Virus record (IMG/VR): IMGVR_UViG_3300045135_002970
Coordinates: 1-33,233 of that record
Reading direction: 5' to 3' (one strand)
Length of the DNA stretch: 33,233 nucleotides
Source: a virus
The translations under genes were made by a program, and so were the position numbers. Shown here one piece after another: positions 1 to 33,233 of this stretch; positions within the stretch are counted from its first letter, which is position 1; each line of letters opens with the position of its first letter. The notes beneath the pieces are model-generated. The model ran no database searches, was not told where the DNA came from, and worked only from the letters and a program-made list of their open reading frames with translations.

Positions 1-764
1 CTGTGTAAGTCTTGTGGACTAGCCTCACGTTTTATTTTAGCAAGATCTCCCATGACCCAATCAAGAATACTTGCCTCTTCGAGTGCACGTTCACTTCTTT
101 GTTCCGGTGTTCCACCTGCACCATATAGTTGTTCAAAGATCGCACGAGGGTCACGGATCATGGGTAGGGGACTATTAGGGGACGACCAACTCAAGGAGTC
201 TGTGTAAGCACAGGAGTACCCATAAGCACATCCTCCGGCTTGGTCAATGTTTTCAATTGTCATTTGCATCGACGGGATCGGTGTTTCGTGACCGTAGGTT
301 TCAACGAACACTTGGTCTAGACTAGTTCCAACGTGTAGATCCGATCCTTGAGTTTGTTTTGGATGTGATTGTGTTAACCATACAGCAGTAGATCTAAAAT
401 GATCTCCACCAATTTCTTCTGGTGAATATGCGTCGGCCATACGAACGTCGGTGTTACTAATGATTGTTAGATATTCTTTAAATGGATCTAATGGTGACAA
501 ACTAGAAGGACTTAAATCAAAATCCTTACCCGTATCCTTTGGTGCCCATAGATATTGGGATTCTCCCCAATCGTTACAACCAGCGGCACCGTGCACCTGT
601 TCGATACATACTAATCTTGTTTTGTTTGAGTCTCTACCAGCCTCAGAAGCCATTAATGGTTTACCCGCTGGAATCATAGCATCAAGTAAGGGTAATCCAA
701 TTGTTGTTCCCATGCCACGAAGCATTGTTCGTCGGGATATATGTTTTCCAGTTAAAAAGTTCAT
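1..764 (-). CDS. DUF1552 family Tat-exported protein, C-terminus cut by window edge
   Basis: The frame is open from the ATG at 764 to the left edge (about 254 residues). The N-terminus carries a twin-arginine signal (SRRTMLRG, about residues 10-17) followed by a hydrophobic stretch. The body matches what I know of DUF1552: GGDHFRSTAVWLTQ, the CAYGYSCAYTDSLSW segment, a PRAIFEQLYG stretch and an ILDWVMGDL helix. DUF1552 proteins are exported proteins of unknown function found mostly in Planctomycetes, Verrucomicrobia, myxobacteria and some marine Proteobacteria; I know of none in T4-like phages. Its ATG overlaps the stop of the upstream lipoprotein gene (ATGA), so the two are translationally coupled. 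The base composition looks somewhat richer in G+C than the phage core, which suggests recent acquisition. Family call confident; role unknown. Confidence 0.85.
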   Translation of the reverse strand, partial: MNFLTGKHISRRTMLRGMGTTIGLPLLDAMIPAGKPLMASEAGRDSNKTRLVCIEQVHGAAGCNDWGESQYLWAPKDTGKDFDLSPSSLSPLDPFKEYLTIISNTDVRMADAYSPEEIGGDHFRSTAVWLTQSHPKQTQGSDLHVGTSLDQVFVETYGHETPIPSMQMTIENIDQAGGCAYGYSCAYTDSLSWSSPNSPLPMIRDPRAIFEQLYGAGGTPEQRSERALEEASILDWVMGDLAKIKREASPQDLH

Positions 765-1216
765 TTGTTATTCCTAGCCTCCGAACATGATGGTGGAACA
801 CATCTATCTCTTCTACCGTCACGAGCACGATCATTCGGTCTGGTAGGAATTGGGGGTGGTGGACCCACAGGAGTACGATTTATATCATCATCACGTTTTG
901 GTCGAGCCGGACCACGACGGTTAGGTGCTAATGGTGATTGTGGTCTATTGTTTATGATTATTGGACCTCTAGGTATCAATCCTCTATTATAATAGTAGTG
1001 ATTGATTCCACCACGCCAACCACCCATACTCCAATAATCAAAATAATTCATATACATCCTATTTGAACTATAAGGATTCAAATTCTGTCTAAATGTTTTC
1101 TTATTTACAACTGATCCGTCTCTTTGTATTGAAGAGGCAGAGGAAACTTCATATAAGTGAATATTACATCCAGATAAGACAAGTGATGTTGTGATAAGGA
1201 AAAGTAATCGTTTCAT
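761..1216 (-). CDS. Predicted lipoprotein, Arg/Pro/Asn-rich
   Basis: A 151-aa protein with a clear lipoprotein signal: MKRLLFLITTSLVLSGC, lipobox LSGC with the lipidated Cys at residue 17. The mature part is rich in Tyr, Gly and Asn in its middle (MNYFDYWSMGGWRGG) and in Arg and Pro at its end, with two late Cys (CVPPSC). No catalytic motif is visible. The start has a good ribosome site (AGGAGAG eight bases upstream on the minus strand). The gene lies between the barrel-like protein gene and the DUF1552 gene, and its stop overlaps the DUF1552 start. The likely location is a periplasm-facing or surface membrane leaflet. I do not recognise a family. Confidence 0.75.
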   Translation of the reverse strand: MKRLLFLITTSLVLSGCNIHLYEVSSASSIQRDGSVVNKKTFRQNLNPYSSNRMYMNYFDYWSMGGWRGGINHYYYNRGLIPRGPIIINNRPQSPLAPNRRGPARPKRDDDINRTPVGPPPPIPTRPNDRARDGRRDRCVPPSCSEARNNK

Positions 1217-1278
1217 TTTTGTCTCTCCTGTGTAATGTTAAAATTAATAGTAATAGTGGGGTTAGTGGAAATTAACCG

Positions 1279-1872
1279 TTAAAGTGCGACCTTAAAGTAT
1301 GTTCCGAACATTTTTAGACTATCCAATCCCTTTCTAGGACGGAGTTCGAAAAATGGAGCGATGGAATATCCATCTCTATCAAAGGAAAGACCAACTTGGT
1401 TTCTCCAATCATCGGCTTCGAGGGTTGCGTCTTCAAGCTCCCAACGTGGTTGTAGCTTGACCCATAGGTTAACATTGTCTAGAACTGGACGGTCATAGAG
1501 GGCGATCATACGGACACGCCACATATCACTACCGTCATCATCATCACGATCATCAAACATTCTATATTCCATACGAGGCATTAAAGATACCCCAGCGAAT
1601 GATAGTAGATCATACGTAAATTGAACCCTATTTTCTACAAAACCATCTAACTCTGCATATCTGTAAGCAACTTCTAAACGAGGCATAACGTCCATACCAA
1701 ATTGTGCGTGCCAGTAGCTATCTTCTGCCACTCTCAATTGTGTTGTTAGGTCATCTTTATCAACCCCATAGTTGAATTCTTGTGCTTCTACATCGTTACA
1801 ACTAAAAAAGAGCAGGGCTGCAAGTGCTATAGCTGCTCCTAGTAAATATTTTTTATTTAAGTACTTCTCCAT
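1279..1872 (-). CDS. Predicted small outer-membrane beta-barrel protein
   Basis: A 197-aa protein from the ATG at 1872, chosen over an upstream ATG at 1929 because AGGAGT sits just before it. Residues 1-31 form a signal peptide ending VEAQ. An FFSC segment inside it resembles a lipobox, so a lipoprotein cannot be excluded. The mature part is a run of alternating polar and hydrophobic strands rich in aromatic residues and Arg/Asp (for example RLEVAYRYAEL, MWRVRMIALYDRP, YSIAPFFELRPRK), ending YFKVAL, as in small outer-membrane barrels that report on porin-like folds. It is the first gene of a minus-strand operon with the lipoprotein and DUF1552 genes, behind a sigma70-like promoter. Barrel fold is an inference from strand pattern. 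Confidence 0.65.
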   Translation of the reverse strand: MEKYLNKKYLLGAAIALAALLFFSCNDVEAQEFNYGVDKDDLTTQLRVAEDSYWHAQFGMDVMPRLEVAYRYAELDGFVENRVQFTYDLLSFAGVSLMPRMEYRMFDDRDDDDGSDMWRVRMIALYDRPVLDNVNLWVKLQPRWELEDATLEADDWRNQVGLSFDRDGYSIAPFFELRPRKGLDSLKMFGTYFKVAL

Positions 1873-1941
1873 GTTTACTCCTATTTTGTAGTAATATAAT
1901 AGAACGTTTGTTGTTCCCACTAACCCCACATTACTACAACT

Positions 1942-1949
1942 TATAAATA
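1942..1949 (+). promoter_or_regulatory. T4-type late promoter for the plus-strand secretome operon
   Basis: Exact TATAAATA, the T4 late-promoter -10 element read by gp55-type sigma factors. It lies about 85 bases upstream of the first gene of the plus-strand operon, and a gp55-like sigma is encoded at 28749-29477. There is no -35 box, as expected for this class. Confidence 0.6.
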
Positions 1950-1964
1950 GTCTAAATTCCCTTA

Positions 1965-1993
1965 AATATAAACATTTTACTCAAATTTGTCAA
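1965..1993 (-). promoter_or_regulatory. Sigma70-like promoter (early) for the minus-strand envelope operon
   Basis: Read on the minus strand there is TTGACA (1988-1993), a 17-base spacer and TATATT (1965-1970), about 90 bases upstream of the barrel-protein start. This is near-consensus for host sigma70, so this operon is probably made early in infection. Confidence 0.65.
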
Positions 1994-2034
1994 GTCTCAC
2001 GGATACTTATAGTTGAATGCTATCTTGGATAATC

Positions 2035-2517
2035 ATGAAATTATTATTATTTTTATTAACGACATTATTTATTTTTCCCCTGTCAATAGAAGCACAAGAG
2101 GTATTTGTAGACAGGGTAGAGAATAGAGTTGTTATCGGAAAATTAGCTGGAAATAGAAATTTATCATTCGGTGTCAGAAATGTTCTTGAAGAATATCTTA
2201 TGGAAGCCGATTATGATTTATTTCCAAATGCTAAAAATAAAATAAATGTTGAGATCGTATTTTTAGATGTTTTGACGACAAGTCGAAACATATCAATTTT
2301 TTCAAAAAGAAGCGATGCTGTTGTAATAAGACTTCGTGGAGTTCTAAAAAGAGATGGTGAGGTTGTTAAAGAAGTGGTAGTAGAAGAATCGTCGGCAGAA
2401 GTATCGATGGCCACTTTGGTAATTGATAATGGGGGCAACTTTAACCAAACTAGTTTGAGTAATGCTTTGAAAAAGGCTTGTGAAAAATTAATTGAAGAAC
2501 TTCACGGAGAATTATGA
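2035..2517 (+). CDS. Small exported protein, possibly CsgG-like domain
   Basis: A 160-aa protein with a signal peptide ending IEAQ (about residue 21). An upstream in-frame ATG at 2017 would add six residues before the same signal and has no better ribosome site, so I chose 2035. The mature part alternates strands and helices. FGVRNVLEEYLMEADYDL, then a strand with VEIVFLDVLTTSRN, a second RLRGVLKRDGEVVKE pair and a final ALKKACEKLIEEL helix recall the domain order of the CsgG-like protein at 5217-5936. The similarity is by pattern, not by motif identity. It is the first gene behind the late promoter, and its stop overlaps the ATG of the next gene. Export confident; fold tentative. Confidence 0.6.
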   Translation: MKLLLFLLTTLFIFPLSIEAQEVFVDRVENRVVIGKLAGNRNLSFGVRNVLEEYLMEADYDLFPNAKNKINVEIVFLDVLTTSRNISIFSKRSDAVVIRLRGVLKRDGEVVKEVVVEESSAEVSMATLVIDNGGNFNQTSLSNALKKACEKLIEELHGEL

Positions 2518-4571
2518 AAAAATTACTTACTCTTTTGACAGGGTTACTATTATTACCTACTGTTGTTGAGGCTCAAAACAATCCAGAATTTTGGTGGGGA
2601 CTTCAAACATATACTCAAGATAAGAACGGTGGACCAATTGAAAAAGGTGACACCGTTTATCTAGAAGTTAAAATTAATCCTAACGGATCTAACATTCGAT
2701 CAACCTATTTTGATTTTCAGCATCAAAAAGATGCTGTTCATTTTCTAGGTGTTGAACGACGAGAAGCCATCCCATCTCAAAACAGTTTTCAGGTACACAA
2801 CTGGTTTTATCCAAATTGTAAATTTAATAGAACCTCTAATAATGTTACAAACGTGGGTTGGACGAATTGGCAGTACGCAAATTATACCTGTAATGCCTCA
2901 GAAGTTCCCTATACAGCAATCAACCGTGTCTATACCAGCGTTGCAGGTAATCAAGATATTACTGATATTGCAACTTACATACGATTGAAATTTGAAATTA
3001 CAAATACAGATGCTGGATTCCCTTACGATTCTGTATATATGAACTTTGCTATTGGGGTTAGTGGTGACCACTTTGGGGGTAATGGATACAGCTGGCTACA
3101 GGGTACAACCAATTCTGGACCCAAGGGAACGTGGATTCAATTAGCATCAACAGAAAACAACTTAATAACCGGACAATTAAAACATAGTGGAAATACTTCT
3201 AGTGATGCTAAAGATAAGATGAGTTTACGAGTGTACAATGCTAGTGATAATCTTGTTCTACAACACGCTATAGGAACTGGTAACGGAAGTTTTTCATTTG
3301 CTGAAGTACTTGACCAAAATTCAGATTATACTTTTAAGTTACACACCAGTGACGTTGACGCATTACTTGGCGAAGCAATCACAATTTCAGATTATACTGC
3401 TGCAGTAACAGAATTTATAAGTCAGAACTTAGATGGTACATATAACAACAATAATATTGACCATGGTATGAAATACTGGGCAGCTGACATAAACAATGAC
3501 AGTACATTTGATGCACCAGATCTACAAGCATTATTTAATCATGTTGTTGGAGTAGATACAATTGATGCAGCTCCTAATGGATACTTGCCGATATTCCCCA
3601 CATCAGAATATGATGGTACAACATTTACATCTTGGAAAAGTATAAAAGAATCGGGTAGAGTATTAGCAACAACCGATGGGGGTCAGGTAGAATGGGTGGT
3701 TCTATATGCATATGACAACACAAATAAAAGATATAGAATTGCATTGGATAGTAGAGAGTTTCCTACAGGGGCTCCGGCGTGGGACGCATTAACTCATTTA
3801 CAATTATTTGATTTATATCAAGGAGCGATTGTTCCCAAATCAACTGGAACAGGAACCGCTTATTGGAATGAATATTGGATTTATACTGATGATCAGATAG
3901 ATTTTAGTGATACTAATTACAATGCTTATATAAGAGATATGGGAAATAGTGAGTACGCATTTAAGGCCGAACTATCTTTTACACAAAGTAATTTACGAGA
4001 AATTCCATTTGTAACCACAACTGCTACACAACAAGTTGCTTGGAACTATGGAATTAAAGGTGATGTTAATTTGTCACACTCATCACCATTAACCACATCC
4101 GGTGTAACTCAACAAGCCCGGCTGGTTCAAACAGACCCAAGTATTGATCTAAATCTAAACAATGTGATTGTTACCTCTGACTCATTAACTATTCCATTTG
4201 AAATAGACAGTAGAAACATCCCCGTATCAGCTCTTCAATTCGAAGTTCAGTACGATCAGACTAAATTAAAATTTGAAGAACTAGACGCAAACACACCAAG
4301 TTGGATAACTTTTGTTAATGATAATGATGGTACATTACGATTTGGGGGATTATCAGAATGGCACACGAACTCAGCAGATCATCTAATCACAGGTCAAGCT
4401 ACACCATTTACACTTAAGTTTAGTTCAATAGGTTCTGGAACGGATCTAAATTCAAATATTTTGTTAACAAGAAATCTTGATGTCGCAGATGGGGGTGGAC
4501 ATCAAATTGGTATGAACATAAACACAAATCTTATTAAATTGATTGGTGTAAACAATTTTACCGGAAATTAA
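2514..4571 (+). CDS. Large secreted protein with dockerin-like and cohesin-like segments
   Basis: A 685-aa protein with a signal peptide ending VEAQ (about residue 20). The N-terminal third is Asn/Trp/Tyr-rich with four Cys-containing turns, typical of extracellular beta domains. About residues 320-345 hold DINNDSTFDAPDLQALFNHV, which matches one calcium-binding dockerin-type repeat (D-x-N-x-D-x-x-x-D plus helix). The last 130 residues (SLTIPFEIDSRNIPVSALQF, then EVQYDQTKLKFEEL and TPFTLKFSSIGSG) look like a cohesin-type beta sandwich. Dockerin and cohesin bind one another, so the protein could self-associate or form a surface polymer. It overlaps the previous stop by 4 bases and is followed at once by a lipoprotein gene. 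Proposed as cargo or partner of the CsgG-like pore; that link is inference. Confidence 0.7.
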   Translation: MKKLLTLLTGLLLLPTVVEAQNNPEFWWGLQTYTQDKNGGPIEKGDTVYLEVKINPNGSNIRSTYFDFQHQKDAVHFLGVERREAIPSQNSFQVHNWFYPNCKFNRTSNNVTNVGWTNWQYANYTCNASEVPYTAINRVYTSVAGNQDITDIATYIRLKFEITNTDAGFPYDSVYMNFAIGVSGDHFGGNGYSWLQGTTNSGPKGTWIQLASTENNLITGQLKHSGNTSSDAKDKMSLRVYNASDNLVLQHAIGTGNGSFSFAEVLDQNSDYTFKLHTSDVDALLGEAITISDYTAAVTEFISQNLDGTYNNNNIDHGMKYWAADINNDSTFDAPDLQALFNHVVGVDTIDAAPNGYLPIFPTSEYDGTTFTSWKSIKESGRVLATTDGGQVEWVVLYAYDNTNKRYRIALDSREFPTGAPAWDALTHLQLFDLYQGAIVPKSTGTGTAYWNEYWIYTDDQIDFSDTNYNAYIRDMGNSEYAFKAELSFTQSNLREIPFVTTTATQQVAWNYGIKGDVNLSHSSPLTTSGVTQQARLVQTDPSIDLNLNNVIVTSDSLTIPFEIDSRNIPVSALQFEVQYDQTKLKFEELDANTPSWITFVNDNDGTLRFGGLSEWHTNSADHLITGQATPFTLKFSSIGSGTDLNSNILLTRNLDVADGGGHQIGMNINTNLIKLIGVNNFTGN

Positions 4572-4574
4572 ATC

Positions 4575-4916
4575 ATGAAAAGAATTTTATTTTGTATTAC
4601 ATTACTAACATTAACATCGTGTAGTTTTACCCCAACAGAACCTCCAATCAAAGAACCTGTTGATTTGGGAGTTCCAGCATTGGAAAATCAAATTAACTTT
4701 AATCCAATTACAAATAAGATCACAGCAACATTAACCCCAGGCGCGGTATATGTATTACAAGCGATTGGTATTGATGGTAATGTAATGGATAGTAAACCAA
4801 TTGAGTTTGGTGACGATATTTCTATTGATGATTTTGATTTAATATTTGGATCATACGATTTACATTTAGTAGACAATCGTGGTCACTTCACAAAAACAAT
4901 ATTACTCGTAAGATAA
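4575..4916 (+). CDS. Predicted lipoprotein
   Basis: A 113-aa protein with signal MKRILFCITLLTLTSC and lipobox LTSC (Cys 16). The mature part starts with a Pro/Thr/Glu linker and then a single small beta-rich domain (ITATLTPGAVYVLQAIGIDG, then DLIFGSYDLHLVDNRGHFTK), perhaps of immunoglobulin-like or carbohydrate-binding type. It starts three bases after the stop of the large secreted protein, so it is in the same operon and may anchor that protein to the membrane. No family recognised. Confidence 0.7.
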   Translation: MKRILFCITLLTLTSCSFTPTEPPIKEPVDLGVPALENQINFNPITNKITATLTPGAVYVLQAIGIDGNVMDSKPIEFGDDISIDDFDLIFGSYDLHLVDNRGHFTKTILLVR

Positions 4917-4926
4917 GGAGAACATC

Positions 4927-5205
4927 ATGTCAGAAGAAGGTGGTAATAGCCTAAAAAATTCAATTATAGGATTAATTACTGTTGTTGTAACAGCTTTAAC
5001 AGGTGTGGTTGCAAATAATTTTTTAGGTGGGGACGACACAGAAGAGGAACCCGCTGCAGCAGTTGCTCCTGTAATTAATTTAAATTTAGAAAATAATAAT
5101 GAAGTTAATAATGATGGTGGACCAGATGTTATTATCATTGAAAGTGACGATGATGATGAAGAAGAAGAACCAGATGCACATCTAAGAGCTAAACCAAAAT
5201 GGTAG
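4927..5205 (+). CDS. Single-TM protein with acidic tail
   Basis: A 92-aa protein with a good ribosome site (AAGGAG). Residues 10-31 form one transmembrane helix (SIIGLITVVVTALTGVVANN). It is followed by an Asp/Glu- and Asn-rich tail including ESDDDDEEEE and a short basic end. There is no cleavable signal. Genes of this shape (short start, one helix, charged tail) are common next to phage envelope genes. Here it sits between a lipoprotein and the CsgG-like gene, so a role in assembling that system is possible. A holin role is not supported by anything beyond size and the helix. Confidence 0.65.
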   Translation: MSEEGGNSLKNSIIGLITVVVTALTGVVANNFLGGDDTEEEPAAAVAPVINLNLENNNEVNNDGGPDVIIIESDDDDEEEEPDAHLRAKPKW

Positions 5206-5216
5206 GAGAATCCATA

Positions 5217-5936
5217 ATGAAAAAATTAATCTTAGCATTATTTTTGTTTCCATCAGTTTTAGTAGCACAAACAATTGGTTCTACTAGAACAGAACAATAT
5301 ACTGCATCATTTGAAACTGGTGGTAATTATGGTGAGTTAATCGGATACGATTATGATGGTCCAACAATTCCAATTCAATTATTAAAAGTTGGTATTGGTC
5401 CAGAACTATATGATTTTTATCCCGAATTAAGAGATAATCGTGTGGGTCTTGGGGTTACTAATATTGTTCTTGAGTTTTTAGATGAAACTTGGCGTTTTAC
5501 ATTTACTGAAGACAAAACAGAAATTAAAAATAGAATGGTGGCTCAATGGGAAGCTAGTGATGCTGGTGTTTCACAAAATCAAGTTAGTGGGTTTGGTCAA
5601 GTTGTATTAGCAAAATATTTTGCATATGTAGAAGTTTATGACTATTCAGTTTCGGAAGACGAAACATTAAACTTATCTGATGGTGTTAAAAATACTGTAG
5701 TGACTCGTCTTGGGTTACAGGTTCGTTTTGTAGATGCGGAAACGGGTCAAATTATTACAGGTTCCGGTCTTGGTACAGGAACAACTGTTCGTGAGTTATC
5801 ATTATTAAATGATGACAATTTAGAAGAAGTTAGATTTAATCAGAGTACAATTGGAATTGCTACTCGCAAGGCTCTTGAGGAAGCTGCTGCCAAAATTGTT
5901 AGAAGAATGATTAGACGAGGTATTTTTGAATCTTAA
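5217..5936 (+). CDS. CsgG-like curli secretion pore protein
   Basis: A 239-aa protein starting at the ATG after TAGGAG; an upstream frame start at 5199 lacks a ribosome site. The signal peptide ends LVAQ (residue 18); no lipobox is seen, unlike E. coli CsgG. CsgG features are the GLGVTNIVLEFLDET segment, the long strand-turn-strand around TRLGLQVRFVDAETGQII, a GSGLGTGTT turn, and a final ATRKALEEAAAKIVRRM helix. CsgG forms a nonameric pore in the outer membrane that exports curli subunits. I recall csgG/csgF-like genes being reported in marine T4-like phages of SAR11. Here the neighbours are all exported proteins, which fits a secretion role for the pore. Family call fairly sure; substrate unknown. 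Confidence 0.75.
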   Translation: MKKLILALFLFPSVLVAQTIGSTRTEQYTASFETGGNYGELIGYDYDGPTIPIQLLKVGIGPELYDFYPELRDNRVGLGVTNIVLEFLDETWRFTFTEDKTEIKNRMVAQWEASDAGVSQNQVSGFGQVVLAKYFAYVEVYDYSVSEDETLNLSDGVKNTVVTRLGLQVRFVDAETGQIITGSGLGTGTTVRELSLLNDDNLEEVRFNQSTIGIATRKALEEAAAKIVRRMIRRGIFES

Positions 5937-5948
5937 TATAGGAGTTTT

Positions 5949-6560
5949 ATGAAAAAGTTATTACTTTTATTTTTAATGGCAACACCTGTACAAGCACAGC
6001 TATTAGAAATTGATAGAGAAGAATATGATATCGTATTTTCCACCGAACTTATGTATCCGTTGTCTGTTAAATGGGAAACTAATCGTGAAGACGTAACGTG
6101 TGAAGATCCCTTGTCACGTAAAGATAGATTTGTTCCAGATCCCCTATATAGAGAGGAAACTAATCTAGCTAAAGATTATGTTGGTTCTGGTTTAGACCGT
6201 GGTCACATTTCCCCTGCCGCCGATAATCTTTGTGACGGTGAAGCTGTTATGTTAGAAAGTTTTTATTTTACAAATATGGCACCACAATATCCTGGCCTTA
6301 ATCGTGGCCAGTGGAAATCATTAGAAGACCACACAAGAAAATTAGCTGAGAATTGGGACACCATTCGAATTGAAGCTGGTTGTGTTGGTGAAGAAAGAAA
6401 AGTAAATAGATTGTCAGTACCAACACATTGTTGGAAAATTATTGAAATTGTCGAAACTGGAGAAATCACTGCATACGTCTTCCCAAATGTTCCCGAAAAA
6501 ACAAGATCGTTTGTTGATCATATTGTTTCATTGGATAGTATTGATGCCCTAAGAAGATAA
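5949..6560 (+). CDS. Secreted DNA/RNA non-specific endonuclease (NUC1 family)
   Basis: A 203-aa protein with a signal peptide ending VQAQ (about residue 17). It has the family's DRGH motif (LDRGHISPAADN, catalytic His) and the metal-binding Asn region FYFTNMAPQYPGLNRGQW. Four or more Cys suggest disulphides and an extracytoplasmic home. This beta-beta-alpha-Me nuclease hydrolyses DNA and RNA without sequence specificity using one magnesium ion. It is short but complete for the family (about 200-240 residues). It stands 12 bases after the CsgG-like stop, with a TAGGAG ribosome site. A secreted nuclease could salvage nucleotides, destroy DNA of incoming phages, or clear released host DNA. Function sure, purpose inferred. 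Confidence 0.9.
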   Translation: MKKLLLLFLMATPVQAQLLEIDREEYDIVFSTELMYPLSVKWETNREDVTCEDPLSRKDRFVPDPLYREETNLAKDYVGSGLDRGHISPAADNLCDGEAVMLESFYFTNMAPQYPGLNRGQWKSLEDHTRKLAENWDTIRIEAGCVGEERKVNRLSVPTHCWKIIEIVETGEITAYVFPNVPEKTRSFVDHIVSLDSIDALRR

Positions 6561-6561
6561 A

Positions 6562-8385
6562 ATGAAAAAGTTTGTATTTGCAACTTCACTTGCAATTTTA
6601 TCTTTACTATTTGTAGATGATCTGAGCGCACAAGTGGTTGTTTCTAATTGGATTGATCCATGTGACAATACAACAAAAACAGTAATTTTCCCGATGGCGA
6701 ATGTAGGAGTTTTAGTTTCTTATCGTGGAATGTCTCGAACGTTTACAGCAGCTGAGGCAAGAGCCGGAGCATTACAAACTTGGATTCAAGAAGTAACTGA
6801 ATATGTCCCGTGTCCCATAGAAAACAATGAAGTTGTAAACCAGACAGCAACCACGGCCGCGACTGACGCGGCGGCCGCCGCAGCGGCTGCTGCAGCGGAG
6901 GCTGCAGCTCAAGCCGCAGCAGAGGAAGCGGCACAAGCGGCTGCTGAAGAGGCGGCTGCCGCAGCAGCTGAGGAGGCTGCGGCTGCAGCAGCGGAGGAAG
7001 CCGCGGCGGCTGCAGCGGAAGAAGCAGCTGCTGCAGCTGCTGAGGAAGCTGCGGCCGCAGCTGCTGAAGAGGCGGCCGCCAGTTCTGCTGGTGGTACAAC
7101 TACTACTACTACCACATCTAGCACAACTACTTCTTCGTCTACCACATCGACTTCTAGTACAACCACTACTAGCACTGGTAGTGAGCAAAATAATACAACC
7201 ACCTCTACTTCCAGCACAACCTCGTCGGGTGACCAAAGTACAACAACATCAAGCGACCAAAGTACAACAAGTAGTGACTCAGGCACTACTTCAGATTCAA
7301 ATTCTACTACTTCTGATTCAGGCACCACTTCGGATTCGTCGGATTCGAGCACTACTTCTGATTCATCTGATTCAAGTACTAGTTCTGATTCTAGTGACTC
7401 CAGTAGTAGTTCCGATTCCAGTGATTCCAGTAGCTCAGACTCCAGTGATTCTAGTGACTCTAGTAGCAGTAGCGAAGAATCTAGTAGTAGTGAGGAGTCC
7501 AGTAGTAGCGAAGAATCTAGCAGTAGTGAAGAGTCAAGCACTGAGGAATCTTCCGAAGAATCAAGTACTGAAGAATCTACAGAAGAAAGTAGTGAAGAAT
7601 CAAGCGAAGAAAGTTCAGACAGTGAAGAAACTGAAGAGTCTGAAGAGAGTAGTGAAGACTCTGAGGAATCGGAGGAGGATTCAGAAGATTCAGAAGATTC
7701 AGAAGAAGACGAAGAGGAATCTGAGGAAGAGGAAAGTGCCGGTAATCCATTACTTGTTGCCGCTAACTTAACCTTTGGTCAAAGTCCCGATGGTGGGTTT
7801 TCTTCTGTAACGACAATTGGTGCGTCTAGAGCTTCTATGATGGGTGATGTGAGTTATGGTGCTACTGGAGTTATATGGAGCACCCTAGATCAGTTTGCTC
7901 TTTCTACAGCATATTCGAAAACAGGTTTTGTGGGTGGAGAGTTGTGGAATGTAAGAAACTTTTCTGCTACAACCGCTTATCTAAACGGAAACTGGTTGGG
8001 TATGCTTGGGTATACAGAGGTTTTACCAGATGTAAGTGGTGGTGTCTGGGGAATGAGCAATAGTGTGTTGTCACTGTTTATGAATGGTGAGGAAGGGTGG
8101 CAACGATCATATAGTATGTCTTCTATTTTATTTTATATGCCCCCACCATTTGCAGTGGGTGAAAGAATGATGTTAAGTCCACAATTATTTTTTATCGGTG
8201 CACCATACAGTTATACTAGTATAACAGGACTCGTAGTCAATACCAATATAAACTATATGGTAGGTACGGGATTCTCATATATGTTTACGAGAAGATTCGG
8301 TCTTCAAGGAGCATATAGAGCTATGATTGCTAGTGAGACTCCGATATTAAATTTCCTAATGATTGGGACTTCTGTTACCTTTTAG
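6562..8385 (+). CDS. Giant low-complexity outer-membrane protein (helical rod, Ser/Asp stalk, beta-barrel)
   Basis: A 607-aa protein. A signal peptide ends LSAQ (about residue 24). Residues 25-95 form a small domain with two Cys (IDPCDN, VPCPIE). Residues about 102-174 are an Ala/Glu helix built from the octad EEAAAAAA repeated five times. Residues about 178-391 go from Thr/Ser to Ser/Asp to Ser/Glu low complexity. The last 215 residues are strands with aromatic girdles and end in SVTF, a terminal Phe as in outer-membrane barrels. The order suggests an N-terminal tip on a helical rod and acidic stalk, anchored by a C-terminal barrel, as in autotransporter-like adhesins. It starts one base after the nuclease stop. 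Its last 30 bases overlap the convergent protease gene. No family recognised for the barrel. Confidence 0.8.
   Translation: MKKFVFATSLAILSLLFVDDLSAQVVVSNWIDPCDNTTKTVIFPMANVGVLVSYRGMSRTFTAAEARAGALQTWIQEVTEYVPCPIENNEVVNQTATTAATDAAAAAAAAAAEAAAQAAAEEAAQAAAEEAAAAAAEEAAAAAAEEAAAAAAEEAAAAAAEEAAAAAAEEAAASSAGGTTTTTTTSSTTTSSSTTSTSSTTTTSTGSEQNNTTTSTSSTTSSGDQSTTTSSDQSTTSSDSGTTSDSNSTTSDSGTTSDSSDSSTTSDSSDSSTSSDSSDSSSSSDSSDSSSSDSSDSSDSSSSSEESSSSEESSSSEESSSSEESSTEESSEESSTEESTEESSEESSEESSDSEETEESEESSEDSEESEEDSEDSEDSEEDEEESEEEESAGNPLLVAANLTFGQSPDGGFSSVTTIGASRASMMGDVSYGATGVIWSTLDQFALSTAYSKTGFVGGELWNVRNFSATTAYLNGNWLGMLGYTEVLPDVSGGVWGMSNSVLSLFMNGEEGWQRSYSMSSILFYMPPPFAVGERMMLSPQLFFIGAPYSYTSITGLVVNTNINYMVGTGFSYMFTRRFGLQGAYRAMIASETPILNFLMIGTSVTF
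6868..7083 (+). repeat. Ala/Glu octad repeat with shuffled codons
   Basis: Encodes five back-to-back EEAAAAAA units plus degenerate flanking units. The protein units are identical but the Ala and Glu codons differ in each copy, and the stretch is far richer in G+C than the rest of the window. Confidence 0.85.
7095..7736 (+). repeat. Ser/Thr to Ser/Asp to Ser/Glu low-complexity tract
   Basis: About 210 codons of Ser/Thr, then Ser-Asp-Ser, then Ser-Ser-Glu-Glu repeats. Net charge becomes steadily more negative toward the barrel. It resembles Ser-Asp stalks of surface adhesins and probably forms an extended disordered spacer. Confidence 0.85.
7399..7471 (+). repeat. Donor copy of the Ser-Asp repeat shared with 8708-8792
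   Basis: This stretch recurs as a direct repeat 1309 bases downstream with one substitution (7438 g to 8747 a) and a 12-base tandem insertion in the second copy. Here it is read in sense as Ser-Asp repeats. Confidence 0.85.
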
Positions 8386-8883
8386 AGATATCAAATTTTG
8401 ATTTGCAAGAAGATTACAACTAGCAAATTGTACACCATGGTTCACCACACCTAACGCATGAAGAATTTCATGTGCAGCTACCCAAGAAACATTTCTATAT
8501 TGATACGCGATTCGAATTGTTTTTGTTTGTGGAATGTATTCAGCAATTGTAATGTCATTGTTAGTTCTTTCTATTTCTTTGTCAGGAAAAAGTTCCCAAA
8601 TTATGTCTTCATAGTTAACAGGAACATTTATAGCAGAACAATCAAGCACATACCTAAAAGCATCTCTACGCATTTTTTCAATCTCAACCATTTCTTGTTG
8701 AGACATTTCCAGTAGTAGTTCCGATTCCAGTGATTCCAGTAGCTCAAACTCCAGTGATTCTAGTGACTCTTCTAGTGACTCTAGTAGCAGTAATTCTAGT
8801 GACTCCTGAAATGGCATTTCCGATTCTTGTAAAATTGGATATGTAAAAAAATAAATAAATACTAATATAATTGTATAATTCAT
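8356..8883 (-). CDS. Metzincin-like zinc protease with repeat-derived N-terminal insert
   Basis: A 175-aa protein with a GGAGAA ribosome site before the ATG at 8883. Residues 1-18 are a hydrophobic export signal. Residues about 31-59 are an amphipathic Leu/Glu/Ser segment encoded by the antisense strand of a copied Ser-Asp repeat. Then comes a compact protease domain with HEILHALGVVNH at residues 138-149, the full metzincin HExxHxxGxxH-type zinc site (H138, E139, H142, H149; spacing H-E-x-x-H-x-x-G-x-x-x-H). The domain is small, as in minimal matrixin-like proteases; a Met-turn is not obvious. It converges on, and overlaps by 30 bases, the giant outer-membrane protein gene. It may process surface proteins of the same module. 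Zinc site sure; family inferred. Confidence 0.75.
   Translation of the reverse strand: MNYTIILVFIYFFTYPILQESEMPFQESLELLLLESLEESLESLEFELLESLESELLLEMSQQEMVEIEKMRRDAFRYVLDCSAINVPVNYEDIIWELFPDKEIERTNNDITIAEYIPQTKTIRIAYQYRNVSWVAAHEILHALGVVNHGVQFASCNLLANQNLISLKGNRSPNH
8708..8792 (+). repeat. Second copy of the Ser-Asp repeat, read antisense in the protease gene
   Basis: Direct repeat of 7399-7471 with an extra 12-base unit (8771-8782). It lies inside the minus-strand protease gene, so there it codes for a Leu/Glu/Ser stretch (ESLESLEFELLESLESE) instead of Ser-Asp. Confidence 0.85.
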
Positions 8884-8908
8884 TTGTTCTCCTTTCTCCT
8901 ATATATTA

Positions 8909-8989
8909 TGCCCAAGGAGGGATTCGAACCCCCACGCCATAAGACATCAGATCCTAAATCTGACGCGTCTACCGTTCCGCCACTTGGGC
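8909..8989 (-). tRNA. tRNA-Leu (anticodon TAG)
   Basis: Minus strand: 7-bp acceptor GCCCAAG/CTTGGGC, anticodon loop TTTAGGA, long variable arm, T-loop TTCGAAT, discriminator A. No CCA encoded. Confidence 0.92.
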
Positions 8990-8996
8990 CTAACAA

Positions 8997-9078
8997 CGGA
9001 AAGGGTGGGATTCGAACCCACGAGCACTTACGTGCGACAGATTAGCAGTCTGCTCCGTTACCACTCCGGCACCTTTCC
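8997..9078 (-). tRNA. tRNA-Ser (anticodon GCT)
   Basis: Acceptor GGAAAGG/CCTTTCC, anticodon loop CTGCTAA, class II variable arm, T-loop TTCGAAT, discriminator G as usual for serine tRNAs. Confidence 0.92.
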
Positions 9079-9081
9079 TAA

Positions 9082-9591
9082 TTAATATTTCACTATAGTT
9101 TCGTGGTTCCAATCAAACCACTTTAAAATATGATTTTGTGATTGGTACACATTGGTCAAAATGTGATTTTTAATTTCCAGAATATCGGGAGCTACTGGAT
9201 TGTCTGTATCTCTATCAAATACCCATAGTTTTTCAGGACACAATCTAGCTAAAACATTATGTAAATTAACATGACGATAATGACCATATTCACCAGACTG
9301 ATTGTGAGTTACGATCTTTGTCCATGTTCGTTCTTCTAATACCCTAGTAATCAAAGGAATTAAAATAGATTCATTATATGCAGCCGAAGACTTGAATGGT
9401 TCACCGTCCCAATGTTCCCATTTTTGAATACCGATGGTTTCCATCGCTTTTATAAATTCTCTATGTCTAATTAAATGATTGCCATAATCTAATGCTACAA
9501 CTTTATATTCTTTATAATTCTGTATTAGTTCTGCTCCACCAAACAACACCTCGTCGTCTGGGTGTGCGACAATCATAAGTTTATTAATCAC
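9082..9591 (-). CDS. PIG-L/LmbE-family zinc deacetylase
   Basis: A 169-aa protein with the family's AHPDDE motif at residues 9-14 (zinc-binding His10 and Asp13, catalytic Asp12) and a second zinc region HNQSGEYGHYRHVNLH (about residues 104-119). PIG-L/LmbE enzymes remove the N-acetyl group from N-acetylglucosamine-containing compounds or related amides. It is shorter than many family members (220 or more) but both metal motifs are present. Its start overlaps the end of nagB by eight bases, so the two are one transcript. Together they could turn an N-acetylated amino sugar into fructose-6-phosphate and ammonia; which substrate it deacetylates is unknown. Confidence 0.85.
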   Translation of the reverse strand: MINKLMIVAHPDDEVLFGGAELIQNYKEYKVVALDYGNHLIRHREFIKAMETIGIQKWEHWDGEPFKSSAAYNESILIPLITRVLEERTWTKIVTHNQSGEYGHYRHVNLHNVLARLCPEKLWVFDRDTDNPVAPDILEIKNHILTNVYQSQNHILKWFDWNHETIVKY

Positions 9592-10267
9592 AATAAAATA
9601 CTCTTACATTTTCATGTTCTTTTAATATAGAAGCTGGTACATCGGGGGTCGTTTTTCCCCATATAGCTTTTACGAGAGCATCACGTTTGTGTTCACCGTG
9701 TACCATCATAATTATTTCTTTTGAACTCATAATAGTTTTTAATCCCATTGTAATTGCTTGAGTGGGAACATCATCAATAGAATCAAAAAATCTACTATTA
9801 TCTTTTATGGTTTGTTGGGTTAAGTTTACAATTCTTGTTGTTGAATTAAATGGTGTGGATGGTTCATTAAAAGCAATATGACCATTAGAACCTAGTCCTA
9901 GTATTGTTAAATCCAACCCACCAGCTTTTTGAATTTCATCGTCATAATTTAAATTTGGAAATCTAATATTTTCTTCTTTGATATCAGTGTACATATGTAA
10001 ACGACGCCACATAAAATTTGTATAACTTTCTGGATGATCTGGGTCTATGTCAATATATTCATCTAAATTAAATGTTGTGACCGCTGACCAAGTTAGATTT
10101 CTCTCAACCAAAGATTTATACATTCCAATGGGAGTTCCACCCGTGGGTAGTCCAAGTTTTATGTGTGGTAAGTTATGGGTGCCCGGTATAGGAGCAATTA
10201 GGTCTTCAATAATATCAGCCACCATGACCGACATTGTGGAATAATCTGTAATATAATTTATAATCAT
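9584..10267 (-). CDS. nagB: Glucosamine-6-phosphate deaminase
   Basis: About 227 aa. NagB turns glucosamine-6-phosphate into fructose-6-phosphate and ammonia. Visible motifs are GLPTGGTP (phosphate loop), FNLDEY (catalytic Asp), GLGSNGHIAFNEP (catalytic His and lid) and ITMGLKTIMSS. It is shorter than E. coli NagB (266), lacking the C-terminal part linked to allosteric GlcNAc-6-P control, as in some Gram-positive enzymes. I chose the ATG at 10267 because it forms an ATGA overlap with the DUF2452 gene; an in-frame ATG at 10279 would add four residues. It is followed by the overlapping PIG-L deacetylase gene. NagB is a rare phage metabolic gene. Confidence 0.92.
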   Translation of the reverse strand: MIINYITDYSTMSVMVADIIEDLIAPIPGTHNLPHIKLGLPTGGTPIGMYKSLVERNLTWSAVTTFNLDEYIDIDPDHPESYTNFMWRRLHMYTDIKEENIRFPNLNYDDEIQKAGGLDLTILGLGSNGHIAFNEPSTPFNSTTRIVNLTQQTIKDNSRFFDSIDDVPTQAITMGLKTIMSSKEIIMMVHGEHKRDALVKAIWGKTTPDVPASILKEHENVRVFYCD

Positions 10268-10647
10268 TTCTTTAACCATGAATGTTCTGGTGTTAATTTA
10301 AATGAACCCACATATCCTTTCCATCCTGTGTCTTCGTAGGATAGTAAGGAAAGAAAATGAGTTCCGTTTTCTCGTTGATAGAGGTGATATGTTTTCCCTA
10401 TCCTTGGTTTAAAATTAATTTCCGCCTCGTATACTGCTTTATTCCAATGATATTCCTTGACCAATGCTTCCCAATCGTCTTTGAGTCGGTCATACTTTTC
10501 TTTGAAGTAATGACCAAAGGTAGGTTCTACGGTTTTTATCCATCCCTTAATGTCCTCAGGCGTAATGCTAGCTGGACTATTAGGGGTTCTACCATATGAG
10601 AGAGCGTTATCCCTCTTACCATCTTCTATAGGTTTTGGTAATGTCAT
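10264..10647 (-). CDS. DUF2452 family protein
   Basis: A 127-aa protein with a strong GGAGG ribosome site. The pattern NALSYGRTPNSPAS, then KEYHWNKAVYEAEINFKP, IGKTYHLYQRENGTHFLSLL and a final VGSFKL-type strand fits DUF2452, a domain of unknown function found in marine bacteria, eukaryotes and T4-like marine phages. Its stop overlaps the nagB start. It heads the three-gene minus-strand set with nagB and the deacetylase, just downstream of two tRNAs. No catalytic residue can be assigned. Confidence 0.7.
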   Translation of the reverse strand: MTLPKPIEDGKRDNALSYGRTPNSPASITPEDIKGWIKTVEPTFGHYFKEKYDRLKDDWEALVKEYHWNKAVYEAEINFKPRIGKTYHLYQRENGTHFLSLLSYEDTGWKGYVGSFKLTPEHSWLKK

Positions 10648-10666
10648 TACTCCTCCATGTAACTTA

Positions 10667-10739
10667 TACCCCCGGCAGGATTCGAACCTGCGACTCCCGG
10701 CTTAGAAGGCCGGTGCTCTATCCACTGAGCTACGGAGGC
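10667..10739 (-). tRNA. tRNA-Arg (anticodon TCT)
   Basis: Cloverleaf with anticodon loop CTTCTAA, T-loop TTCGAAT, acceptor GCCTCCG paired to CGGGGGT (two G-U pairs), discriminator A. Confidence 0.92.
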
Positions 10740-10746
10740 AAATTGA

Positions 10747-10819
10747 TGGAGCCAATCGGGATCGAACCGATGACCTCCTGCGTGCAAAGCAGGCGCTCTC
10801 CCATCTGAGCTATGGCCCC
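10747..10819 (-). tRNA. tRNA-Ala (anticodon TGC)
   Basis: Acceptor GGGGCCA/TGGCTCC with a G-U pair at position 3, the alanine identity mark; anticodon loop TTTGCAC; T-loop TTCGATC; discriminator A. Confidence 0.93.
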
Positions 10820-10828
10820 GATACAATT

Positions 10829-10857
10829 AATTTAACTATATAGTGGTGAGATGTCAA
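10829..10857 (-). promoter_or_regulatory. Possible sigma70-like promoter before the Ala/Arg tRNAs
   Basis: Minus strand TTGACA (10852-10857), 17-base spacer, TAAATT (10829-10834). It overlaps the end of phoH and faces the two tRNAs, DUF2452 and nagB. The -10 box is weak. Confidence 0.35.
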
Positions 10858-11549
10858 TGGTGTCCATTACCATTTAAATTTTCATATGCATCTAATAAAG
10901 CGTCAACAACTGAATGTCGGTGGTTTACAACTAACGTATGGGAATCAACATCTTTAATCTGTTTTGATTTGGATAATATAAATTTAAATCCAGAGTCTTG
11001 TTTTTGTTTTAAATCTACTTGTTGATTGTCACCACAAATCACCATTTTACTTCTAATACCAAGTCGTGAAATAATCATTTCGGTTTGTTCGTGAGTACAA
11101 TTTTGTGCTTCGTCTACAATAACAAAGCTATCTAAAAAGGTACGACCTCTCATAAATGCAACTGGAACGATTTCTATAGATCCGTCGCTTAATATAGTAT
11201 CAATTTTGTCTCTTCTGTATAGTTGATAAAAATTTGAATAGATGGGTTGCATCCACGGTTCCATTTTTTCTCTAAGATCGCCGGGGAGAAAACCAATTTC
11301 TTCTTTCGATACAGTCGGTCGGGTAATTACAATTTGTTTAACTTGTTTTCTAAATAACATATCAAGAGCAACTTGACACGCTAAGAGAGTTTTACCAGAC
11401 CCAGCTTTCCCATTAAGAACAGTTATGGCATTATCAAGTATTTTTTGTTTTGCTATTTTTTGTTCTTCATTTAGTTGAATTCGAAACCGTATGGGACCTT
11501 TTGGTTTTCTTTTGGGGGTAGAACCGTTACCATTATTTTTTCTTGACAT
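10854..11549 (-). CDS. phoH: PhoH-like ATPase
   Basis: A 231-aa protein. I placed the start at 11549, where AAGGAGAG precedes the ATG; the frame extends to an ATG at 11576 that would swallow this ribosome site. Walker A is GKAGSGKT (residues 47-54), followed by ITRPTVSKEEIGFLPG typical of PhoH, and Walker B is FVIVDEAQN (about 142-150). PhoH is a P-loop ATPase, distantly related to helicases, widely carried by marine phages and often called part of the phosphate-stress set; its true role is unsettled, with RNA-related activity suggested. A TATAAATA late promoter sits about 50 bases upstream. The N-terminus is a Lys/Arg/Asn-rich tail. Confidence 0.92.
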   Translation of the reverse strand: MSRKNNGNGSTPKRKPKGPIRFRIQLNEEQKIAKQKILDNAITVLNGKAGSGKTLLACQVALDMLFRKQVKQIVITRPTVSKEEIGFLPGDLREKMEPWMQPIYSNFYQLYRRDKIDTILSDGSIEIVPVAFMRGRTFLDSFVIVDEAQNCTHEQTEMIISRLGIRSKMVICGDNQQVDLKQKQDSGFKFILSKSKQIKDVDSHTLVVNHRHSVVDALLDAYENLNGNGHH

Positions 11550-11575
11550 AACACCACTCTCCTTGATGTAACTCA

Positions 11576-11583
11576 TATAAATA
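11576..11583 (+). promoter_or_regulatory. T4-type late promoter for 11684-11923
   Basis: Exact TATAAATA on the plus strand, about 100 bases upstream of the small membrane gene, back to back with the late promoter for phoH. Confidence 0.55.
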
Positions 11584-11597
11584 GTTTCTAATTAATG

Positions 11598-11605
11598 TAT
11601 TTATA
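11598..11605 (-). promoter_or_regulatory. T4-type late promoter for phoH
   Basis: Exact TATAAATA on the minus strand (TATTTATA on the plus strand), about 50 bases before the phoH start codon. Confidence 0.6.
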
Positions 11606-11683
11606 CTACTTATATTTGAGGTATACCCGTGTTTTGTGTTTTAAGAAGAAGTTATTTTCTATGAACAAAACAGAGGAGTATTT

Positions 11684-11923
11684 ATGGATCTTTTGAAGAA
11701 GGTTGGCTCTTGGGTCAACCAACTTACGGAGGTCGGTGTGGGTGTTGTCGCTCTGGGTGTAGTGCTTGAAGTGCTATTTACTGGAGAGGGGATTCCCTTT
11801 TGGCCTGACATTTCTGTGGTAGATAATATCATGGGAATCGTTGGATCATTAAGTAACGAGGGTCTACTAGGATTAGTAGGTGCATTCGTTCTATACCACA
11901 TCCTTAAAGACAGACAAGGATAA
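11684..11923 (+). CDS. Small membrane protein, function unknown
   Basis: A 79-aa protein behind AGAGGAG. Residues about 17-34 (VGVGVVALGVVLEVLF) and about 58-73 (NEGLLGLVGAFVLYHIL) are hydrophobic, so two membrane passes are likely; the N-terminus is amphipathic and the C-terminus basic (KDRQG). It is a lone plus-strand gene inside a minus-strand block, with its own late promoter upstream and a strong terminator downstream, so it is an independent single-gene late unit. That isolation and the two-helix shape would suit a holin or a virion membrane-active peptide, but no motif supports either. Confidence 0.7.
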   Translation: MDLLKKVGSWVNQLTEVGVGVVALGVVLEVLFTGEGIPFWPDISVVDNIMGIVGSLSNEGLLGLVGAFVLYHILKDRQG

Positions 11924-11960
11924 CACCAGTTCTACTCATAGTTTTAATATAACGCGTTCG

Positions 11961-11988
11961 AAAAGGCCCTACTTCGGTAGGGTCTTTT
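11961..11988 (+). terminator. Rho-independent terminator with UUCG loop
   Basis: Stem AAAAGGCCCTAC/GTAGGGTCTTTT around a TTCG tetraloop, followed by T-rich sequence. The A-run on its left could let it act on both strands. It closes the single-gene unit at 11684-11923. Confidence 0.85.
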
Positions 11989-11996
11989 CACTTTTA

Positions 11997-12068
11997 CGGT
12001 CCCACGGGGAATCGAACCCCGCTCTTTGCCGTGACAGGGCAATATTCTAGCCGATAAACTATAGGACC
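11997..12068 (-). tRNA. tRNA-Asp (anticodon GTC)
   Basis: Acceptor GGTCCTA/TGGGACC, anticodon loop CTGTCAC, T-loop TTCGATT, discriminator G as expected for aspartate. Confidence 0.92.
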
Positions 12069-12071
12069 AAC

Positions 12072-12431
12072 TTATTTTACCATTCCATGTTTAGTTGGTT
12101 TTCCATCTTCATCTAAACAAACAAAAACAATTTCATCAATGTGTGCTATCACTTGTCTGGTTTTTTCATTTCGTACTACAGCATCAACTGTGATCGAAGT
12201 TTTTCCTAGTTGTTTTAACTGTACTCCAATTTCAATTAAATCACCTTGGTGTGCTGGTGCAATAAAATCTATTTCTGACATTTTTTTGGTGACCAGACGA
12301 TAATGTTTGATTTCAGACATTATATACATCGCGGCGGCTTCATCAACCCATGATAAAGCAGTACCACCAAATAATGTGTTAGCGGCGTTTAAGTCGCCCG
12401 GCATGACAATTTTTCTAGTTAAGAATCTCAT
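12072..12431 (-). CDS. YciA-type acyl-CoA thioesterase (hotdog fold)
   Basis: A 119-aa protein typical in length for a single hotdog domain. MPGDLNAANTLFGGTALSWVDEAAAM (key Asn, Gly and Asp residues in the order of the acyl-CoA hydrolase family) and DFIAPAHQGDLIEIGVQL are the two diagnostic regions. Such enzymes hydrolyse acyl-CoA to fatty acid and CoA and act as hexamers or similar in the cytosol. Its start overlaps the upstream gene's stop (ATGA). A phage copy could tune host membrane lipid or CoA pools; this is an inference. Family call sure. Confidence 0.88.
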   Translation of the reverse strand: MRFLTRKIVMPGDLNAANTLFGGTALSWVDEAAAMYIMSEIKHYRLVTKKMSEIDFIAPAHQGDLIEIGVQLKQLGKTSITVDAVVRNEKTRQVIAHIDEIVFVCLDEDGKPTKHGMVK

Positions 12432-12781
12432 TTGGAATCGTCTCTTACCACCCTAACGATAAATGTATCACGGCTCATGCCTGTTGTTTCTAGAGTCACG
12501 TTTTCAATACCTCTGGAATAGAGAAGCCACTCCATCTCTCTGTTGGTTGGAAGACCCAATTCTATTTGTAGGGCCTCCTCCTTAATGATCTCACCACGCC
12601 AATCTATCCAACCGTCGTCACAGCAAGCAAAGTGGGTAACAGGAATATATGCTGAAATCCATTTTGTTGTGCCTAGCTCAGTGTCATCCATGTTTTTGTA
12701 CGGGAACCAATGATCAACCCACTCTCGTTTCATGTGGTCGGGTCTGTCACAACTAGGACAGATATCTTGGAGTTCGTCCAT
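12428..12781 (-). CDS. Hypothetical protein with Cys-rich N-terminus
   Basis: A 117-aa protein. CPSCDRPDHM near the N-terminus and ACCDDGW further on give a CxxC plus CC pattern that could bind zinc. The rest is rich in Trp, Asp and Glu. The C-terminal half (TNREMEWLLYSRGI, then RDTFIVRVVRDD) looks like a compact alpha/beta domain. Its stop overlaps the thioesterase start, so the pair is co-translated. A poor ribosome site precedes the ATG. No family recognised. Confidence 0.65.
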   Translation of the reverse strand: MDELQDICPSCDRPDHMKREWVDHWFPYKNMDDTELGTTKWISAYIPVTHFACCDDGWIDWRGEIIKEEALQIELGLPTNREMEWLLYSRGIENVTLETTGMSRDTFIVRVVRDDSK

Positions 12782-12810
12782 TTAAAAATTTGATTCCTTT
12801 TGATTATGAA

Positions 12811-12895
12811 TGCTTCGGGCGAGATTCGAACTCGCAAGCCCTTACCGGGCGTCAGATTTTAAGTCTGATGTGTATACCTATTCCACCACCGAAGC
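12811..12895 (-). tRNA. tRNA-Leu (anticodon TAA)
   Basis: Acceptor GCTTCGG/CCGAAGC, anticodon loop CTTAAAA, long variable arm, T-loop TTCGAAT, discriminator A. Second leucine isoacceptor of the array. Confidence 0.92.
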
Positions 12896-12902
12896 GAGAA
12901 AA

Positions 12903-13181
12903 TTAATTTAAGTCTAGTTGAACTTTTAATAATGCTAAATCACGTTCAAGTTGGTTAACGAGATCTTCTAGTTCTTCAACACGTTCAGTTAATAATCCGC
13001 TAGTGCCTATGTACTTCTTTTGACGATCAAGTACATCTTCTATTTGTGTTGCATTTTGCATATCTGCATTTTCAAAATCACGAAATCTTGTACCTGCAAA
13101 CCAAGAAGCTGCAATTATACTAATTGCAAAACCAATACTAACCGCAGGTAATGATGATGCTTTACTTATCGGGTTAGCCAT
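12903..13181 (-). CDS. Membrane-anchored coiled-coil protein
   Basis: A 92-aa protein with TTGGAG before the ATG. Residues about 12-30 (LPAVSIGFAISIIAASWFAG) are one transmembrane helix. The last 30 residues (LLTERVEELEDLVNQLERD and on) are a heptad coiled coil. The same helix-plus-coiled-coil layout recurs at 19814-20170. Inner-membrane spanin components have this shape, but no lipoprotein partner is adjacent. It sits among tRNA genes in a minus-strand run. Confidence 0.65.
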   Translation of the reverse strand: MANPISKASSLPAVSIGFAISIIAASWFAGTRFRDFENADMQNATQIEDVLDRQKKYIGTSGLLTERVEELEDLVNQLERDLALLKVQLDLN

Positions 13182-13221
13182 ATTTTACTCCAAATAAAAA
13201 TTAATAGGTAGTCATAAGTAG

Positions 13222-13295
13222 TCGGGATAGCTGGATTCGAACCAGCGGCCCCTCGCTCCCAAAGCGAGTGCGCTACCGGACTGCGCCATATCCCG
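13222..13295 (-). tRNA. tRNA-Pro (anticodon TGG)
   Basis: Acceptor CGGGATA/TATCCCG, anticodon loop TTTGGGA, T-loop TTCGAAT, discriminator A. Confidence 0.92.
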
Positions 13296-13298
13296 AAG

Positions 13299-13372
13299 AG
13301 CTACCTTTCGGATTCGAACCGAAGACCTGCTGCTTACAAGGCAGCTGCTCTGGCCAACTGAGCTAAGGTAGC
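13299..13372 (-). tRNA. tRNA-Thr (anticodon TGT)
   Basis: Acceptor GCTACCT/AGGTAGC, anticodon loop CTTGTAA, T-loop TTCGAAT, complete cloverleaf three bases from the proline tRNA. Confidence 0.92.
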
Positions 13373-13631
13373 ACATCGACCGTTGAAGCCGTCGCTTCTT
13401 CTGCTATCGGGGACGGTCACTCCCTCACCTACCACAATTAAAACCGTAGACCAAGTGTAGGGTCAGTACTACGGTCCTACGGAAACAAGGCCCGTAAGAA
13501 CCCCCACATAAGGACTGGCGGCCACACCAGCAAGTTCCGATCAAGGAACACCTTATGTTTCATCAAATCATACATTCTAGATTGCGACTCTAGATGTTCA
13601 GTGGGAACACCACCTAGTATGTTTGATTGGT
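13373..13631 (-). ncRNA. Structured RNA A (gene-free gap in the tRNA array)
   Basis: This part of the gap has no reading frame but, read on the minus strand, many perfect helices. They are an 11-bp stem with one bulge (13617-13627 with 13562-13573) enclosing GTGG/CCAC and TCTAGA/TCTAGA hairpins; an 8-bp stem ACATAAGG/CCTTATGT (13551-13558 with 13506-13513) enclosing GTTCC/GGAAC and CTGG/CCAG hairpins; CCGTAG-type 7-bp (13469-13475 with 13443-13449) interlaced with GTAGG/CCTAC (13476-13480 with 13457-13461), a possible pseudoknot; and GACCGT/ACGGTC around GAAGC-GACG-GCTTC (13378-13418). Two three-way junctions are clear. It starts right after a hammerhead candidate. No known RNA class recognised. 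Confidence 0.65.
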
Positions 13632-13678
13632 ATCTGTGACTTTTCAGTTTCTAGCATTTCAGCCGTCATCAGACAGAT
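13632..13678 (-). ncRNA. Candidate type I hammerhead ribozyme
   Basis: On the minus strand: stem I ATCTGT/ACAGAT (6 bp, 13673-13678 with 13632-13637), core CTGATGA (13666-13672), a weak stem II (about three pairs with a C-A mismatch at its base), GAAA (13648-13651), stem III ACT/AGT with a GAAA loop, and the cleavage triplet GTC (13638-13640). Self-cleavage would fall between 13638 and 13637, separating the upstream glutamine tRNA from RNA A and the threonine tRNA. The core and stems I and III fit; stem II is the weak point. Confidence 0.55.
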
Positions 13679-13682
13679 TTAG

Positions 13683-13755
13683 TTGCCCCACTAGGACTCG
13701 AACCTAGACTTTCATGATCCAAAGTCACGCGTGTTGCCAGTTACACCATGGGGCA
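13683..13755 (-). tRNA. tRNA-Gln (anticodon TTG)
   Basis: Acceptor TGCCCCA/TGGGGCA, anticodon loop CTTTGGA on stem CGTGA/TCATG, T-loop TTCGAGT, discriminator A. Confidence 0.9.
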
Positions 13756-13784
13756 GTCGCTTTTTTTTACTACGTTCACACCAG

Positions 13785-13858
13785 TACGCCCACAGGGACT
13801 TGAACCCCGAACCTATCGCATATAAGGCGAGTGCTCTCACCAATTGAGCTATGAGCGC
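13785..13858 (-). tRNA. tRNA-Ile (anticodon TAT)
   Basis: Anticodon loop CTTATAT, acceptor GCGCTCA/TGGGCGT with G-U pairs, T-loop TTCAAGT. One anticodon-stem mismatch at the outer pair. Reads the rare ATA codon, common in this AT-rich genome. Confidence 0.88.
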
Positions 13859-13861
13859 ATA

Positions 13862-13935
13862 TGGACCCTGTAGGACTTGAACCTACGACCTACCGATTAT
13901 GAGTCGGCTGCTCTAACCGACTGAGCTAAGGGTCC
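13862..13935 (-). tRNA. tRNA with anticodon CAT (Met or lysidine-type Ile)
   Basis: Acceptor GGACCCT/AGGGTCC, anticodon loop CTCATAA, T-loop TTCAAGT, discriminator A. It lacks initiator features (a 1-72 pair is present and no GGG/CCC run is seen in the anticodon stem). Met and Ile2 cannot be told apart here. Confidence 0.88.
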
Positions 13936-13938
13936 GCA

Positions 13939-14010
<72 letters not shown>

Positions 14011-14013
14011 AAA

Positions 14014-14086
14014 TAGCCCGTAGGAGAATTGAACTCCTCTCTTCGCCGTGAAAGGGCGATGTCCTAATCCGATAGACGAACGGGCC
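14014..14086 (-). tRNA. tRNA-Glu (anticodon TTC)
   Basis: Acceptor GGCCCGT/ACGGGCT, anticodon loop CTTTCAC, T-loop TTCAATT, discriminator A. Confidence 0.9.
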
Positions 14087-14089
14087 ACA

Positions 14090-14329
14090 GTAATAGAATG
14101 TGAGTGAAGGATTTCCTTGTACCTCCAATAGAGCTACCCCGAAGGGTTACCGTAGGCTTTGGCCAGCTCTAAACCGTGAATGTGTCCGCCGACTGTTAAG
14201 TCAGGATTGCGAATCCAAATAATGATTGCCGGTCATTATTGTGTTCTTAACGTTCACGTACCTTGTCCCCCGATAGAAGGGACTATTCAGTCAACTCACG
14301 GATGCCCGTCGGCACCGCTTTTCTATTAC
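14090..14329 (-). ncRNA. Structured RNA B closed by a 9-bp perfect stem
   Basis: A gene-free 240-base gap between the glutamate and lysine tRNAs. GTAATAGAA (minus strand, 14321-14329) pairs perfectly with TTCTATTAC (14090-14098) and closes the whole unit. Inside, on the minus strand, are GTCCC/GGGAC (14279-14283 with 14265-14269), AATAATGA/TCATTATT (14233-14240 with 14218-14225), GGATT/AATCC (14212-14216 with 14204-14208), a CTGACT/AGTCGG hairpin, and AGAGCT/AGCTCT (14165-14170 with 14130-14135) enclosing ACCC-TTCG-GGGT. This is a many-branched RNA of a class I do not recognise. Confidence 0.65.
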
Positions 14330-14348
14330 CTAAATTTTCAAATAACTA

Positions 14349-14421
14349 TGGTCCCTCTGGGACTCGAACCCAGAACCTATTGGTTAAAAGCCAAGTGCTC
14401 TACCAATTGAGCTAAAGGACC
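14349..14421 (-). tRNA. tRNA-Lys (anticodon TTT)
   Basis: Acceptor GGTCCTT/AGGGACC, anticodon loop CTTTTAA, T-loop TTCGAGT, discriminator A. Confidence 0.92.
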
Positions 14422-14423
14422 AT

Positions 14424-14515
14424 TGAAATGTTGTGTCGCCACACACAATAAACCTTAAAGTATCTTACTACTCCTGTTCCCGAAGGACTACAAAGGCGTT
14501 GTACTAGGCATTTCA
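14424..14515 (-). ncRNA. Structured RNA C between tmRNA and tRNA-Lys
   Basis: A 92-base gap unit closed by TGAAATG/CATTTCA (14509-14515 with 14424-14430). Inside are TTGTGT/ACACAA (14443-14448 with 14431-14436) and a GTCC-TTCG-GGAAC hairpin near 14476-14488. It lies just downstream of the tmRNA 3' end, so it may be a maturation signal or a separate small RNA. Confidence 0.5.
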
Positions 14516-14524
14516 TATATCAGA

Positions 14525-14854
14525 TGGAGACGGCGGGATTTGCACCCGCGTCCGAACTTAACTACCCAAATCACTATCAACGCTGTAGGACAGTTAGGAG
14601 TACCAAGGTGTCCAACCTCACGGCTTTGTAACGTCTATGCCGATCACGAAATACATTCTTTGGTGTATATATCCGTACTTAGCTCTATTCCTAAGAGTCA
14701 CCCGAAGTCATTTACTTCCCGTGTTTATCCTATCGGTATCAGATAGTGGGAAGGGCTTAAGCGGCCATTAGTAAAGGTTCGTCAGTTACTTTTAAAGTAT
14801 CAAACTAGCGTATCAATTTAGTATCACTAAACCCGTCGAATCTAAATCGTCCCC
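14525..14854 (-). ncRNA. ssrA: One-piece tmRNA
   Basis: On the minus strand the 5' end reads GGGGACGATTTAGATTCGAC, the canonical tmRNA start, and the 3' end carries a T-arm (GCGGGTGCAAATCCCGC) and CGTCTCCA. The acceptor GGGGACG pairs with CGTCTCC over seven pairs (one G-U). The message part is probably GTA ACT GAC GAA CCT TTA CTA ATG GCC GCT TAA (14789-14757), giving a tag ending TDEPLLMAA, with the expected Ala-Ala end for ClpXP. tmRNA with SmpB frees stalled ribosomes and tags the protein for proteolysis. It lies within the tRNA array. The resume codon is my inference; CCA is not encoded. Confidence 0.92.
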
Positions 14855-14865
14855 GTATATGAGGA

Positions 14866-15000
14866 GTGGTGAAAGATTCTCCGTCCCGTCCGTTTCCAGC
14901 CATGGCGGACTTTTCCCACGCGGATTCGAACCGCACAGTCCATTGGAACATATCGCTGGGGAGAACTTTCGGCCAGTGACGCGGCACTGACTTTTACCAC
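14866..15000 (-). ncRNA. Structured RNA D with T-arm-like hairpin
   Basis: A 135-base unit just upstream (in the transcript) of the tmRNA. GTGGTAAAAG pairs with CTTTCACCAC (14991-15000 with 14866-14875) apart from one mismatch and closes it. Inside are CAGTG/CACTG, TTCTCC/GGAGAA, GTCCG/CGGAC and a GCGG-TTCGAAT-CCGC hairpin identical to a tRNA T-arm (around 14919-14933). No D-arm or anticodon arm can be drawn, so it is not an ordinary tRNA. Confidence 0.55.
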
Positions 15001-15020
15001 CCTGTATTTTCAATCAACTT

Positions 15021-15047
15021 TATAAATATAACACACTTATATAAATA
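15021..15047 (+). promoter_or_regulatory. Two TATAAATA boxes facing into the antisense of purA
   Basis: Exact TATAAATA at 15021-15028 and again at 15040-15047 on the plus strand. No plus-strand gene follows; transcription would run antisense through purA. The gap is AT-rich, so chance is possible. Confidence 0.35.
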
Positions 15048-15071
15048 ATCAAGAGGTTCAATTGTAACAAT

Positions 15072-16202
15072 TTAATCTATGTATGGCCAATCGGGATCTA
15101 TATAAATTAATTGTTCGCGATCTTGGCCAACACCAACCATTGACACCACACAACCTGTTTCATTGGAAATGTAAGACACATAATCTTTTAGTTCTTGTGG
15201 TAGATCACTCCAAGTCTTTTCATCGCCTGTGAGTTTCCAAGATGGGAATTGAATCCATCCGTTGTTAGGATCGTCTGAATCATCACGATCTTTGATATAA
15301 ACAAATTGTAAGCAAGACAACACATCCAACTTGGTGATCGCCAGATTTGTAATACCATTGACCTCACAAGCATATCGTAGTTGGTCCATATCCAACCAAC
15401 CTATTCTACGAGGTCGTCCTGTGGTTGCTCCATATTCACCACCAGCTTCTCTTAACATTTCAGTTAGATATTCATCTTCAAATTCAGTTGGGAATGGACC
15501 AGTACCAATTCTGGTTGTATATGCTTTGACCACACCAACAACAGAACTATCACTAAACATATTAAGTGGTAATCCCGTTCCTTGTGGTGCGTAATTTGCT
15601 GTACATGGTGATGAGGTTACGTATGGATAGGTTCCAAAATCAATATCAAGCATGACTGCTTGTGCGCCCTCCATGAGTATTTTTTCATTATTTCGTTTCG
15701 CATCCCGTAACAACGCACGTGTATCAGTCAGAAATGGTGCTAATTTACTATAAGCAACATCGTTGACAATTGTTCCTAAACGAATACCTTGTCGATCATA
15801 CTTGTCTCTGTATGCTGGACCAATTCCTTTTCCTGTGGAACCCCACTTCTTTTTGTTTTCTTCGTCTTGAAGTAAATGACTACGAGTAACAACGCTAGCG
15901 TCTTTGGAGATAAAAAGTCGGTCAGTAAAATTAACACCCATATCTTCTAACGCTTCAATCTCCTTAATAAGTTCTTCGGGATTTACTACACATCCATGTG
16001 TAATTACGGACTTACAATTCTTACGGATAACGCCGGTGGGTAGCGAGTGTGTAATATACTTTTTATTATCTACACATACGGTATGACCAGCATTACTACC
16101 ACCTTGGTAGCGTACAACCCAATCATAATCATCACTCATATAATCGGTAATCTTACCCTTGCCTTCATCACCCCACTGAAGTCCTACAACAATATCAATC
16201 AT
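15072..16202 (-). CDS. purA: Adenylosuccinate synthetase
   Basis: A 376-aa protein. PurA joins IMP and aspartate using GTP, the first step from IMP to AMP. The P-loop is QWGDEGKGK (residues 9-17) with catalytic Asp12, and GGSNAGHT (34-41) carries catalytic His40. Later motifs include STGKGIGPAYRDK, ATTGRPRRIGWLD and TKLDVLS. It is shorter than E. coli PurA (432). The Asp12 that phage PurZ enzymes (diaminopurine genomes) replace is kept, so this is PurA rather than PurZ. The start overlaps the upstream small gene by eight bases. With the IMP dehydrogenase at 26771-27892 the phage owns both branches from IMP. Confidence 0.95.
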   Translation of the reverse strand: MIDIVVGLQWGDEGKGKITDYMSDDYDWVVRYQGGSNAGHTVCVDNKKYITHSLPTGVIRKNCKSVITHGCVVNPEELIKEIEALEDMGVNFTDRLFISKDASVVTRSHLLQDEENKKKWGSTGKGIGPAYRDKYDRQGIRLGTIVNDVAYSKLAPFLTDTRALLRDAKRNNEKILMEGAQAVMLDIDFGTYPYVTSSPCTANYAPQGTGLPLNMFSDSSVVGVVKAYTTRIGTGPFPTEFEDEYLTEMLREAGGEYGATTGRPRRIGWLDMDQLRYACEVNGITNLAITKLDVLSCLQFVYIKDRDDSDDPNNGWIQFPSWKLTGDEKTWSDLPQELKDYVSYISNETGCVVSMVGVGQDREQLIYIDPDWPYID

Positions 16203-16419
16203 AAATTACATCTGCCTCCGTTTCGATAACTACTCTTGCACCACATGATAATATTGGCTTGTCATTACCACCATAAACGACCTTACTTGGACCAAGAATT
16301 TGTACGCTATGACAGTATGTATTTTTTCTACCTTCTTTAACGGTTATCACGGGTTCATTTGTGCCGTGTTTTCGATTTGCCCGTATCTTGTGTTGATTTA
16401 CATGGATATATTTTTTCAT
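16195..16419 (-). CDS. Conserved small protein of marine T4-like phages
   Basis: A 74-aa protein rich in Lys, Arg and beta-forming residues: MKKYIHVNQHKIRANRKHG, then VKEGRKNTYCHSVQI and PILSCGARVVIETEADV. I recall near-identical small proteins annotated as hypothetical in marine cyanophages, which fits the phage assignment. The fold is probably a small beta sheet. Its end overlaps the purA start, so the two are co-expressed from the sigma70-like promoter at 16446-16474. Function unknown. Confidence 0.7.
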   Translation of the reverse strand: MKKYIHVNQHKIRANRKHGTNEPVITVKEGRKNTYCHSVQILGPSKVVYGGNDKPILSCGARVVIETEADVIYD

Positions 16420-16445
16420 TAAACAATTTGATTAGAAGTTTTCTA

Positions 16446-16474
16446 AATATAATACGCTAAGTAACTTTTGTCAA
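16446..16474 (-). promoter_or_regulatory. Sigma70-like promoter for purA and the tRNA/tmRNA array
   Basis: Minus strand TTGACA (16469-16474), 17-base spacer, TATATT (16446-16451), near-consensus and about 30 bases before the first gene. It probably drives the small gene, purA and the RNAs downstream. Confidence 0.7.
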
Positions 16475-16497
16475 TACTTATATAAAACGGAGGTTGT

Positions 16498-16626
16498 ATG
16501 AGAAAAAAGAAAAAAGAACAAACCATTGGTTTCAAGAAAACGGTTAAAGCTGGCCGGGCCAAGAAGAGGTATGGTCCCAAAGAAAATAAACCAAAAAGAT
16601 ATAGGGGTCAGGGTAGAATGAGGTAG
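16498..16626 (+). CDS. Very short basic protein (42 aa)
   Basis: An ATG preceded by CGGAGG opens a 42-codon frame, MRKKKKEQTIGFKKTVKAGR and on, ending GQGRMR. It is almost half Lys/Arg with several Gly, so it probably binds nucleic acid or the ribosome. It is too short for standard gene callers, but the strong ribosome site, the divergent promoter region just upstream and the gene-free space on both sides support it. The next plus-strand promoter begins right after the stop. Confidence 0.6.
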   Translation: MRKKKKEQTIGFKKTVKAGRAKKRYGPKENKPKRYRGQGRMR

Positions 16627-16630
16627 CCCC

Positions 16631-16658
16631 TTGACAAACTTAAAAATCACATTATATT
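16631..16658 (+). promoter_or_regulatory. Sigma70-like early promoter for the small-gene cluster
   Basis: TTGACA (16631-16636), 16-base spacer, TATATT (16653-16658), upstream of the 16705 gene, and divergent from the purA promoter. Confidence 0.6.
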
Positions 16659-16704
16659 TTAGCTGCACGCCCGGCGCCAATAATATAATACTATTAAAAA
16701 TATT

Positions 16705-17415
16705 ATGCTAGAAGAAACAATTAGAAAAGTAGGAAACAAATATGTTGTGTATCCTAAAAAGGGTGGTAAAAGACTAGGCACACATGATACATTATCGGGT
16801 GCTAAAAAACAACTGAGAGCAATTGAAATGAGTAAACGTATGGGAGAACATGATAATCCGGCTAGAATGGCCGATGACATGACACTTAGCGATATTGCTA
16901 AGATACATGGTGTTTCTAATCAACATATTAAAGATGAATTTAAAATGGGTGTAAAGGTTGAATTAGAAAAAATGGCTATCGATTCTCATAGCGGAGACAC
17001 CGAACGTGCTGCTGGACTTGCTAGAGATCACGTTTTAATAGATCCAGACTATTATTCAAAAATGAATGAACTAAAAGAATACAGCTGTGTTTTTTGTGGA
17101 AGCATTGTAGAAGTTGAATTGAGTGAAGATTTAAGAAAGTGGTTTGGTAAAGGAAAAACGGGTGGTGCCGGCGGTGGTGGTTGGGACCGATACAATGCTC
17201 AAGGTGATAGAGTAGGAAAATGTGGAGATGGAAAAGAAGGAGGCGGATACGCTGCTTGTCTTTCTAAGTCCGCTGCTCGTAAATTGGGCAAAAAAGGTAG
17301 AGCATCGTTTGTTCGTAGAAAGAAAGCTGCTCAACAAAAAGCAGGTAGGGGAAGAAAGGGTACGGGTTCTAAAGGTAAGGCTCCGGTAAGGGTGTCTTGG
17401 AAAAAAAAGAGATAA
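16705..17415 (+). CDS. Multidomain phage protein (DUF5661- and DUF5872-like regions)
   Basis: A 236-aa protein. The N-terminal part (NKYVVYPKKGGKRLGTHDT, then KKQLRAIEMSK) is a short domain common at the start of phage proteins. Residues about 58-115 (MTLSDIAKIHGVSNQHIKDE, GLARDHVLIDPDYYSKM) match DUF5661. The C-terminal part from about residue 140 (LRKWFGKGKTGGAGGGGWDR, GKCGDGKEGGGYAACLSK, then a Lys/Arg tail) matches DUF5872-like domains. These are of unknown function, frequent in marine phages, and the basic tail suggests DNA or capsid contact. A single CxxC (CVFCG) is also seen. It opens the early small-gene cluster. Confidence 0.7.
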   Translation: MLEETIRKVGNKYVVYPKKGGKRLGTHDTLSGAKKQLRAIEMSKRMGEHDNPARMADDMTLSDIAKIHGVSNQHIKDEFKMGVKVELEKMAIDSHSGDTERAAGLARDHVLIDPDYYSKMNELKEYSCVFCGSIVEVELSEDLRKWFGKGKTGGAGGGGWDRYNAQGDRVGKCGDGKEGGGYAACLSKSAARKLGKKGRASFVRRKKAAQQKAGRGRKGTGSKGKAPVRVSWKKKR

Positions 17416-17418
17416 ATT

Positions 17419-17898
17419 ATGAAAAAACTATTATTGGTGATTATTAGTATCGTTCTTGTGGGATGTAGCACACCCACTGAACTGGAAACTATAAAAGAAT
17501 TAGACGACATTGAAGTAATGTTGAGTTTAGTCGATGACAATGATGTGCCGGTAGGAATTACTCCAGCAACACCAGCTACTTCCACCAGATCAATTCGTAG
17601 AAAACCAAGTTTTGCGAGAATAATATACAGATTAAATAAATATTTACAAAATCATGAGGTAACATTAAATACATTTATTCTCCATGAAGAAGCAACAGGA
17701 TATCTGGTAACCGCTAAAAATAACTTGGTCATCCTAAGACAAATGAAAAAAGATGGAAAGGCTGGCACGCCTGAATTTAGAAGAATAGTTAGAGAGACAA
17801 GACAATTGTTAAGAAAAACAATTACAAATATTAGAAAAATTGAAAGAATACAAATCGGCGATCCTGGCACCACGCCACCCGATCCTGGCACACCATAG
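17419..17898 (+). CDS. Predicted lipoprotein with helical domain
   Basis: A 159-aa protein with signal MKKLLLVIISIVLVGC and lipobox LVGC (Cys 16). The mature part has an acidic linker, a Thr/Pro turn and a mostly helical middle (RIIYRLNKYLQNHEV, then EFRRIVRETRQLLRKTITNI), ending in PGTTPPDPGTP. It begins three bases after the previous stop. A helical outer-membrane lipoprotein without a recognised family; it could be an outer-membrane spanin or a superinfection-exclusion protein, but no evidence decides. Confidence 0.68.
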   Translation: MKKLLLVIISIVLVGCSTPTELETIKELDDIEVMLSLVDDNDVPVGITPATPATSTRSIRRKPSFARIIYRLNKYLQNHEVTLNTFILHEEATGYLVTAKNNLVILRQMKKDGKAGTPEFRRIVRETRQLLRKTITNIRKIERIQIGDPGTTPPDPGTP

Positions 17899-17912
17899 TT
17901 GAGGTAATATAA

Positions 17913-18686
17913 ATGGATAAAATAGAACAATTAAATGAAAAATTAAATCTGTTTATGGAAAAGAACGTTCCAACACAACCATCCAAATGGTCGTATTATA
18001 AATCTCAGGCCAAAAAGAAATTCGATGTATATCCAAGTGCGTATGCAAATGCTTGGGCTGCTAAAATGTATAAAAAAGCTGGTGGCAAATGGAGATCAGT
18101 AAAAGAAATCGTATTAACTGACAAATCTGTTCATGAAGGTGTACGATATCATATTGCTCAAAAAATTCCTTTTTCTGATAATGTGTATCGTATGGGATCT
18201 GATGAATACTTTACTGTGTTCAGGGAAGCGAGAGAAATATATAGAAATGGATTTAATATTTGTATTGGAGAAAATGATAGTTGGTTTTTGGAAAGTGATT
18301 TGGGTGAATTTGCAGAATATGCTGGGCCACCCGATGCTCCAGTTGAAGCTCAAGGCACGTTAGTTCCTCTTGATTGTCCCATGAGAGAAGCAAAATACCG
18401 TGGTAGAGATGTAAAACTTAATAGTCCAAAACGTGGTGGTTCTAAAAAGTTTTATGTATACGTTCGTGATCCCGACACTAAAAATATTATAAAAGTATCT
18501 TTTGGAGCAAAAGAGGGTGGTAAAAATTTATCTGTAAAATTACGAGATCCAAAAGCTAGAAAGGCGTTTTCTGATAGACACAACTGCCCAGAAAAAACAG
18601 ACAAAACAACCGCTGGGTATTGGTCATGTGCTCTTCCCAGATACGCAAAACAATTAGGACTTAGTGGTTCGGGAAGATATTGGTAA
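17913..18686 (+). CDS. Conserved marine phage protein with C-terminal RHNC-type domain
   Basis: A 257-aa protein. The N-terminal part (SKWSYYKSQAKKKFDVYPSA, then YANAWAAKMYKKAGGKW) is the same class of small Lys/Gly domain seen in the 16705 gene. The C-terminal third (KKFYVYVRDPDTKNIIKVSF, then DRHNC, YWSCALPRYAKQLG and a final GSGRYW) recurs, in my memory, at the ends of hypothetical proteins of cyanophages and pelagiphages. The middle is acidic and aromatic. Two modules joined in this way suggest a virion or DNA-packaging accessory role, which is inference. The TAA overlaps the next ATG by one base. Confidence 0.65.
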   Translation: MDKIEQLNEKLNLFMEKNVPTQPSKWSYYKSQAKKKFDVYPSAYANAWAAKMYKKAGGKWRSVKEIVLTDKSVHEGVRYHIAQKIPFSDNVYRMGSDEYFTVFREAREIYRNGFNICIGENDSWFLESDLGEFAEYAGPPDAPVEAQGTLVPLDCPMREAKYRGRDVKLNSPKRGGSKKFYVYVRDPDTKNIIKVSFGAKEGGKNLSVKLRDPKARKAFSDRHNCPEKTDKTTAGYWSCALPRYAKQLGLSGSGRYW

Positions 18687-19000
18687 TGGCTGCTAAATAT
18701 ATAGAAAAAAGAAAAAATGATTTTATCGTTAGAAAATTTTTAAAAGCTATTGGTGAGATGGAATTGGAATGGCACGTGGATGAGTATGACAGAATCTTAG
18801 TCCCAATCCAAAATAGTGGATGGAAATTACAATTTGAAAATAAATTACCTATTGACTTGGAAGAAGGAAAACATTATTTTATTCCAAAGGAAACATGGCA
18901 TAGAGTTATTAAGGGCACGGAAAATTTAACTATTCTTATAAAGGAAAACAAGGGAGATAATGAAAAATTTATGGATCGCAGCGGTACTGGGACTAGTTAG
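18686..19000 (+). CDS. Small cupin-like protein
   Basis: A 104-aa protein from the ATG at 18686, one base overlapping the previous stop. The order WHVDEYDRILVPIQNSGWKL, then LEEGKHYFIPKETWHRVIKG and a final ENLTILIKE strand follows the two cupin motifs with a beta-barrel core. His residues (WHVDE, TWHRV) could bind a metal. Similar small cupins occur in marine phages, often near 2OG-oxygenase genes. Here the neighbours are unknown. Its end overlaps a 44-codon membrane gene by 41 bases in another frame. Confidence 0.62.
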   Translation: MAAKYIEKRKNDFIVRKFLKAIGEMELEWHVDEYDRILVPIQNSGWKLQFENKLPIDLEEGKHYFIPKETWHRVIKGTENLTILIKENKGDNEKFMDRSGTGTS

Positions 19001-19094
19001 TTTCGGAGGGACGAAATTCATTAAAAAAATTAAATCTAAGAAAAAACAAAAATATTATGAGCAATTCACAAAAGACAACATTTTCTTTACCTAA
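18960..19094 (+). CDS. Very short membrane protein (44 aa)
   Basis: An ATG after AAGGGAGATA opens a 44-codon frame. Residues 4-18 (LWIAAVLGLVSFGGT) are hydrophobic, followed by a Lys-rich run (KKIKSKKKQKYYEQ). It overlaps the end of the cupin-like gene and the start of the gene at 19057. Frame, ribosome site and the typical helix-plus-basic-tail shape favour a real gene, but it is too short for a firm call. Confidence 0.5.
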   Translation: MKNLWIAAVLGLVSFGGTKFIKKIKSKKKQKYYEQFTKDNIFFT

Positions 19095-19377
19095 TGATAT
19101 GGATATTATAGACGACGAAGCAGAGTCTTTTTTTAAATCTATCATAGAACATTATGATGGTACGTTAGAACACAAAATTATTAGAGCGACAGAATACTTA
19201 GATCAACTTATTTTTAATTTAAAATATGATTTAATAAATCCTTTTTCAAATGAGTCTAGAAAACATTACAAATTGGCTGTGTTTACCAGAGATATTCTTA
19301 TTCCCGAATTAATAGAGGCAATAGCAACTGCTAGGGTAAATGAACAAAACCCACTCGACATTCATAATTGGAATTAG
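19057..19377 (+). CDS. Hypothetical helical protein
   Basis: A 106-aa protein, acidic at the start (DMDIIDDEAESFFKSIIEH) and mostly helical (RATEYLDQLIFNLKY, then DILIPELIEAIATARV). No motifs, signal or helix long enough for the membrane. It follows the 44-codon membrane gene with a 38-base overlap. Family unknown; probably an early accessory protein. Confidence 0.55.
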   Translation: MSNSQKTTFSLPNDMDIIDDEAESFFKSIIEHYDGTLEHKIIRATEYLDQLIFNLKYDLINPFSNESRKHYKLAVFTRDILIPELIEAIATARVNEQNPLDIHNWN

Positions 19378-19415
19378 TACTACTTATTTGTAGTGAAAAA
19401 TAAAGGAAATAACAA

Positions 19416-19607
19416 ATGACAGATAATTTACAAAAATATATTGTTCCAGTATTTGTAGTGGTTTATGGAGAAAATGAATCTGATGCAGGGGAATATGTTG
19501 ACCACGCTTTAGACTCTACTGAATTTGTTTACCAAGATGGTATCTTTAGTGTAGAGGTGGTGGAAGATGAGATAGAACTGTATAGCACCGAAGAGATTGA
19601 ATTATGA
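19416..19607 (+). CDS. Small acidic protein
   Basis: A 63-aa acidic protein with an AAAGGA ribosome site (YIVPVFVVVYGENESDAGEY). The strand pattern beta-alpha-beta with a Glu-rich end suggests a small alpha/beta domain, like short ferredoxin-type or regulator folds. Its TGA overlaps the next ATG (ATGA), so it is coupled to the membrane gene that follows. Confidence 0.6.
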   Translation: MTDNLQKYIVPVFVVVYGENESDAGEYVDHALDSTEFVYQDGIFSVEVVEDEIELYSTEEIEL

Positions 19608-19774
19608 GCAAACTTAAAAAGATACTTTTTAAACCAACAAATACGATACCATTTATGTTTGGATTATTTATTGGTATGACCATGTTGAGTCAAGATATTA
19701 TGTACAATGGAATGGTAACCGCCCTGTCTGGATCTACATTTCATATTATCAAGGCATCCCTATTCAGAATTTAA
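19604..19774 (+). CDS. Small membrane protein (56 aa)
   Basis: A 56-codon gene starting by ATGA overlap with the preceding gene. The N-terminus is basic (KLKKILFKPTN), followed by one hydrophobic stretch (IPFMFGLFIGMTMLSQDIM) and a second weaker one near the C-terminus. It lies in a run of small membrane and coiled-coil genes, which could be envelope-acting early proteins. No family recognised. Confidence 0.6.
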   Translation: MSKLKKILFKPTNTIPFMFGLFIGMTMLSQDIMYNGMVTALSGSTFHIIKASLFRI

Positions 19775-19813
19775 TTTGGTTATAAACGCTTTAAATTAAA
19801 TGGACGGGTCAAC

Positions 19814-20170
19814 ATGGAATTTATGCCAGAGTTTTTTCTAGACGAACGAGGAATAATAGCTATAATATTTACCATCGTTGCTGCTGTCGTTTCCGCCCTA
19901 GTAGAAAACAAAAAACAAAAACAAGAACAAAAACAAGAAGACAGCGAATTGATCGACAAAGCGTTCACGGAAATGACAAAAACTGTCGATATATTTAGAC
20001 AACAAAACGAAGAAATGAAACGGGAGTTTAAATTTGTTCGTGATGAATTAGATGATTGTCGTCACAAATACCACAATCAAATAGAAATCAATAATGCTCA
20101 GAGTGCTCAGTTAACCAAGTTAAATTTAGAAATGATTTATCTGGTAGATAAAAAATCACTTGACAAATAA
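19814..20170 (+). CDS. Membrane-anchored coiled-coil protein
   Basis: A 118-aa protein. Residues about 13-29 (GIIAIIFTIVAAVVSALV) form one transmembrane helix, with an acidic N-terminus outside or in the periplasm. From residue 30 on it is a charged coiled coil (KKQKQEQKQEDSELIDKAF, then QQNEEMKREFKFVRDELDD). It has the same layout as the gene at 12903-13181. A spanin-like or scaffold role is possible. Its stop codon lies inside the next promoter's -35 box. Confidence 0.62.
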   Translation: MEFMPEFFLDERGIIAIIFTIVAAVVSALVENKKQKQEQKQEDSELIDKAFTEMTKTVDIFRQQNEEMKREFKFVRDELDDCRHKYHNQIEINNAQSAQLTKLNLEMIYLVDKKSLDK

Positions 20171-20187
20171 ACTTACTGTATTATATT
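20160..20187 (+). promoter_or_regulatory. Sigma70-like early promoter
   Basis: TTGACA (20160-20165), 16-base spacer, TATATT (20182-20187), 28 bases before the ATG at 20215. The -35 box overlaps the end of the previous gene. Confidence 0.6.
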
Positions 20188-20214
20188 TAGATATAACTTT
20201 AAACAGCAGATCAC

Positions 20215-20652
20215 ATGATAATAGCACTCACAATAGTATCCACAATCTTATGTATATTTAGTATTTTAACATTATTTTCTATCGCTGGATTATCTGTACA
20301 ATTGAGTAAAATTATTACAGGATTAGCGCAGATTCATGTCATGACGAAAGAACAAATGAATCATTATACTTCTTTGTCAAAGTATGTCTTGGATTTAACA
20401 GTTGTTTCGGAAAATCTAGGTCAATCTGCTCAGGAGTTAACTCAATCACTTTATGAAAATTCATTTAAAATGCTCAGAGGCGATGGTATGTCTAAGATTT
20501 TTGGAGGATTTTCACCAGAAGAAATAGCTGAAAAAGTAAAAATGGAAGGTATCGAACTTACTGATGCGGATATTGCGCAATTAAAAGATCTATTCTTGGG
20601 TGTTGAGGATGATGATCGTGAAGACGAAGATTATGACGAAGAAACGTTATAA
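20215..20652 (+). CDS. Membrane protein with acidic C-terminus
   Basis: A 145-aa protein with an N-terminal transmembrane helix (about residues 2-24), then a helical middle (AQIHVMTKEQMNHYTSLSKY) and an end with EEIAEKVKMEGIELT and a run of Asp/Glu. It is the first gene behind a sigma70-like promoter. Its acidic end overlaps the start region of the next gene. Unknown family. Confidence 0.58.
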   Translation: MIIALTIVSTILCIFSILTLFSIAGLSVQLSKIITGLAQIHVMTKEQMNHYTSLSKYVLDLTVVSENLGQSAQELTQSLYENSFKMLRGDGMSKIFGGFSPEEIAEKVKMEGIELTDADIAQLKDLFLGVEDDDREDEDYDEETL

Positions 20653-21052
20653 TAATAGATATAAATTTTGGTACGATACACCATTTGATAAGGAATATAT
20701 AAAAAATTTATTTGGTGAAGGTTGGCAAGAATTAATAGAGAATGCTTTCAGAGTAGTTTCTTATTTCCCCAACGCACAAATATGTAGCGCAAAAAGATTT
20801 TATGGTATGTTACATATGTACGCTACAGCTGACGATGAATTTAATCTTCATGTTATAGAAGGTATACTGTGGAAAGTAGAAAGACTGTCAGCTAAAATAT
20901 GTGAACATTGTGGTAAGCAGGGAAGAAGGAGAAAAGAATTAAAGGAAACAAGATGTTTGTGTAACAATTGTTATTTGGAATTCTTGAATAAAGCAGAAGA
21001 CCCCCGAACATTGTTTATGGAAGGTCGAGAAGGAAGATTTAAAGAGGAATAG
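20633..21052 (+). CDS. Zinc-ribbon protein
   Basis: 139 aa from the ATG at 20633 (an earlier in-frame start at 20600 would lie inside the upstream gene). The N-terminal half is aromatic and helical. The C-terminus has CEHCGKQGRRRKE and CLCNNCYLEF, a Cys4 zinc ribbon with a basic loop. This would suit nucleic-acid binding. Similar hypothetical zinc-ribbon proteins occur in marine T4-like phages. Start uncertain, frame sure. Confidence 0.62.
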   Translation: MTKKRYNNRYKFWYDTPFDKEYIKNLFGEGWQELIENAFRVVSYFPNAQICSAKRFYGMLHMYATADDEFNLHVIEGILWKVERLSAKICEHCGKQGRRRKELKETRCLCNNCYLEFLNKAEDPRTLFMEGREGRFKEE

Positions 21053-21054
21053 TT

Positions 21055-21360
21055 ATGTTTTGGACGGATGAAGATGTACAACCAGCATACGAACTAGCAG
21101 TTAAGCTTTTTGGACCACACAATCGATATGAGCAACAAAATAAAAATGCTCATAAAAATTTAACAATCATGACTAGAGAGTATGGAAAACTTTGGTTTGG
21201 AGATTTAGAAATAAATACAGAAGTCAGAGAAAATCTGGAAAAATTATCGGTCACAATTAACCAAAGAGTATATCTTGTTAGGGAACTGGATTGGGAAAAT
21301 TCCATATATACAACTACAAGTAAATTAAGGGAATTCTCCCCCGAAGAAGTTACACGATGA
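21055..21360 (+). CDS. Hypothetical protein
   Basis: A 101-aa soluble protein, two bases after the previous stop. It has a helical start (DEDVQPAYELAVKLFG), then Asn/Lys-rich turns, and a strand region (KLWFGDLEINTEV, VYLVRELDWEN). No motifs. The operon position suggests an early accessory protein. Confidence 0.55.
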   Translation: MFWTDEDVQPAYELAVKLFGPHNRYEQQNKNAHKNLTIMTREYGKLWFGDLEINTEVRENLEKLSVTINQRVYLVRELDWENSIYTTTSKLREFSPEEVTR

Positions 21361-21400
21361 TATTTATAGTTAAATGTACTTTTTAAGCAGGAGAATATCT

Positions 21401-21598
21401 ATGGGTAATTTATTAATAGGTTTAATTATTGGCGGTGCTGGATTACTATGGTTTAGTCATCACAGAGCCTGCAATTGTGGTTGTGGTAGAAAGTTTTGTA
21501 CTTGCTTAAACCAAGTCAAGATTGAGGAAAAGCCAAAAAAAGCTAAGCGTCGCACTCGTCGCAAGTCAAGTGGAAAGTCCAGCGACAAATCAATCTGA
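21401..21598 (+). CDS. Small membrane protein with Cys cluster and basic tail
   Basis: A 65-aa protein starting at the ATG after AGGAG; an earlier in-frame ATG at 21374 lacks a ribosome site. One N-terminal helix (LLIGLIIGGAGLLWF) is followed by CNCGCGRKFCTC, a dense Cys cluster that could bind a metal, and a tail rich in Lys/Arg/Ser. Location and shape suggest a membrane-bound factor. No family recognised. Confidence 0.62.
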   Translation: MGNLLIGLIIGGAGLLWFSHHRACNCGCGRKFCTCLNQVKIEEKPKKAKRRTRRKSSGKSSDKSI

Positions 21599-21648
21599 TT
21601 ATTTGATACGAATATTTTAGTATCAAACGGTAAACATAGGATGCTAAA

Positions 21649-21933
21649 ATGTTCAGCTTTATAAGACAAATTTTTGTCGATTACAAAAAAACATCTAGAA
21701 ATAATCAAATCATACGTGATTACGACATGATTGAATGTATGATTAGACAATGCCACACAATGAATGATTTTATTTATTGTAAGAAAAAAATTACATATTT
21801 TAATACTTTTTGGGACAAAAATGATCCACTTGTCAATAGATTATATTCAAAATTATATAATCAATACATCAGACGATTGAGAAGAAAAAGATATTATATT
21901 GAGTTATATGCGAAAAAGAAAAAGAAAATATAA
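21649..21933 (+). CDS. Hypothetical basic protein
   Basis: A 94-aa protein rich in Lys, Arg, Tyr and Ile (IRQIFVDYKKTSRNNQIIRD, later RLYSKLYNQYIRRLRRKR). It is helical and strongly basic at the end. It overlaps the next gene by 26 bases. No motif; nucleic-acid binding is likely from charge alone. Confidence 0.55.
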   Translation: MFSFIRQIFVDYKKTSRNNQIIRDYDMIECMIRQCHTMNDFIYCKKKITYFNTFWDKNDPLVNRLYSKLYNQYIRRLRRKRYYIELYAKKKKKI

Positions 21934-22291
21934 GGTACATACCAAAGAAAGAATTTGGTGCTCTGTATGCCAAACTACTAGTGTTATTAGTAATTCTGAT
22001 GTTTTGGATATAGTTTGTGGAGATTGTTTCGCACGTCAATTTTACAAAGATGAAATGAAAAATCAAACTCCAAAGTTAAATTTTGGACGAGGTTGGCATT
22101 TAAAGAAAAAATTCAAAGCGCCTGATGGAAAGGTATATTCATTCGGAAAAGAAATAACCGGAGAAAAAGATGTTAGAGATACCAAACAATCTAGTAAAAA
22201 AACTAAATCAATTTCAAAACGTAGCGCCAGAGCTAGTAAACAAGTATTATCTGGAAAAAATAAAAGAGGCCGTAAGAAAAAACAAAAATAG
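21908..22291 (+). CDS. Zinc-ribbon basic protein
   Basis: 127 aa from the ATG at 21908 (a TTG start is possible three codons earlier). CSVCQ and CGDC about 20 residues apart form a zinc ribbon. The rest is Lys/Ser-rich (KKTKSISKRSARASKQV, then KNKRGRKKKQK), so DNA or RNA binding is likely. It overlaps the previous gene by 26 bases and the next one by 122 bases. Confidence 0.6.
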   Translation: MRKRKRKYKVHTKERIWCSVCQTTSVISNSDVLDIVCGDCFARQFYKDEMKNQTPKLNFGRGWHLKKKFKAPDGKVYSFGKEITGEKDVRDTKQSSKKTKSISKRSARASKQVLSGKNKRGRKKKQK

Positions 22292-22481
22292 AGCTAAATT
22301 TTATAGAATTACAGGCACCAACATTGTGGGTGGTGTTGAATCATATGAGTTTTTAGAAGTACTACAAGACATACAAGAAAGATGTATAGAAGCAGAAATG
22401 TATGAATTTGCTCATGAATGTGAACAGTTGATCAGACAAATTCATATCGAAAGGTTAATATCAGAAAGTCAAAATGTATAA
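22170..22481 (+). CDS. Hypothetical protein, start uncertain
   Basis: The frame from 22170 gives 103 aa, with GGAG five to nine bases upstream of the ATG, but the first 122 bases overlap the basic zinc-ribbon gene. A shorter product from a later alternative start (GTG near 22326) would avoid most of it. The C-terminal half is acidic and helical (LQDIQERCIEAEMYEFAHEC), similar in feel to UvrB/UvrC-type helical hairpins. It overlaps the HNH gene start by eight bases. Confidence 0.5.
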   Translation: MLEIPNNLVKKLNQFQNVAPELVNKYYLEKIKEAVRKNKNRAKFYRITGTNIVGGVESYEFLEVLQDIQERCIEAEMYEFAHECEQLIRQIHIERLISESQNV

Positions 22482-23013
22482 TTCAAATTGTGTCGTTTTA
22501 AATTCGTCGTTCGAACCACTATCAATCGTATCTGCCCGGCGGGCCTTGGTCCTGTGTATACAAGAAAAAGCCACCGTCCTACAAAGTTATGATTTTAAAG
22601 TACGTTCACCTACGGTTGAGTTTTCACTCCCGTCCACCATCGCTCTTAAACAATATATCAAGATTAGAAAAATGCACTCTAAGAGAGCGACTCTAAATAA
22701 AAGAAATTTATTTCTTAGAGATGATTTTCAATGTCAATATTGTGGTCGTGGTTCAAATCAACTTAAATCAAAAGAACAACTTACCCGTGATCACGTTATA
22801 CCAAAGAAACGTGGGGGACCAAATACGTGGGAAAATGTGGTTACCAGTTGTTCAACTTGTAATCATAAAAAAGCAGACTTGACATTAGATCAAATTGGTT
22901 TTATATTAAGAAGTAAGCCATACGCACCAAGTATGTTTGAAATATTTGCTAAAGACAAAATGAAAGATTTTAATTTAGACAAATTTTACGAAGAGGTTAT
23001 ATGTTCGACTTAG
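22474..23013 (+). CDS. HNH endonuclease
   Basis: A 179-aa protein. The nuclease core is LFLRDDFQCQYCG, then LTRDHVIPKKRGGPNTWENV and SCSTCNHKKAD, i.e. CxxC, D-H, N and CxxC of the HNH class, with DHV as the catalytic His and the last His/Cys binding zinc. An N-terminal domain (VLNSSFEPLSIVSARRALVL) is typical of the free-standing cyanobacterial and phage HNH proteins. No intron is seen nearby. It may act in DNA metabolism or as a homing endonuclease. It overlaps both neighbours. Confidence 0.88.
   Translation: MYNSNCVVLNSSFEPLSIVSARRALVLCIQEKATVLQSYDFKVRSPTVEFSLPSTIALKQYIKIRKMHSKRATLNKRNLFLRDDFQCQYCGRGSNQLKSKEQLTRDHVIPKKRGGPNTWENVVTSCSTCNHKKADLTLDQIGFILRSKPYAPSMFEIFAKDKMKDFNLDKFYEEVICST
22879..22907 (+). 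promoter_or_regulatory. Possible internal promoter within the HNH gene
   Basis: TTGACA (22879-22884), 17-base spacer, TATATT (22902-22907) in the HNH coding sequence, about 95 bases upstream of the HD hydrolase gene. It is a strong match but the coding context makes chance possible. Confidence 0.4.
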
Positions 23014-23633
23014 ACATTGAAAAAAAGGTTACAGAAAACTACGAGAGATTTATGGGGTTCGTTGAACAGGACGAACGCTCAGAACAACTCAAACAATTAT
23101 ATGAAGTACTACATGATGAACTAATCACGGCACCTGCTAGTGGCAAGACATATTTTCATAACTGCTTTCCAGGCGGATACCTTGATCATGTTTTACGGGT
23201 TATTGATACTGCTATTAAATTAGCTCCAATTTATAAAGAAACTGGTGGAACAATTGATTTCACCAAACAAGAATTAATTTTTTCTGCTATGCACCACGAC
23301 CTTGGTAAATTAGGTACTGAGGATGGACCATACTATGTTGATAGTGAGAATTGGCAGAAGAAACGTAACGAGTACTATATTCAGAATAAAAATATTCAGT
23401 ATTTTAAGGCACCCGAACGTGGACTTATGATGCTACAAAAACATGGTATTATTATTACTGAAAAGGAATGGCTTGGTATTAAGTTATCTGATGGTATGTA
23501 TGATGAGGGTACACATAGTTACCTAAGAAATTATTCACCATATGCTATGAAGACCAGCTTGCCTTATATTGTTCATTGGGCAGATCACATGGCTAGCCAA
23601 TCCGAAAATGATATGAGTAGATTTTCTTTTTAA
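23001..23633 (+). CDS. HD-domain hydrolase
   Basis: A 210-aa protein. The metal-binding residues are His in GGYLDHVLRV, the HD pair in AMHHDLGKLG, and a later His/Asp in IVHWADHMAS. HD enzymes are metal-dependent phosphohydrolases (nucleotidases, phosphodiesterases). The substrate cannot be told. It overlaps the HNH gene by 13 bases. A phage nucleotide-pool or second-messenger role fits the neighbourhood. Confidence 0.88.
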   Translation: MFDLDIEKKVTENYERFMGFVEQDERSEQLKQLYEVLHDELITAPASGKTYFHNCFPGGYLDHVLRVIDTAIKLAPIYKETGGTIDFTKQELIFSAMHHDLGKLGTEDGPYYVDSENWQKKRNEYYIQNKNIQYFKAPERGLMMLQKHGIIITEKEWLGIKLSDGMYDEGTHSYLRNYSPYAMKTSLPYIVHWADHMASQSENDMSRFSF

Positions 23634-23642
23634 GAATATACT

Positions 23643-23650
23643 TATAAATG
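23643..23650 (+). promoter_or_regulatory. Late-promoter-like TATAAATG before hsp20
   Basis: TATAAATG, one base off the T4 late consensus, about 65 bases before the Hsp20 start codon. Plausible late expression of the chaperone. Confidence 0.45.
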
Positions 23651-23714
23651 TGTCGCCTAAATAGGGACACAAGATGCGTAAAATCGATCTAAAACTTTAA
23701 CAAGGAGAAAAACT

Positions 23715-24191
23715 ATGACTACGCTATCTGTATTTCGCCCTCGCAACAATCGCGAGTTAAATTCACTTCTAAAAGAGCGTGACCACTTCATCCGCTCATT
23801 CGACACCATTTTTGACGATATGTTCAAAAACCACTTTGGCGAACTAGGTGTCTCCGCTGGTAAGGGTGCCTATCCAAAGGTTAATGTAATTTCACACACT
23901 GATCGTGTTGATATTGTAGCTGAACTTGCAGGGTTCACGAAGAGTGATATTGATTTAGAAATTGATGAGGATCTTCTCACAATTTCCGGTAAATCCCCTC
24001 AGAAGGACGACAATCAACAAACCTACTATCTTAGGGAACTTAAAAGAAGCTCCTTTAGGCGGTCATTTAAGATCAATGATAACGTTGAAATGGACAATGT
24101 TAGTGCAAAATTTGATAATGGCTTGTTGACAATCTCTCTTCCTAGAGTTAAGGAAGAAGTCAAGGTAGCTAAAAAGGTTACGATAAAATAA
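23715..24191 (+). CDS. hsp20: Small heat shock protein (Hsp20/alpha-crystallin)
   Basis: A 158-aa protein with AAGGAG before its ATG. The alpha-crystallin domain runs from about residue 52 to 147: PKVNVISHTDRVDIVAELAG, then FTKSDIDLEIDEDLLTISGK and the signature FDNGLLTISLPR. The N-terminal arm is helical. Hsp20 holds unfolding proteins in solution; in marine T4-like phages it is usual near structural genes and may help capsid assembly. Isolated by a terminator downstream and a late-promoter-like site upstream. Confidence 0.95.
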   Translation: MTTLSVFRPRNNRELNSLLKERDHFIRSFDTIFDDMFKNHFGELGVSAGKGAYPKVNVISHTDRVDIVAELAGFTKSDIDLEIDEDLLTISGKSPQKDDNQQTYYLRELKRSSFRRSFKINDNVEMDNVSAKFDNGLLTISLPRVKEEVKVAKKVTIK

Positions 24192-24248
24192 TCAAATCAA
24201 CTAAAGCCGAAAGGGGGTGACTTTAACGGTTTTATTTATGTCCAGAGA

Positions 24249-24277
24249 AATGGGGGGAGAATTTCCCCCCATTTTTC
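24249..24277 (+). terminator. Rho-independent terminator after hsp20
   Basis: Stem ATGGGGGGA/TTCCCCCCAT with a short GAAT-type loop, then TTTTT. It works on the plus strand and probably in both directions. Confidence 0.85.
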
Positions 24278-24308
24278 ATATGTATATATGACCATTTTGA
24301 GGTAATTT

Positions 24309-25256
24309 ATGTTTAAATATTTAGTATTGTTGTCTTCATTGACAATCGCAGGCGTTGCTGCTTTCTTTTCTATTTCTGGTTTAGCTAGCCTATTTGCAGG
24401 AGCATTTAGTGCTGTTGTAATCATGGCTTCTGTCTTGGAAGCTGGTAAGTTAGTTACCGCATCATTTCTAACTAGACATTGGAAAGACTTAACACGTATG
24501 TTGAGATTTTATTATATAACAGCTACTTGTGTGTTAATCCTAATCACATCAGCGGGTATCTACGGATTTCTCACAGCAGCATATCAAACCACAGCAGATC
24601 AACTTAGTATTGTAGAACAACAGGCTAATGTTCTTGAATTAAGAAAAGAAAGATTTGAAGAACAGTTAGAACTGTATAGTGGAGAACGTGAAAGAATTAG
24701 TCAAACTATTTTACAATTAACTGAGGGACTGAGTAATAACATAGTTCAATATGTTGATCAAGAGACAGGACAGTTGGTTACAAGTACATCAAGTGCAACT
24801 AGAAATGTTATTCAATCTCAATTGGACAATGCTACTCAAGAAAGAGAAAGAACATCATTACGAATAGAAGAAGCAACTGATAGTATTACATCGCTTGATA
24901 TTCAACGAATTGAATTACAAGCTAACAATGAAGTTGCCGCTGAGATTGGACCCCTTCGCTATCTATCTAATTTAACAGGGTGGTCAATGGATAGGGTAGT
25001 AAATCTATTTGCACTTTTGATTGTTTTTGTTTTTGATCCACTAGCTGTTGCATTGATAGTTGGATATAATAGATTGGCTCTAAAACACACCATTGTCAAA
25101 GATGAAAAAAAGTATGAAATATACAAAGAAGTTGAAGAAGTTACAGTTAATGAAACACAAGACCTTGACAATGATGATGAAGATGTGTTATATTTAGAGG
25201 ATGATGTAGAAGAAGAACAAGGTAAAAACAGATGGGGATTGGGAAGACAGCCATAA
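24309..25256 (+). CDS. Multi-TM phage membrane protein
   Basis: A 315-aa protein. There are three or four helices: 3-27 (LVLLSSLTIAGVAAFF and on), 31-46, 69-93 (ITATCVLILITSAGIYG) and a C-terminal one around VNLFALLIVFVFDPLAVALI. Between them lies a long periplasmic or cytoplasmic coiled coil (LRKERFEEQLELYSGERERI, then ELQANNEVAAEIG). The acidic end is DDEDVLYLEDD. I recall such proteins as hypothetical in T4-like marine phages; a DUF4407-like relation is possible. It starts downstream of a terminator, so a promoter probably lies in the short gap. Function unknown. Confidence 0.7.
   Translation: MFKYLVLLSSLTIAGVAAFFSISGLASLFAGAFSAVVIMASVLEAGKLVTASFLTRHWKDLTRMLRFYYITATCVLILITSAGIYGFLTAAYQTTADQLSIVEQQANVLELRKERFEEQLELYSGERERISQTILQLTEGLSNNIVQYVDQETGQLVTSTSSATRNVIQSQLDNATQERERTSLRIEEATDSITSLDIQRIELQANNEVAAEIGPLRYLSNLTGWSMDRVVNLFALLIVFVFDPLAVALIVGYNRLALKHTIVKDEKKYEIYKEVEEVTVNETQDLDNDDEDVLYLEDDVEEEQGKNRWGLGRQP
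25165..25194 (+). promoter_or_regulatory. Possible internal promoter for uvdE
   Basis: TTGACA (25165-25170), 18-base spacer, TATATT (25189-25194) at the end of the membrane-protein gene, about 65 bases before the uvdE start. The spacer is on the long side. Confidence 0.35.
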
Positions 25257-25257
25257 T

Positions 25258-26154
25258 ATGATTAATTTAGGTTATTGTTGTATAAACTTGACTCTAGCTA
25301 ATGAAGGTATCCGTACCTCTCGTAGTATGATTCAACGTACCTTTAAGGCTAAGGGTATTGAATATGCTTCTAAGCTAGCTCTTGAAAACGTAAACGACTT
25401 ACACAAAATTATTACATGGAATGTAAAAAATGATGTAAAGCTATATCGTATTACCTCGAATTTATTCCCGTGGGAAAGCGAATATCAGATACAAGACCTG
25501 TCAGAACAAGAAAATATTGTCAATAAATTACAAGAAATAGGGCAGTTGATTAGACTATCTGGTATTCGTGTTTCGTTTCATCCTAGTCACTTTGTAAAAT
25601 TGGGATCAGAACGTGATTCAGTGATTCAAAACTCAATCAACAACGTTAACCATCATGCAGAAATTTTTGATCTGATGGAGTTACCCCGTACACATGATTA
25701 CCCAATCAATGTTCATATCGGATCGAAAGGCTCTAGTAAAAAACAAACTATTAAACGATTCCTCAACAGTATTGATCGACTTAGTGATTCCGCTAGGTCA
25801 CGATTGGTAGTTGAGAACGACGACAAACCCTCCCTATACTCAGTCAAACAACTGTGTGATATACTAACTGACACGCCAGTTACGTTTGACTATTTCCATC
25901 ATAAATTTCATAACGATGATGTGTCAGAAGAAGATGCGTTCTTTATGGCATATGAAACGTGGGGTAATCATACCCCACTATTCCACTATTCAGATAGTAG
26001 ACAGGCATATGAAGATAATACATCCAGAAATACAGCACACGCTGATTATCTTTACAATCCTATCAATACATACAACGTACCTGTTGACATTGATTTAGAA
26101 GCTAAGTCTAAAGAACTTGCACTATTCAAATATCTAAATGATTTTGGTACTTGA
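25258..26154 (+). CDS. uvdE: UV damage endonuclease (UvdE/UvsE)
   Basis: A 298-aa protein. Start MINLGYCCINLTLAN fits the family's N-terminal strand. Further motifs are YRITSNLFPW, VSFHPSHFV, VHIGSKG, RLVVENDDKP and FDYFHHKFH, the TIM-barrel metal ligands (several His, Glu and Asp). UvdE nicks DNA 5' of UV photoproducts to start repair without the excision machinery. It is widespread in marine T4-like phages exposed to sunlight. Two bases after the membrane gene's stop. Confidence 0.93.
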   Translation: MINLGYCCINLTLANEGIRTSRSMIQRTFKAKGIEYASKLALENVNDLHKIITWNVKNDVKLYRITSNLFPWESEYQIQDLSEQENIVNKLQEIGQLIRLSGIRVSFHPSHFVKLGSERDSVIQNSINNVNHHAEIFDLMELPRTHDYPINVHIGSKGSSKKQTIKRFLNSIDRLSDSARSRLVVENDDKPSLYSVKQLCDILTDTPVTFDYFHHKFHNDDVSEEDAFFMAYETWGNHTPLFHYSDSRQAYEDNTSRNTAHADYLYNPINTYNVPVDIDLEAKSKELALFKYLNDFGT

Positions 26155-26169
26155 CATCGGGGGACAAAT

Positions 26170-26793
26170 ATGATAAGTTACTTAGTAACAACACATAATG
26201 AAGGTAAAAGTATAGAAACATTATTGTTACAAATAATGAAGCATATTTCAGATGTGGATGAGGTTGTTATTGTAGATGACAATTCTACTGACCAAACAAC
26301 TCTAGATATATTATCTGATATAGAATCTGTTTCTGGTGGACAAGTTCGTGTTTTTAAACATGATTTAAATAAAGATTTTGCTAGTCACAAAAATTTTGGT
26401 AAAGAACAATGTAATAATAGATGGATTTTTCAGATAGATGCTGACGAAACGATGTCTGAGTATTTAGCAGATAATATCCACACACTCTTAGAATATAATG
26501 AAAATGTTGATTTGATTGGTGTTCCAAGAGTTAATATTGTAAATGGTTTAACGCAAGAAGATATAAATAAATGGAATTGGAGAGTCAATGAAAAGGGTTG
26601 GGTAATGTGGCCAGATTTTCAGACTAGAATATTTCAAAACAAGCCAAATATAAAGTGGAAAAATAAAGTGCATGAAGTGATCACTGGTCACAAAACATTT
26701 ACAACATTACCACAGGAAGAAGAGTGGGCGCTTTATCACATAAAGGAAATTGAAAGACAGAGAACACAAAATGCCTTATATGAAACTATCTAA
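26170..26793 (+). CDS. Family 2 glycosyltransferase
   Basis: A 207-aa protein with the GT-A fold start YLVTTHNEGKSIETLL, VVIVDDNSTDQT (nucleotide-binding Asp residues) and the FQIDADETMSEY stretch containing the DxD-type motif. It is short but complete for the donor-binding half. It transfers a sugar from a nucleotide donor; the acceptor is unknown and could be glucosylated DNA, a surface polysaccharide or a virion protein. Its end overlaps the IMP dehydrogenase start region. Confidence 0.88.
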   Translation: MISYLVTTHNEGKSIETLLLQIMKHISDVDEVVIVDDNSTDQTTLDILSDIESVSGGQVRVFKHDLNKDFASHKNFGKEQCNNRWIFQIDADETMSEYLADNIHTLLEYNENVDLIGVPRVNIVNGLTQEDINKWNWRVNEKGWVMWPDFQTRIFQNKPNIKWKNKVHEVITGHKTFTTLPQEEEWALYHIKEIERQRTQNALYETI

Positions 26794-27892
26794 TACAAAT
26801 CAAACTTTTACGTTTGATGATGTGCAAATTATACCACAATATAGTGATATAGCTTCACGATCACACTGTAATACAAGTACTTTATTTACAGAAAATTACC
26901 ACATTGACATTCCATTAATCGCTTCACCCATGGCTTCCATATGTGAATTGAAAATGGCTTATGAGATGTGGAGATTGGGTGGTGTTGGTATAATCCACAG
27001 ATTCAACACAATTGAAGAACAGTCGCAAATTGTAAGTGAATTAAAGAGATTACAAGAAGGTGAAATTAAATTACACGATATAGAAAATCGTCTTAAGGTT
27101 GACCGATCTTTAACTTATAGATACACACATCCTGTTATCGCTGCTGCTATTGGAGCCAAAGAACAAGACATTTATAGAGCACGTGCTCTACTAGAATCTG
27201 GTGCAAATGTACTAGTTATAGACATAGCACATGGTCATCATTTGTCAACGCGACAAACTCTAGAAGAACTGAAAATGTTAAGAGAGTCGCTCAACGTGGA
27301 GTTTGATGTAATAGCAGGAAATATAGCAACCGCAAGAGCTGTAGAAGATTTAGAATATTGGGGAGCTAATGCACTTCGTGTTGGAATTGGTGGTGGCTCA
27401 GTATGTGAAACGCGAGTAAGAACTGGCGTAGGAATACCACAAGTTTCGTGTCTTCACGAAACCGCTATGGCGGCGAACACACCCATTATTTCTTGTGGCG
27501 GGACACGGTATCCCGGCGATGTTGCAAAGGCTTTAGTAGCCGGAGCTTCTTCAGTAATTCTTGGATCTATGGTAGCTGGGACAGATGAAACACCGGGCGA
27601 GTTTTTATATTTTGGAAAATATGGAAATAGACAGAGAATGAAAATATACCACGGTTCAGCTAGTGATGTTCAAAAAACATTATCTTCAAGTACATTAGAA
27701 AATATTGAAGGAACCGCGACTACAGTTCCGTACAAGGGTTCAGTAGAAACAGTGGTGAATGAAATTATGGACGGTGTAAGATCGGCCATGAGCTATGTCG
27801 GAGCAGAGACGTTGGAGGAATTATATACCAATGGTAATTTTGTTTCGGTAACTAGTAACGGGTTACAAGAGGCTATGCCACACCTGTTATGA
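26771..27892 (+). CDS. guaB: IMP dehydrogenase lacking CBS domains
   Basis: About 373 aa from the ATG at 26771, overlapping the glycosyltransferase end by 23 bases; a TTG at 26750 and an ATG at 26780 are alternatives. The fold starts FTFDDVQIIPQYSDI, then SPMASICELKMAYEMWRLGG. The catalytic loop is GIGGGSVCETR (Cys about residue 212; usual form GIGPGSICTTR), then ISCGGTRYPGDVAKAL, GSMVAGTDETPGE and EGTATTVPYKGSVE. GuaB oxidises IMP to XMP, the first step to GMP. The usual CBS (Bateman) pair, which senses ATP/GTP, is absent, so the phage enzyme may escape host feedback. GMP reductase is less likely because of the EG..PYKG region. Confidence 0.88.
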   Translation: MPYMKLSNTNQTFTFDDVQIIPQYSDIASRSHCNTSTLFTENYHIDIPLIASPMASICELKMAYEMWRLGGVGIIHRFNTIEEQSQIVSELKRLQEGEIKLHDIENRLKVDRSLTYRYTHPVIAAAIGAKEQDIYRARALLESGANVLVIDIAHGHHLSTRQTLEELKMLRESLNVEFDVIAGNIATARAVEDLEYWGANALRVGIGGGSVCETRVRTGVGIPQVSCLHETAMAANTPIISCGGTRYPGDVAKALVAGASSVILGSMVAGTDETPGEFLYFGKYGNRQRMKIYHGSASDVQKTLSSSTLENIEGTATTVPYKGSVETVVNEIMDGVRSAMSYVGAETLEELYTNGNFVSVTSNGLQEAMPHLL

Positions 27893-27917
27893 TTGTTTTA
27901 CTTAACTAGGAGTTCTA

Positions 27918-28478
27918 ATGAATATTAGGCTTACGTTGAGCTTTTTAGTAACAGTAGTATTAGTAGTAATATTTGATGGTTTTAGAAATAATAAAGAAGA
28001 AATACCTATCGTTCAGATAGAAGAAATTGTAGTTAGTGAACCACCAAAGGAACATCAATTACAAGATCTAATTGAGGCTATAGGTAAGCTGGAAAGCAAC
28101 AATCGTTATGATGTTGTAAACCCTTTTGGTTTTATGGGTAAATATCAATTTAGTCCCAGAACCTTAAGATATTTGGGTTATGATGTGACGAAAGAAGAAT
28201 TTTTAAATAGTCCACAACTACAGGACAGTGCGATGGTTCACTATCTTCGTCACAATTATAGTAATCTACAACAACATATTACGGTTTATGGATACACAAC
28301 ACATAATGGCATTTATATGACACCCTCGTCAATTTTAGCGGGTGCTCATTTTGCAGGTGCTATGGGAATGAAAAGGTTTTTGGATAACAAAGTTGGCACT
28401 ACAGATGCCAACGGTATGACAATTACCAAATATATGGAAAGATTTACAGATTATGAATTGAATCTGGAGGATTTATAA
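27918..28478 (+). CDS. Membrane-anchored lysozyme/transglycosylase-like protein
   Basis: A 186-aa protein after TAGGAG. Residues 5-21 (LTLSFLVTVVLVVIFDG) form an N-terminal signal anchor. The catalytic-type segment is LIEAIGKLESNNRYDVVNPF, then GKYQFSPRTLRYLGY: Glu in KLESNN is in the position of the SLT/lysozyme catalytic Glu. Later helices (SSILAGAHFAGAMGMKRFLD) fit the fold. It would cut peptidoglycan glycan strands from the periplasmic side. As gp5 here lacks a lysozyme domain, it may serve in lysis or in egress. Not sure which. Confidence 0.75.
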   Translation: MNIRLTLSFLVTVVLVVIFDGFRNNKEEIPIVQIEEIVVSEPPKEHQLQDLIEAIGKLESNNRYDVVNPFGFMGKYQFSPRTLRYLGYDVTKEEFLNSPQLQDSAMVHYLRHNYSNLQQHITVYGYTTHNGIYMTPSSILAGAHFAGAMGMKRFLDNKVGTTDANGMTITKYMERFTDYELNLEDL

Positions 28479-28483
28479 AAATC

Positions 28484-28783
28484 ATGCTTTTAACATTAGC
28501 AGTTATGTCTATTACTCTTAATCTTATTTTTTGCTATAGTGCTTATGTCACTACAAAAAAAATAGAATCGTATGAGGATATAGTACAATATTATGAAGCT
28601 CAGATTATTAAGTTTTATGAGAACGCTTCACAAATATTAGCTACATCTAGAAGATTGGATAGGCAAGAAATGTTTGAAAAGGATGATGAAGTAGGACTAC
28701 TTTTTGAACAGTTAATCGACACCATTGGGGGTCTAAGGAAATCAATATATGCCACGGAAGAGACGGAGGAAGGCGAAGGGTAG
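28484..28783 (+). CDS. Conserved small membrane protein next to the late sigma gene
   Basis: A 99-aa protein with an N-terminal helix (LTLAVMSITLNLIFCYSAY) and a helical, charged body with EMFEKDDEVGLLFEQLIDTI. I recall this motif in the same place next to gp55 in marine cyanophages. It overlaps the start of the sigma gene by 35 bases. Function unknown. Confidence 0.7.
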   Translation: MLLTLAVMSITLNLIFCYSAYVTTKKIESYEDIVQYYEAQIIKFYENASQILATSRRLDRQEMFEKDDEVGLLFEQLIDTIGGLRKSIYATEETEEGEG

Positions 28784-29477
28784 ACTTTATTGGACACAAG
28801 AGACACAAGATGCTATCATTCGTTATAACAATGAAGAAGATGAATTAATTAGAGAAAAAATATTTAGGGACCATATATATCAACCATTGGACAAGATGGC
28901 TGAAAATATAATCAATCGCTTTAAATTTCCTTATATGGATGGATCATTTGAGGATATTAAAAACGAGGTCATTTCCTATTTAATCTTAAAACTACCAAAC
29001 TTTACTGAGGACAAAGGTAAATCGTTTAGTTATTTTTCAGTGGTAGCAAAAAATTACCTTATTTTACAAAATAATAAAAGATATAAAGAAGAGAAACGTA
29101 CAGTATATCTATCTGACAAAAGTGAAGAAAGTTATTCTGTCCAAGACACCCTAGTTGTAGATCCACTAGACACATATCACGAATCCGAACGCGTAGAATT
29201 TATTAAATTATTTGTCAAGTATTGGGACGGAAATTTACATCAAATTTTTCCAAAGAATAAAGATTTAGAAATTGGTTACGCTGTGTTATTGTTACTGACG
29301 AGATCACACCAGATCCAAAATTTTAATAAAAAAGCAATTTATTTAATGATTCGTGATATCACCGATTGTAAAACTAGTGACATTACAAAAATTGTAAAAG
29401 AATTAAAAGTTGTAATTGATAGACAGTACAAGTATTTCCAAAGTACAGGAAAAATATCAGAATATTTTATTAGCTAA
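28749..29477 (+). CDS. Late transcription sigma factor, gp55-like
   Basis: A 242-aa protein. The start MPRKRRRKAKGRLYW and the region MDGSFEDIKNEVISYLILKL, then GKSFSYFSVVAKNYLILQNN match sigma region 2 as kept in T4 gp55 and cyanophage equivalents; the rest has no region 4. gp55 with gp33 and the sliding clamp directs host RNA polymerase to TATAAATA sites. Such sites are at 1942, 11576 and 11598 in this window, so promoter and factor agree. It overlaps the upstream gene by 35 bases. Confidence 0.8.
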   Translation: MPRKRRRKAKGRLYWTQETQDAIIRYNNEEDELIREKIFRDHIYQPLDKMAENIINRFKFPYMDGSFEDIKNEVISYLILKLPNFTEDKGKSFSYFSVVAKNYLILQNNKRYKEEKRTVYLSDKSEESYSVQDTLVVDPLDTYHESERVEFIKLFVKYWDGNLHQIFPKNKDLEIGYAVLLLLTRSHQIQNFNKKAIYLMIRDITDCKTSDITKIVKELKVVIDRQYKYFQSTGKISEYFIS

Positions 29478-29524
29478 ATAGTTATAGTAGATGAGGGTAA
29501 AGCAAATTATTATGGAGATTTACC

Positions 29525-29905
29525 ATGAAAGAAAATATATTTGATGACAAAAGTTTGTCTGATATATTTAAAGACATCTACACAAATACAGAAAATAAAA
29601 GAGTACAAATCAACACGTACATAACTAAATTAGTACAGTTGATTAAAACTCCAGAGGATGCAACAGTTATTTCTCCCATTATTAAGGATTTTATGGAAGT
29701 TAATGTAAAGAATGATGAACACATTGTTCGTGTTGCACAAATCGCACAACGTGCTATGTCTATTGGAGCTAAGGCTGCCGCTTCGAGTGAATTACTTACA
29801 GAAGAAGAAAAACAGCAACTTCTTAGTAATATCAGTTTCGAAATTGACGAACTTCAGGAAGAAGCCAGACAAGTAGAAGAAGAAATTCAAAGTCTGAGCG
29901 TTTAA
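29525..29905 (+). CDS. Conserved helical protein upstream of gp5
   Basis: A 126-aa helical protein: DIYTNTENKRVQINTYITKL, NDEHIVRVAQIAQRAMSIG and a Glu/Gln-rich coiled-coil end (IDELQEEARQVEEEIQSLS). In marine T4-like phages a small helical gene holds this place, sometimes called uvsY-like; I see no clear UvsY motif here and leave it unnamed. It starts after a GGAG ribosome site and ends one base before gp5. Confidence 0.65.
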   Translation: MKENIFDDKSLSDIFKDIYTNTENKRVQINTYITKLVQLIKTPEDATVISPIIKDFMEVNVKNDEHIVRVAQIAQRAMSIGAKAAASSELLTEEEKQQLLSNISFEIDELQEEARQVEEEIQSLSV

Positions 29906-29906
29906 A

Positions 29907-31145
29907 ATGAGTTTGTTGTGGAATCCAAAAATATCTGGAACCATAAAATCTTTTGGGCTGTATGCGAATAGCGCAACAGTTATAGATGTTGTTACTAATG
30001 AAGAACACCCAGATTATGGAGTTGACGGATTTGAAGTTGGTAGAGTTCGCTTCAAGTATCTAGAATATGGAGGACACAAAGACACCCCCCAAAACGCTTT
30101 TTATGCTTACCCAATTGAAGTTGGAGTTCAAGAGTTTCCTTTGATTGGTGAAACCGTAATGGTTCAGAAAATTCAAGGAATCCATTTCTATACAAGAAGA
30201 GTCAATATTAATAAAACTCTACAACTAAATGGTTTTCCCAATATACTAAACCGATCCAAACCAGCAAGAACGCAACAGAACAAAACCGATACTACCCAGC
30301 AGGCTAGAGAGGGTCAATTAGATAATAGGACCGATTCGGATGAACCAGAGGAAAATTTAACTAACGAAAATTATAGTCCTAGACCATCATTAAGACCTCT
30401 AAAAAGTTTTGATGGTGATGTAATATTACAAAATAGATATGGTGCTTCGATTCGACTTGGTTCTTCTCAAATTCAAAATGCACTTAATCAATTTACAGAG
30501 GTCAAGGAAGACGGAACGGTAATATTAGGGCCAACTAATTCTCAAAGAAATGAAGCTCTAATTGTTTTTAGGGTGGGTCAGAGAGAAACACCAGCAAGAA
30601 CAAAAGAAACTCCATACGCCCTAACAGTAGAAGATATTAATTTAGATTCTTCTTGTTTTGCTATGGCAGAAAATCAAGAAATAAATTTTATTTTTTCTAG
30701 TGAATTTACAACATTACAAGAGTTAGATAAAAACTATGCTACCCTAGATGCACAGGAAGATGGCTCAATAAAAACTGTACTTGATGGAAATCAAATTATT
30801 TTTAATAGTGGTAGGGTAACATTAAATTCGAAAGAAAACGATATCATAGTTTCTTCACAGAGAGATATTGTTACTACGGCCAATCGTGATACAATTATAG
30901 ACAGTGGGGAAAATATTTATATTCGTACAAGGGAAGAAGAATCGCCCACGATATTTTTAGGAACAATTTCAAATTTTAATTCTGTTGTAAAATTTAATGA
31001 ATTACGAGATATTTTAGAGGACATTAAAATCTGTTTGGATCTATTGGCAAACAATCCAATGGCTCCAACGCCATCTGTTCCTAGCTTAACAGCTACAATG
31101 AACTTTGGATCAATTAAAAGCGAACAAGTTAAAATAGGAAATTGA
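29907..31145 (+). CDS. Baseplate hub protein gp5-like, without lysozyme domain
   Basis: A 412-aa protein. The N-terminal OB fold runs SGTIKSFGLYANSATVIDVV, then YAYPIEVGVQEFPLIGETVM. After a polar linker comes FDGDVILQNRYGASIRLGSS, a repeat-rich strand typical of marine gp5. The end holds the beta-prism-like part (FNSGRVTLNSKENDIIVSSQ) that forms the central spike base. T4 gp5 has a lysozyme domain between OB fold and spike; it is absent here, as in cyanophages. It sits with gp25 and gp6 in the T4 order. Confidence 0.85.
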   Translation: MSLLWNPKISGTIKSFGLYANSATVIDVVTNEEHPDYGVDGFEVGRVRFKYLEYGGHKDTPQNAFYAYPIEVGVQEFPLIGETVMVQKIQGIHFYTRRVNINKTLQLNGFPNILNRSKPARTQQNKTDTTQQAREGQLDNRTDSDEPEENLTNENYSPRPSLRPLKSFDGDVILQNRYGASIRLGSSQIQNALNQFTEVKEDGTVILGPTNSQRNEALIVFRVGQRETPARTKETPYALTVEDINLDSSCFAMAENQEINFIFSSEFTTLQELDKNYATLDAQEDGSIKTVLDGNQIIFNSGRVTLNSKENDIIVSSQRDIVTTANRDTIIDSGENIYIRTREEESPTIFLGTISNFNSVVKFNELRDILEDIKICLDLLANNPMAPTPSVPSLTATMNFGSIKSEQVKIGN

Positions 31146-31176
31146 ACTATTTATAAAGCAACAATAGGAGTATAGT

Positions 31177-31551
31177 ATGACAAGTAAAGAATTATCAAAA
31201 TTAATTAGAGAATTTGTTAAAGCAGAGATTAAAAATCAAAAAGCTGAAATTATTAAAGAAGTGAAAGCGGAGTTATTTGATGCTATGGTTTCTGCACCCA
31301 CACCAACTGTGCAAAACGAATCGGTAGCACAACCAACATCTGCTGACATGACACGTAGTCAATTAAGAGGTATGTTCGCACAAAATTTGGGTATGGATAC
31401 AGTTAATTTTAATACAAACAATGTAGATGTTATGCCATCTACCCACATACCAAAGACTTTTGAGGGTGGATCACTGAAACAAGAACACCAAGACACATTA
31501 AATGCTATTAACAAAGATTATAGTGGATTAATGAAAAAAATGGGAATATAA
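31177..31551 (+). CDS. Conserved structural-region protein
   Basis: A 124-aa protein with a charged coiled-coil N-terminus (LIREFVKAEIKNQKAEIIKE), a Thr/Pro linker and a C-terminal helix with HQDTLNAINKDYSGLMKKMG. In T4-like marine phages a small unnamed gene of this shape lies between gp5 and gp25. It is probably a baseplate or assembly accessory. The ribosome site is AGGAG. Confidence 0.65.
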   Translation: MTSKELSKLIREFVKAEIKNQKAEIIKEVKAELFDAMVSAPTPTVQNESVAQPTSADMTRSQLRGMFAQNLGMDTVNFNTNNVDVMPSTHIPKTFEGGSLKQEHQDTLNAINKDYSGLMKKMGI

Positions 31552-31554
31552 TAA

Positions 31555-31932
31555 ATGGCAACGATTGGATTTACTTTACCACTACGCAGAGCAAACGGTG
31601 GCTACTTCGAGCAGTCTACCACTTTGCTCGAGCAGGTTAAAAGTAACTTCATTAATTTAGTACTAACAGTTAAAGGAGAAAGGCCAAACAATCCAGAATT
31701 TGGATGTGATATTCATGAACTAATTTTTAGTTTTAATAATGATGATATTACAAATCAAGCCAGAGAGGCCATCGACAACGCTGTACAACAATGGATGCCT
31801 TATATAACATTAGAAGATTTTGCTGTAGACACAACAGATGCTGACAGAGATAGGAATACGGCGAAGTTATATATAAGGTACAGGTTAACGGAAAACCCAA
31901 ATTTAACAGACGAAATACAAATTACAGTCTGA
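31555..31932 (+). CDS. Baseplate wedge subunit gp25-like
   Basis: A 125-aa protein of the gp25 / phage-lysozyme-like baseplate family. The key motif VKGERPNNPEFGCDIHELIF is the EPR-type signature (ERPNxPxFG) shared by gp25 and VipA-T6SS TssE. gp25 links the sheath-initiating wedge to gp6. Start three bases after the preceding stop, and followed nine bases later by gp6. Confidence 0.92.
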   Translation: MATIGFTLPLRRANGGYFEQSTTLLEQVKSNFINLVLTVKGERPNNPEFGCDIHELIFSFNNDDITNQAREAIDNAVQQWMPYITLEDFAVDTTDADRDRNTAKLYIRYRLTENPNLTDEIQITV

Positions 31933-31941
31933 GGAATCTAA

Positions 31942-33233
31942 ATGGCGATCAATAAAACTTCAAATGTAACTATACGAGATGAAATAGATAGAAAACAAGT
32001 AAAATACCTTAATAAAGATTATGCTGATTTTAAAAGAAGTCTAGTAGATTTTACTAAATTTTACTTTTCGGATACGTACCAAGATTTTAGTGATGCCTCG
32101 CCGGGCAGCATTTTCTTAGATCTAGCTTCATATGTTGGGGACGTTCTTTCATATTATACAGATAGCTCATTTAATGAGAGTTTATTAGCCTATGCAGAAG
32201 AAAAAGAAAATGTTGTTTCTTTAGCACAAGGATTGGGATTCAAACCAAGACTAACTTCTCCTGCATTTTGTAAAGCAACAATATCAGCATTAGTACCAGC
32301 AGATTCCGAAGGAAATCTTGATATTAAGTTTTTACCAAGAATTGCTGCTAATTCATCTTTTGGAGCCACAACACAATTTGACGCTGGTAGTTTTTTAACA
32401 GAAGATATTTGTGATTTCAATGATTCTCAAGATCGTACTGTTCAAATATTCTCTAGAGATGGAACCACTGGTCTACCATCAACATTTGTTGTATCTAAAA
32501 AAGCCAAGTTAGTTTCTGCTACTAAAAAGATAACTTCAGCTGTGGTGGGAAATCCAACAAAGTTCCTAAAGGTTCCAATCAATGATGATAATGTAGTAGA
32601 GATTGTATCTGTTACTGATGCAGAAGGAAATACATGGTACGAGGTCGATAACTTATCACAAGACTACAGATTTCAGGATACCTTAGTTAGTGCAACTGGT
32701 TCATTGGCTCCATTGTATACAATAAAAACTACTAAAACAAACAGAAGATTTATTACCAGATTCAACAGAGACTTAAAGGTTGAACTTGTATTTGGTTCAG
32801 GAACAGGAGACTTATCCGACGTATATCAAAATCCAGATTACAAATCTGTTTATGATTCAAGTTATCTCCAGAACATGACAAATGTTGCTCTTGATACACT
32901 GAACTTTACAAACAGCAATTCGTTTGGATTGGCCCCAGGCAACACTACATTAACAATTACCTACACTGTTTCAAACGGTCTTCGTTCAAATGTTCCTTCT
33001 GGTACAATTACAAAAGTTACCGGACTTACAACATTGAATGAAACAAGAAATCTAAGTGCAGCTGACCAAGGTACGTTTAATACTATGGTTTCTAGTATAA
33101 CCATAACAAATGATGAAGCTGCATCCGGTGGAATTGATGCACCTACGGTAGAACAAATAAGACAATCCGCTATAGGATTTGTTAATGCACAGGGTAGAGT
33201 TGTTACTTCACAAGATTATGAAAAACGAATTCT
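31942..33233 (+). CDS. Baseplate wedge subunit gp6-like, cut by window edge
   Basis: Open from the ATG at 31942 to the right edge, about 430 residues. DFTKFYFSDTYQDFSDASPG, then IFLDLASYVGDVLSYYTDSS and QGLGFKPRLTSPA are typical of T4 gp6, which forms the baseplate inner ring and binds gp25. The C-terminal region visible ends in AIGFVNAQGRVVTSQDYEKR, the domain shared with the J-type baseplate proteins. The rest lies outside the window. Confidence 0.92.
   Translation, partial: MAINKTSNVTIRDEIDRKQVKYLNKDYADFKRSLVDFTKFYFSDTYQDFSDASPGSIFLDLASYVGDVLSYYTDSSFNESLLAYAEEKENVVSLAQGLGFKPRLTSPAFCKATISALVPADSEGNLDIKFLPRIAANSSFGATTQFDAGSFLTEDICDFNDSQDRTVQIFSRDGTTGLPSTFVVSKKAKLVSATKKITSAVVGNPTKFLKVPINDDNVVEIVSVTDAEGNTWYEVDNLSQDYRFQDTLVSATGSLAPLYTIKTTKTNRRFITRFNRDLKVELVFGSGTGDLSDVYQNPDYKSVYDSSYLQNMTNVALDTLNFTNSNSFGLAPGNTTLTITYTVSNGLRSNVPSGTITKVTGLTTLNETRNLSAADQGTFNTMVSSITITNDEAASGGIDAPTVEQIRQSAIGFVNAQGRVVTSQDYEKRI

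Follow-up and report, generated by a model that had tools for sequence, protein, structure and literature searches.

What use could a phage have for a run of genes whose products are all sent to the cell envelope? We investigated this for a window of 33,233 bases of viral DNA, which is a complete IMG/VR virus record and probably a fragment. Positions 2035–8385 of this window are filled by seven open reading frames, all on the + strand and with only a few bases of gap or overlap between neighbours. Six of the seven products start with a Sec-type signal sequence (P1, P2, the lipoprotein P3, P5, P6 and P7), and P4 has a single N-terminal transmembrane segment. A previous sequence-only reading of this DNA had described a tightly spaced set of seven genes for exported or membrane proteins. 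Both points were confirmed and its gene list stands, while the functions that it assigned need revision.

A conserved operon of Bacteroidota phages

The operon opens with P1 (2035–2517), an exported protein of 160 residues with a predicted periplasmic α/β fold of the LptE/PelC/CsgG type. P2, hereafter COH (2514–4571), is an exported protein of 685 residues comprising an N-terminal β region, a dockerin-like module and a C-terminal cohesin domain. P3 (4575–4916) is a lipoprotein with a C-terminal domain resembling a stand-alone type IX secretion system (T9SS) type-A sorting domain (CTD), and P4 (4927–5205) is a 92-residue protein with an acidic tail following its transmembrane segment. P5 (5217–5936) is an exported protein with a predicted CsgG fold and no lipobox.

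P6 (5949–6560) is an exported DNA/RNA non-specific endonuclease of the NUC1/EndoG type, as the sequence-only reading had recognized. It matches PF01223 (Pfam, E 1.2e-34), retains the catalytic DRGH motif (...SGLDRGHISPAADN...) and was the only operon product with a useful match in the PHROGs comparison. P7 (6562–8385) is an exported protein of 607 residues, and its gene mostly lies directly 3' of P5. Alignment of its homologues reveals an N-terminal domain with two conserved cysteines, a long linker that is first Ala-rich and then Ser/Asp/Glu-rich, and a conserved C-terminal domain with β-barrel-like features. Part of the P7 Ser/Asp-repeat DNA has a second copy further downstream, read there from the other strand: the 68-base copies at 7399–7466 and 8708–8775 are 96% identical, and the open reading frame around the second (8356–8883, HEILHALG) is metallopeptidase-like.

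We searched IMG/VR with P5 and found relatives encoded by 472 stretches. The best 80 of these were compared with the window and with Flavobacterium phage immuto, giving 82 loci, in which genes were called mechanically and grouped by single-linkage clustering. P5, through which the loci were chosen, is present in 82/82, COH in 79, P1 in 75, P7 in 72 and P4 in 66. Three families absent from or not recognised in the window, F4, F6 and F7, occur in 67, 57 and 50 loci, respectively, and P3 in 11. With the window itself left out, P1, COH, P5 and P7 are found in 74, 78, 81 and 71 of 81 loci, and a non-redundant set of 20 loci gave the same picture (P5 20, COH 20, P7 19, P1 18, P4 18). The nuclease is an optional passenger of the operon, since only 18 clustered nuclease genes were found across the 82 loci. 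Gene order is largely fixed among the loci compared, as P1-COH-[P3]-P4-F4-[F7]-P5-P7-F6. The operon therefore recurs in related phages, and with its synteny conserved across 80 IMG/VR loci and one isolate, chance or misassembly is a very unlikely origin for it.

The isolate is phage immuto (MW353176, Immutovirus), which infects Flavobacterium sp. LMO8. Its genes 12–19, annotated as hypothetical, lectin, cohesin-domain and EndoG, belong to the same families as the window operon. Immuto P5 shares 52% identity with window P5 and neighbours the gene annotated as cohesin-domain, and P1, P4, P7, a lectin gene and an EndoG gene are also present. Immuto differs from the window in placing P1 after P7, in having a short COH (243 residues) with a T9SS tail and in lacking P3. 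Single-sequence searches of the phage collection with P1, COH and F4 found no relatives, and immuto P1 was recognized through family clustering only.

A bacterial genome collection yielded one P5 locus, on a contig binned in a Bacteroidetes metagenome-assembled genome (MAG) and bearing the same operon. This contig (254 kb), which has the entire operon aboard, is probably a phage genome. Scanning 395 genomes of the phylum of this MAG with a P5 profile gave a strong match in that MAG only, and two weak matches that are CsgG-type proteins. Within the sensitivity of these scans, the P5 family thus appears to be essentially viral. The hosts of the operon-bearing phages are Bacteroidota, because immuto infects a Flavobacterium and the sole match in the genome collection is a Bacteroidetes MAG contig. 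The window phage groups with these Bacteroidota phages and not with the pelagiphages that carry csgG.

The remainder of the window holds a baseplate wedge subunit at its right end (31942–33231, + strand, phrog_219), which indicates a contractile-tailed phage. On the − strand are a DUF1552/HXXSHH protein (3–764, PF07586, 8.3e-45), of a family unusual for phage, and 14 tRNA genes with a tmRNA (8909–14897, tag DEPLLMAA), among which lie genes for PhoH, PIG-L, glucosamine-6-phosphate-isomerase-like and DUF2452 proteins. The same strand encodes an adenylosuccinate synthetase of the phage PurZ-like group (15072–16202, 376 residues, phrog_1211, 3.5e-98) with a QWGDEGKGK loop, possibly a gene of the 2-aminoadenine (Z) DNA pathway. 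In several relatives from the window clade, related genes (family f59) follow the operon at a distance of a few genes.

Predicted CsgG-type folds in P5 and P1

We predicted the structure of P5 with AlphaFold2 (AF2) from an alignment of 19 sequences; one row from the annotated-phage collection was left out of the alignment used for structure prediction. The model is mediocre (pLDDT 64, pTM 0.60). Nevertheless, all 20 of the best PDB matches in a Foldseek search are CsgG structures, with 4uv2 the best (E 8.0e-8, probability 1.0) and TM-scores of 0.38–0.50 across the matches. The monomer model contains one complete long hairpin (strands 134–153 and 156–173) and a 17-residue strand (179–195), followed by a low-confidence stretch; in the nonameric CsgG membrane pore, each subunit contributes two transmembrane hairpins. 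Profile alignment by hhalign against cellular CsgG proteins extends over 161 columns (E 2.6e-5). PDB sequence searches with P5 and P1 gave no CsgG matches, so the fold is taken from structure prediction, and the Pfam CsgG model matched neither window P5 nor the P5 proteins of 22 related records. The CsgG fold that the sequence-only reading had assigned to the fifth gene is thus well supported as a prediction.

The same reading had gone further, describing a complete secretion programme built around a CsgG secretion pore, and here the evidence points elsewhere. The lipobox that would supply the lipid-anchor cysteine of CsgG is found in 0/82 P5 proteins, and neither CsgF (PF10614) nor the curlin repeat (PF07012) was detected in 15 records, the window included. 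We therefore rejected an identity with the curli system (T8SS); moreover, COH of most relatives points to the type IX system of the host, as described below. A rewired phage curli system, in which the CsgG-fold protein would secrete amyloid-like or adhesive subunits, has in its favour the predicted fold of P5 and the precedent of phage T8SS in pelagiphages and Melnitz (PMC7029224, PMC9599517, PMC9004378). Yet the operon has no partner in common with the pelagiphage set as those papers describe it, and, given also the missing curli families, lipobox and Pfam matches, we consider this reading improbable.

The AF2 model of P1 (pLDDT 72) is most similar to 7rxu (3e-6), with further Foldseek matches to the DUF330 protein 2iqi, LptE, PelC and CsgG (1.7e-4), and the sequence has a sub-threshold match to Pfam CsgG (PF03783, E 0.008). 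The predicted fold of P1 places it in the LptE/PelC/DUF330/CsgG group, which includes many lipoproteins of the periplasm or outer membrane. The first gene had been labelled as a small exported protein, which is correct as to export and incomplete as to fold. We also considered P1 and P5 as two CsgG paralogues. This was dropped, because their hhalign alignment covers 25 columns only and P1 aligns to cellular CsgG with a probability of just 7.8; we claim a shared fold class and no more.

Cohesin, sorting tails and a dockerin-like module

The second gene had been read as a large secreted β protein. It is exported, but this label missed the cohesin domain at its C-terminus (PF00963, E 5.5e-6, 27.1 bits against a cut-off of 24.1), which is also recognized in immuto COH (6.4e-9). 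Outside the window clade, COH continues past the cohesin into a T9SS type-A sorting domain. This domain is identified by PF18962 (Pfam) in 10 and by TIGR04183 (NCBIfam) in 9 of 16 aligned COH homologues, most of which thus combine a Sec-type N-terminus with a C-terminal sorting domain. Across 22 viral records, of up to 317 kb, PF18962 scores above its cut-off in 13, with at most one match per record and in open reading frames of COH length. In most relatives, therefore, the secretion clue on COH points to the type IX system of the host.

In the window clade the tail is missing from the COH alignment, and window COH ends after the cohesin, with no match to such a sorting domain in the Pfam scan. 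Instead, these loci encode P3, which in the window has a lipobox (Cys16) and no Pfam match when taken alone. The C-terminal domain of the P3 family aligns by hhalign with the COH CTDs over 70 columns (probability 89.8, E 1.8e-6), and the P3 homologue of one relative (L009) matches PF18962 at 9e-5 / 9e-4. Another group with tail-less COH (L032, L069 and L072) has different lipoproteins, family f36, of which the L032 member matches PF18962 at 4e-4 and which also match DUF3244. This co-occurrence of CTD-like lipoproteins with CTD-less COH suggests that, in two groups, either the T9SS tail became detached from COH or the phages acquired lipoprotein anchors.

A candidate partner for the cohesin is F6, a protein with a C-type lectin domain whose gene is found in most relatives; none was recognized in the 33-kb record of the window. 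The C-terminal module of F6 is homologous to the internal module of COH (hhalign probability 98.5, E 2e-15, 34% identity). Compared with the PDB, the module profile matched mostly dockerins, each weakly (E 0.005–0.5), and Pfam Dockerin_1 likewise gave weak matches to 3/7 (best 0.0014). A GDxNLSxSS motif forms the extreme C-terminus of 51 F6 proteins and occurs internally in 70 COH proteins, including that of the window. Type I dockerins have a duplicated calcium-binding F-hand repeat, and here the second repeat is truncated to GDVNLSHSS. The window COH module matches the F6 profile over its last 29 columns only (E 3.8e-6). A cohesin–dockerin pairing of COH with the F6 module is plausible from these sequence relationships.

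Phage structural proteins often contain lectin and cohesin-like β domains, and the operon might accordingly encode virion-associated or receptor-binding proteins instead of proteins of the cell envelope. We regard this as very improbable: every product has a Sec signal or a transmembrane anchor and COH of most relatives has a T9SS tail, so the products would leave the cytoplasm, where virions assemble.

Timing, lysis and a proposed surface assembly

The sequence-only reading had placed the operon under a single late promoter, TATAAATA. The motif is present at 1942–1949 (+ strand) as a possible late promoter, but evidence for it is weak. The window has 9 copies against 4.5 ± 2.05 expected, a number reached by 3 of 100 shuffles, and the motif lies less than 150 bases upstream of the first gene in only 4 of 21 other loci inspected, all from the window clade (L005, L006, L009 and L020).

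In 26 loci the third gene downstream of P5, immediately following F6, encodes a GH19 endolysin with a peptidoglycan-binding domain, and in window-clade relatives the open reading frames after P7 resemble, by sequence motifs only, a class-3-type lipase and an amidase. These lysis-type neighbours suggest late timing and allow for a role in lysis. In immuto the operon adjoins genes for DNA replication and ribonucleotide reductase, a setting that speaks against a strictly late class.

Breakage of the outer membrane at lysis is the main rival explanation for the operon. The CsgG-fold ring, P7 and small transmembrane proteins would then form a spanin-like or pore device acting with holin and endolysin. 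The adjoining lysis-type genes fit this reading, as do F4 and F7, small transmembrane proteins within the operon of relatives, and a link between CsgG and lysis has been proposed for phage Melnitz (PMC9004378). But the window lacks both F4 and F7, a search of the phage collection with F4 gave no match, and P5 is without a lipid anchor, its pore being putative. Furthermore, Bacteroidetes phages have been reported with unimolecular spanins (PMC12596118), and a lysis device leaves the cohesin, the dockerin-like lectin and the T9SS tail unexplained. We therefore judge it rather unlikely. As to F4 itself (for example L010:9442-9996), the protein has an almost invariant WKELLLLLLGAFIGSYGKIIDYWFSDTDKDK stretch, and many members carry DxDxDG repeats and a Cys/His knuckle.

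An envelope-bound set that includes a relative of the curli pore and a cohesin with a T9SS tag in most relatives indicates that the surface of the infected cell is probably rebuilt. We propose, with slightly more confidence than doubt, that the operon products form a phage-encoded assembly in and on the outer membrane of the infected Bacteroidota cell. P5, and P1, would form a periplasmic or outer-membrane ring, and P7 would be an outer-membrane protein whose linker lies in the periplasm. The cell surface would display COH, which in most relatives would leave through the host T9SS and in the window clade would be anchored by P3, the CTD-like lipoprotein. Lectin/dockerin partners would bind the cohesin. 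Against this assembly we count the lack of a CTD on window COH, the lack of a Pfam match for P3 itself, the absence of a recognized F6 in the window, the quality of the P5 model and the adjoining lysis genes, since a role in lysis could be meant.

The purpose of such an assembly is much less certain. Its most likely use would be to alter the infected-cell surface late in infection, either to prevent superinfection by other phages, whose incoming DNA the exported nuclease would destroy, or to render the cells adhesive. More tentatively, and with doubts that outweigh our confidence, a widespread lineage of Bacteroidota phages may hijack the host T9SS to raise a cellulosome-like cohesin–dockerin scaffold on infected cells. 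The CsgG-type ring and the outer-membrane protein would serve as its envelope base, and the T9SS tail would have given way to a separate lipoprotein anchor in the window clade.

Reports of phage csgG, like those of T9SS cargo in phages, come from few places and give no known function, and here one conserved operon joins a csgG-type gene to T9SS cargo in many viral contigs. None of the papers found on T9SS, cohesin and csgG in phages, which covered Cryophage, crAss-BACON, pelagiphages and Melnitz, describes this operon, in agreement with the earlier view of the gene set as undescribed. Since the cultured phage immuto carries the operon, phage remodelling of the Bacteroidota outer surface is directly testable.

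Comparison with known systems indicates what is shared and what is distinct. The phage csgG operons of pelagiphages and Melnitz (csgF-csgG-csgA/B, FecR, AC) also contain an exported CsgG-fold protein. In the present operon neither CsgF nor curlin repeats were detected, the CsgG-fold protein is unlipidated, its partners are a cohesin, a CTD-like lipoprotein and P7, and the host phylum differs. T9SS sorting domains on phage genes, with Bacteroidetes-type hosts, are likewise shared with Cryophage, which encodes T9SS type-A cargo (PMC7468147), and with the sorting domains near crAss-BACON open reading frames (PMC6949934). Whereas those are variable enzymes, here one conserved cohesin cargo sits in a fixed operon in many phages, and in the window clade a distinct lipoprotein carries the tail-like domain. 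Cellulosomal scaffolds resemble the operon in combining a cohesin (PF00963) with a dockerin-like module and in the surface anchoring that this implies. Unlike them, the operon is phage-encoded, no glycoside hydrolase was identified among its genes in the window, and its module is atypical, with one DxNxDG-type repeat, a truncated GDVNLS repeat and putative binding. If the proposed pairing is correct, the phage cohesin and its dockerin-like partners would put cohesin–dockerin chemistry to a new use.

Follow-up and report, generated by a model that had tools for sequence, protein, structure and literature searches.

A conserved operon in a large phage genome

The window analyzed here, which is the whole stretch of DNA, is an entire IMG/VR virus record of 33,233 bases; as the record is linear, the window is probably a fragment. 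A tight operon lies on one strand at positions 2017-8385 and recurs in about 80 viral loci. Its genes are as follows:

2017..2517 (+), exported 166-aa protein, the first gene of the operon
2514..4571 (+), cohesin-dockerin scaffold protein of 685 aa
4575..4916 (+), small lipoprotein with lipobox LTSC and a beta domain resembling a type IX secretion system (T9SS) sorting domain, directly after the scaffold gene
4927..5205 (+), single-pass membrane protein of 92 aa, a conserved member of the cassette
5199..5936 (+), exported CsgG-fold protein without a lipobox cysteine
5949..6560 (+), exported non-specific DNA/RNA endonuclease (PF01223) with a signal peptide, a cassette accessory
6562..8385 (+), exported protein with a small Cys-containing N-domain, a long linker and a C-terminal outer-membrane-barrel-like domain

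A search with the protein encoded at 5199-5936 returned 472 related viral contigs, and the best 80 of the 472 were taken for locus comparison. Many of these 80 loci are near-duplicates, and clustering at 80% left 39 distinct scaffold-family proteins. Among the 80 loci, which carry the CsgG-fold gene, the scaffold gene was found in 79, the gene for the 166-aa protein in 77, and those for the 92-aa and barrel proteins in 78 each. The cassette is collinear in these loci and its first two genes usually abut or overlap, as they do (by overlapping) in the window. The 166-aa protein bears a weak likeness to the C-terminal half of CsgG; we considered it as a candidate CsgE and rejected this, as alignment to E. 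coli CsgE using hhalign gave nothing meaningful. The 92-aa membrane protein has no signal peptide, and some of its homologs have Asn/Gln-rich tails. For the barrel protein, the linker of which is of low complexity and rich in Ala/Glu and Ser/Thr, only weak OMP_b-brl matches were obtained, and a PDB profile search returned no match.

The genome is that of a large phage whose Gram-negative host probably belongs to the Bacteroidota. PHROG matches identify genes for a baseplate wedge protein and a PurZ-like adenylosuccinate synthetase, and the window encodes 14 tRNAs and one tmRNA. Cultured phages encode relatives of the baseplate protein, the closest being that of Flavobacterium phage immuto (37% identity). 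The PurZ-like 2-aminoadenylosuccinate synthetase (PHROG 1211; 15072-16202, minus strand) hints at modified adenine in the phage DNA. The tmRNA (14525-14897, minus strand; tag DEPLLMAA) adjoins the tRNA genes, amid which there is also a glucosamine-6-phosphate isomerase-like gene (9584-10279, minus strand). Upstream of the operon, a DUF1552 (HXXSHH) protein with a Tat-like signal, which is unusual for a phage, is encoded at 3-764 on the minus strand, the first kilobase of the window has a raised GC content (0.44), and an exported protein of barrel-like sequence (1279-1929, minus strand) was not found in the related loci. Scans for promoters and terminators gave results at chance level.

A tail-sheath gene was detected in 15 of the 24 records tested, which indicates that the carriers of the cassette are tailed phages with contractile tails. 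Among 295 sampled Bacteroidia genomes, relatives of the cassette or of the CsgG-fold protein occurred on a single metagenome-assembled genome (MAG) contig, so that, as far as sampled, the family belongs almost entirely to phages. On the basis of this survey and of a scan of genome contigs, which was pattern-based such that distant relatives can escape it, we rejected a bacterial origin for the cassette. The one exception (L136, CAIWBA010000291.1) is a 254-kb Bacteroidetes MAG contig carrying the cassette and a T9SS-tailed frame of 669 aa; it is probably a phage binned into the MAG, and no tail-sheath match was found in that genome.

The scaffold protein carries a dockerin and a cohesin on one chain

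The 685-aa protein is divided as follows:

2514..2576 (+), Sec-type signal peptide, residues 1-21, ending ...VEAQ, recognized from sequence
2577..3158 (+), N-terminal beta domain, residues 22-215; Cys102 and Cys126 are invariant within the close clade
3159..3368 (+), small beta domain, residues 216-285, predicted from sequence and position
3369..3563 (+), dockerin module, residues 286-350, identified by profile and loop conservation
3486..3521 (+), putative calcium-binding loop DINNDSTFDAPD, residues 325-336
3648..3998 (+), insert at about residues 379-495, missing from many relatives and of low model confidence
4059..4085 (+), GDVNLSHSS motif, residues 516-524, also present at the C-terminus of lectin-dockerin proteins
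4134..4559 (+), cohesin domain, residues 541-682, identified by Pfam and fold comparison

Direct scans with this protein alone as the query gave no relatives, and none of the scaffold, lectin and CsgG-like proteins has a family in PHROGs. An AlphaFold2 model built from 35 phage homologs has a mean pLDDT of 69.5; the domains at both ends are well predicted and the insert, here at about residues 379-492, poorly so. The cohesin region matches PF00963 over residues 556-671 (E = 5.5e-6; 27.1 bits against a cut-off of 24.1), and residues 541-680 are modeled with a pLDDT of mostly 79-89. When the modeled C-terminal domain is compared with cohesins in the PDB, the best Foldseek match has E = 5.5e-9, and alignment to 6kge_A gives a VIA-align Z of 15.8 with an rmsd of 2.3 over 132 aligned residues. 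As modeled, residues 541-682 are thus a true cohesin fold. An hhalign comparison (E = 0.13) did not bear out the N-terminal domain as a second cohesin, although a weak cohesin match of immuto gp014, which may correspond to this half, leaves it possibly cohesin-like. The small beta domain that follows it is probably of the prealbumin/carboxypeptidase-regulatory kind.

For the dockerin, the loop D325-x-N327-x-D329-x-x-F332-D333-x-x-D336 has the canonical dockerin/EF-hand pattern, and residues 325-346 show the succession D-x-N/D-x-D/N-x-x-x-D-x-x-D followed by a helix that characterizes Dockerin type I, the helix spanning residues 334-344 in the model. Conservation is high: all 35 relatives keep D336 and G346, aspartate occupies positions 325 and 333 in 32 of the 35, and the loop is conserved in phages with and without a lectin gene alike. 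Dockerin type I modules also have two complete calcium-binding repeats, and the window dockerin does not, as its first repeat is truncated to 'ITISD' and a helix, with the second half kept, leaving only the second loop complete. Pfam does not detect a dockerin (PF00404) in the window protein alone, and the matches of family members, where shown, fall below the curated cut-off (best E 0.0022). A profile of the region built from 26 phage proteins (A9), by contrast with the single sequence, retrieves solved dockerins, among them 8ajy_B (1.7e-7), 3ul4_B (3.3e-6) and 1ohz_B (8e-4). Given the matched cohesin fold, the conserved dockerin loop and this retrieval of solved dockerins, we regard both modules as real.

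An earlier note on this DNA, which rightly took it to be from a phage, had proposed that the protein is secreted and bears both modules on one chain. These proposals hold: the export signal is a Sec-type signal peptide, the cohesin beta sandwich appears in the predicted structure, as does the helix that follows the canonical calcium loop of the dockerin, and the limits originally given to the modules (310-350 and 550-685) were nearly correct and are refined here to about 286-350 and 541-682.

A sorting tail and a lipoprotein alternate

It is apparent from the locus comparison that related scaffolds fall into two types. The scaffold has a C-terminal T9SS sorting domain in 61 loci, and the tail is absent and the small lipoprotein present in 18 loci including the window (19 if a duplicate of the window, L001, is counted). 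Fused tail and lipoprotein occur together in none, and the single locus with neither ends at a contig edge. PF18962 was found on 11 of 27 related scaffold proteins (best 1.6e-10) and TIGR04183 scored above its cut-off in one related locus (L011) and in the immuto protein gp015. Each of 14 virus records has exactly one T9SS-tailed protein, which is the scaffold; in the window record no such sorting domain was found, on the scaffold or elsewhere.

The lipoprotein appears to stand in for the tail. Alignment of a lipoprotein profile to a tail profile gave an hhalign probability of 94.5 (E = 7.7e-8), and five of 13 lipoproteins match PF18962 directly. Common descent of the two is likely on these profile comparisons and falls short of proven, because beta sandwiches of this fold are widespread. 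In Bacteroidota, acidic residues shortly behind the lipoprotein cysteine signal export to the surface; the lipoproteins of most relatives have them, and that of the window does not. The fused T9SS tail and the separate lipidated tail-like domain amount to a natural experiment on the function of the tail.

The CsgG-fold protein is at most a candidate pore

The protein encoded at 5199-5936 was modeled with a pLDDT of 64, and the model retrieved CsgG structures at ranks 1-19 of a Foldseek search (best E = 1.3e-7). VIA Z scores are 10.2-10.7 against CsgG and 11.3 against the shorter Cj1090c, and lipoproteins of the LptE/PelC type match almost as well as CsgG. Comparison with E. coli CsgG by hhalign gave E = 0.16, and membership of the CsgG family by sequence was rejected, as PF03783 was found in none of 13 members at E up to 1. 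The 13 aligned members also have no lipobox cysteine, their signal peptides ending in AQ. The region where two transmembrane beta hairpins would form a pore is partly of low model confidence, and its hydropathy points neither toward nor away from a membrane span. We describe this protein as having a predicted CsgG fold and as a candidate pore at most.

The earlier note had called this neighbor CsgG-like, with which the model agrees, and had suggested the scaffold as a possible cargo of the pore. The latter idea fares poorly: in 61 related loci the scaffold has a T9SS sorting domain instead, the CsgG-like protein lacks a lipobox cysteine and resembles LptE/PelC, and no curlin-like subunit was seen. 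Since the CsgG-like gene is found whether or not the scaffold has a T9SS tail, its product is not just a substitute export route for the scaffold.

Candidate lectin partners and a cultured relative

In most of the tail-bearing phages, the gene next after the barrel gene encodes a lectin-dockerin protein, composed of a C-type lectin, a small beta domain and a dockerin, ending in GDVNLSHSS or a variant of it and lacking a cohesin. Records of this type have two strong dockerins, one on the lectin and one on the scaffold. A third group of phages has lectin or PA14 domains fused with both a dockerin and a cohesin. No lectin was found in the clade of the window, where the only strong dockerin in the records is that of the scaffold. 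We considered whether a diversity-generating retroelement acts on the lectin and rejected this, as reverse transcriptase is absent in 13 records.

The only known cultured relative is Flavobacterium phage vB_FspM_immuto (NC_055915; host Flavobacterium sp. LMO8), in which gp012-gp019 form a homologous cassette. There, gp013 combines a lectin with a dockerin loop, gp015 comprises a cohesin and a T9SS tail, gp016 is a membrane protein, gp017 has the CsgG fold, gp018 is the barrel protein and gp019 is a protein of 151 aa. Weak matches of gp014 to the N-domain (E = 0.0064), the dockerin profile (E = 0.007) and cohesin (E = 0.005) suggest that it may be the counterpart of the N-terminal half of the scaffold. 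Compared with the window, immuto thus has its scaffold split into two genes (gp014 and gp015) and a separate lectin-dockerin protein; its record is annotated merely as 'cohesin domain-containing' and 'lectin C-type'. A cohesin with a sorting tail adjoining a dockerin-bearing lectin is an anchor-and-cargo layout, and it is the strongest support for the model that follows.

A proposed scaffold for surface display on infected cells

We suggest that the phage encodes a system for display on the cell surface, made during infection of a Gram-negative host, and that the 685-aa protein is its scaffold; this reading, we think, could equally well prove right or wrong. What is observed is the domain content, the order of the genes, the signal peptides, the alternation of tail and lipoprotein and, in a cultured phage, the split form. 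In the model, the Sec pathway would export the scaffold on its way to the outer surface, to which the fused T9SS tail would bring it in most relatives, as expected from the known role of such tails; in the clade of the window, the separate lipoprotein with its tail-like domain would probably anchor it instead. At the surface, calcium-dependent dockerin-cohesin contacts may link scaffold chains together and, where a lectin is encoded, join the dockerin-bearing C-type lectin to the scaffold. The outcome could be a sticky, sugar-binding or self-associating layer that alters aggregation, attachment or the entry of other phages, and the phage might gain from clumping of infected and uninfected cells, from binding to particles or from keeping other phages out. 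Against this model, not every dockerin-like module of Bacteroidota is known to bind cohesins, the surface location is predicted from sequence signals of which the window lipoprotein lacks the acidic residues, and the window phage shows neither a lectin partner nor a fused T9SS tail.

A wider form of this idea, in which a widespread lineage of large Bacteroidota phages carries an 'adhesome' (a scaffold delivered to the cell surface through the T9SS of the host or by a detached lipidated domain resembling a sorting tail, together with dockerin-bearing lectins) that renders infected cells sticky and sugar-binding, we put forward more tentatively, and would not count on it. If the display model is true, a conserved phage operon that draws on cohesin-dockerin pairing, the T9SS of the host and lectins would imply that large phages remodel the exterior of the cells they infect, and immuto, growing on Flavobacterium sp. 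LMO8, is a cultured carrier that makes the model testable.

Other readings of the same architecture can be weighed against these observations. The dockerin could insert into the cohesin of the next chain, giving a head-to-tail homopolymer and hence a fibre at the surface of the infected cell or beyond it, formed independently of CsgG export. The clade of the window, with one dockerin and one cohesin per chain, suits this arrangement, as do three long records (G001, G003 and G004) in which the scaffold alone has a strong dockerin and a second cohesin was not found, and the loop is conserved regardless of whether a lectin is present. However, the chain is split in immuto, pairing within one molecule is equally possible, and the lectin phages have a second, different dockerin that would compete; this second dockerin, on the lectin of other clades, favors a cargo-bearing scaffold over a simple homopolymer, and we regard the latter as unlikely.

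It is also improbable, in our estimation, that scaffold, lectin and exported nuclease form a superinfection-exclusion coat that masks the receptor and destroys the DNA of competitors. An endonuclease with a signal peptide does lie in or near the cassette in 13 of the 80 loci, and in immuto a non-specific nuclease (gp012) adjoins the cassette, but most loci have no nuclease nearby, and masking of a receptor needs neither a lectin nor a cohesin-dockerin architecture.

Could the dockerin and cohesin be structural spacers or an intramolecular clasp, with no function in assembly? The truncation of the first dockerin repeat and the position of the window dockerin below Pfam detection would fit such a role, yet the second loop has kept its calcium ligands almost unchanged, immuto keeps the cohesin and sorting tail as a standalone gene, and the lectin proteins have this dockerin-GDVNLSHSS module at their C-terminus with no cohesin present, all of which leaves this explanation quite doubtful. 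Finally, phage virions are known to bear lectin and Ig-like domains, but a virion fibre or adhesin is highly improbable here, as family members start with signal peptides, some are T9SS-tailed, and the cassette is distant from the tail genes in both the window and immuto.

Comparison with known systems

We found no description of the cassette in the literature searched, which included few subscription papers and no preprints. Cellulosomes, as well as other surface proteins of bacteria and archaea, are known to use cohesin-dockerin assembly. The phage scaffold resembles cellulosomal scaffolds (type I cohesins, CipA and the anchoring protein OlpA) in the cohesin fold (Z about 15), in the calcium loop of the dockerin and in having the cohesin on a surface-directed chain beside dockerin-bearing partners. 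Unlike cellulosomes, it is encoded in a phage genome where cellulases are absent, the partner is a lectin, the first dockerin repeat is truncated, a T9SS tail or lipoprotein replaces S-layer anchoring, and the dockerin-cohesin binding is putative.

Phage-encoded proteins with T9SS sorting domains have precedents in the T9SS cargo of Cryophage (PMC7468147) and the T9SS-tailed ORFs of crAss-like phages (PMC6949934). Those proteins are an endoglucanase, a GH39 protein, a PA14 protein or ORFs with BACON domains, and neither dockerins nor a cohesin-dockerin cassette are described in the two papers.

A parallel for a CsgG-type gene within a multi-gene exported phage cassette is provided by the curli (type VIII secretion) modules of pelagiphages (PMC7029224, PMC9599517) and of the methylophage Melnitz (PMC9004378), for which 'sibling capture', the aggregation of infected cells, has been proposed (PMC7029224, PMC9599517, PMC9004378). 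The words cohesin and dockerin are absent from these three papers. The modules described there comprise CsgG and CsgF, plus CsgA/B in PMC9599517, whereas the cassette of the window has a CsgG-like protein without a Pfam match or lipobox, and its family combines this protein with cohesin, dockerin, T9SS-tail and lectin modules.

Follow-up and report, generated by a model that had tools for sequence, protein, structure and literature searches.

In-frame antisense reading of a Ser-Asp repeat duplicated from a viral gene for a predicted barrel protein into a convergent gene

Can a coding repeat be copied into a neighbouring gene of opposite orientation and be translated there from its other strand? 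This question is raised by the viral record IMGVR_UViG_3300045135_002970, which was analysed over its whole length of 33,233 bases (hereafter referred to as the window) and has no close named relatives. A Ser-Asp repeat in the linker of a plus-strand gene for a predicted outer-membrane barrel protein (the donor or stalk gene) recurs in the window inside a minus-strand gene for a putative metallopeptidase (the recipient). We examined how the two copies are related, how each is read, and how the second copy may have arisen. The coordinates of the features discussed below are collected in Table 1.

Table 1. Features of the donor gene, the recipient gene and the duplicated segment in the window
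Feature	Position	Strand	Basis or remark
Donor gene, 607 aa	6562..8385	+	Translation; related loci; predicted barrel
Ser-Asp donor segment (SSSSSDSSDSSSSDSSDSSDSSSS)	7399..7471	+	Self-comparison
Recipient gene, 175 aa, putative membrane-anchored zincin-like metallopeptidase	8356..8883	-	Translation; Shine-Dalgarno; codon score; motif
Presumed catalytic domain, residues 60-175	8359..8706	-	Translation; no homologue found
Hairpin CTCAAC-8 nt-GTTGAG	8683..8702	+	Read from sequence, immediately left of the junction
CATTTCC, left member of a 7-nt direct repeat	8704..8710	+	Overlaps the first three bases of the copy (TCC)
Second copy of the donor segment	8708..8792	+	One substitution, 12-nt tandem duplication
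Local TTCTAGTGACTC tandem duplication within the copy	8758..8782	+	Tandem Repeats Finder
Probable further array piece	8793..8807	+	14/15 identical to 7387-7401
CATTTCC, right member of the direct repeat	8815..8821	+	Sequence

A direct duplication and the frame in which it is read

Self-comparison of the window revealed that positions 8708-8770 repeat positions 7399-7461 in the same orientation (62/63 nt, 98.4%, E = 7e-29), and that positions 8770-8792 are an exact repeat of 7449-7471 (23/23 nt, 100%), with 1309 bases separating the start of the donor segment from the start of the copy. The window therefore holds a high-identity copy of local sequence at a second site, as in dispersed templated duplication. 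Relative to 7399-7471, the sole substitution is GAC to AAC (G to A on the plus strand, hence C to T on the minus strand); the 12 bases inserted in the copy are a second TTCTAGTGACTC unit (period 12, 2.1 copies, 100% identity). These results agree fully with a sequence-only reading that preceded this analysis, which had given the same coordinates, direct orientation, distance, substitution and insertion. The best local score between donor and copy was 127, whereas 300 codon shuffles that preserved the local composition of the array reached at most 73, which rules out chance or shared codon bias as the source of the similarity. An inverted orientation of the copy was also rejected, as the corresponding local score was only 20. 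Judging from the adjoining array-like piece at 8793-8807 (AATTCTAGTGACTCC), the copied block probably spans about 100 nt (8708-8807), slightly more than 8708-8792, and ends at the TGA of the Ser-Asp frame.

The copy lies in frame within the minus-strand open reading frame 8356-8883, where residues 27-59 read ESLELLLLESLEESLESLEFELLESLESELLLE, and it adds about 33 Leu/Glu/Ser residues to the encoded protein. Translation thus bore out the earlier claim of an in-frame duplication inside an opposite-strand gene, read as Leu/Glu/Ser. The accompanying explanation, that a repeat unit divisible by three keeps both strands open, proved to be wrong: of the six donor frames, three contain stops, and only one of the three antisense frames is stop-free. 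A unit length divisible by three means that a single frame is kept throughout, and nothing more, while the openness of the antisense frame is due to the codons used. A direct copy into a minus-strand gene would stay open in about a third of registers (7/23 for 72-nt pieces around the donor). On the plus strand, the Ser-Asp frame of the copy is open, has no start and is closed on both sides by TGA (8699-8701 and 8808-8810); it therefore constitutes no gene, and only the minus-strand reading counts.

The donor and recipient genes

The donor protein consists, in order, of a signal peptide, an N-terminal domain, an Ala-rich stretch, a linker and a predicted C-terminal outer-membrane beta-barrel, and it has no match in Pfam or PHROGs. 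Its linker passes from Thr/Ser through Ser-Asp to Ser-Glu, and the donor segment sits within a longer array with 24- and 27-nt periods. A search with the barrel domain identified 37 related viral loci, and the proteins they encode have a common layout: the N-terminal domain is followed by an Ala- or Ala/Ser-rich stretch, by linkers that are first Ser-rich and then charged, and by the C-terminal domain. The linkers of these relatives are Ser-rich, Ser-Glu or Glu/Lys, and a Ser-Asp run like that of the window donor is absent from them in all 37 loci, which suggests that the array, and hence the copy, is recent in this lineage. An AlphaFold2 model of the barrel domain, built from 23 aligned sequences (pLDDT 80.2), contains 12-13 long antiparallel strands, and Foldseek matched it to OmpG, NalP, Hbp and other outer-membrane barrels (best E = 7e-6). 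With up-and-down antiparallel strands in the model and a terminal aromatic residue (the sequence ends in Phe), the C-terminus is predicted to be an outer-membrane beta-barrel. The gene at 6562-8385 (+) and its counterparts in loci L037-L073 form a widespread viral family that combines a Ser-rich or charged linker with a predicted 12-strand outer-membrane barrel.

The recipient gene converges with the donor gene, and the two overlap by 30 nt at the donor 3' end. A strong Shine-Dalgarno sequence (AAAGGAGAACAAATG; AAAGGAG) precedes Met1 of the recipient at good spacing; Met60 has none, and an internal start at Met60, with the copy as a leader, was rejected for this reason. The codon scores flanking the copy are 0.37 and 0.30 bits per codon, as in other genes, versus about 0 in the copy itself. 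Given the Shine-Dalgarno sequence at Met1 and the normal codon scores on either side, the recipient looks like a real gene that carries a foreign block. This block is placed between an N-terminal hydrophobic segment and the HExxH domain.

The recipient had initially been called a protease. An HExxH motif is indeed present (HEILHALGVVNH) and lies on a predicted helix (residues 134-145) of a low-confidence AlphaFold2 model. The third histidine comes one place late for a metzincin, so the matrixin-like HExxHxxGxxH motif was rejected, and the match to Pfam Matrixin (Peptidase_M10; E = 0.065, 13.5 bits) fell below the cut-off of 24 bits. The protease call thus stands by the motif HEILHALG and not by a family match. 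Structure comparison of the same low-confidence model returned common alpha/beta sandwiches and ferredoxin-like folds at Z of about 8, which we did not trust.

Comparison with homologous proteases lacking the insert had been proposed as a check on the duplication, and our searches yielded no homologues for it. None were found by protein-pattern scans of viral and genome contig collections, by tblastn of phage records or among PDB sequences, and neither Pfam nor PHROGs gave a match above cut-off. The recipient gene was also missing from the 38 viral records behind the donor-related loci, and in none of the 37 related loci did this protease gene stand beside the donor relative. Degenerate DNA patterns of the active site gave two matches, both in unrelated proteins, one of which has a matrixin-like site (MAHEIFHALGMGHC). 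We also searched for further copies of the repeat. An exact 30-base probe had no match in the viral contig collection, and blastn of the locus against phages produced low-scoring matches only, all within the repeat array and in Staphylococcus phages. Elsewhere in the loci of the donor relatives there were no long linker copies, only a few short matches of 15-23 bases. Across 819 kb (the related loci plus the window), other dispersed repeats of at least 45 bases and at least 85% identity occurred in three loci only, two of which are near-duplicates; this kind of event is therefore rare in this sample. The repeats inspected in those three loci were mostly AT-rich or promoter- or terminator-like, and one short pair overlaps open reading frames.

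Origin and consequences of the copy

The two CATTTCC members bracket the block and stand exactly 111 nt (37 codons) apart. The left junction and the donor share TCC, and positions 8818-8826 (TTCCGATTC) are a 9-mer shared with the donor array at 7410-7418. A direct repeat in the same geometry occurs at about 2% of random places in the window. For the repeat together with the other microhomology, all of it short and recognised in hindsight, the chance expectation is about 1-2% of places, so that these features are suggestive at most. The hairpin at the left junction is a possible pause site by its sequence, and CCATTTC within it (8688-8694) is the inverse of the filler GAAATGG to the right of the copy. 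The sequence flanking the copy shares only short matches with the array (local scores 18-19). Since the donor lies within a longer array and the flanks of the copy are unlike that array, copying went from the stalk-gene array into the minus-strand gene. Joining the two CATTTCC members on paper gives an uninterrupted protein of 138 residues, an empty-site expectation drawn from one sequence only, and a relative without the block would be expected to read ...ILQESEMSQQEM... across the site. It is likewise from this one sequence that we infer that an insertion took place, where exactly its borders lie and how old it is.

Taken together, these observations are probably explained by a single recent template switch, in which about 75-100 bases of the array were copied into a linker that tolerates added sequence. 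During replication or repair, the growing strand would have left the small minus-strand gene, copied this length of the nearby Ser-Asp array, doubled 12 bases through a slip on the way, and returned to its own template. The block would thereby have entered the linker that joins the membrane-anchoring N-terminus to the HExxH domain, and it may have survived because it fell in the sole stop-free antisense frame of the array and preserved the reading frame of the gene. The outcome would be a linker lengthened by a probably helical, acidic Leu/Glu/Ser stretch. Most likely, the insert does nothing beyond this lengthening, which would make the event a nearly neutral one. On the minus strand, the two additional changes of the copy are each C to T; they yield Phe and Leu, which would be compatible as well with weak selection favouring a hydrophobic face.

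The insert may instead have been kept as useful, extending the linker into a stiff helical spacer that keeps the catalytic domain off the membrane or lets it meet a partner. The position of the insert exactly between anchor and domain, the two point changes that turn Ser into Phe and Leu, and a single continuous helix over residues 25-74 in the AlphaFold2 model of the recipient would all suit such a role, and helix formation by the Leu/Glu/Ser insert is plausible. However, this model was built from a single sequence with low confidence (mean pLDDT 55.8), and no relatives were found that could show conservation. The coiled coil suggested by the sequence-only reading also failed to emerge, as hydrophobic residues occupy 0.60 of the a/d positions of the insert and 0.80 of shuffles do as well, and nothing pointed to the contact with the neighbouring rod that had been raised along with it; we thus regard a selected spacer as unlikely. 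Regulation in trans is a second functional possibility, in which pairing between the protease and stalk mRNAs lowers the expression of one or both. In the computed RNA duplex all 73 donor bases pair (-137 kcal/mol), with one 12-base bulge and with the single substitution turned into a G-U pair. Yet any direct duplication into an opposite-strand gene produces such complementarity, the two genes are already convergent with overlapping ends, and terminators and promoters lend no support, consensus sites being few and not clearly above shuffles. Antisense regulation is accordingly very improbable, and less probable still is a double use of the copied repeat, as an antisense-derived helical spacer and as a 73-base mRNA complementarity that makes the barrel protein and the protease mutually exclusive or balanced.

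An assembly artefact, in which an assembler walking through the repeat made the copy, would be conceivable for an IMG/VR record without a cultured source, in which the identical stretches are long enough to mislead short k-mers. Against this, the copy has its own substitutions and 12-nt duplication, and codon use is normal on both flanks, which rejoin a single open reading frame without a change of frame. The donor gene, like its relatives, is also complete over its whole length, and a false join would need two coordinated errors; we therefore give an artefact very little weight. The insertion is in frame, lies in an unrelated gene and is flanked by a short direct repeat, which also recalls small mobile or self-spreading coding elements such as the Rickettsia palindromic elements, which form palindromic families of about 150 bp with many copies (Ogata et al. 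2000, 2002; PMC10969869). As in those elements, a short DNA block sits in frame in an unrelated protein gene and is tolerated as extra residues. Unlike them, the block is present in only two copies in the window, is not palindromic, and has its source in part of another protein-coding gene, one copy being plainly part of the longer coding array. No terminal inverted repeats were seen and no inverted repeat spans the copy, which led us to reject a Rickettsia palindromic element or MITE; the viral collection held no exact 30-base match, and the stalk relatives carry no copies outside the gene save the matches of 15-23 bases. A mobile element is thus the least probable of these explanations. We further rejected the repeat pair of a diversity-generating retroelement, since the changes do not fall at template adenines and comprise a plus-strand G to A together with the 12-nt duplication.

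The template-switch reading also has parallels among known systems. Like microhomology-mediated template switching and dispersed short duplication, the locus would combine a short templated insertion, possible junction microhomology and a local slip; it differs in that the recipient gene is translated from the antisense strand of a coding repeat. PARCEL repeats are translated in sense and spread horizontally (PMC2996958). They resemble the present case in that DNA coding for repeats gives rise to amphipathic segments, often with an opposite-strand open frame, whereas the copy described here is read in antisense and was found once. In a limited literature search, we found no described precedent for the antisense in-frame reading of a duplicated repeat. 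The locus is a clean recent example of new protein sequence arising. It suggests that a repetitive coding stretch with an open antisense frame can enter a gene on the opposite strand by copying and leave that gene intact, and that direct duplication into an opposite-strand neighbour automatically yields complementary messages. Being one case that lacks relatives, the locus serves to illustrate both points, not to test them.

The surrounding cassette and other genes of the window

In the fuller of the related loci, the barrel gene comes after homologues of 2017-2517, 2514-4571 and 5199-5936 in the window. The product of 2017-2517 matched Pfam CsgG (PF03783) at E = 0.009 and 15.8 bits, below the cut-off of 20.8. 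A curli-like gene cassette has been reported in pelagimyophages (PMC7029224), and despite the sub-threshold CsgG match the window cassette looks like it: the donor is the last gene, it is accompanied by the weak CsgG-like match, a cohesin-like protein and small membrane proteins, and the arrangement is conserved in related viral contigs. The two differ in that the curli assignment is weak here and in that the barrel protein is undescribed in the accessible part of that report. The gene at 2514-4571 (+) encodes a 685-aa secreted protein whose cohesin domain (E = 5.5e-6) shares the chain with a dockerin-like stretch (ADINNDSTFDAPDLQALFNHV). Between 5199-5936 and the barrel gene lies a DNA/RNA non-specific endonuclease gene (5949-6560, +; PF01223, E = 1.2e-34), and in several relatives (e.g., L048 and L068) the 5199-5936 homologue adjoins the barrel gene without it.

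We also observed several genes on the far side of the recipient. PIG-L deacetylase-like and glucosamine-6-phosphate isomerase-like genes (9082-10279, -) co-occur in most of 34 related loci, which suggests a phage-carried amino-sugar pathway. A cluster of 14 tRNAs (8909-14422) adjoins a phage-encoded tmRNA (14525-14897, -) with the tag DEPLLMAA. The gene at 15072-16202 (-) encodes an adenylosuccinate synthetase-like protein that matches phrog_1211 (E = 3.5e-98; '2-aminooxy adenylosuccinate synthetase') and may be a PurZ-type enzyme for 2-aminoadenine DNA.

Follow-up and report, generated by a model that had tools for sequence, protein, structure and literature searches.

Hammerhead ribozymes of phages

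The closest described systems are the Rfam hammerheads, namely the type I hammerhead (RF00163) and Hammerhead_HH9 (RF02275), and the phage and prophage hammerheads of Perreault et al. 2011 (PMC3088659). The latter are small elements of intergenic phage DNA with a weak stem II and, in some cases, a mismatch at 10.1-11.1, where U.U is the best tolerated mismatch; genes, integrases and intergenic regions are given there as contexts, and a term search of the paper brought up no location in a tRNA array. The PaP3 hammerhead was reported to be active by Perreault et al. (PMC3088659). The purpose of prokaryotic and phage hammerheads is an open question (PMC6155905).

The window analysed here is the whole 33,233-nt stretch of IMG/VR virus record IMGVR_UViG_3300045135_002970, a 33-kb record with phage genes. 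On its minus strand, at 13632-13678, it contains an element that is very probably a genuine type I hammerhead, for which cleavage is predicted. Like RF00163 and RF02275, this element has the core bases, three stems, an open stem I and an NUH cleavage site; unlike them, it has C.A instead of G-C at 10.1-11.1, is not detected by Rfam, and lies inside a phage tRNA array, where it stands at the front of a further structured RNA. With the hammerheads of Perreault et al. it shares small size, location in intergenic phage DNA, a weak stem II and, with some of them, a mismatch at 10.1-11.1.

A hammerhead core between tRNA genes

Read directly from 13678 to 13632, the minus strand is AUCUGU CUGAUGA CGGC-UGAAAU-GCUA GAA ACU-GAAA-AGU C^ACAGAU, with three stems surrounding the core and the caret at the predicted cut. 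Stem I (AUCUGU/ACAGAU, 13678-13673/13637-13632) consists of 6 perfect pairs and is open, so the element is of type I, with loops closing stems II and III. The core comprises CUGAUGA (13672-13666) and GAA (13651-13649), and stem III (ACU/AGU, 13648-13646/13641-13639) has 3 bp and a GAAA loop. CUGANGA ... GAA with A15.1-U16.1 is present and is the same in the window and in an ortholog, L001, described below. The initial annotation had listed the core, GAAA, the cleavage site, a 6-bp stem I and a 3-bp stem III with GAAA loop, and all of these read as claimed, giving a complete type I core. Its proposed cut at 13638/13637 agrees with the hammerhead numbering, which places the predicted cleavage site between C17 (13638) and A1.1 (13637) of the minus strand; H17 is not G in either genome, being C13638 in the window and U in L001. 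The stem II hairpin (13652-13665, minus strand; CGGC-UGAAAU-GCUA) had been called weak, and rightly so: C.A at 10.1-11.1 is followed only by G.U, G-C and C-G, that is, 3 bp past the mismatch, closed by the loop UGAAAU. A C/D-box sRNA reading of the same stretch, based on UGAUGA/CUGA boxes, was rejected because the spacing is wrong.

The neighbours, all on the minus strand, are also as first described, the element being placed between the glutamine tRNA and a structured RNA. tRNA-Gln(UUG) (13682-13755) ends 44 nt upstream of the predicted cut, and the remainder of a conserved structured RNA of about 260 nt (13377-13631) lies downstream, followed by tRNA-Thr(UGU) (13298-13372), the first tRNA past it, and by tRNA-Pro. 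This downstream RNA was found to match no Rfam family, and no convincing relative of it was found among the other loci collected. Two further RNAs were observed in the same region. A manA RNA (RF01745) at 14095-14316 (minus strand), between tRNA-Lys and tRNA-Glu, scores 52.6 bits, just under the Rfam gathering score of 55.2; it is likewise a structured RNA of this array, its sequence is unrelated to that of the hammerhead, and a small ORF takes its position in L001 and in the relative L006. manA RNA is not known to self-cleave. A phage tmRNA with the tag DEPLLMAA lies at 14525-14897 (minus strand) beside purA, and L001 has one in the same place with the tag DEPYLMAA.

Conservation in close relatives

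L001, an IMG/VR contig, has the element at the corresponding position, again flanked by tRNA-Gln and tRNA-Thr, and the 49-nt block there differs from that of the window at one position only, C17 to U. This change is permitted in hammerheads. The loss of core bases in homologues, which the initial annotation had singled out for checking, was looked for in L001, the sole ortholog found, and 0 core bases were lost. The RNA after the cut is 91.8% identical between window and L001, with an 18-nt insert that extends one hairpin and a few compensatory changes. With one ortholog and a single change, no covariation of the stems is seen within this lineage.

No further homologue of the element was found in named phages, in viral contigs (three patterns) or in one pattern scan of a genome collection for the hammerhead block. 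PurA as guide gene reached only close relatives, of which the L008 contig ends before the position of the element. In L006 and L007 (PurA 85% identical), the hammerhead element is absent and a small ORF stands in its stead; the element is therefore an optional cassette of the array. L006, which lacks the cassette, has a non-coding stretch at 9923-10156, between tRNA-Thr and tRNA-Pro, that appears to be structured; it has no Rfam match and a folding z-score of only -1.4. Three contigs (L003-L005) that matched an 18-mer of the downstream RNA were rejected as homologues, the match lying in apparent coding sequence with no tRNAs and being attributed to chance. The motif GAATAACT, which L001 shares, reads GAACATCT in the window and was set aside as probably a coincidence.

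Related hammerheads in unrelated phages

Viral contigs were scanned for the core together with the stem III of the window. Most of the 56 matches were judged to be chance, as were many from a later scan with core and motif, but L115/L120 and L126 were found to be intergenic elements of unrelated phages whose stems I and II differ from those of the window and which have the downstream motif GAAUAACU in common. Scanning for the core plus GAAUAACU yielded L158, L151, L142, L176 and L167 in viral contigs and two copies in bacterial contigs, one from Pseudomonas nitroreducens (L181) and one from Rhodobacteraceae. Seven unrelated phage or prophage hammerheads were thus reached starting from the window site. 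L158 and L151 score 31.2 and 30.4 bits with the Rfam hammerhead models (E about 0.001), under the gathering scores. A final scan used CGYGGANNNNCCN9GAATAACTGG, a pattern that covers only sequence after the ribozyme and, lying outside the core, does not select for a hammerhead; it retrieved at least 120 contigs and at least 101 distinct RNAs, in at least 74 of which the pattern is immediately preceded by a hammerhead core whose stem II pairs. Position 16.1 is U in all 74 listed, and H17 is C in 48, A in 22, U in 4 and G in none. In this wider phage set the stems covary strongly, with 161 both-sides-changed cells against 56 in shuffles and a score of 0.541 against 0.166, in an alignment fitted to the structure of the covariance model R1, so that the counts lean towards that structure. 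Two side observations belong here. L064, a purA-bearing phage contig, has two hammerhead-like motifs about 1 kb apart (44-75 and 1079-1134), each immediately followed by a ribosome-binding site and a start codon. L115 has a tRNA-like gene with a long insertion (9990-10105), 52 nt before a hammerhead, which scores 35.5 bits with the Rfam tRNA model and has no ARAGORN match.

Two covariance models were applied to the window, with E-values from a shortened calibration, as also holds for a third model, R3, used below. R1, built from seven sequences with the window and L001 left out, gives the site 40.4 bits (E 3.7e-8), the next place in the window reaching 12.9 bits; this score is inflated and partly circular, since two of the seven sequences (L115 and L126) had been fetched with the stem III of the window. 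R2, built from 55 members of the final scan and independent of the window, gives a modest 18.9 bits (E 0.022), the best place in the window. With either model, no second credible hammerhead was found at the other tRNA junctions of the array. The PaP3 hammerhead scores comparably, at 21.9 bits with R2, and has no Rfam match at E 0.1; the values for the window therefore fit a real, divergent phage hammerhead. Rfam finds no hammerhead at the site even at E<=10, and none in the window at gathering or at permissive thresholds. As the PaP3 control shows, the Rfam models are insensitive to phage hammerhead forms.

Stem II and a competing hairpin

A Watson-Crick pair at 10.1-11.1 is usual, but not strict, in hammerheads, and the window has C.A there. 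Such a pair is also absent from 34 of the 74 related phage hammerheads among the matches listed, namely T.T in 16, A.A in 12, G.T in 2 and A.G, A.C, C.C and C.A in one each; the single C.A among these 74, in L267, is the same as that in the window. Nearest-neighbour folding favours a different hairpin, which is more stable by 3.6 kcal/mol in the window and by 1.5 kcal/mol in L001. The element might accordingly be a hammerhead by descent that the C.A mismatch and the competing hairpin have made slow or inactive, its block surviving as the hairpin with which the structured RNA begins. Consistent with this are the position of the mismatch, at the second most conserved pair of hammerheads, the 1.5-3.6 kcal/mol advantage of the alternative hairpin, and the C17-U change in L001, which preserves that hairpin as a G-U pair. 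Nevertheless, the catalytic bases are all intact in both genomes, the one difference within the 49 nt is at H17, a tolerant position, and other phage hammerheads among the matches listed have C.A, A.A or U.U at 10.1-11.1. The PaP3 hammerhead, reported to be active in vitro (PMC3088659), also begins stem II with U.U. We consider such a loss of function rather improbable.

A further alternative is chance, in which case the structured RNA would start with an ordinary hairpin that merely reads as a hammerhead. In 157 Mb of order-1 Markov sequence built with the dinucleotides of the window (both strands), the hammerhead descriptor matched 3 times, and in 103 Mb of the same kind of random sequence a slightly different form of it matched once; about 3e-4 to 6e-4 chance matches are thus expected per window, and the site at 13632-13678 is the only match within this one. 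A scan of many windows would meet such matches at that rate in each, and conservation alone is not specific, because the whole RNA of about 300 nt is conserved. Stem II lies outside the descriptor, however, and it shares GCUGAAAUGCUA, 12 contiguous bases, with the stem II of L201, the closest among the 72 listed family stems. These 72 comparison hammerheads come from unrelated phages and were gathered without using the core; when 4000 random stem-loops of this shape were compared with their stems, 0 reached 12 bases with any of them. Nor is the alternative hairpin kept in the relatives: it requires a 10.1 that pairs with G and an H17 other than A, and of the 74 matches listed, 42 have G at 10.1 and 22 have A at H17. 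Chance resemblance is accordingly very improbable. The identification as a genuine type I hammerhead, with predicted cleavage, is supported by the ortholog with its allowed C17-U change, by the likeness of stem II to unrelated phage hammerheads, and by the enrichment of such RNAs beside tRNAs described below.

A phage RNA family with a nested hammerhead

The RNAs retrieved by the final scan constitute a structured family with at least 101 distinct copies, at least 74 of them with a nested type I hammerhead. Its layout is CGUGGG-helix-CAUCUGG-CCCGGC, the ribozyme or a short linker, and then a CGYGGA-helix holding GAAUAACUGG; a CCCGGC/GCCGGG-like helix connects the two halves and crosses a further helix. 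The chain order is half 1-(hammerhead)-half 2 in 73 listed members, and hammerhead-half 2-hairpin-half 1 in 13 listed after removal of one false match. The second order is a circular permutation of the first, and the junction that holds the ribozyme is unchanged. Loci include L158:4661-4828, L176, L207, L253, L258, L297, L298, L300, L311:1500-1668, L312:1500-1668 and about 90 more, and cultivated carriers are Enterobacter phage SDFMU_EhYP (19591-19759) and Pectobacterium phages Pappous and Taid. Among the matches listed, 21 of 102 places lie within 150 nt of a tRNA, against 6.3 expected. Members of type B consist of a hammerhead followed by a structured RNA, and the one in Pectobacterium phage Pappous stands directly before tRNA-Met. 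One tRNA array, that of L263, was observed to contain a tmRNA, a manA RNA and a family copy lacking the ribozyme. No match to the family was found in Rfam 15 for the loci scanned. The family is widespread and apparently has no earlier description in the literature covered; it may be described elsewhere.

The window element resembles this family (L158, L176, L207, L311, L312 and about 96 more) in being a type I hammerhead between tRNAs, as those of the family often are, and resembles the type B members in that a structured RNA begins with it. It differs in that its stem I lacks the conserved CGYGG and its downstream RNA has no match to R3, a covariance model of the family RNA. Family membership of the downstream RNA was considered and rejected, the best R3 match on the array being 4.3 bits, and the family motif CGYGGA-GUNNCC-N9-GAAUAACUGG was not found after the ribozyme of the window. 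The downstream RNA of the window is therefore something else.

What the cut may be for

The hammerhead would act on the minus-strand transcript of the tRNA array, during or after transcription, and sever it between 13638 and 13637. The cut would part tRNA-Gln, left with a 44-nt trailer and a 2',3'-cyclic phosphate at its end, from the structured RNA of about 260 nt, which would then start with a 5'-OH and have tRNA-Thr and tRNA-Pro behind it. RNAs that begin with a 5'-OH are poorly attacked by decay that depends on a 5'-monophosphate. The most likely use would thus be to set where the downstream structured RNA starts and to shield that end, and a shorter polycistronic tRNA precursor would be a side effect. 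What the comparison establishes is the complete core with its three stems, conservation in an ortholog and the likeness to covarying phage hammerheads; the cut itself, its rate and its purpose are inferred from this anatomy.

The initial annotation had instead suggested that self-cleavage releases tRNA-bearing fragments without relying on host RNases. The enrichment of hammerhead RNAs beside phage tRNAs would suit a ribozyme that serves mainly in tRNA processing, breaking a long precursor without host endonucleases, but the geometry is against it. The cut falls 44 nt beyond tRNA-Gln and therefore cannot finish that tRNA; the trailer is left with a blocked 3' end, so that host processing would still be needed, and the 5' side needs RNase P. 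Moreover, the other tRNA junctions of the array show no hammerhead with R1 or R2, and about three-quarters of the related RNAs among the matches listed have no tRNA within 1.5 kb in the available sequence. A role chiefly in tRNA processing is therefore unlikely.

Taken together, the reading that we favour, with a probability of roughly 0.8, is that of a type I hammerhead predicted to cut at 13638/13637 and likely to set the 5'-OH end of the structured RNA. More tentatively, phages may use hammerheads in tRNA arrays to make discrete structured RNAs with a 5'-OH, the RNA of about 260 nt in the window being one product and the pseudoknotted, circularly permutable family of about 100 members (at least 101 copies) another, possibly processed to or from circular RNA. 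A hammerhead fronting a conserved RNA within a tRNA array and about 100 phage RNAs that have a hammerhead at a fixed junction lead to a testable proposal, namely that one end of a structured RNA is generated by the ribozyme. The related RNA occurs in the cultivated Enterobacter phage SDFMU_EhYP and Pectobacterium phage Pappous, where this proposal would be directly testable.
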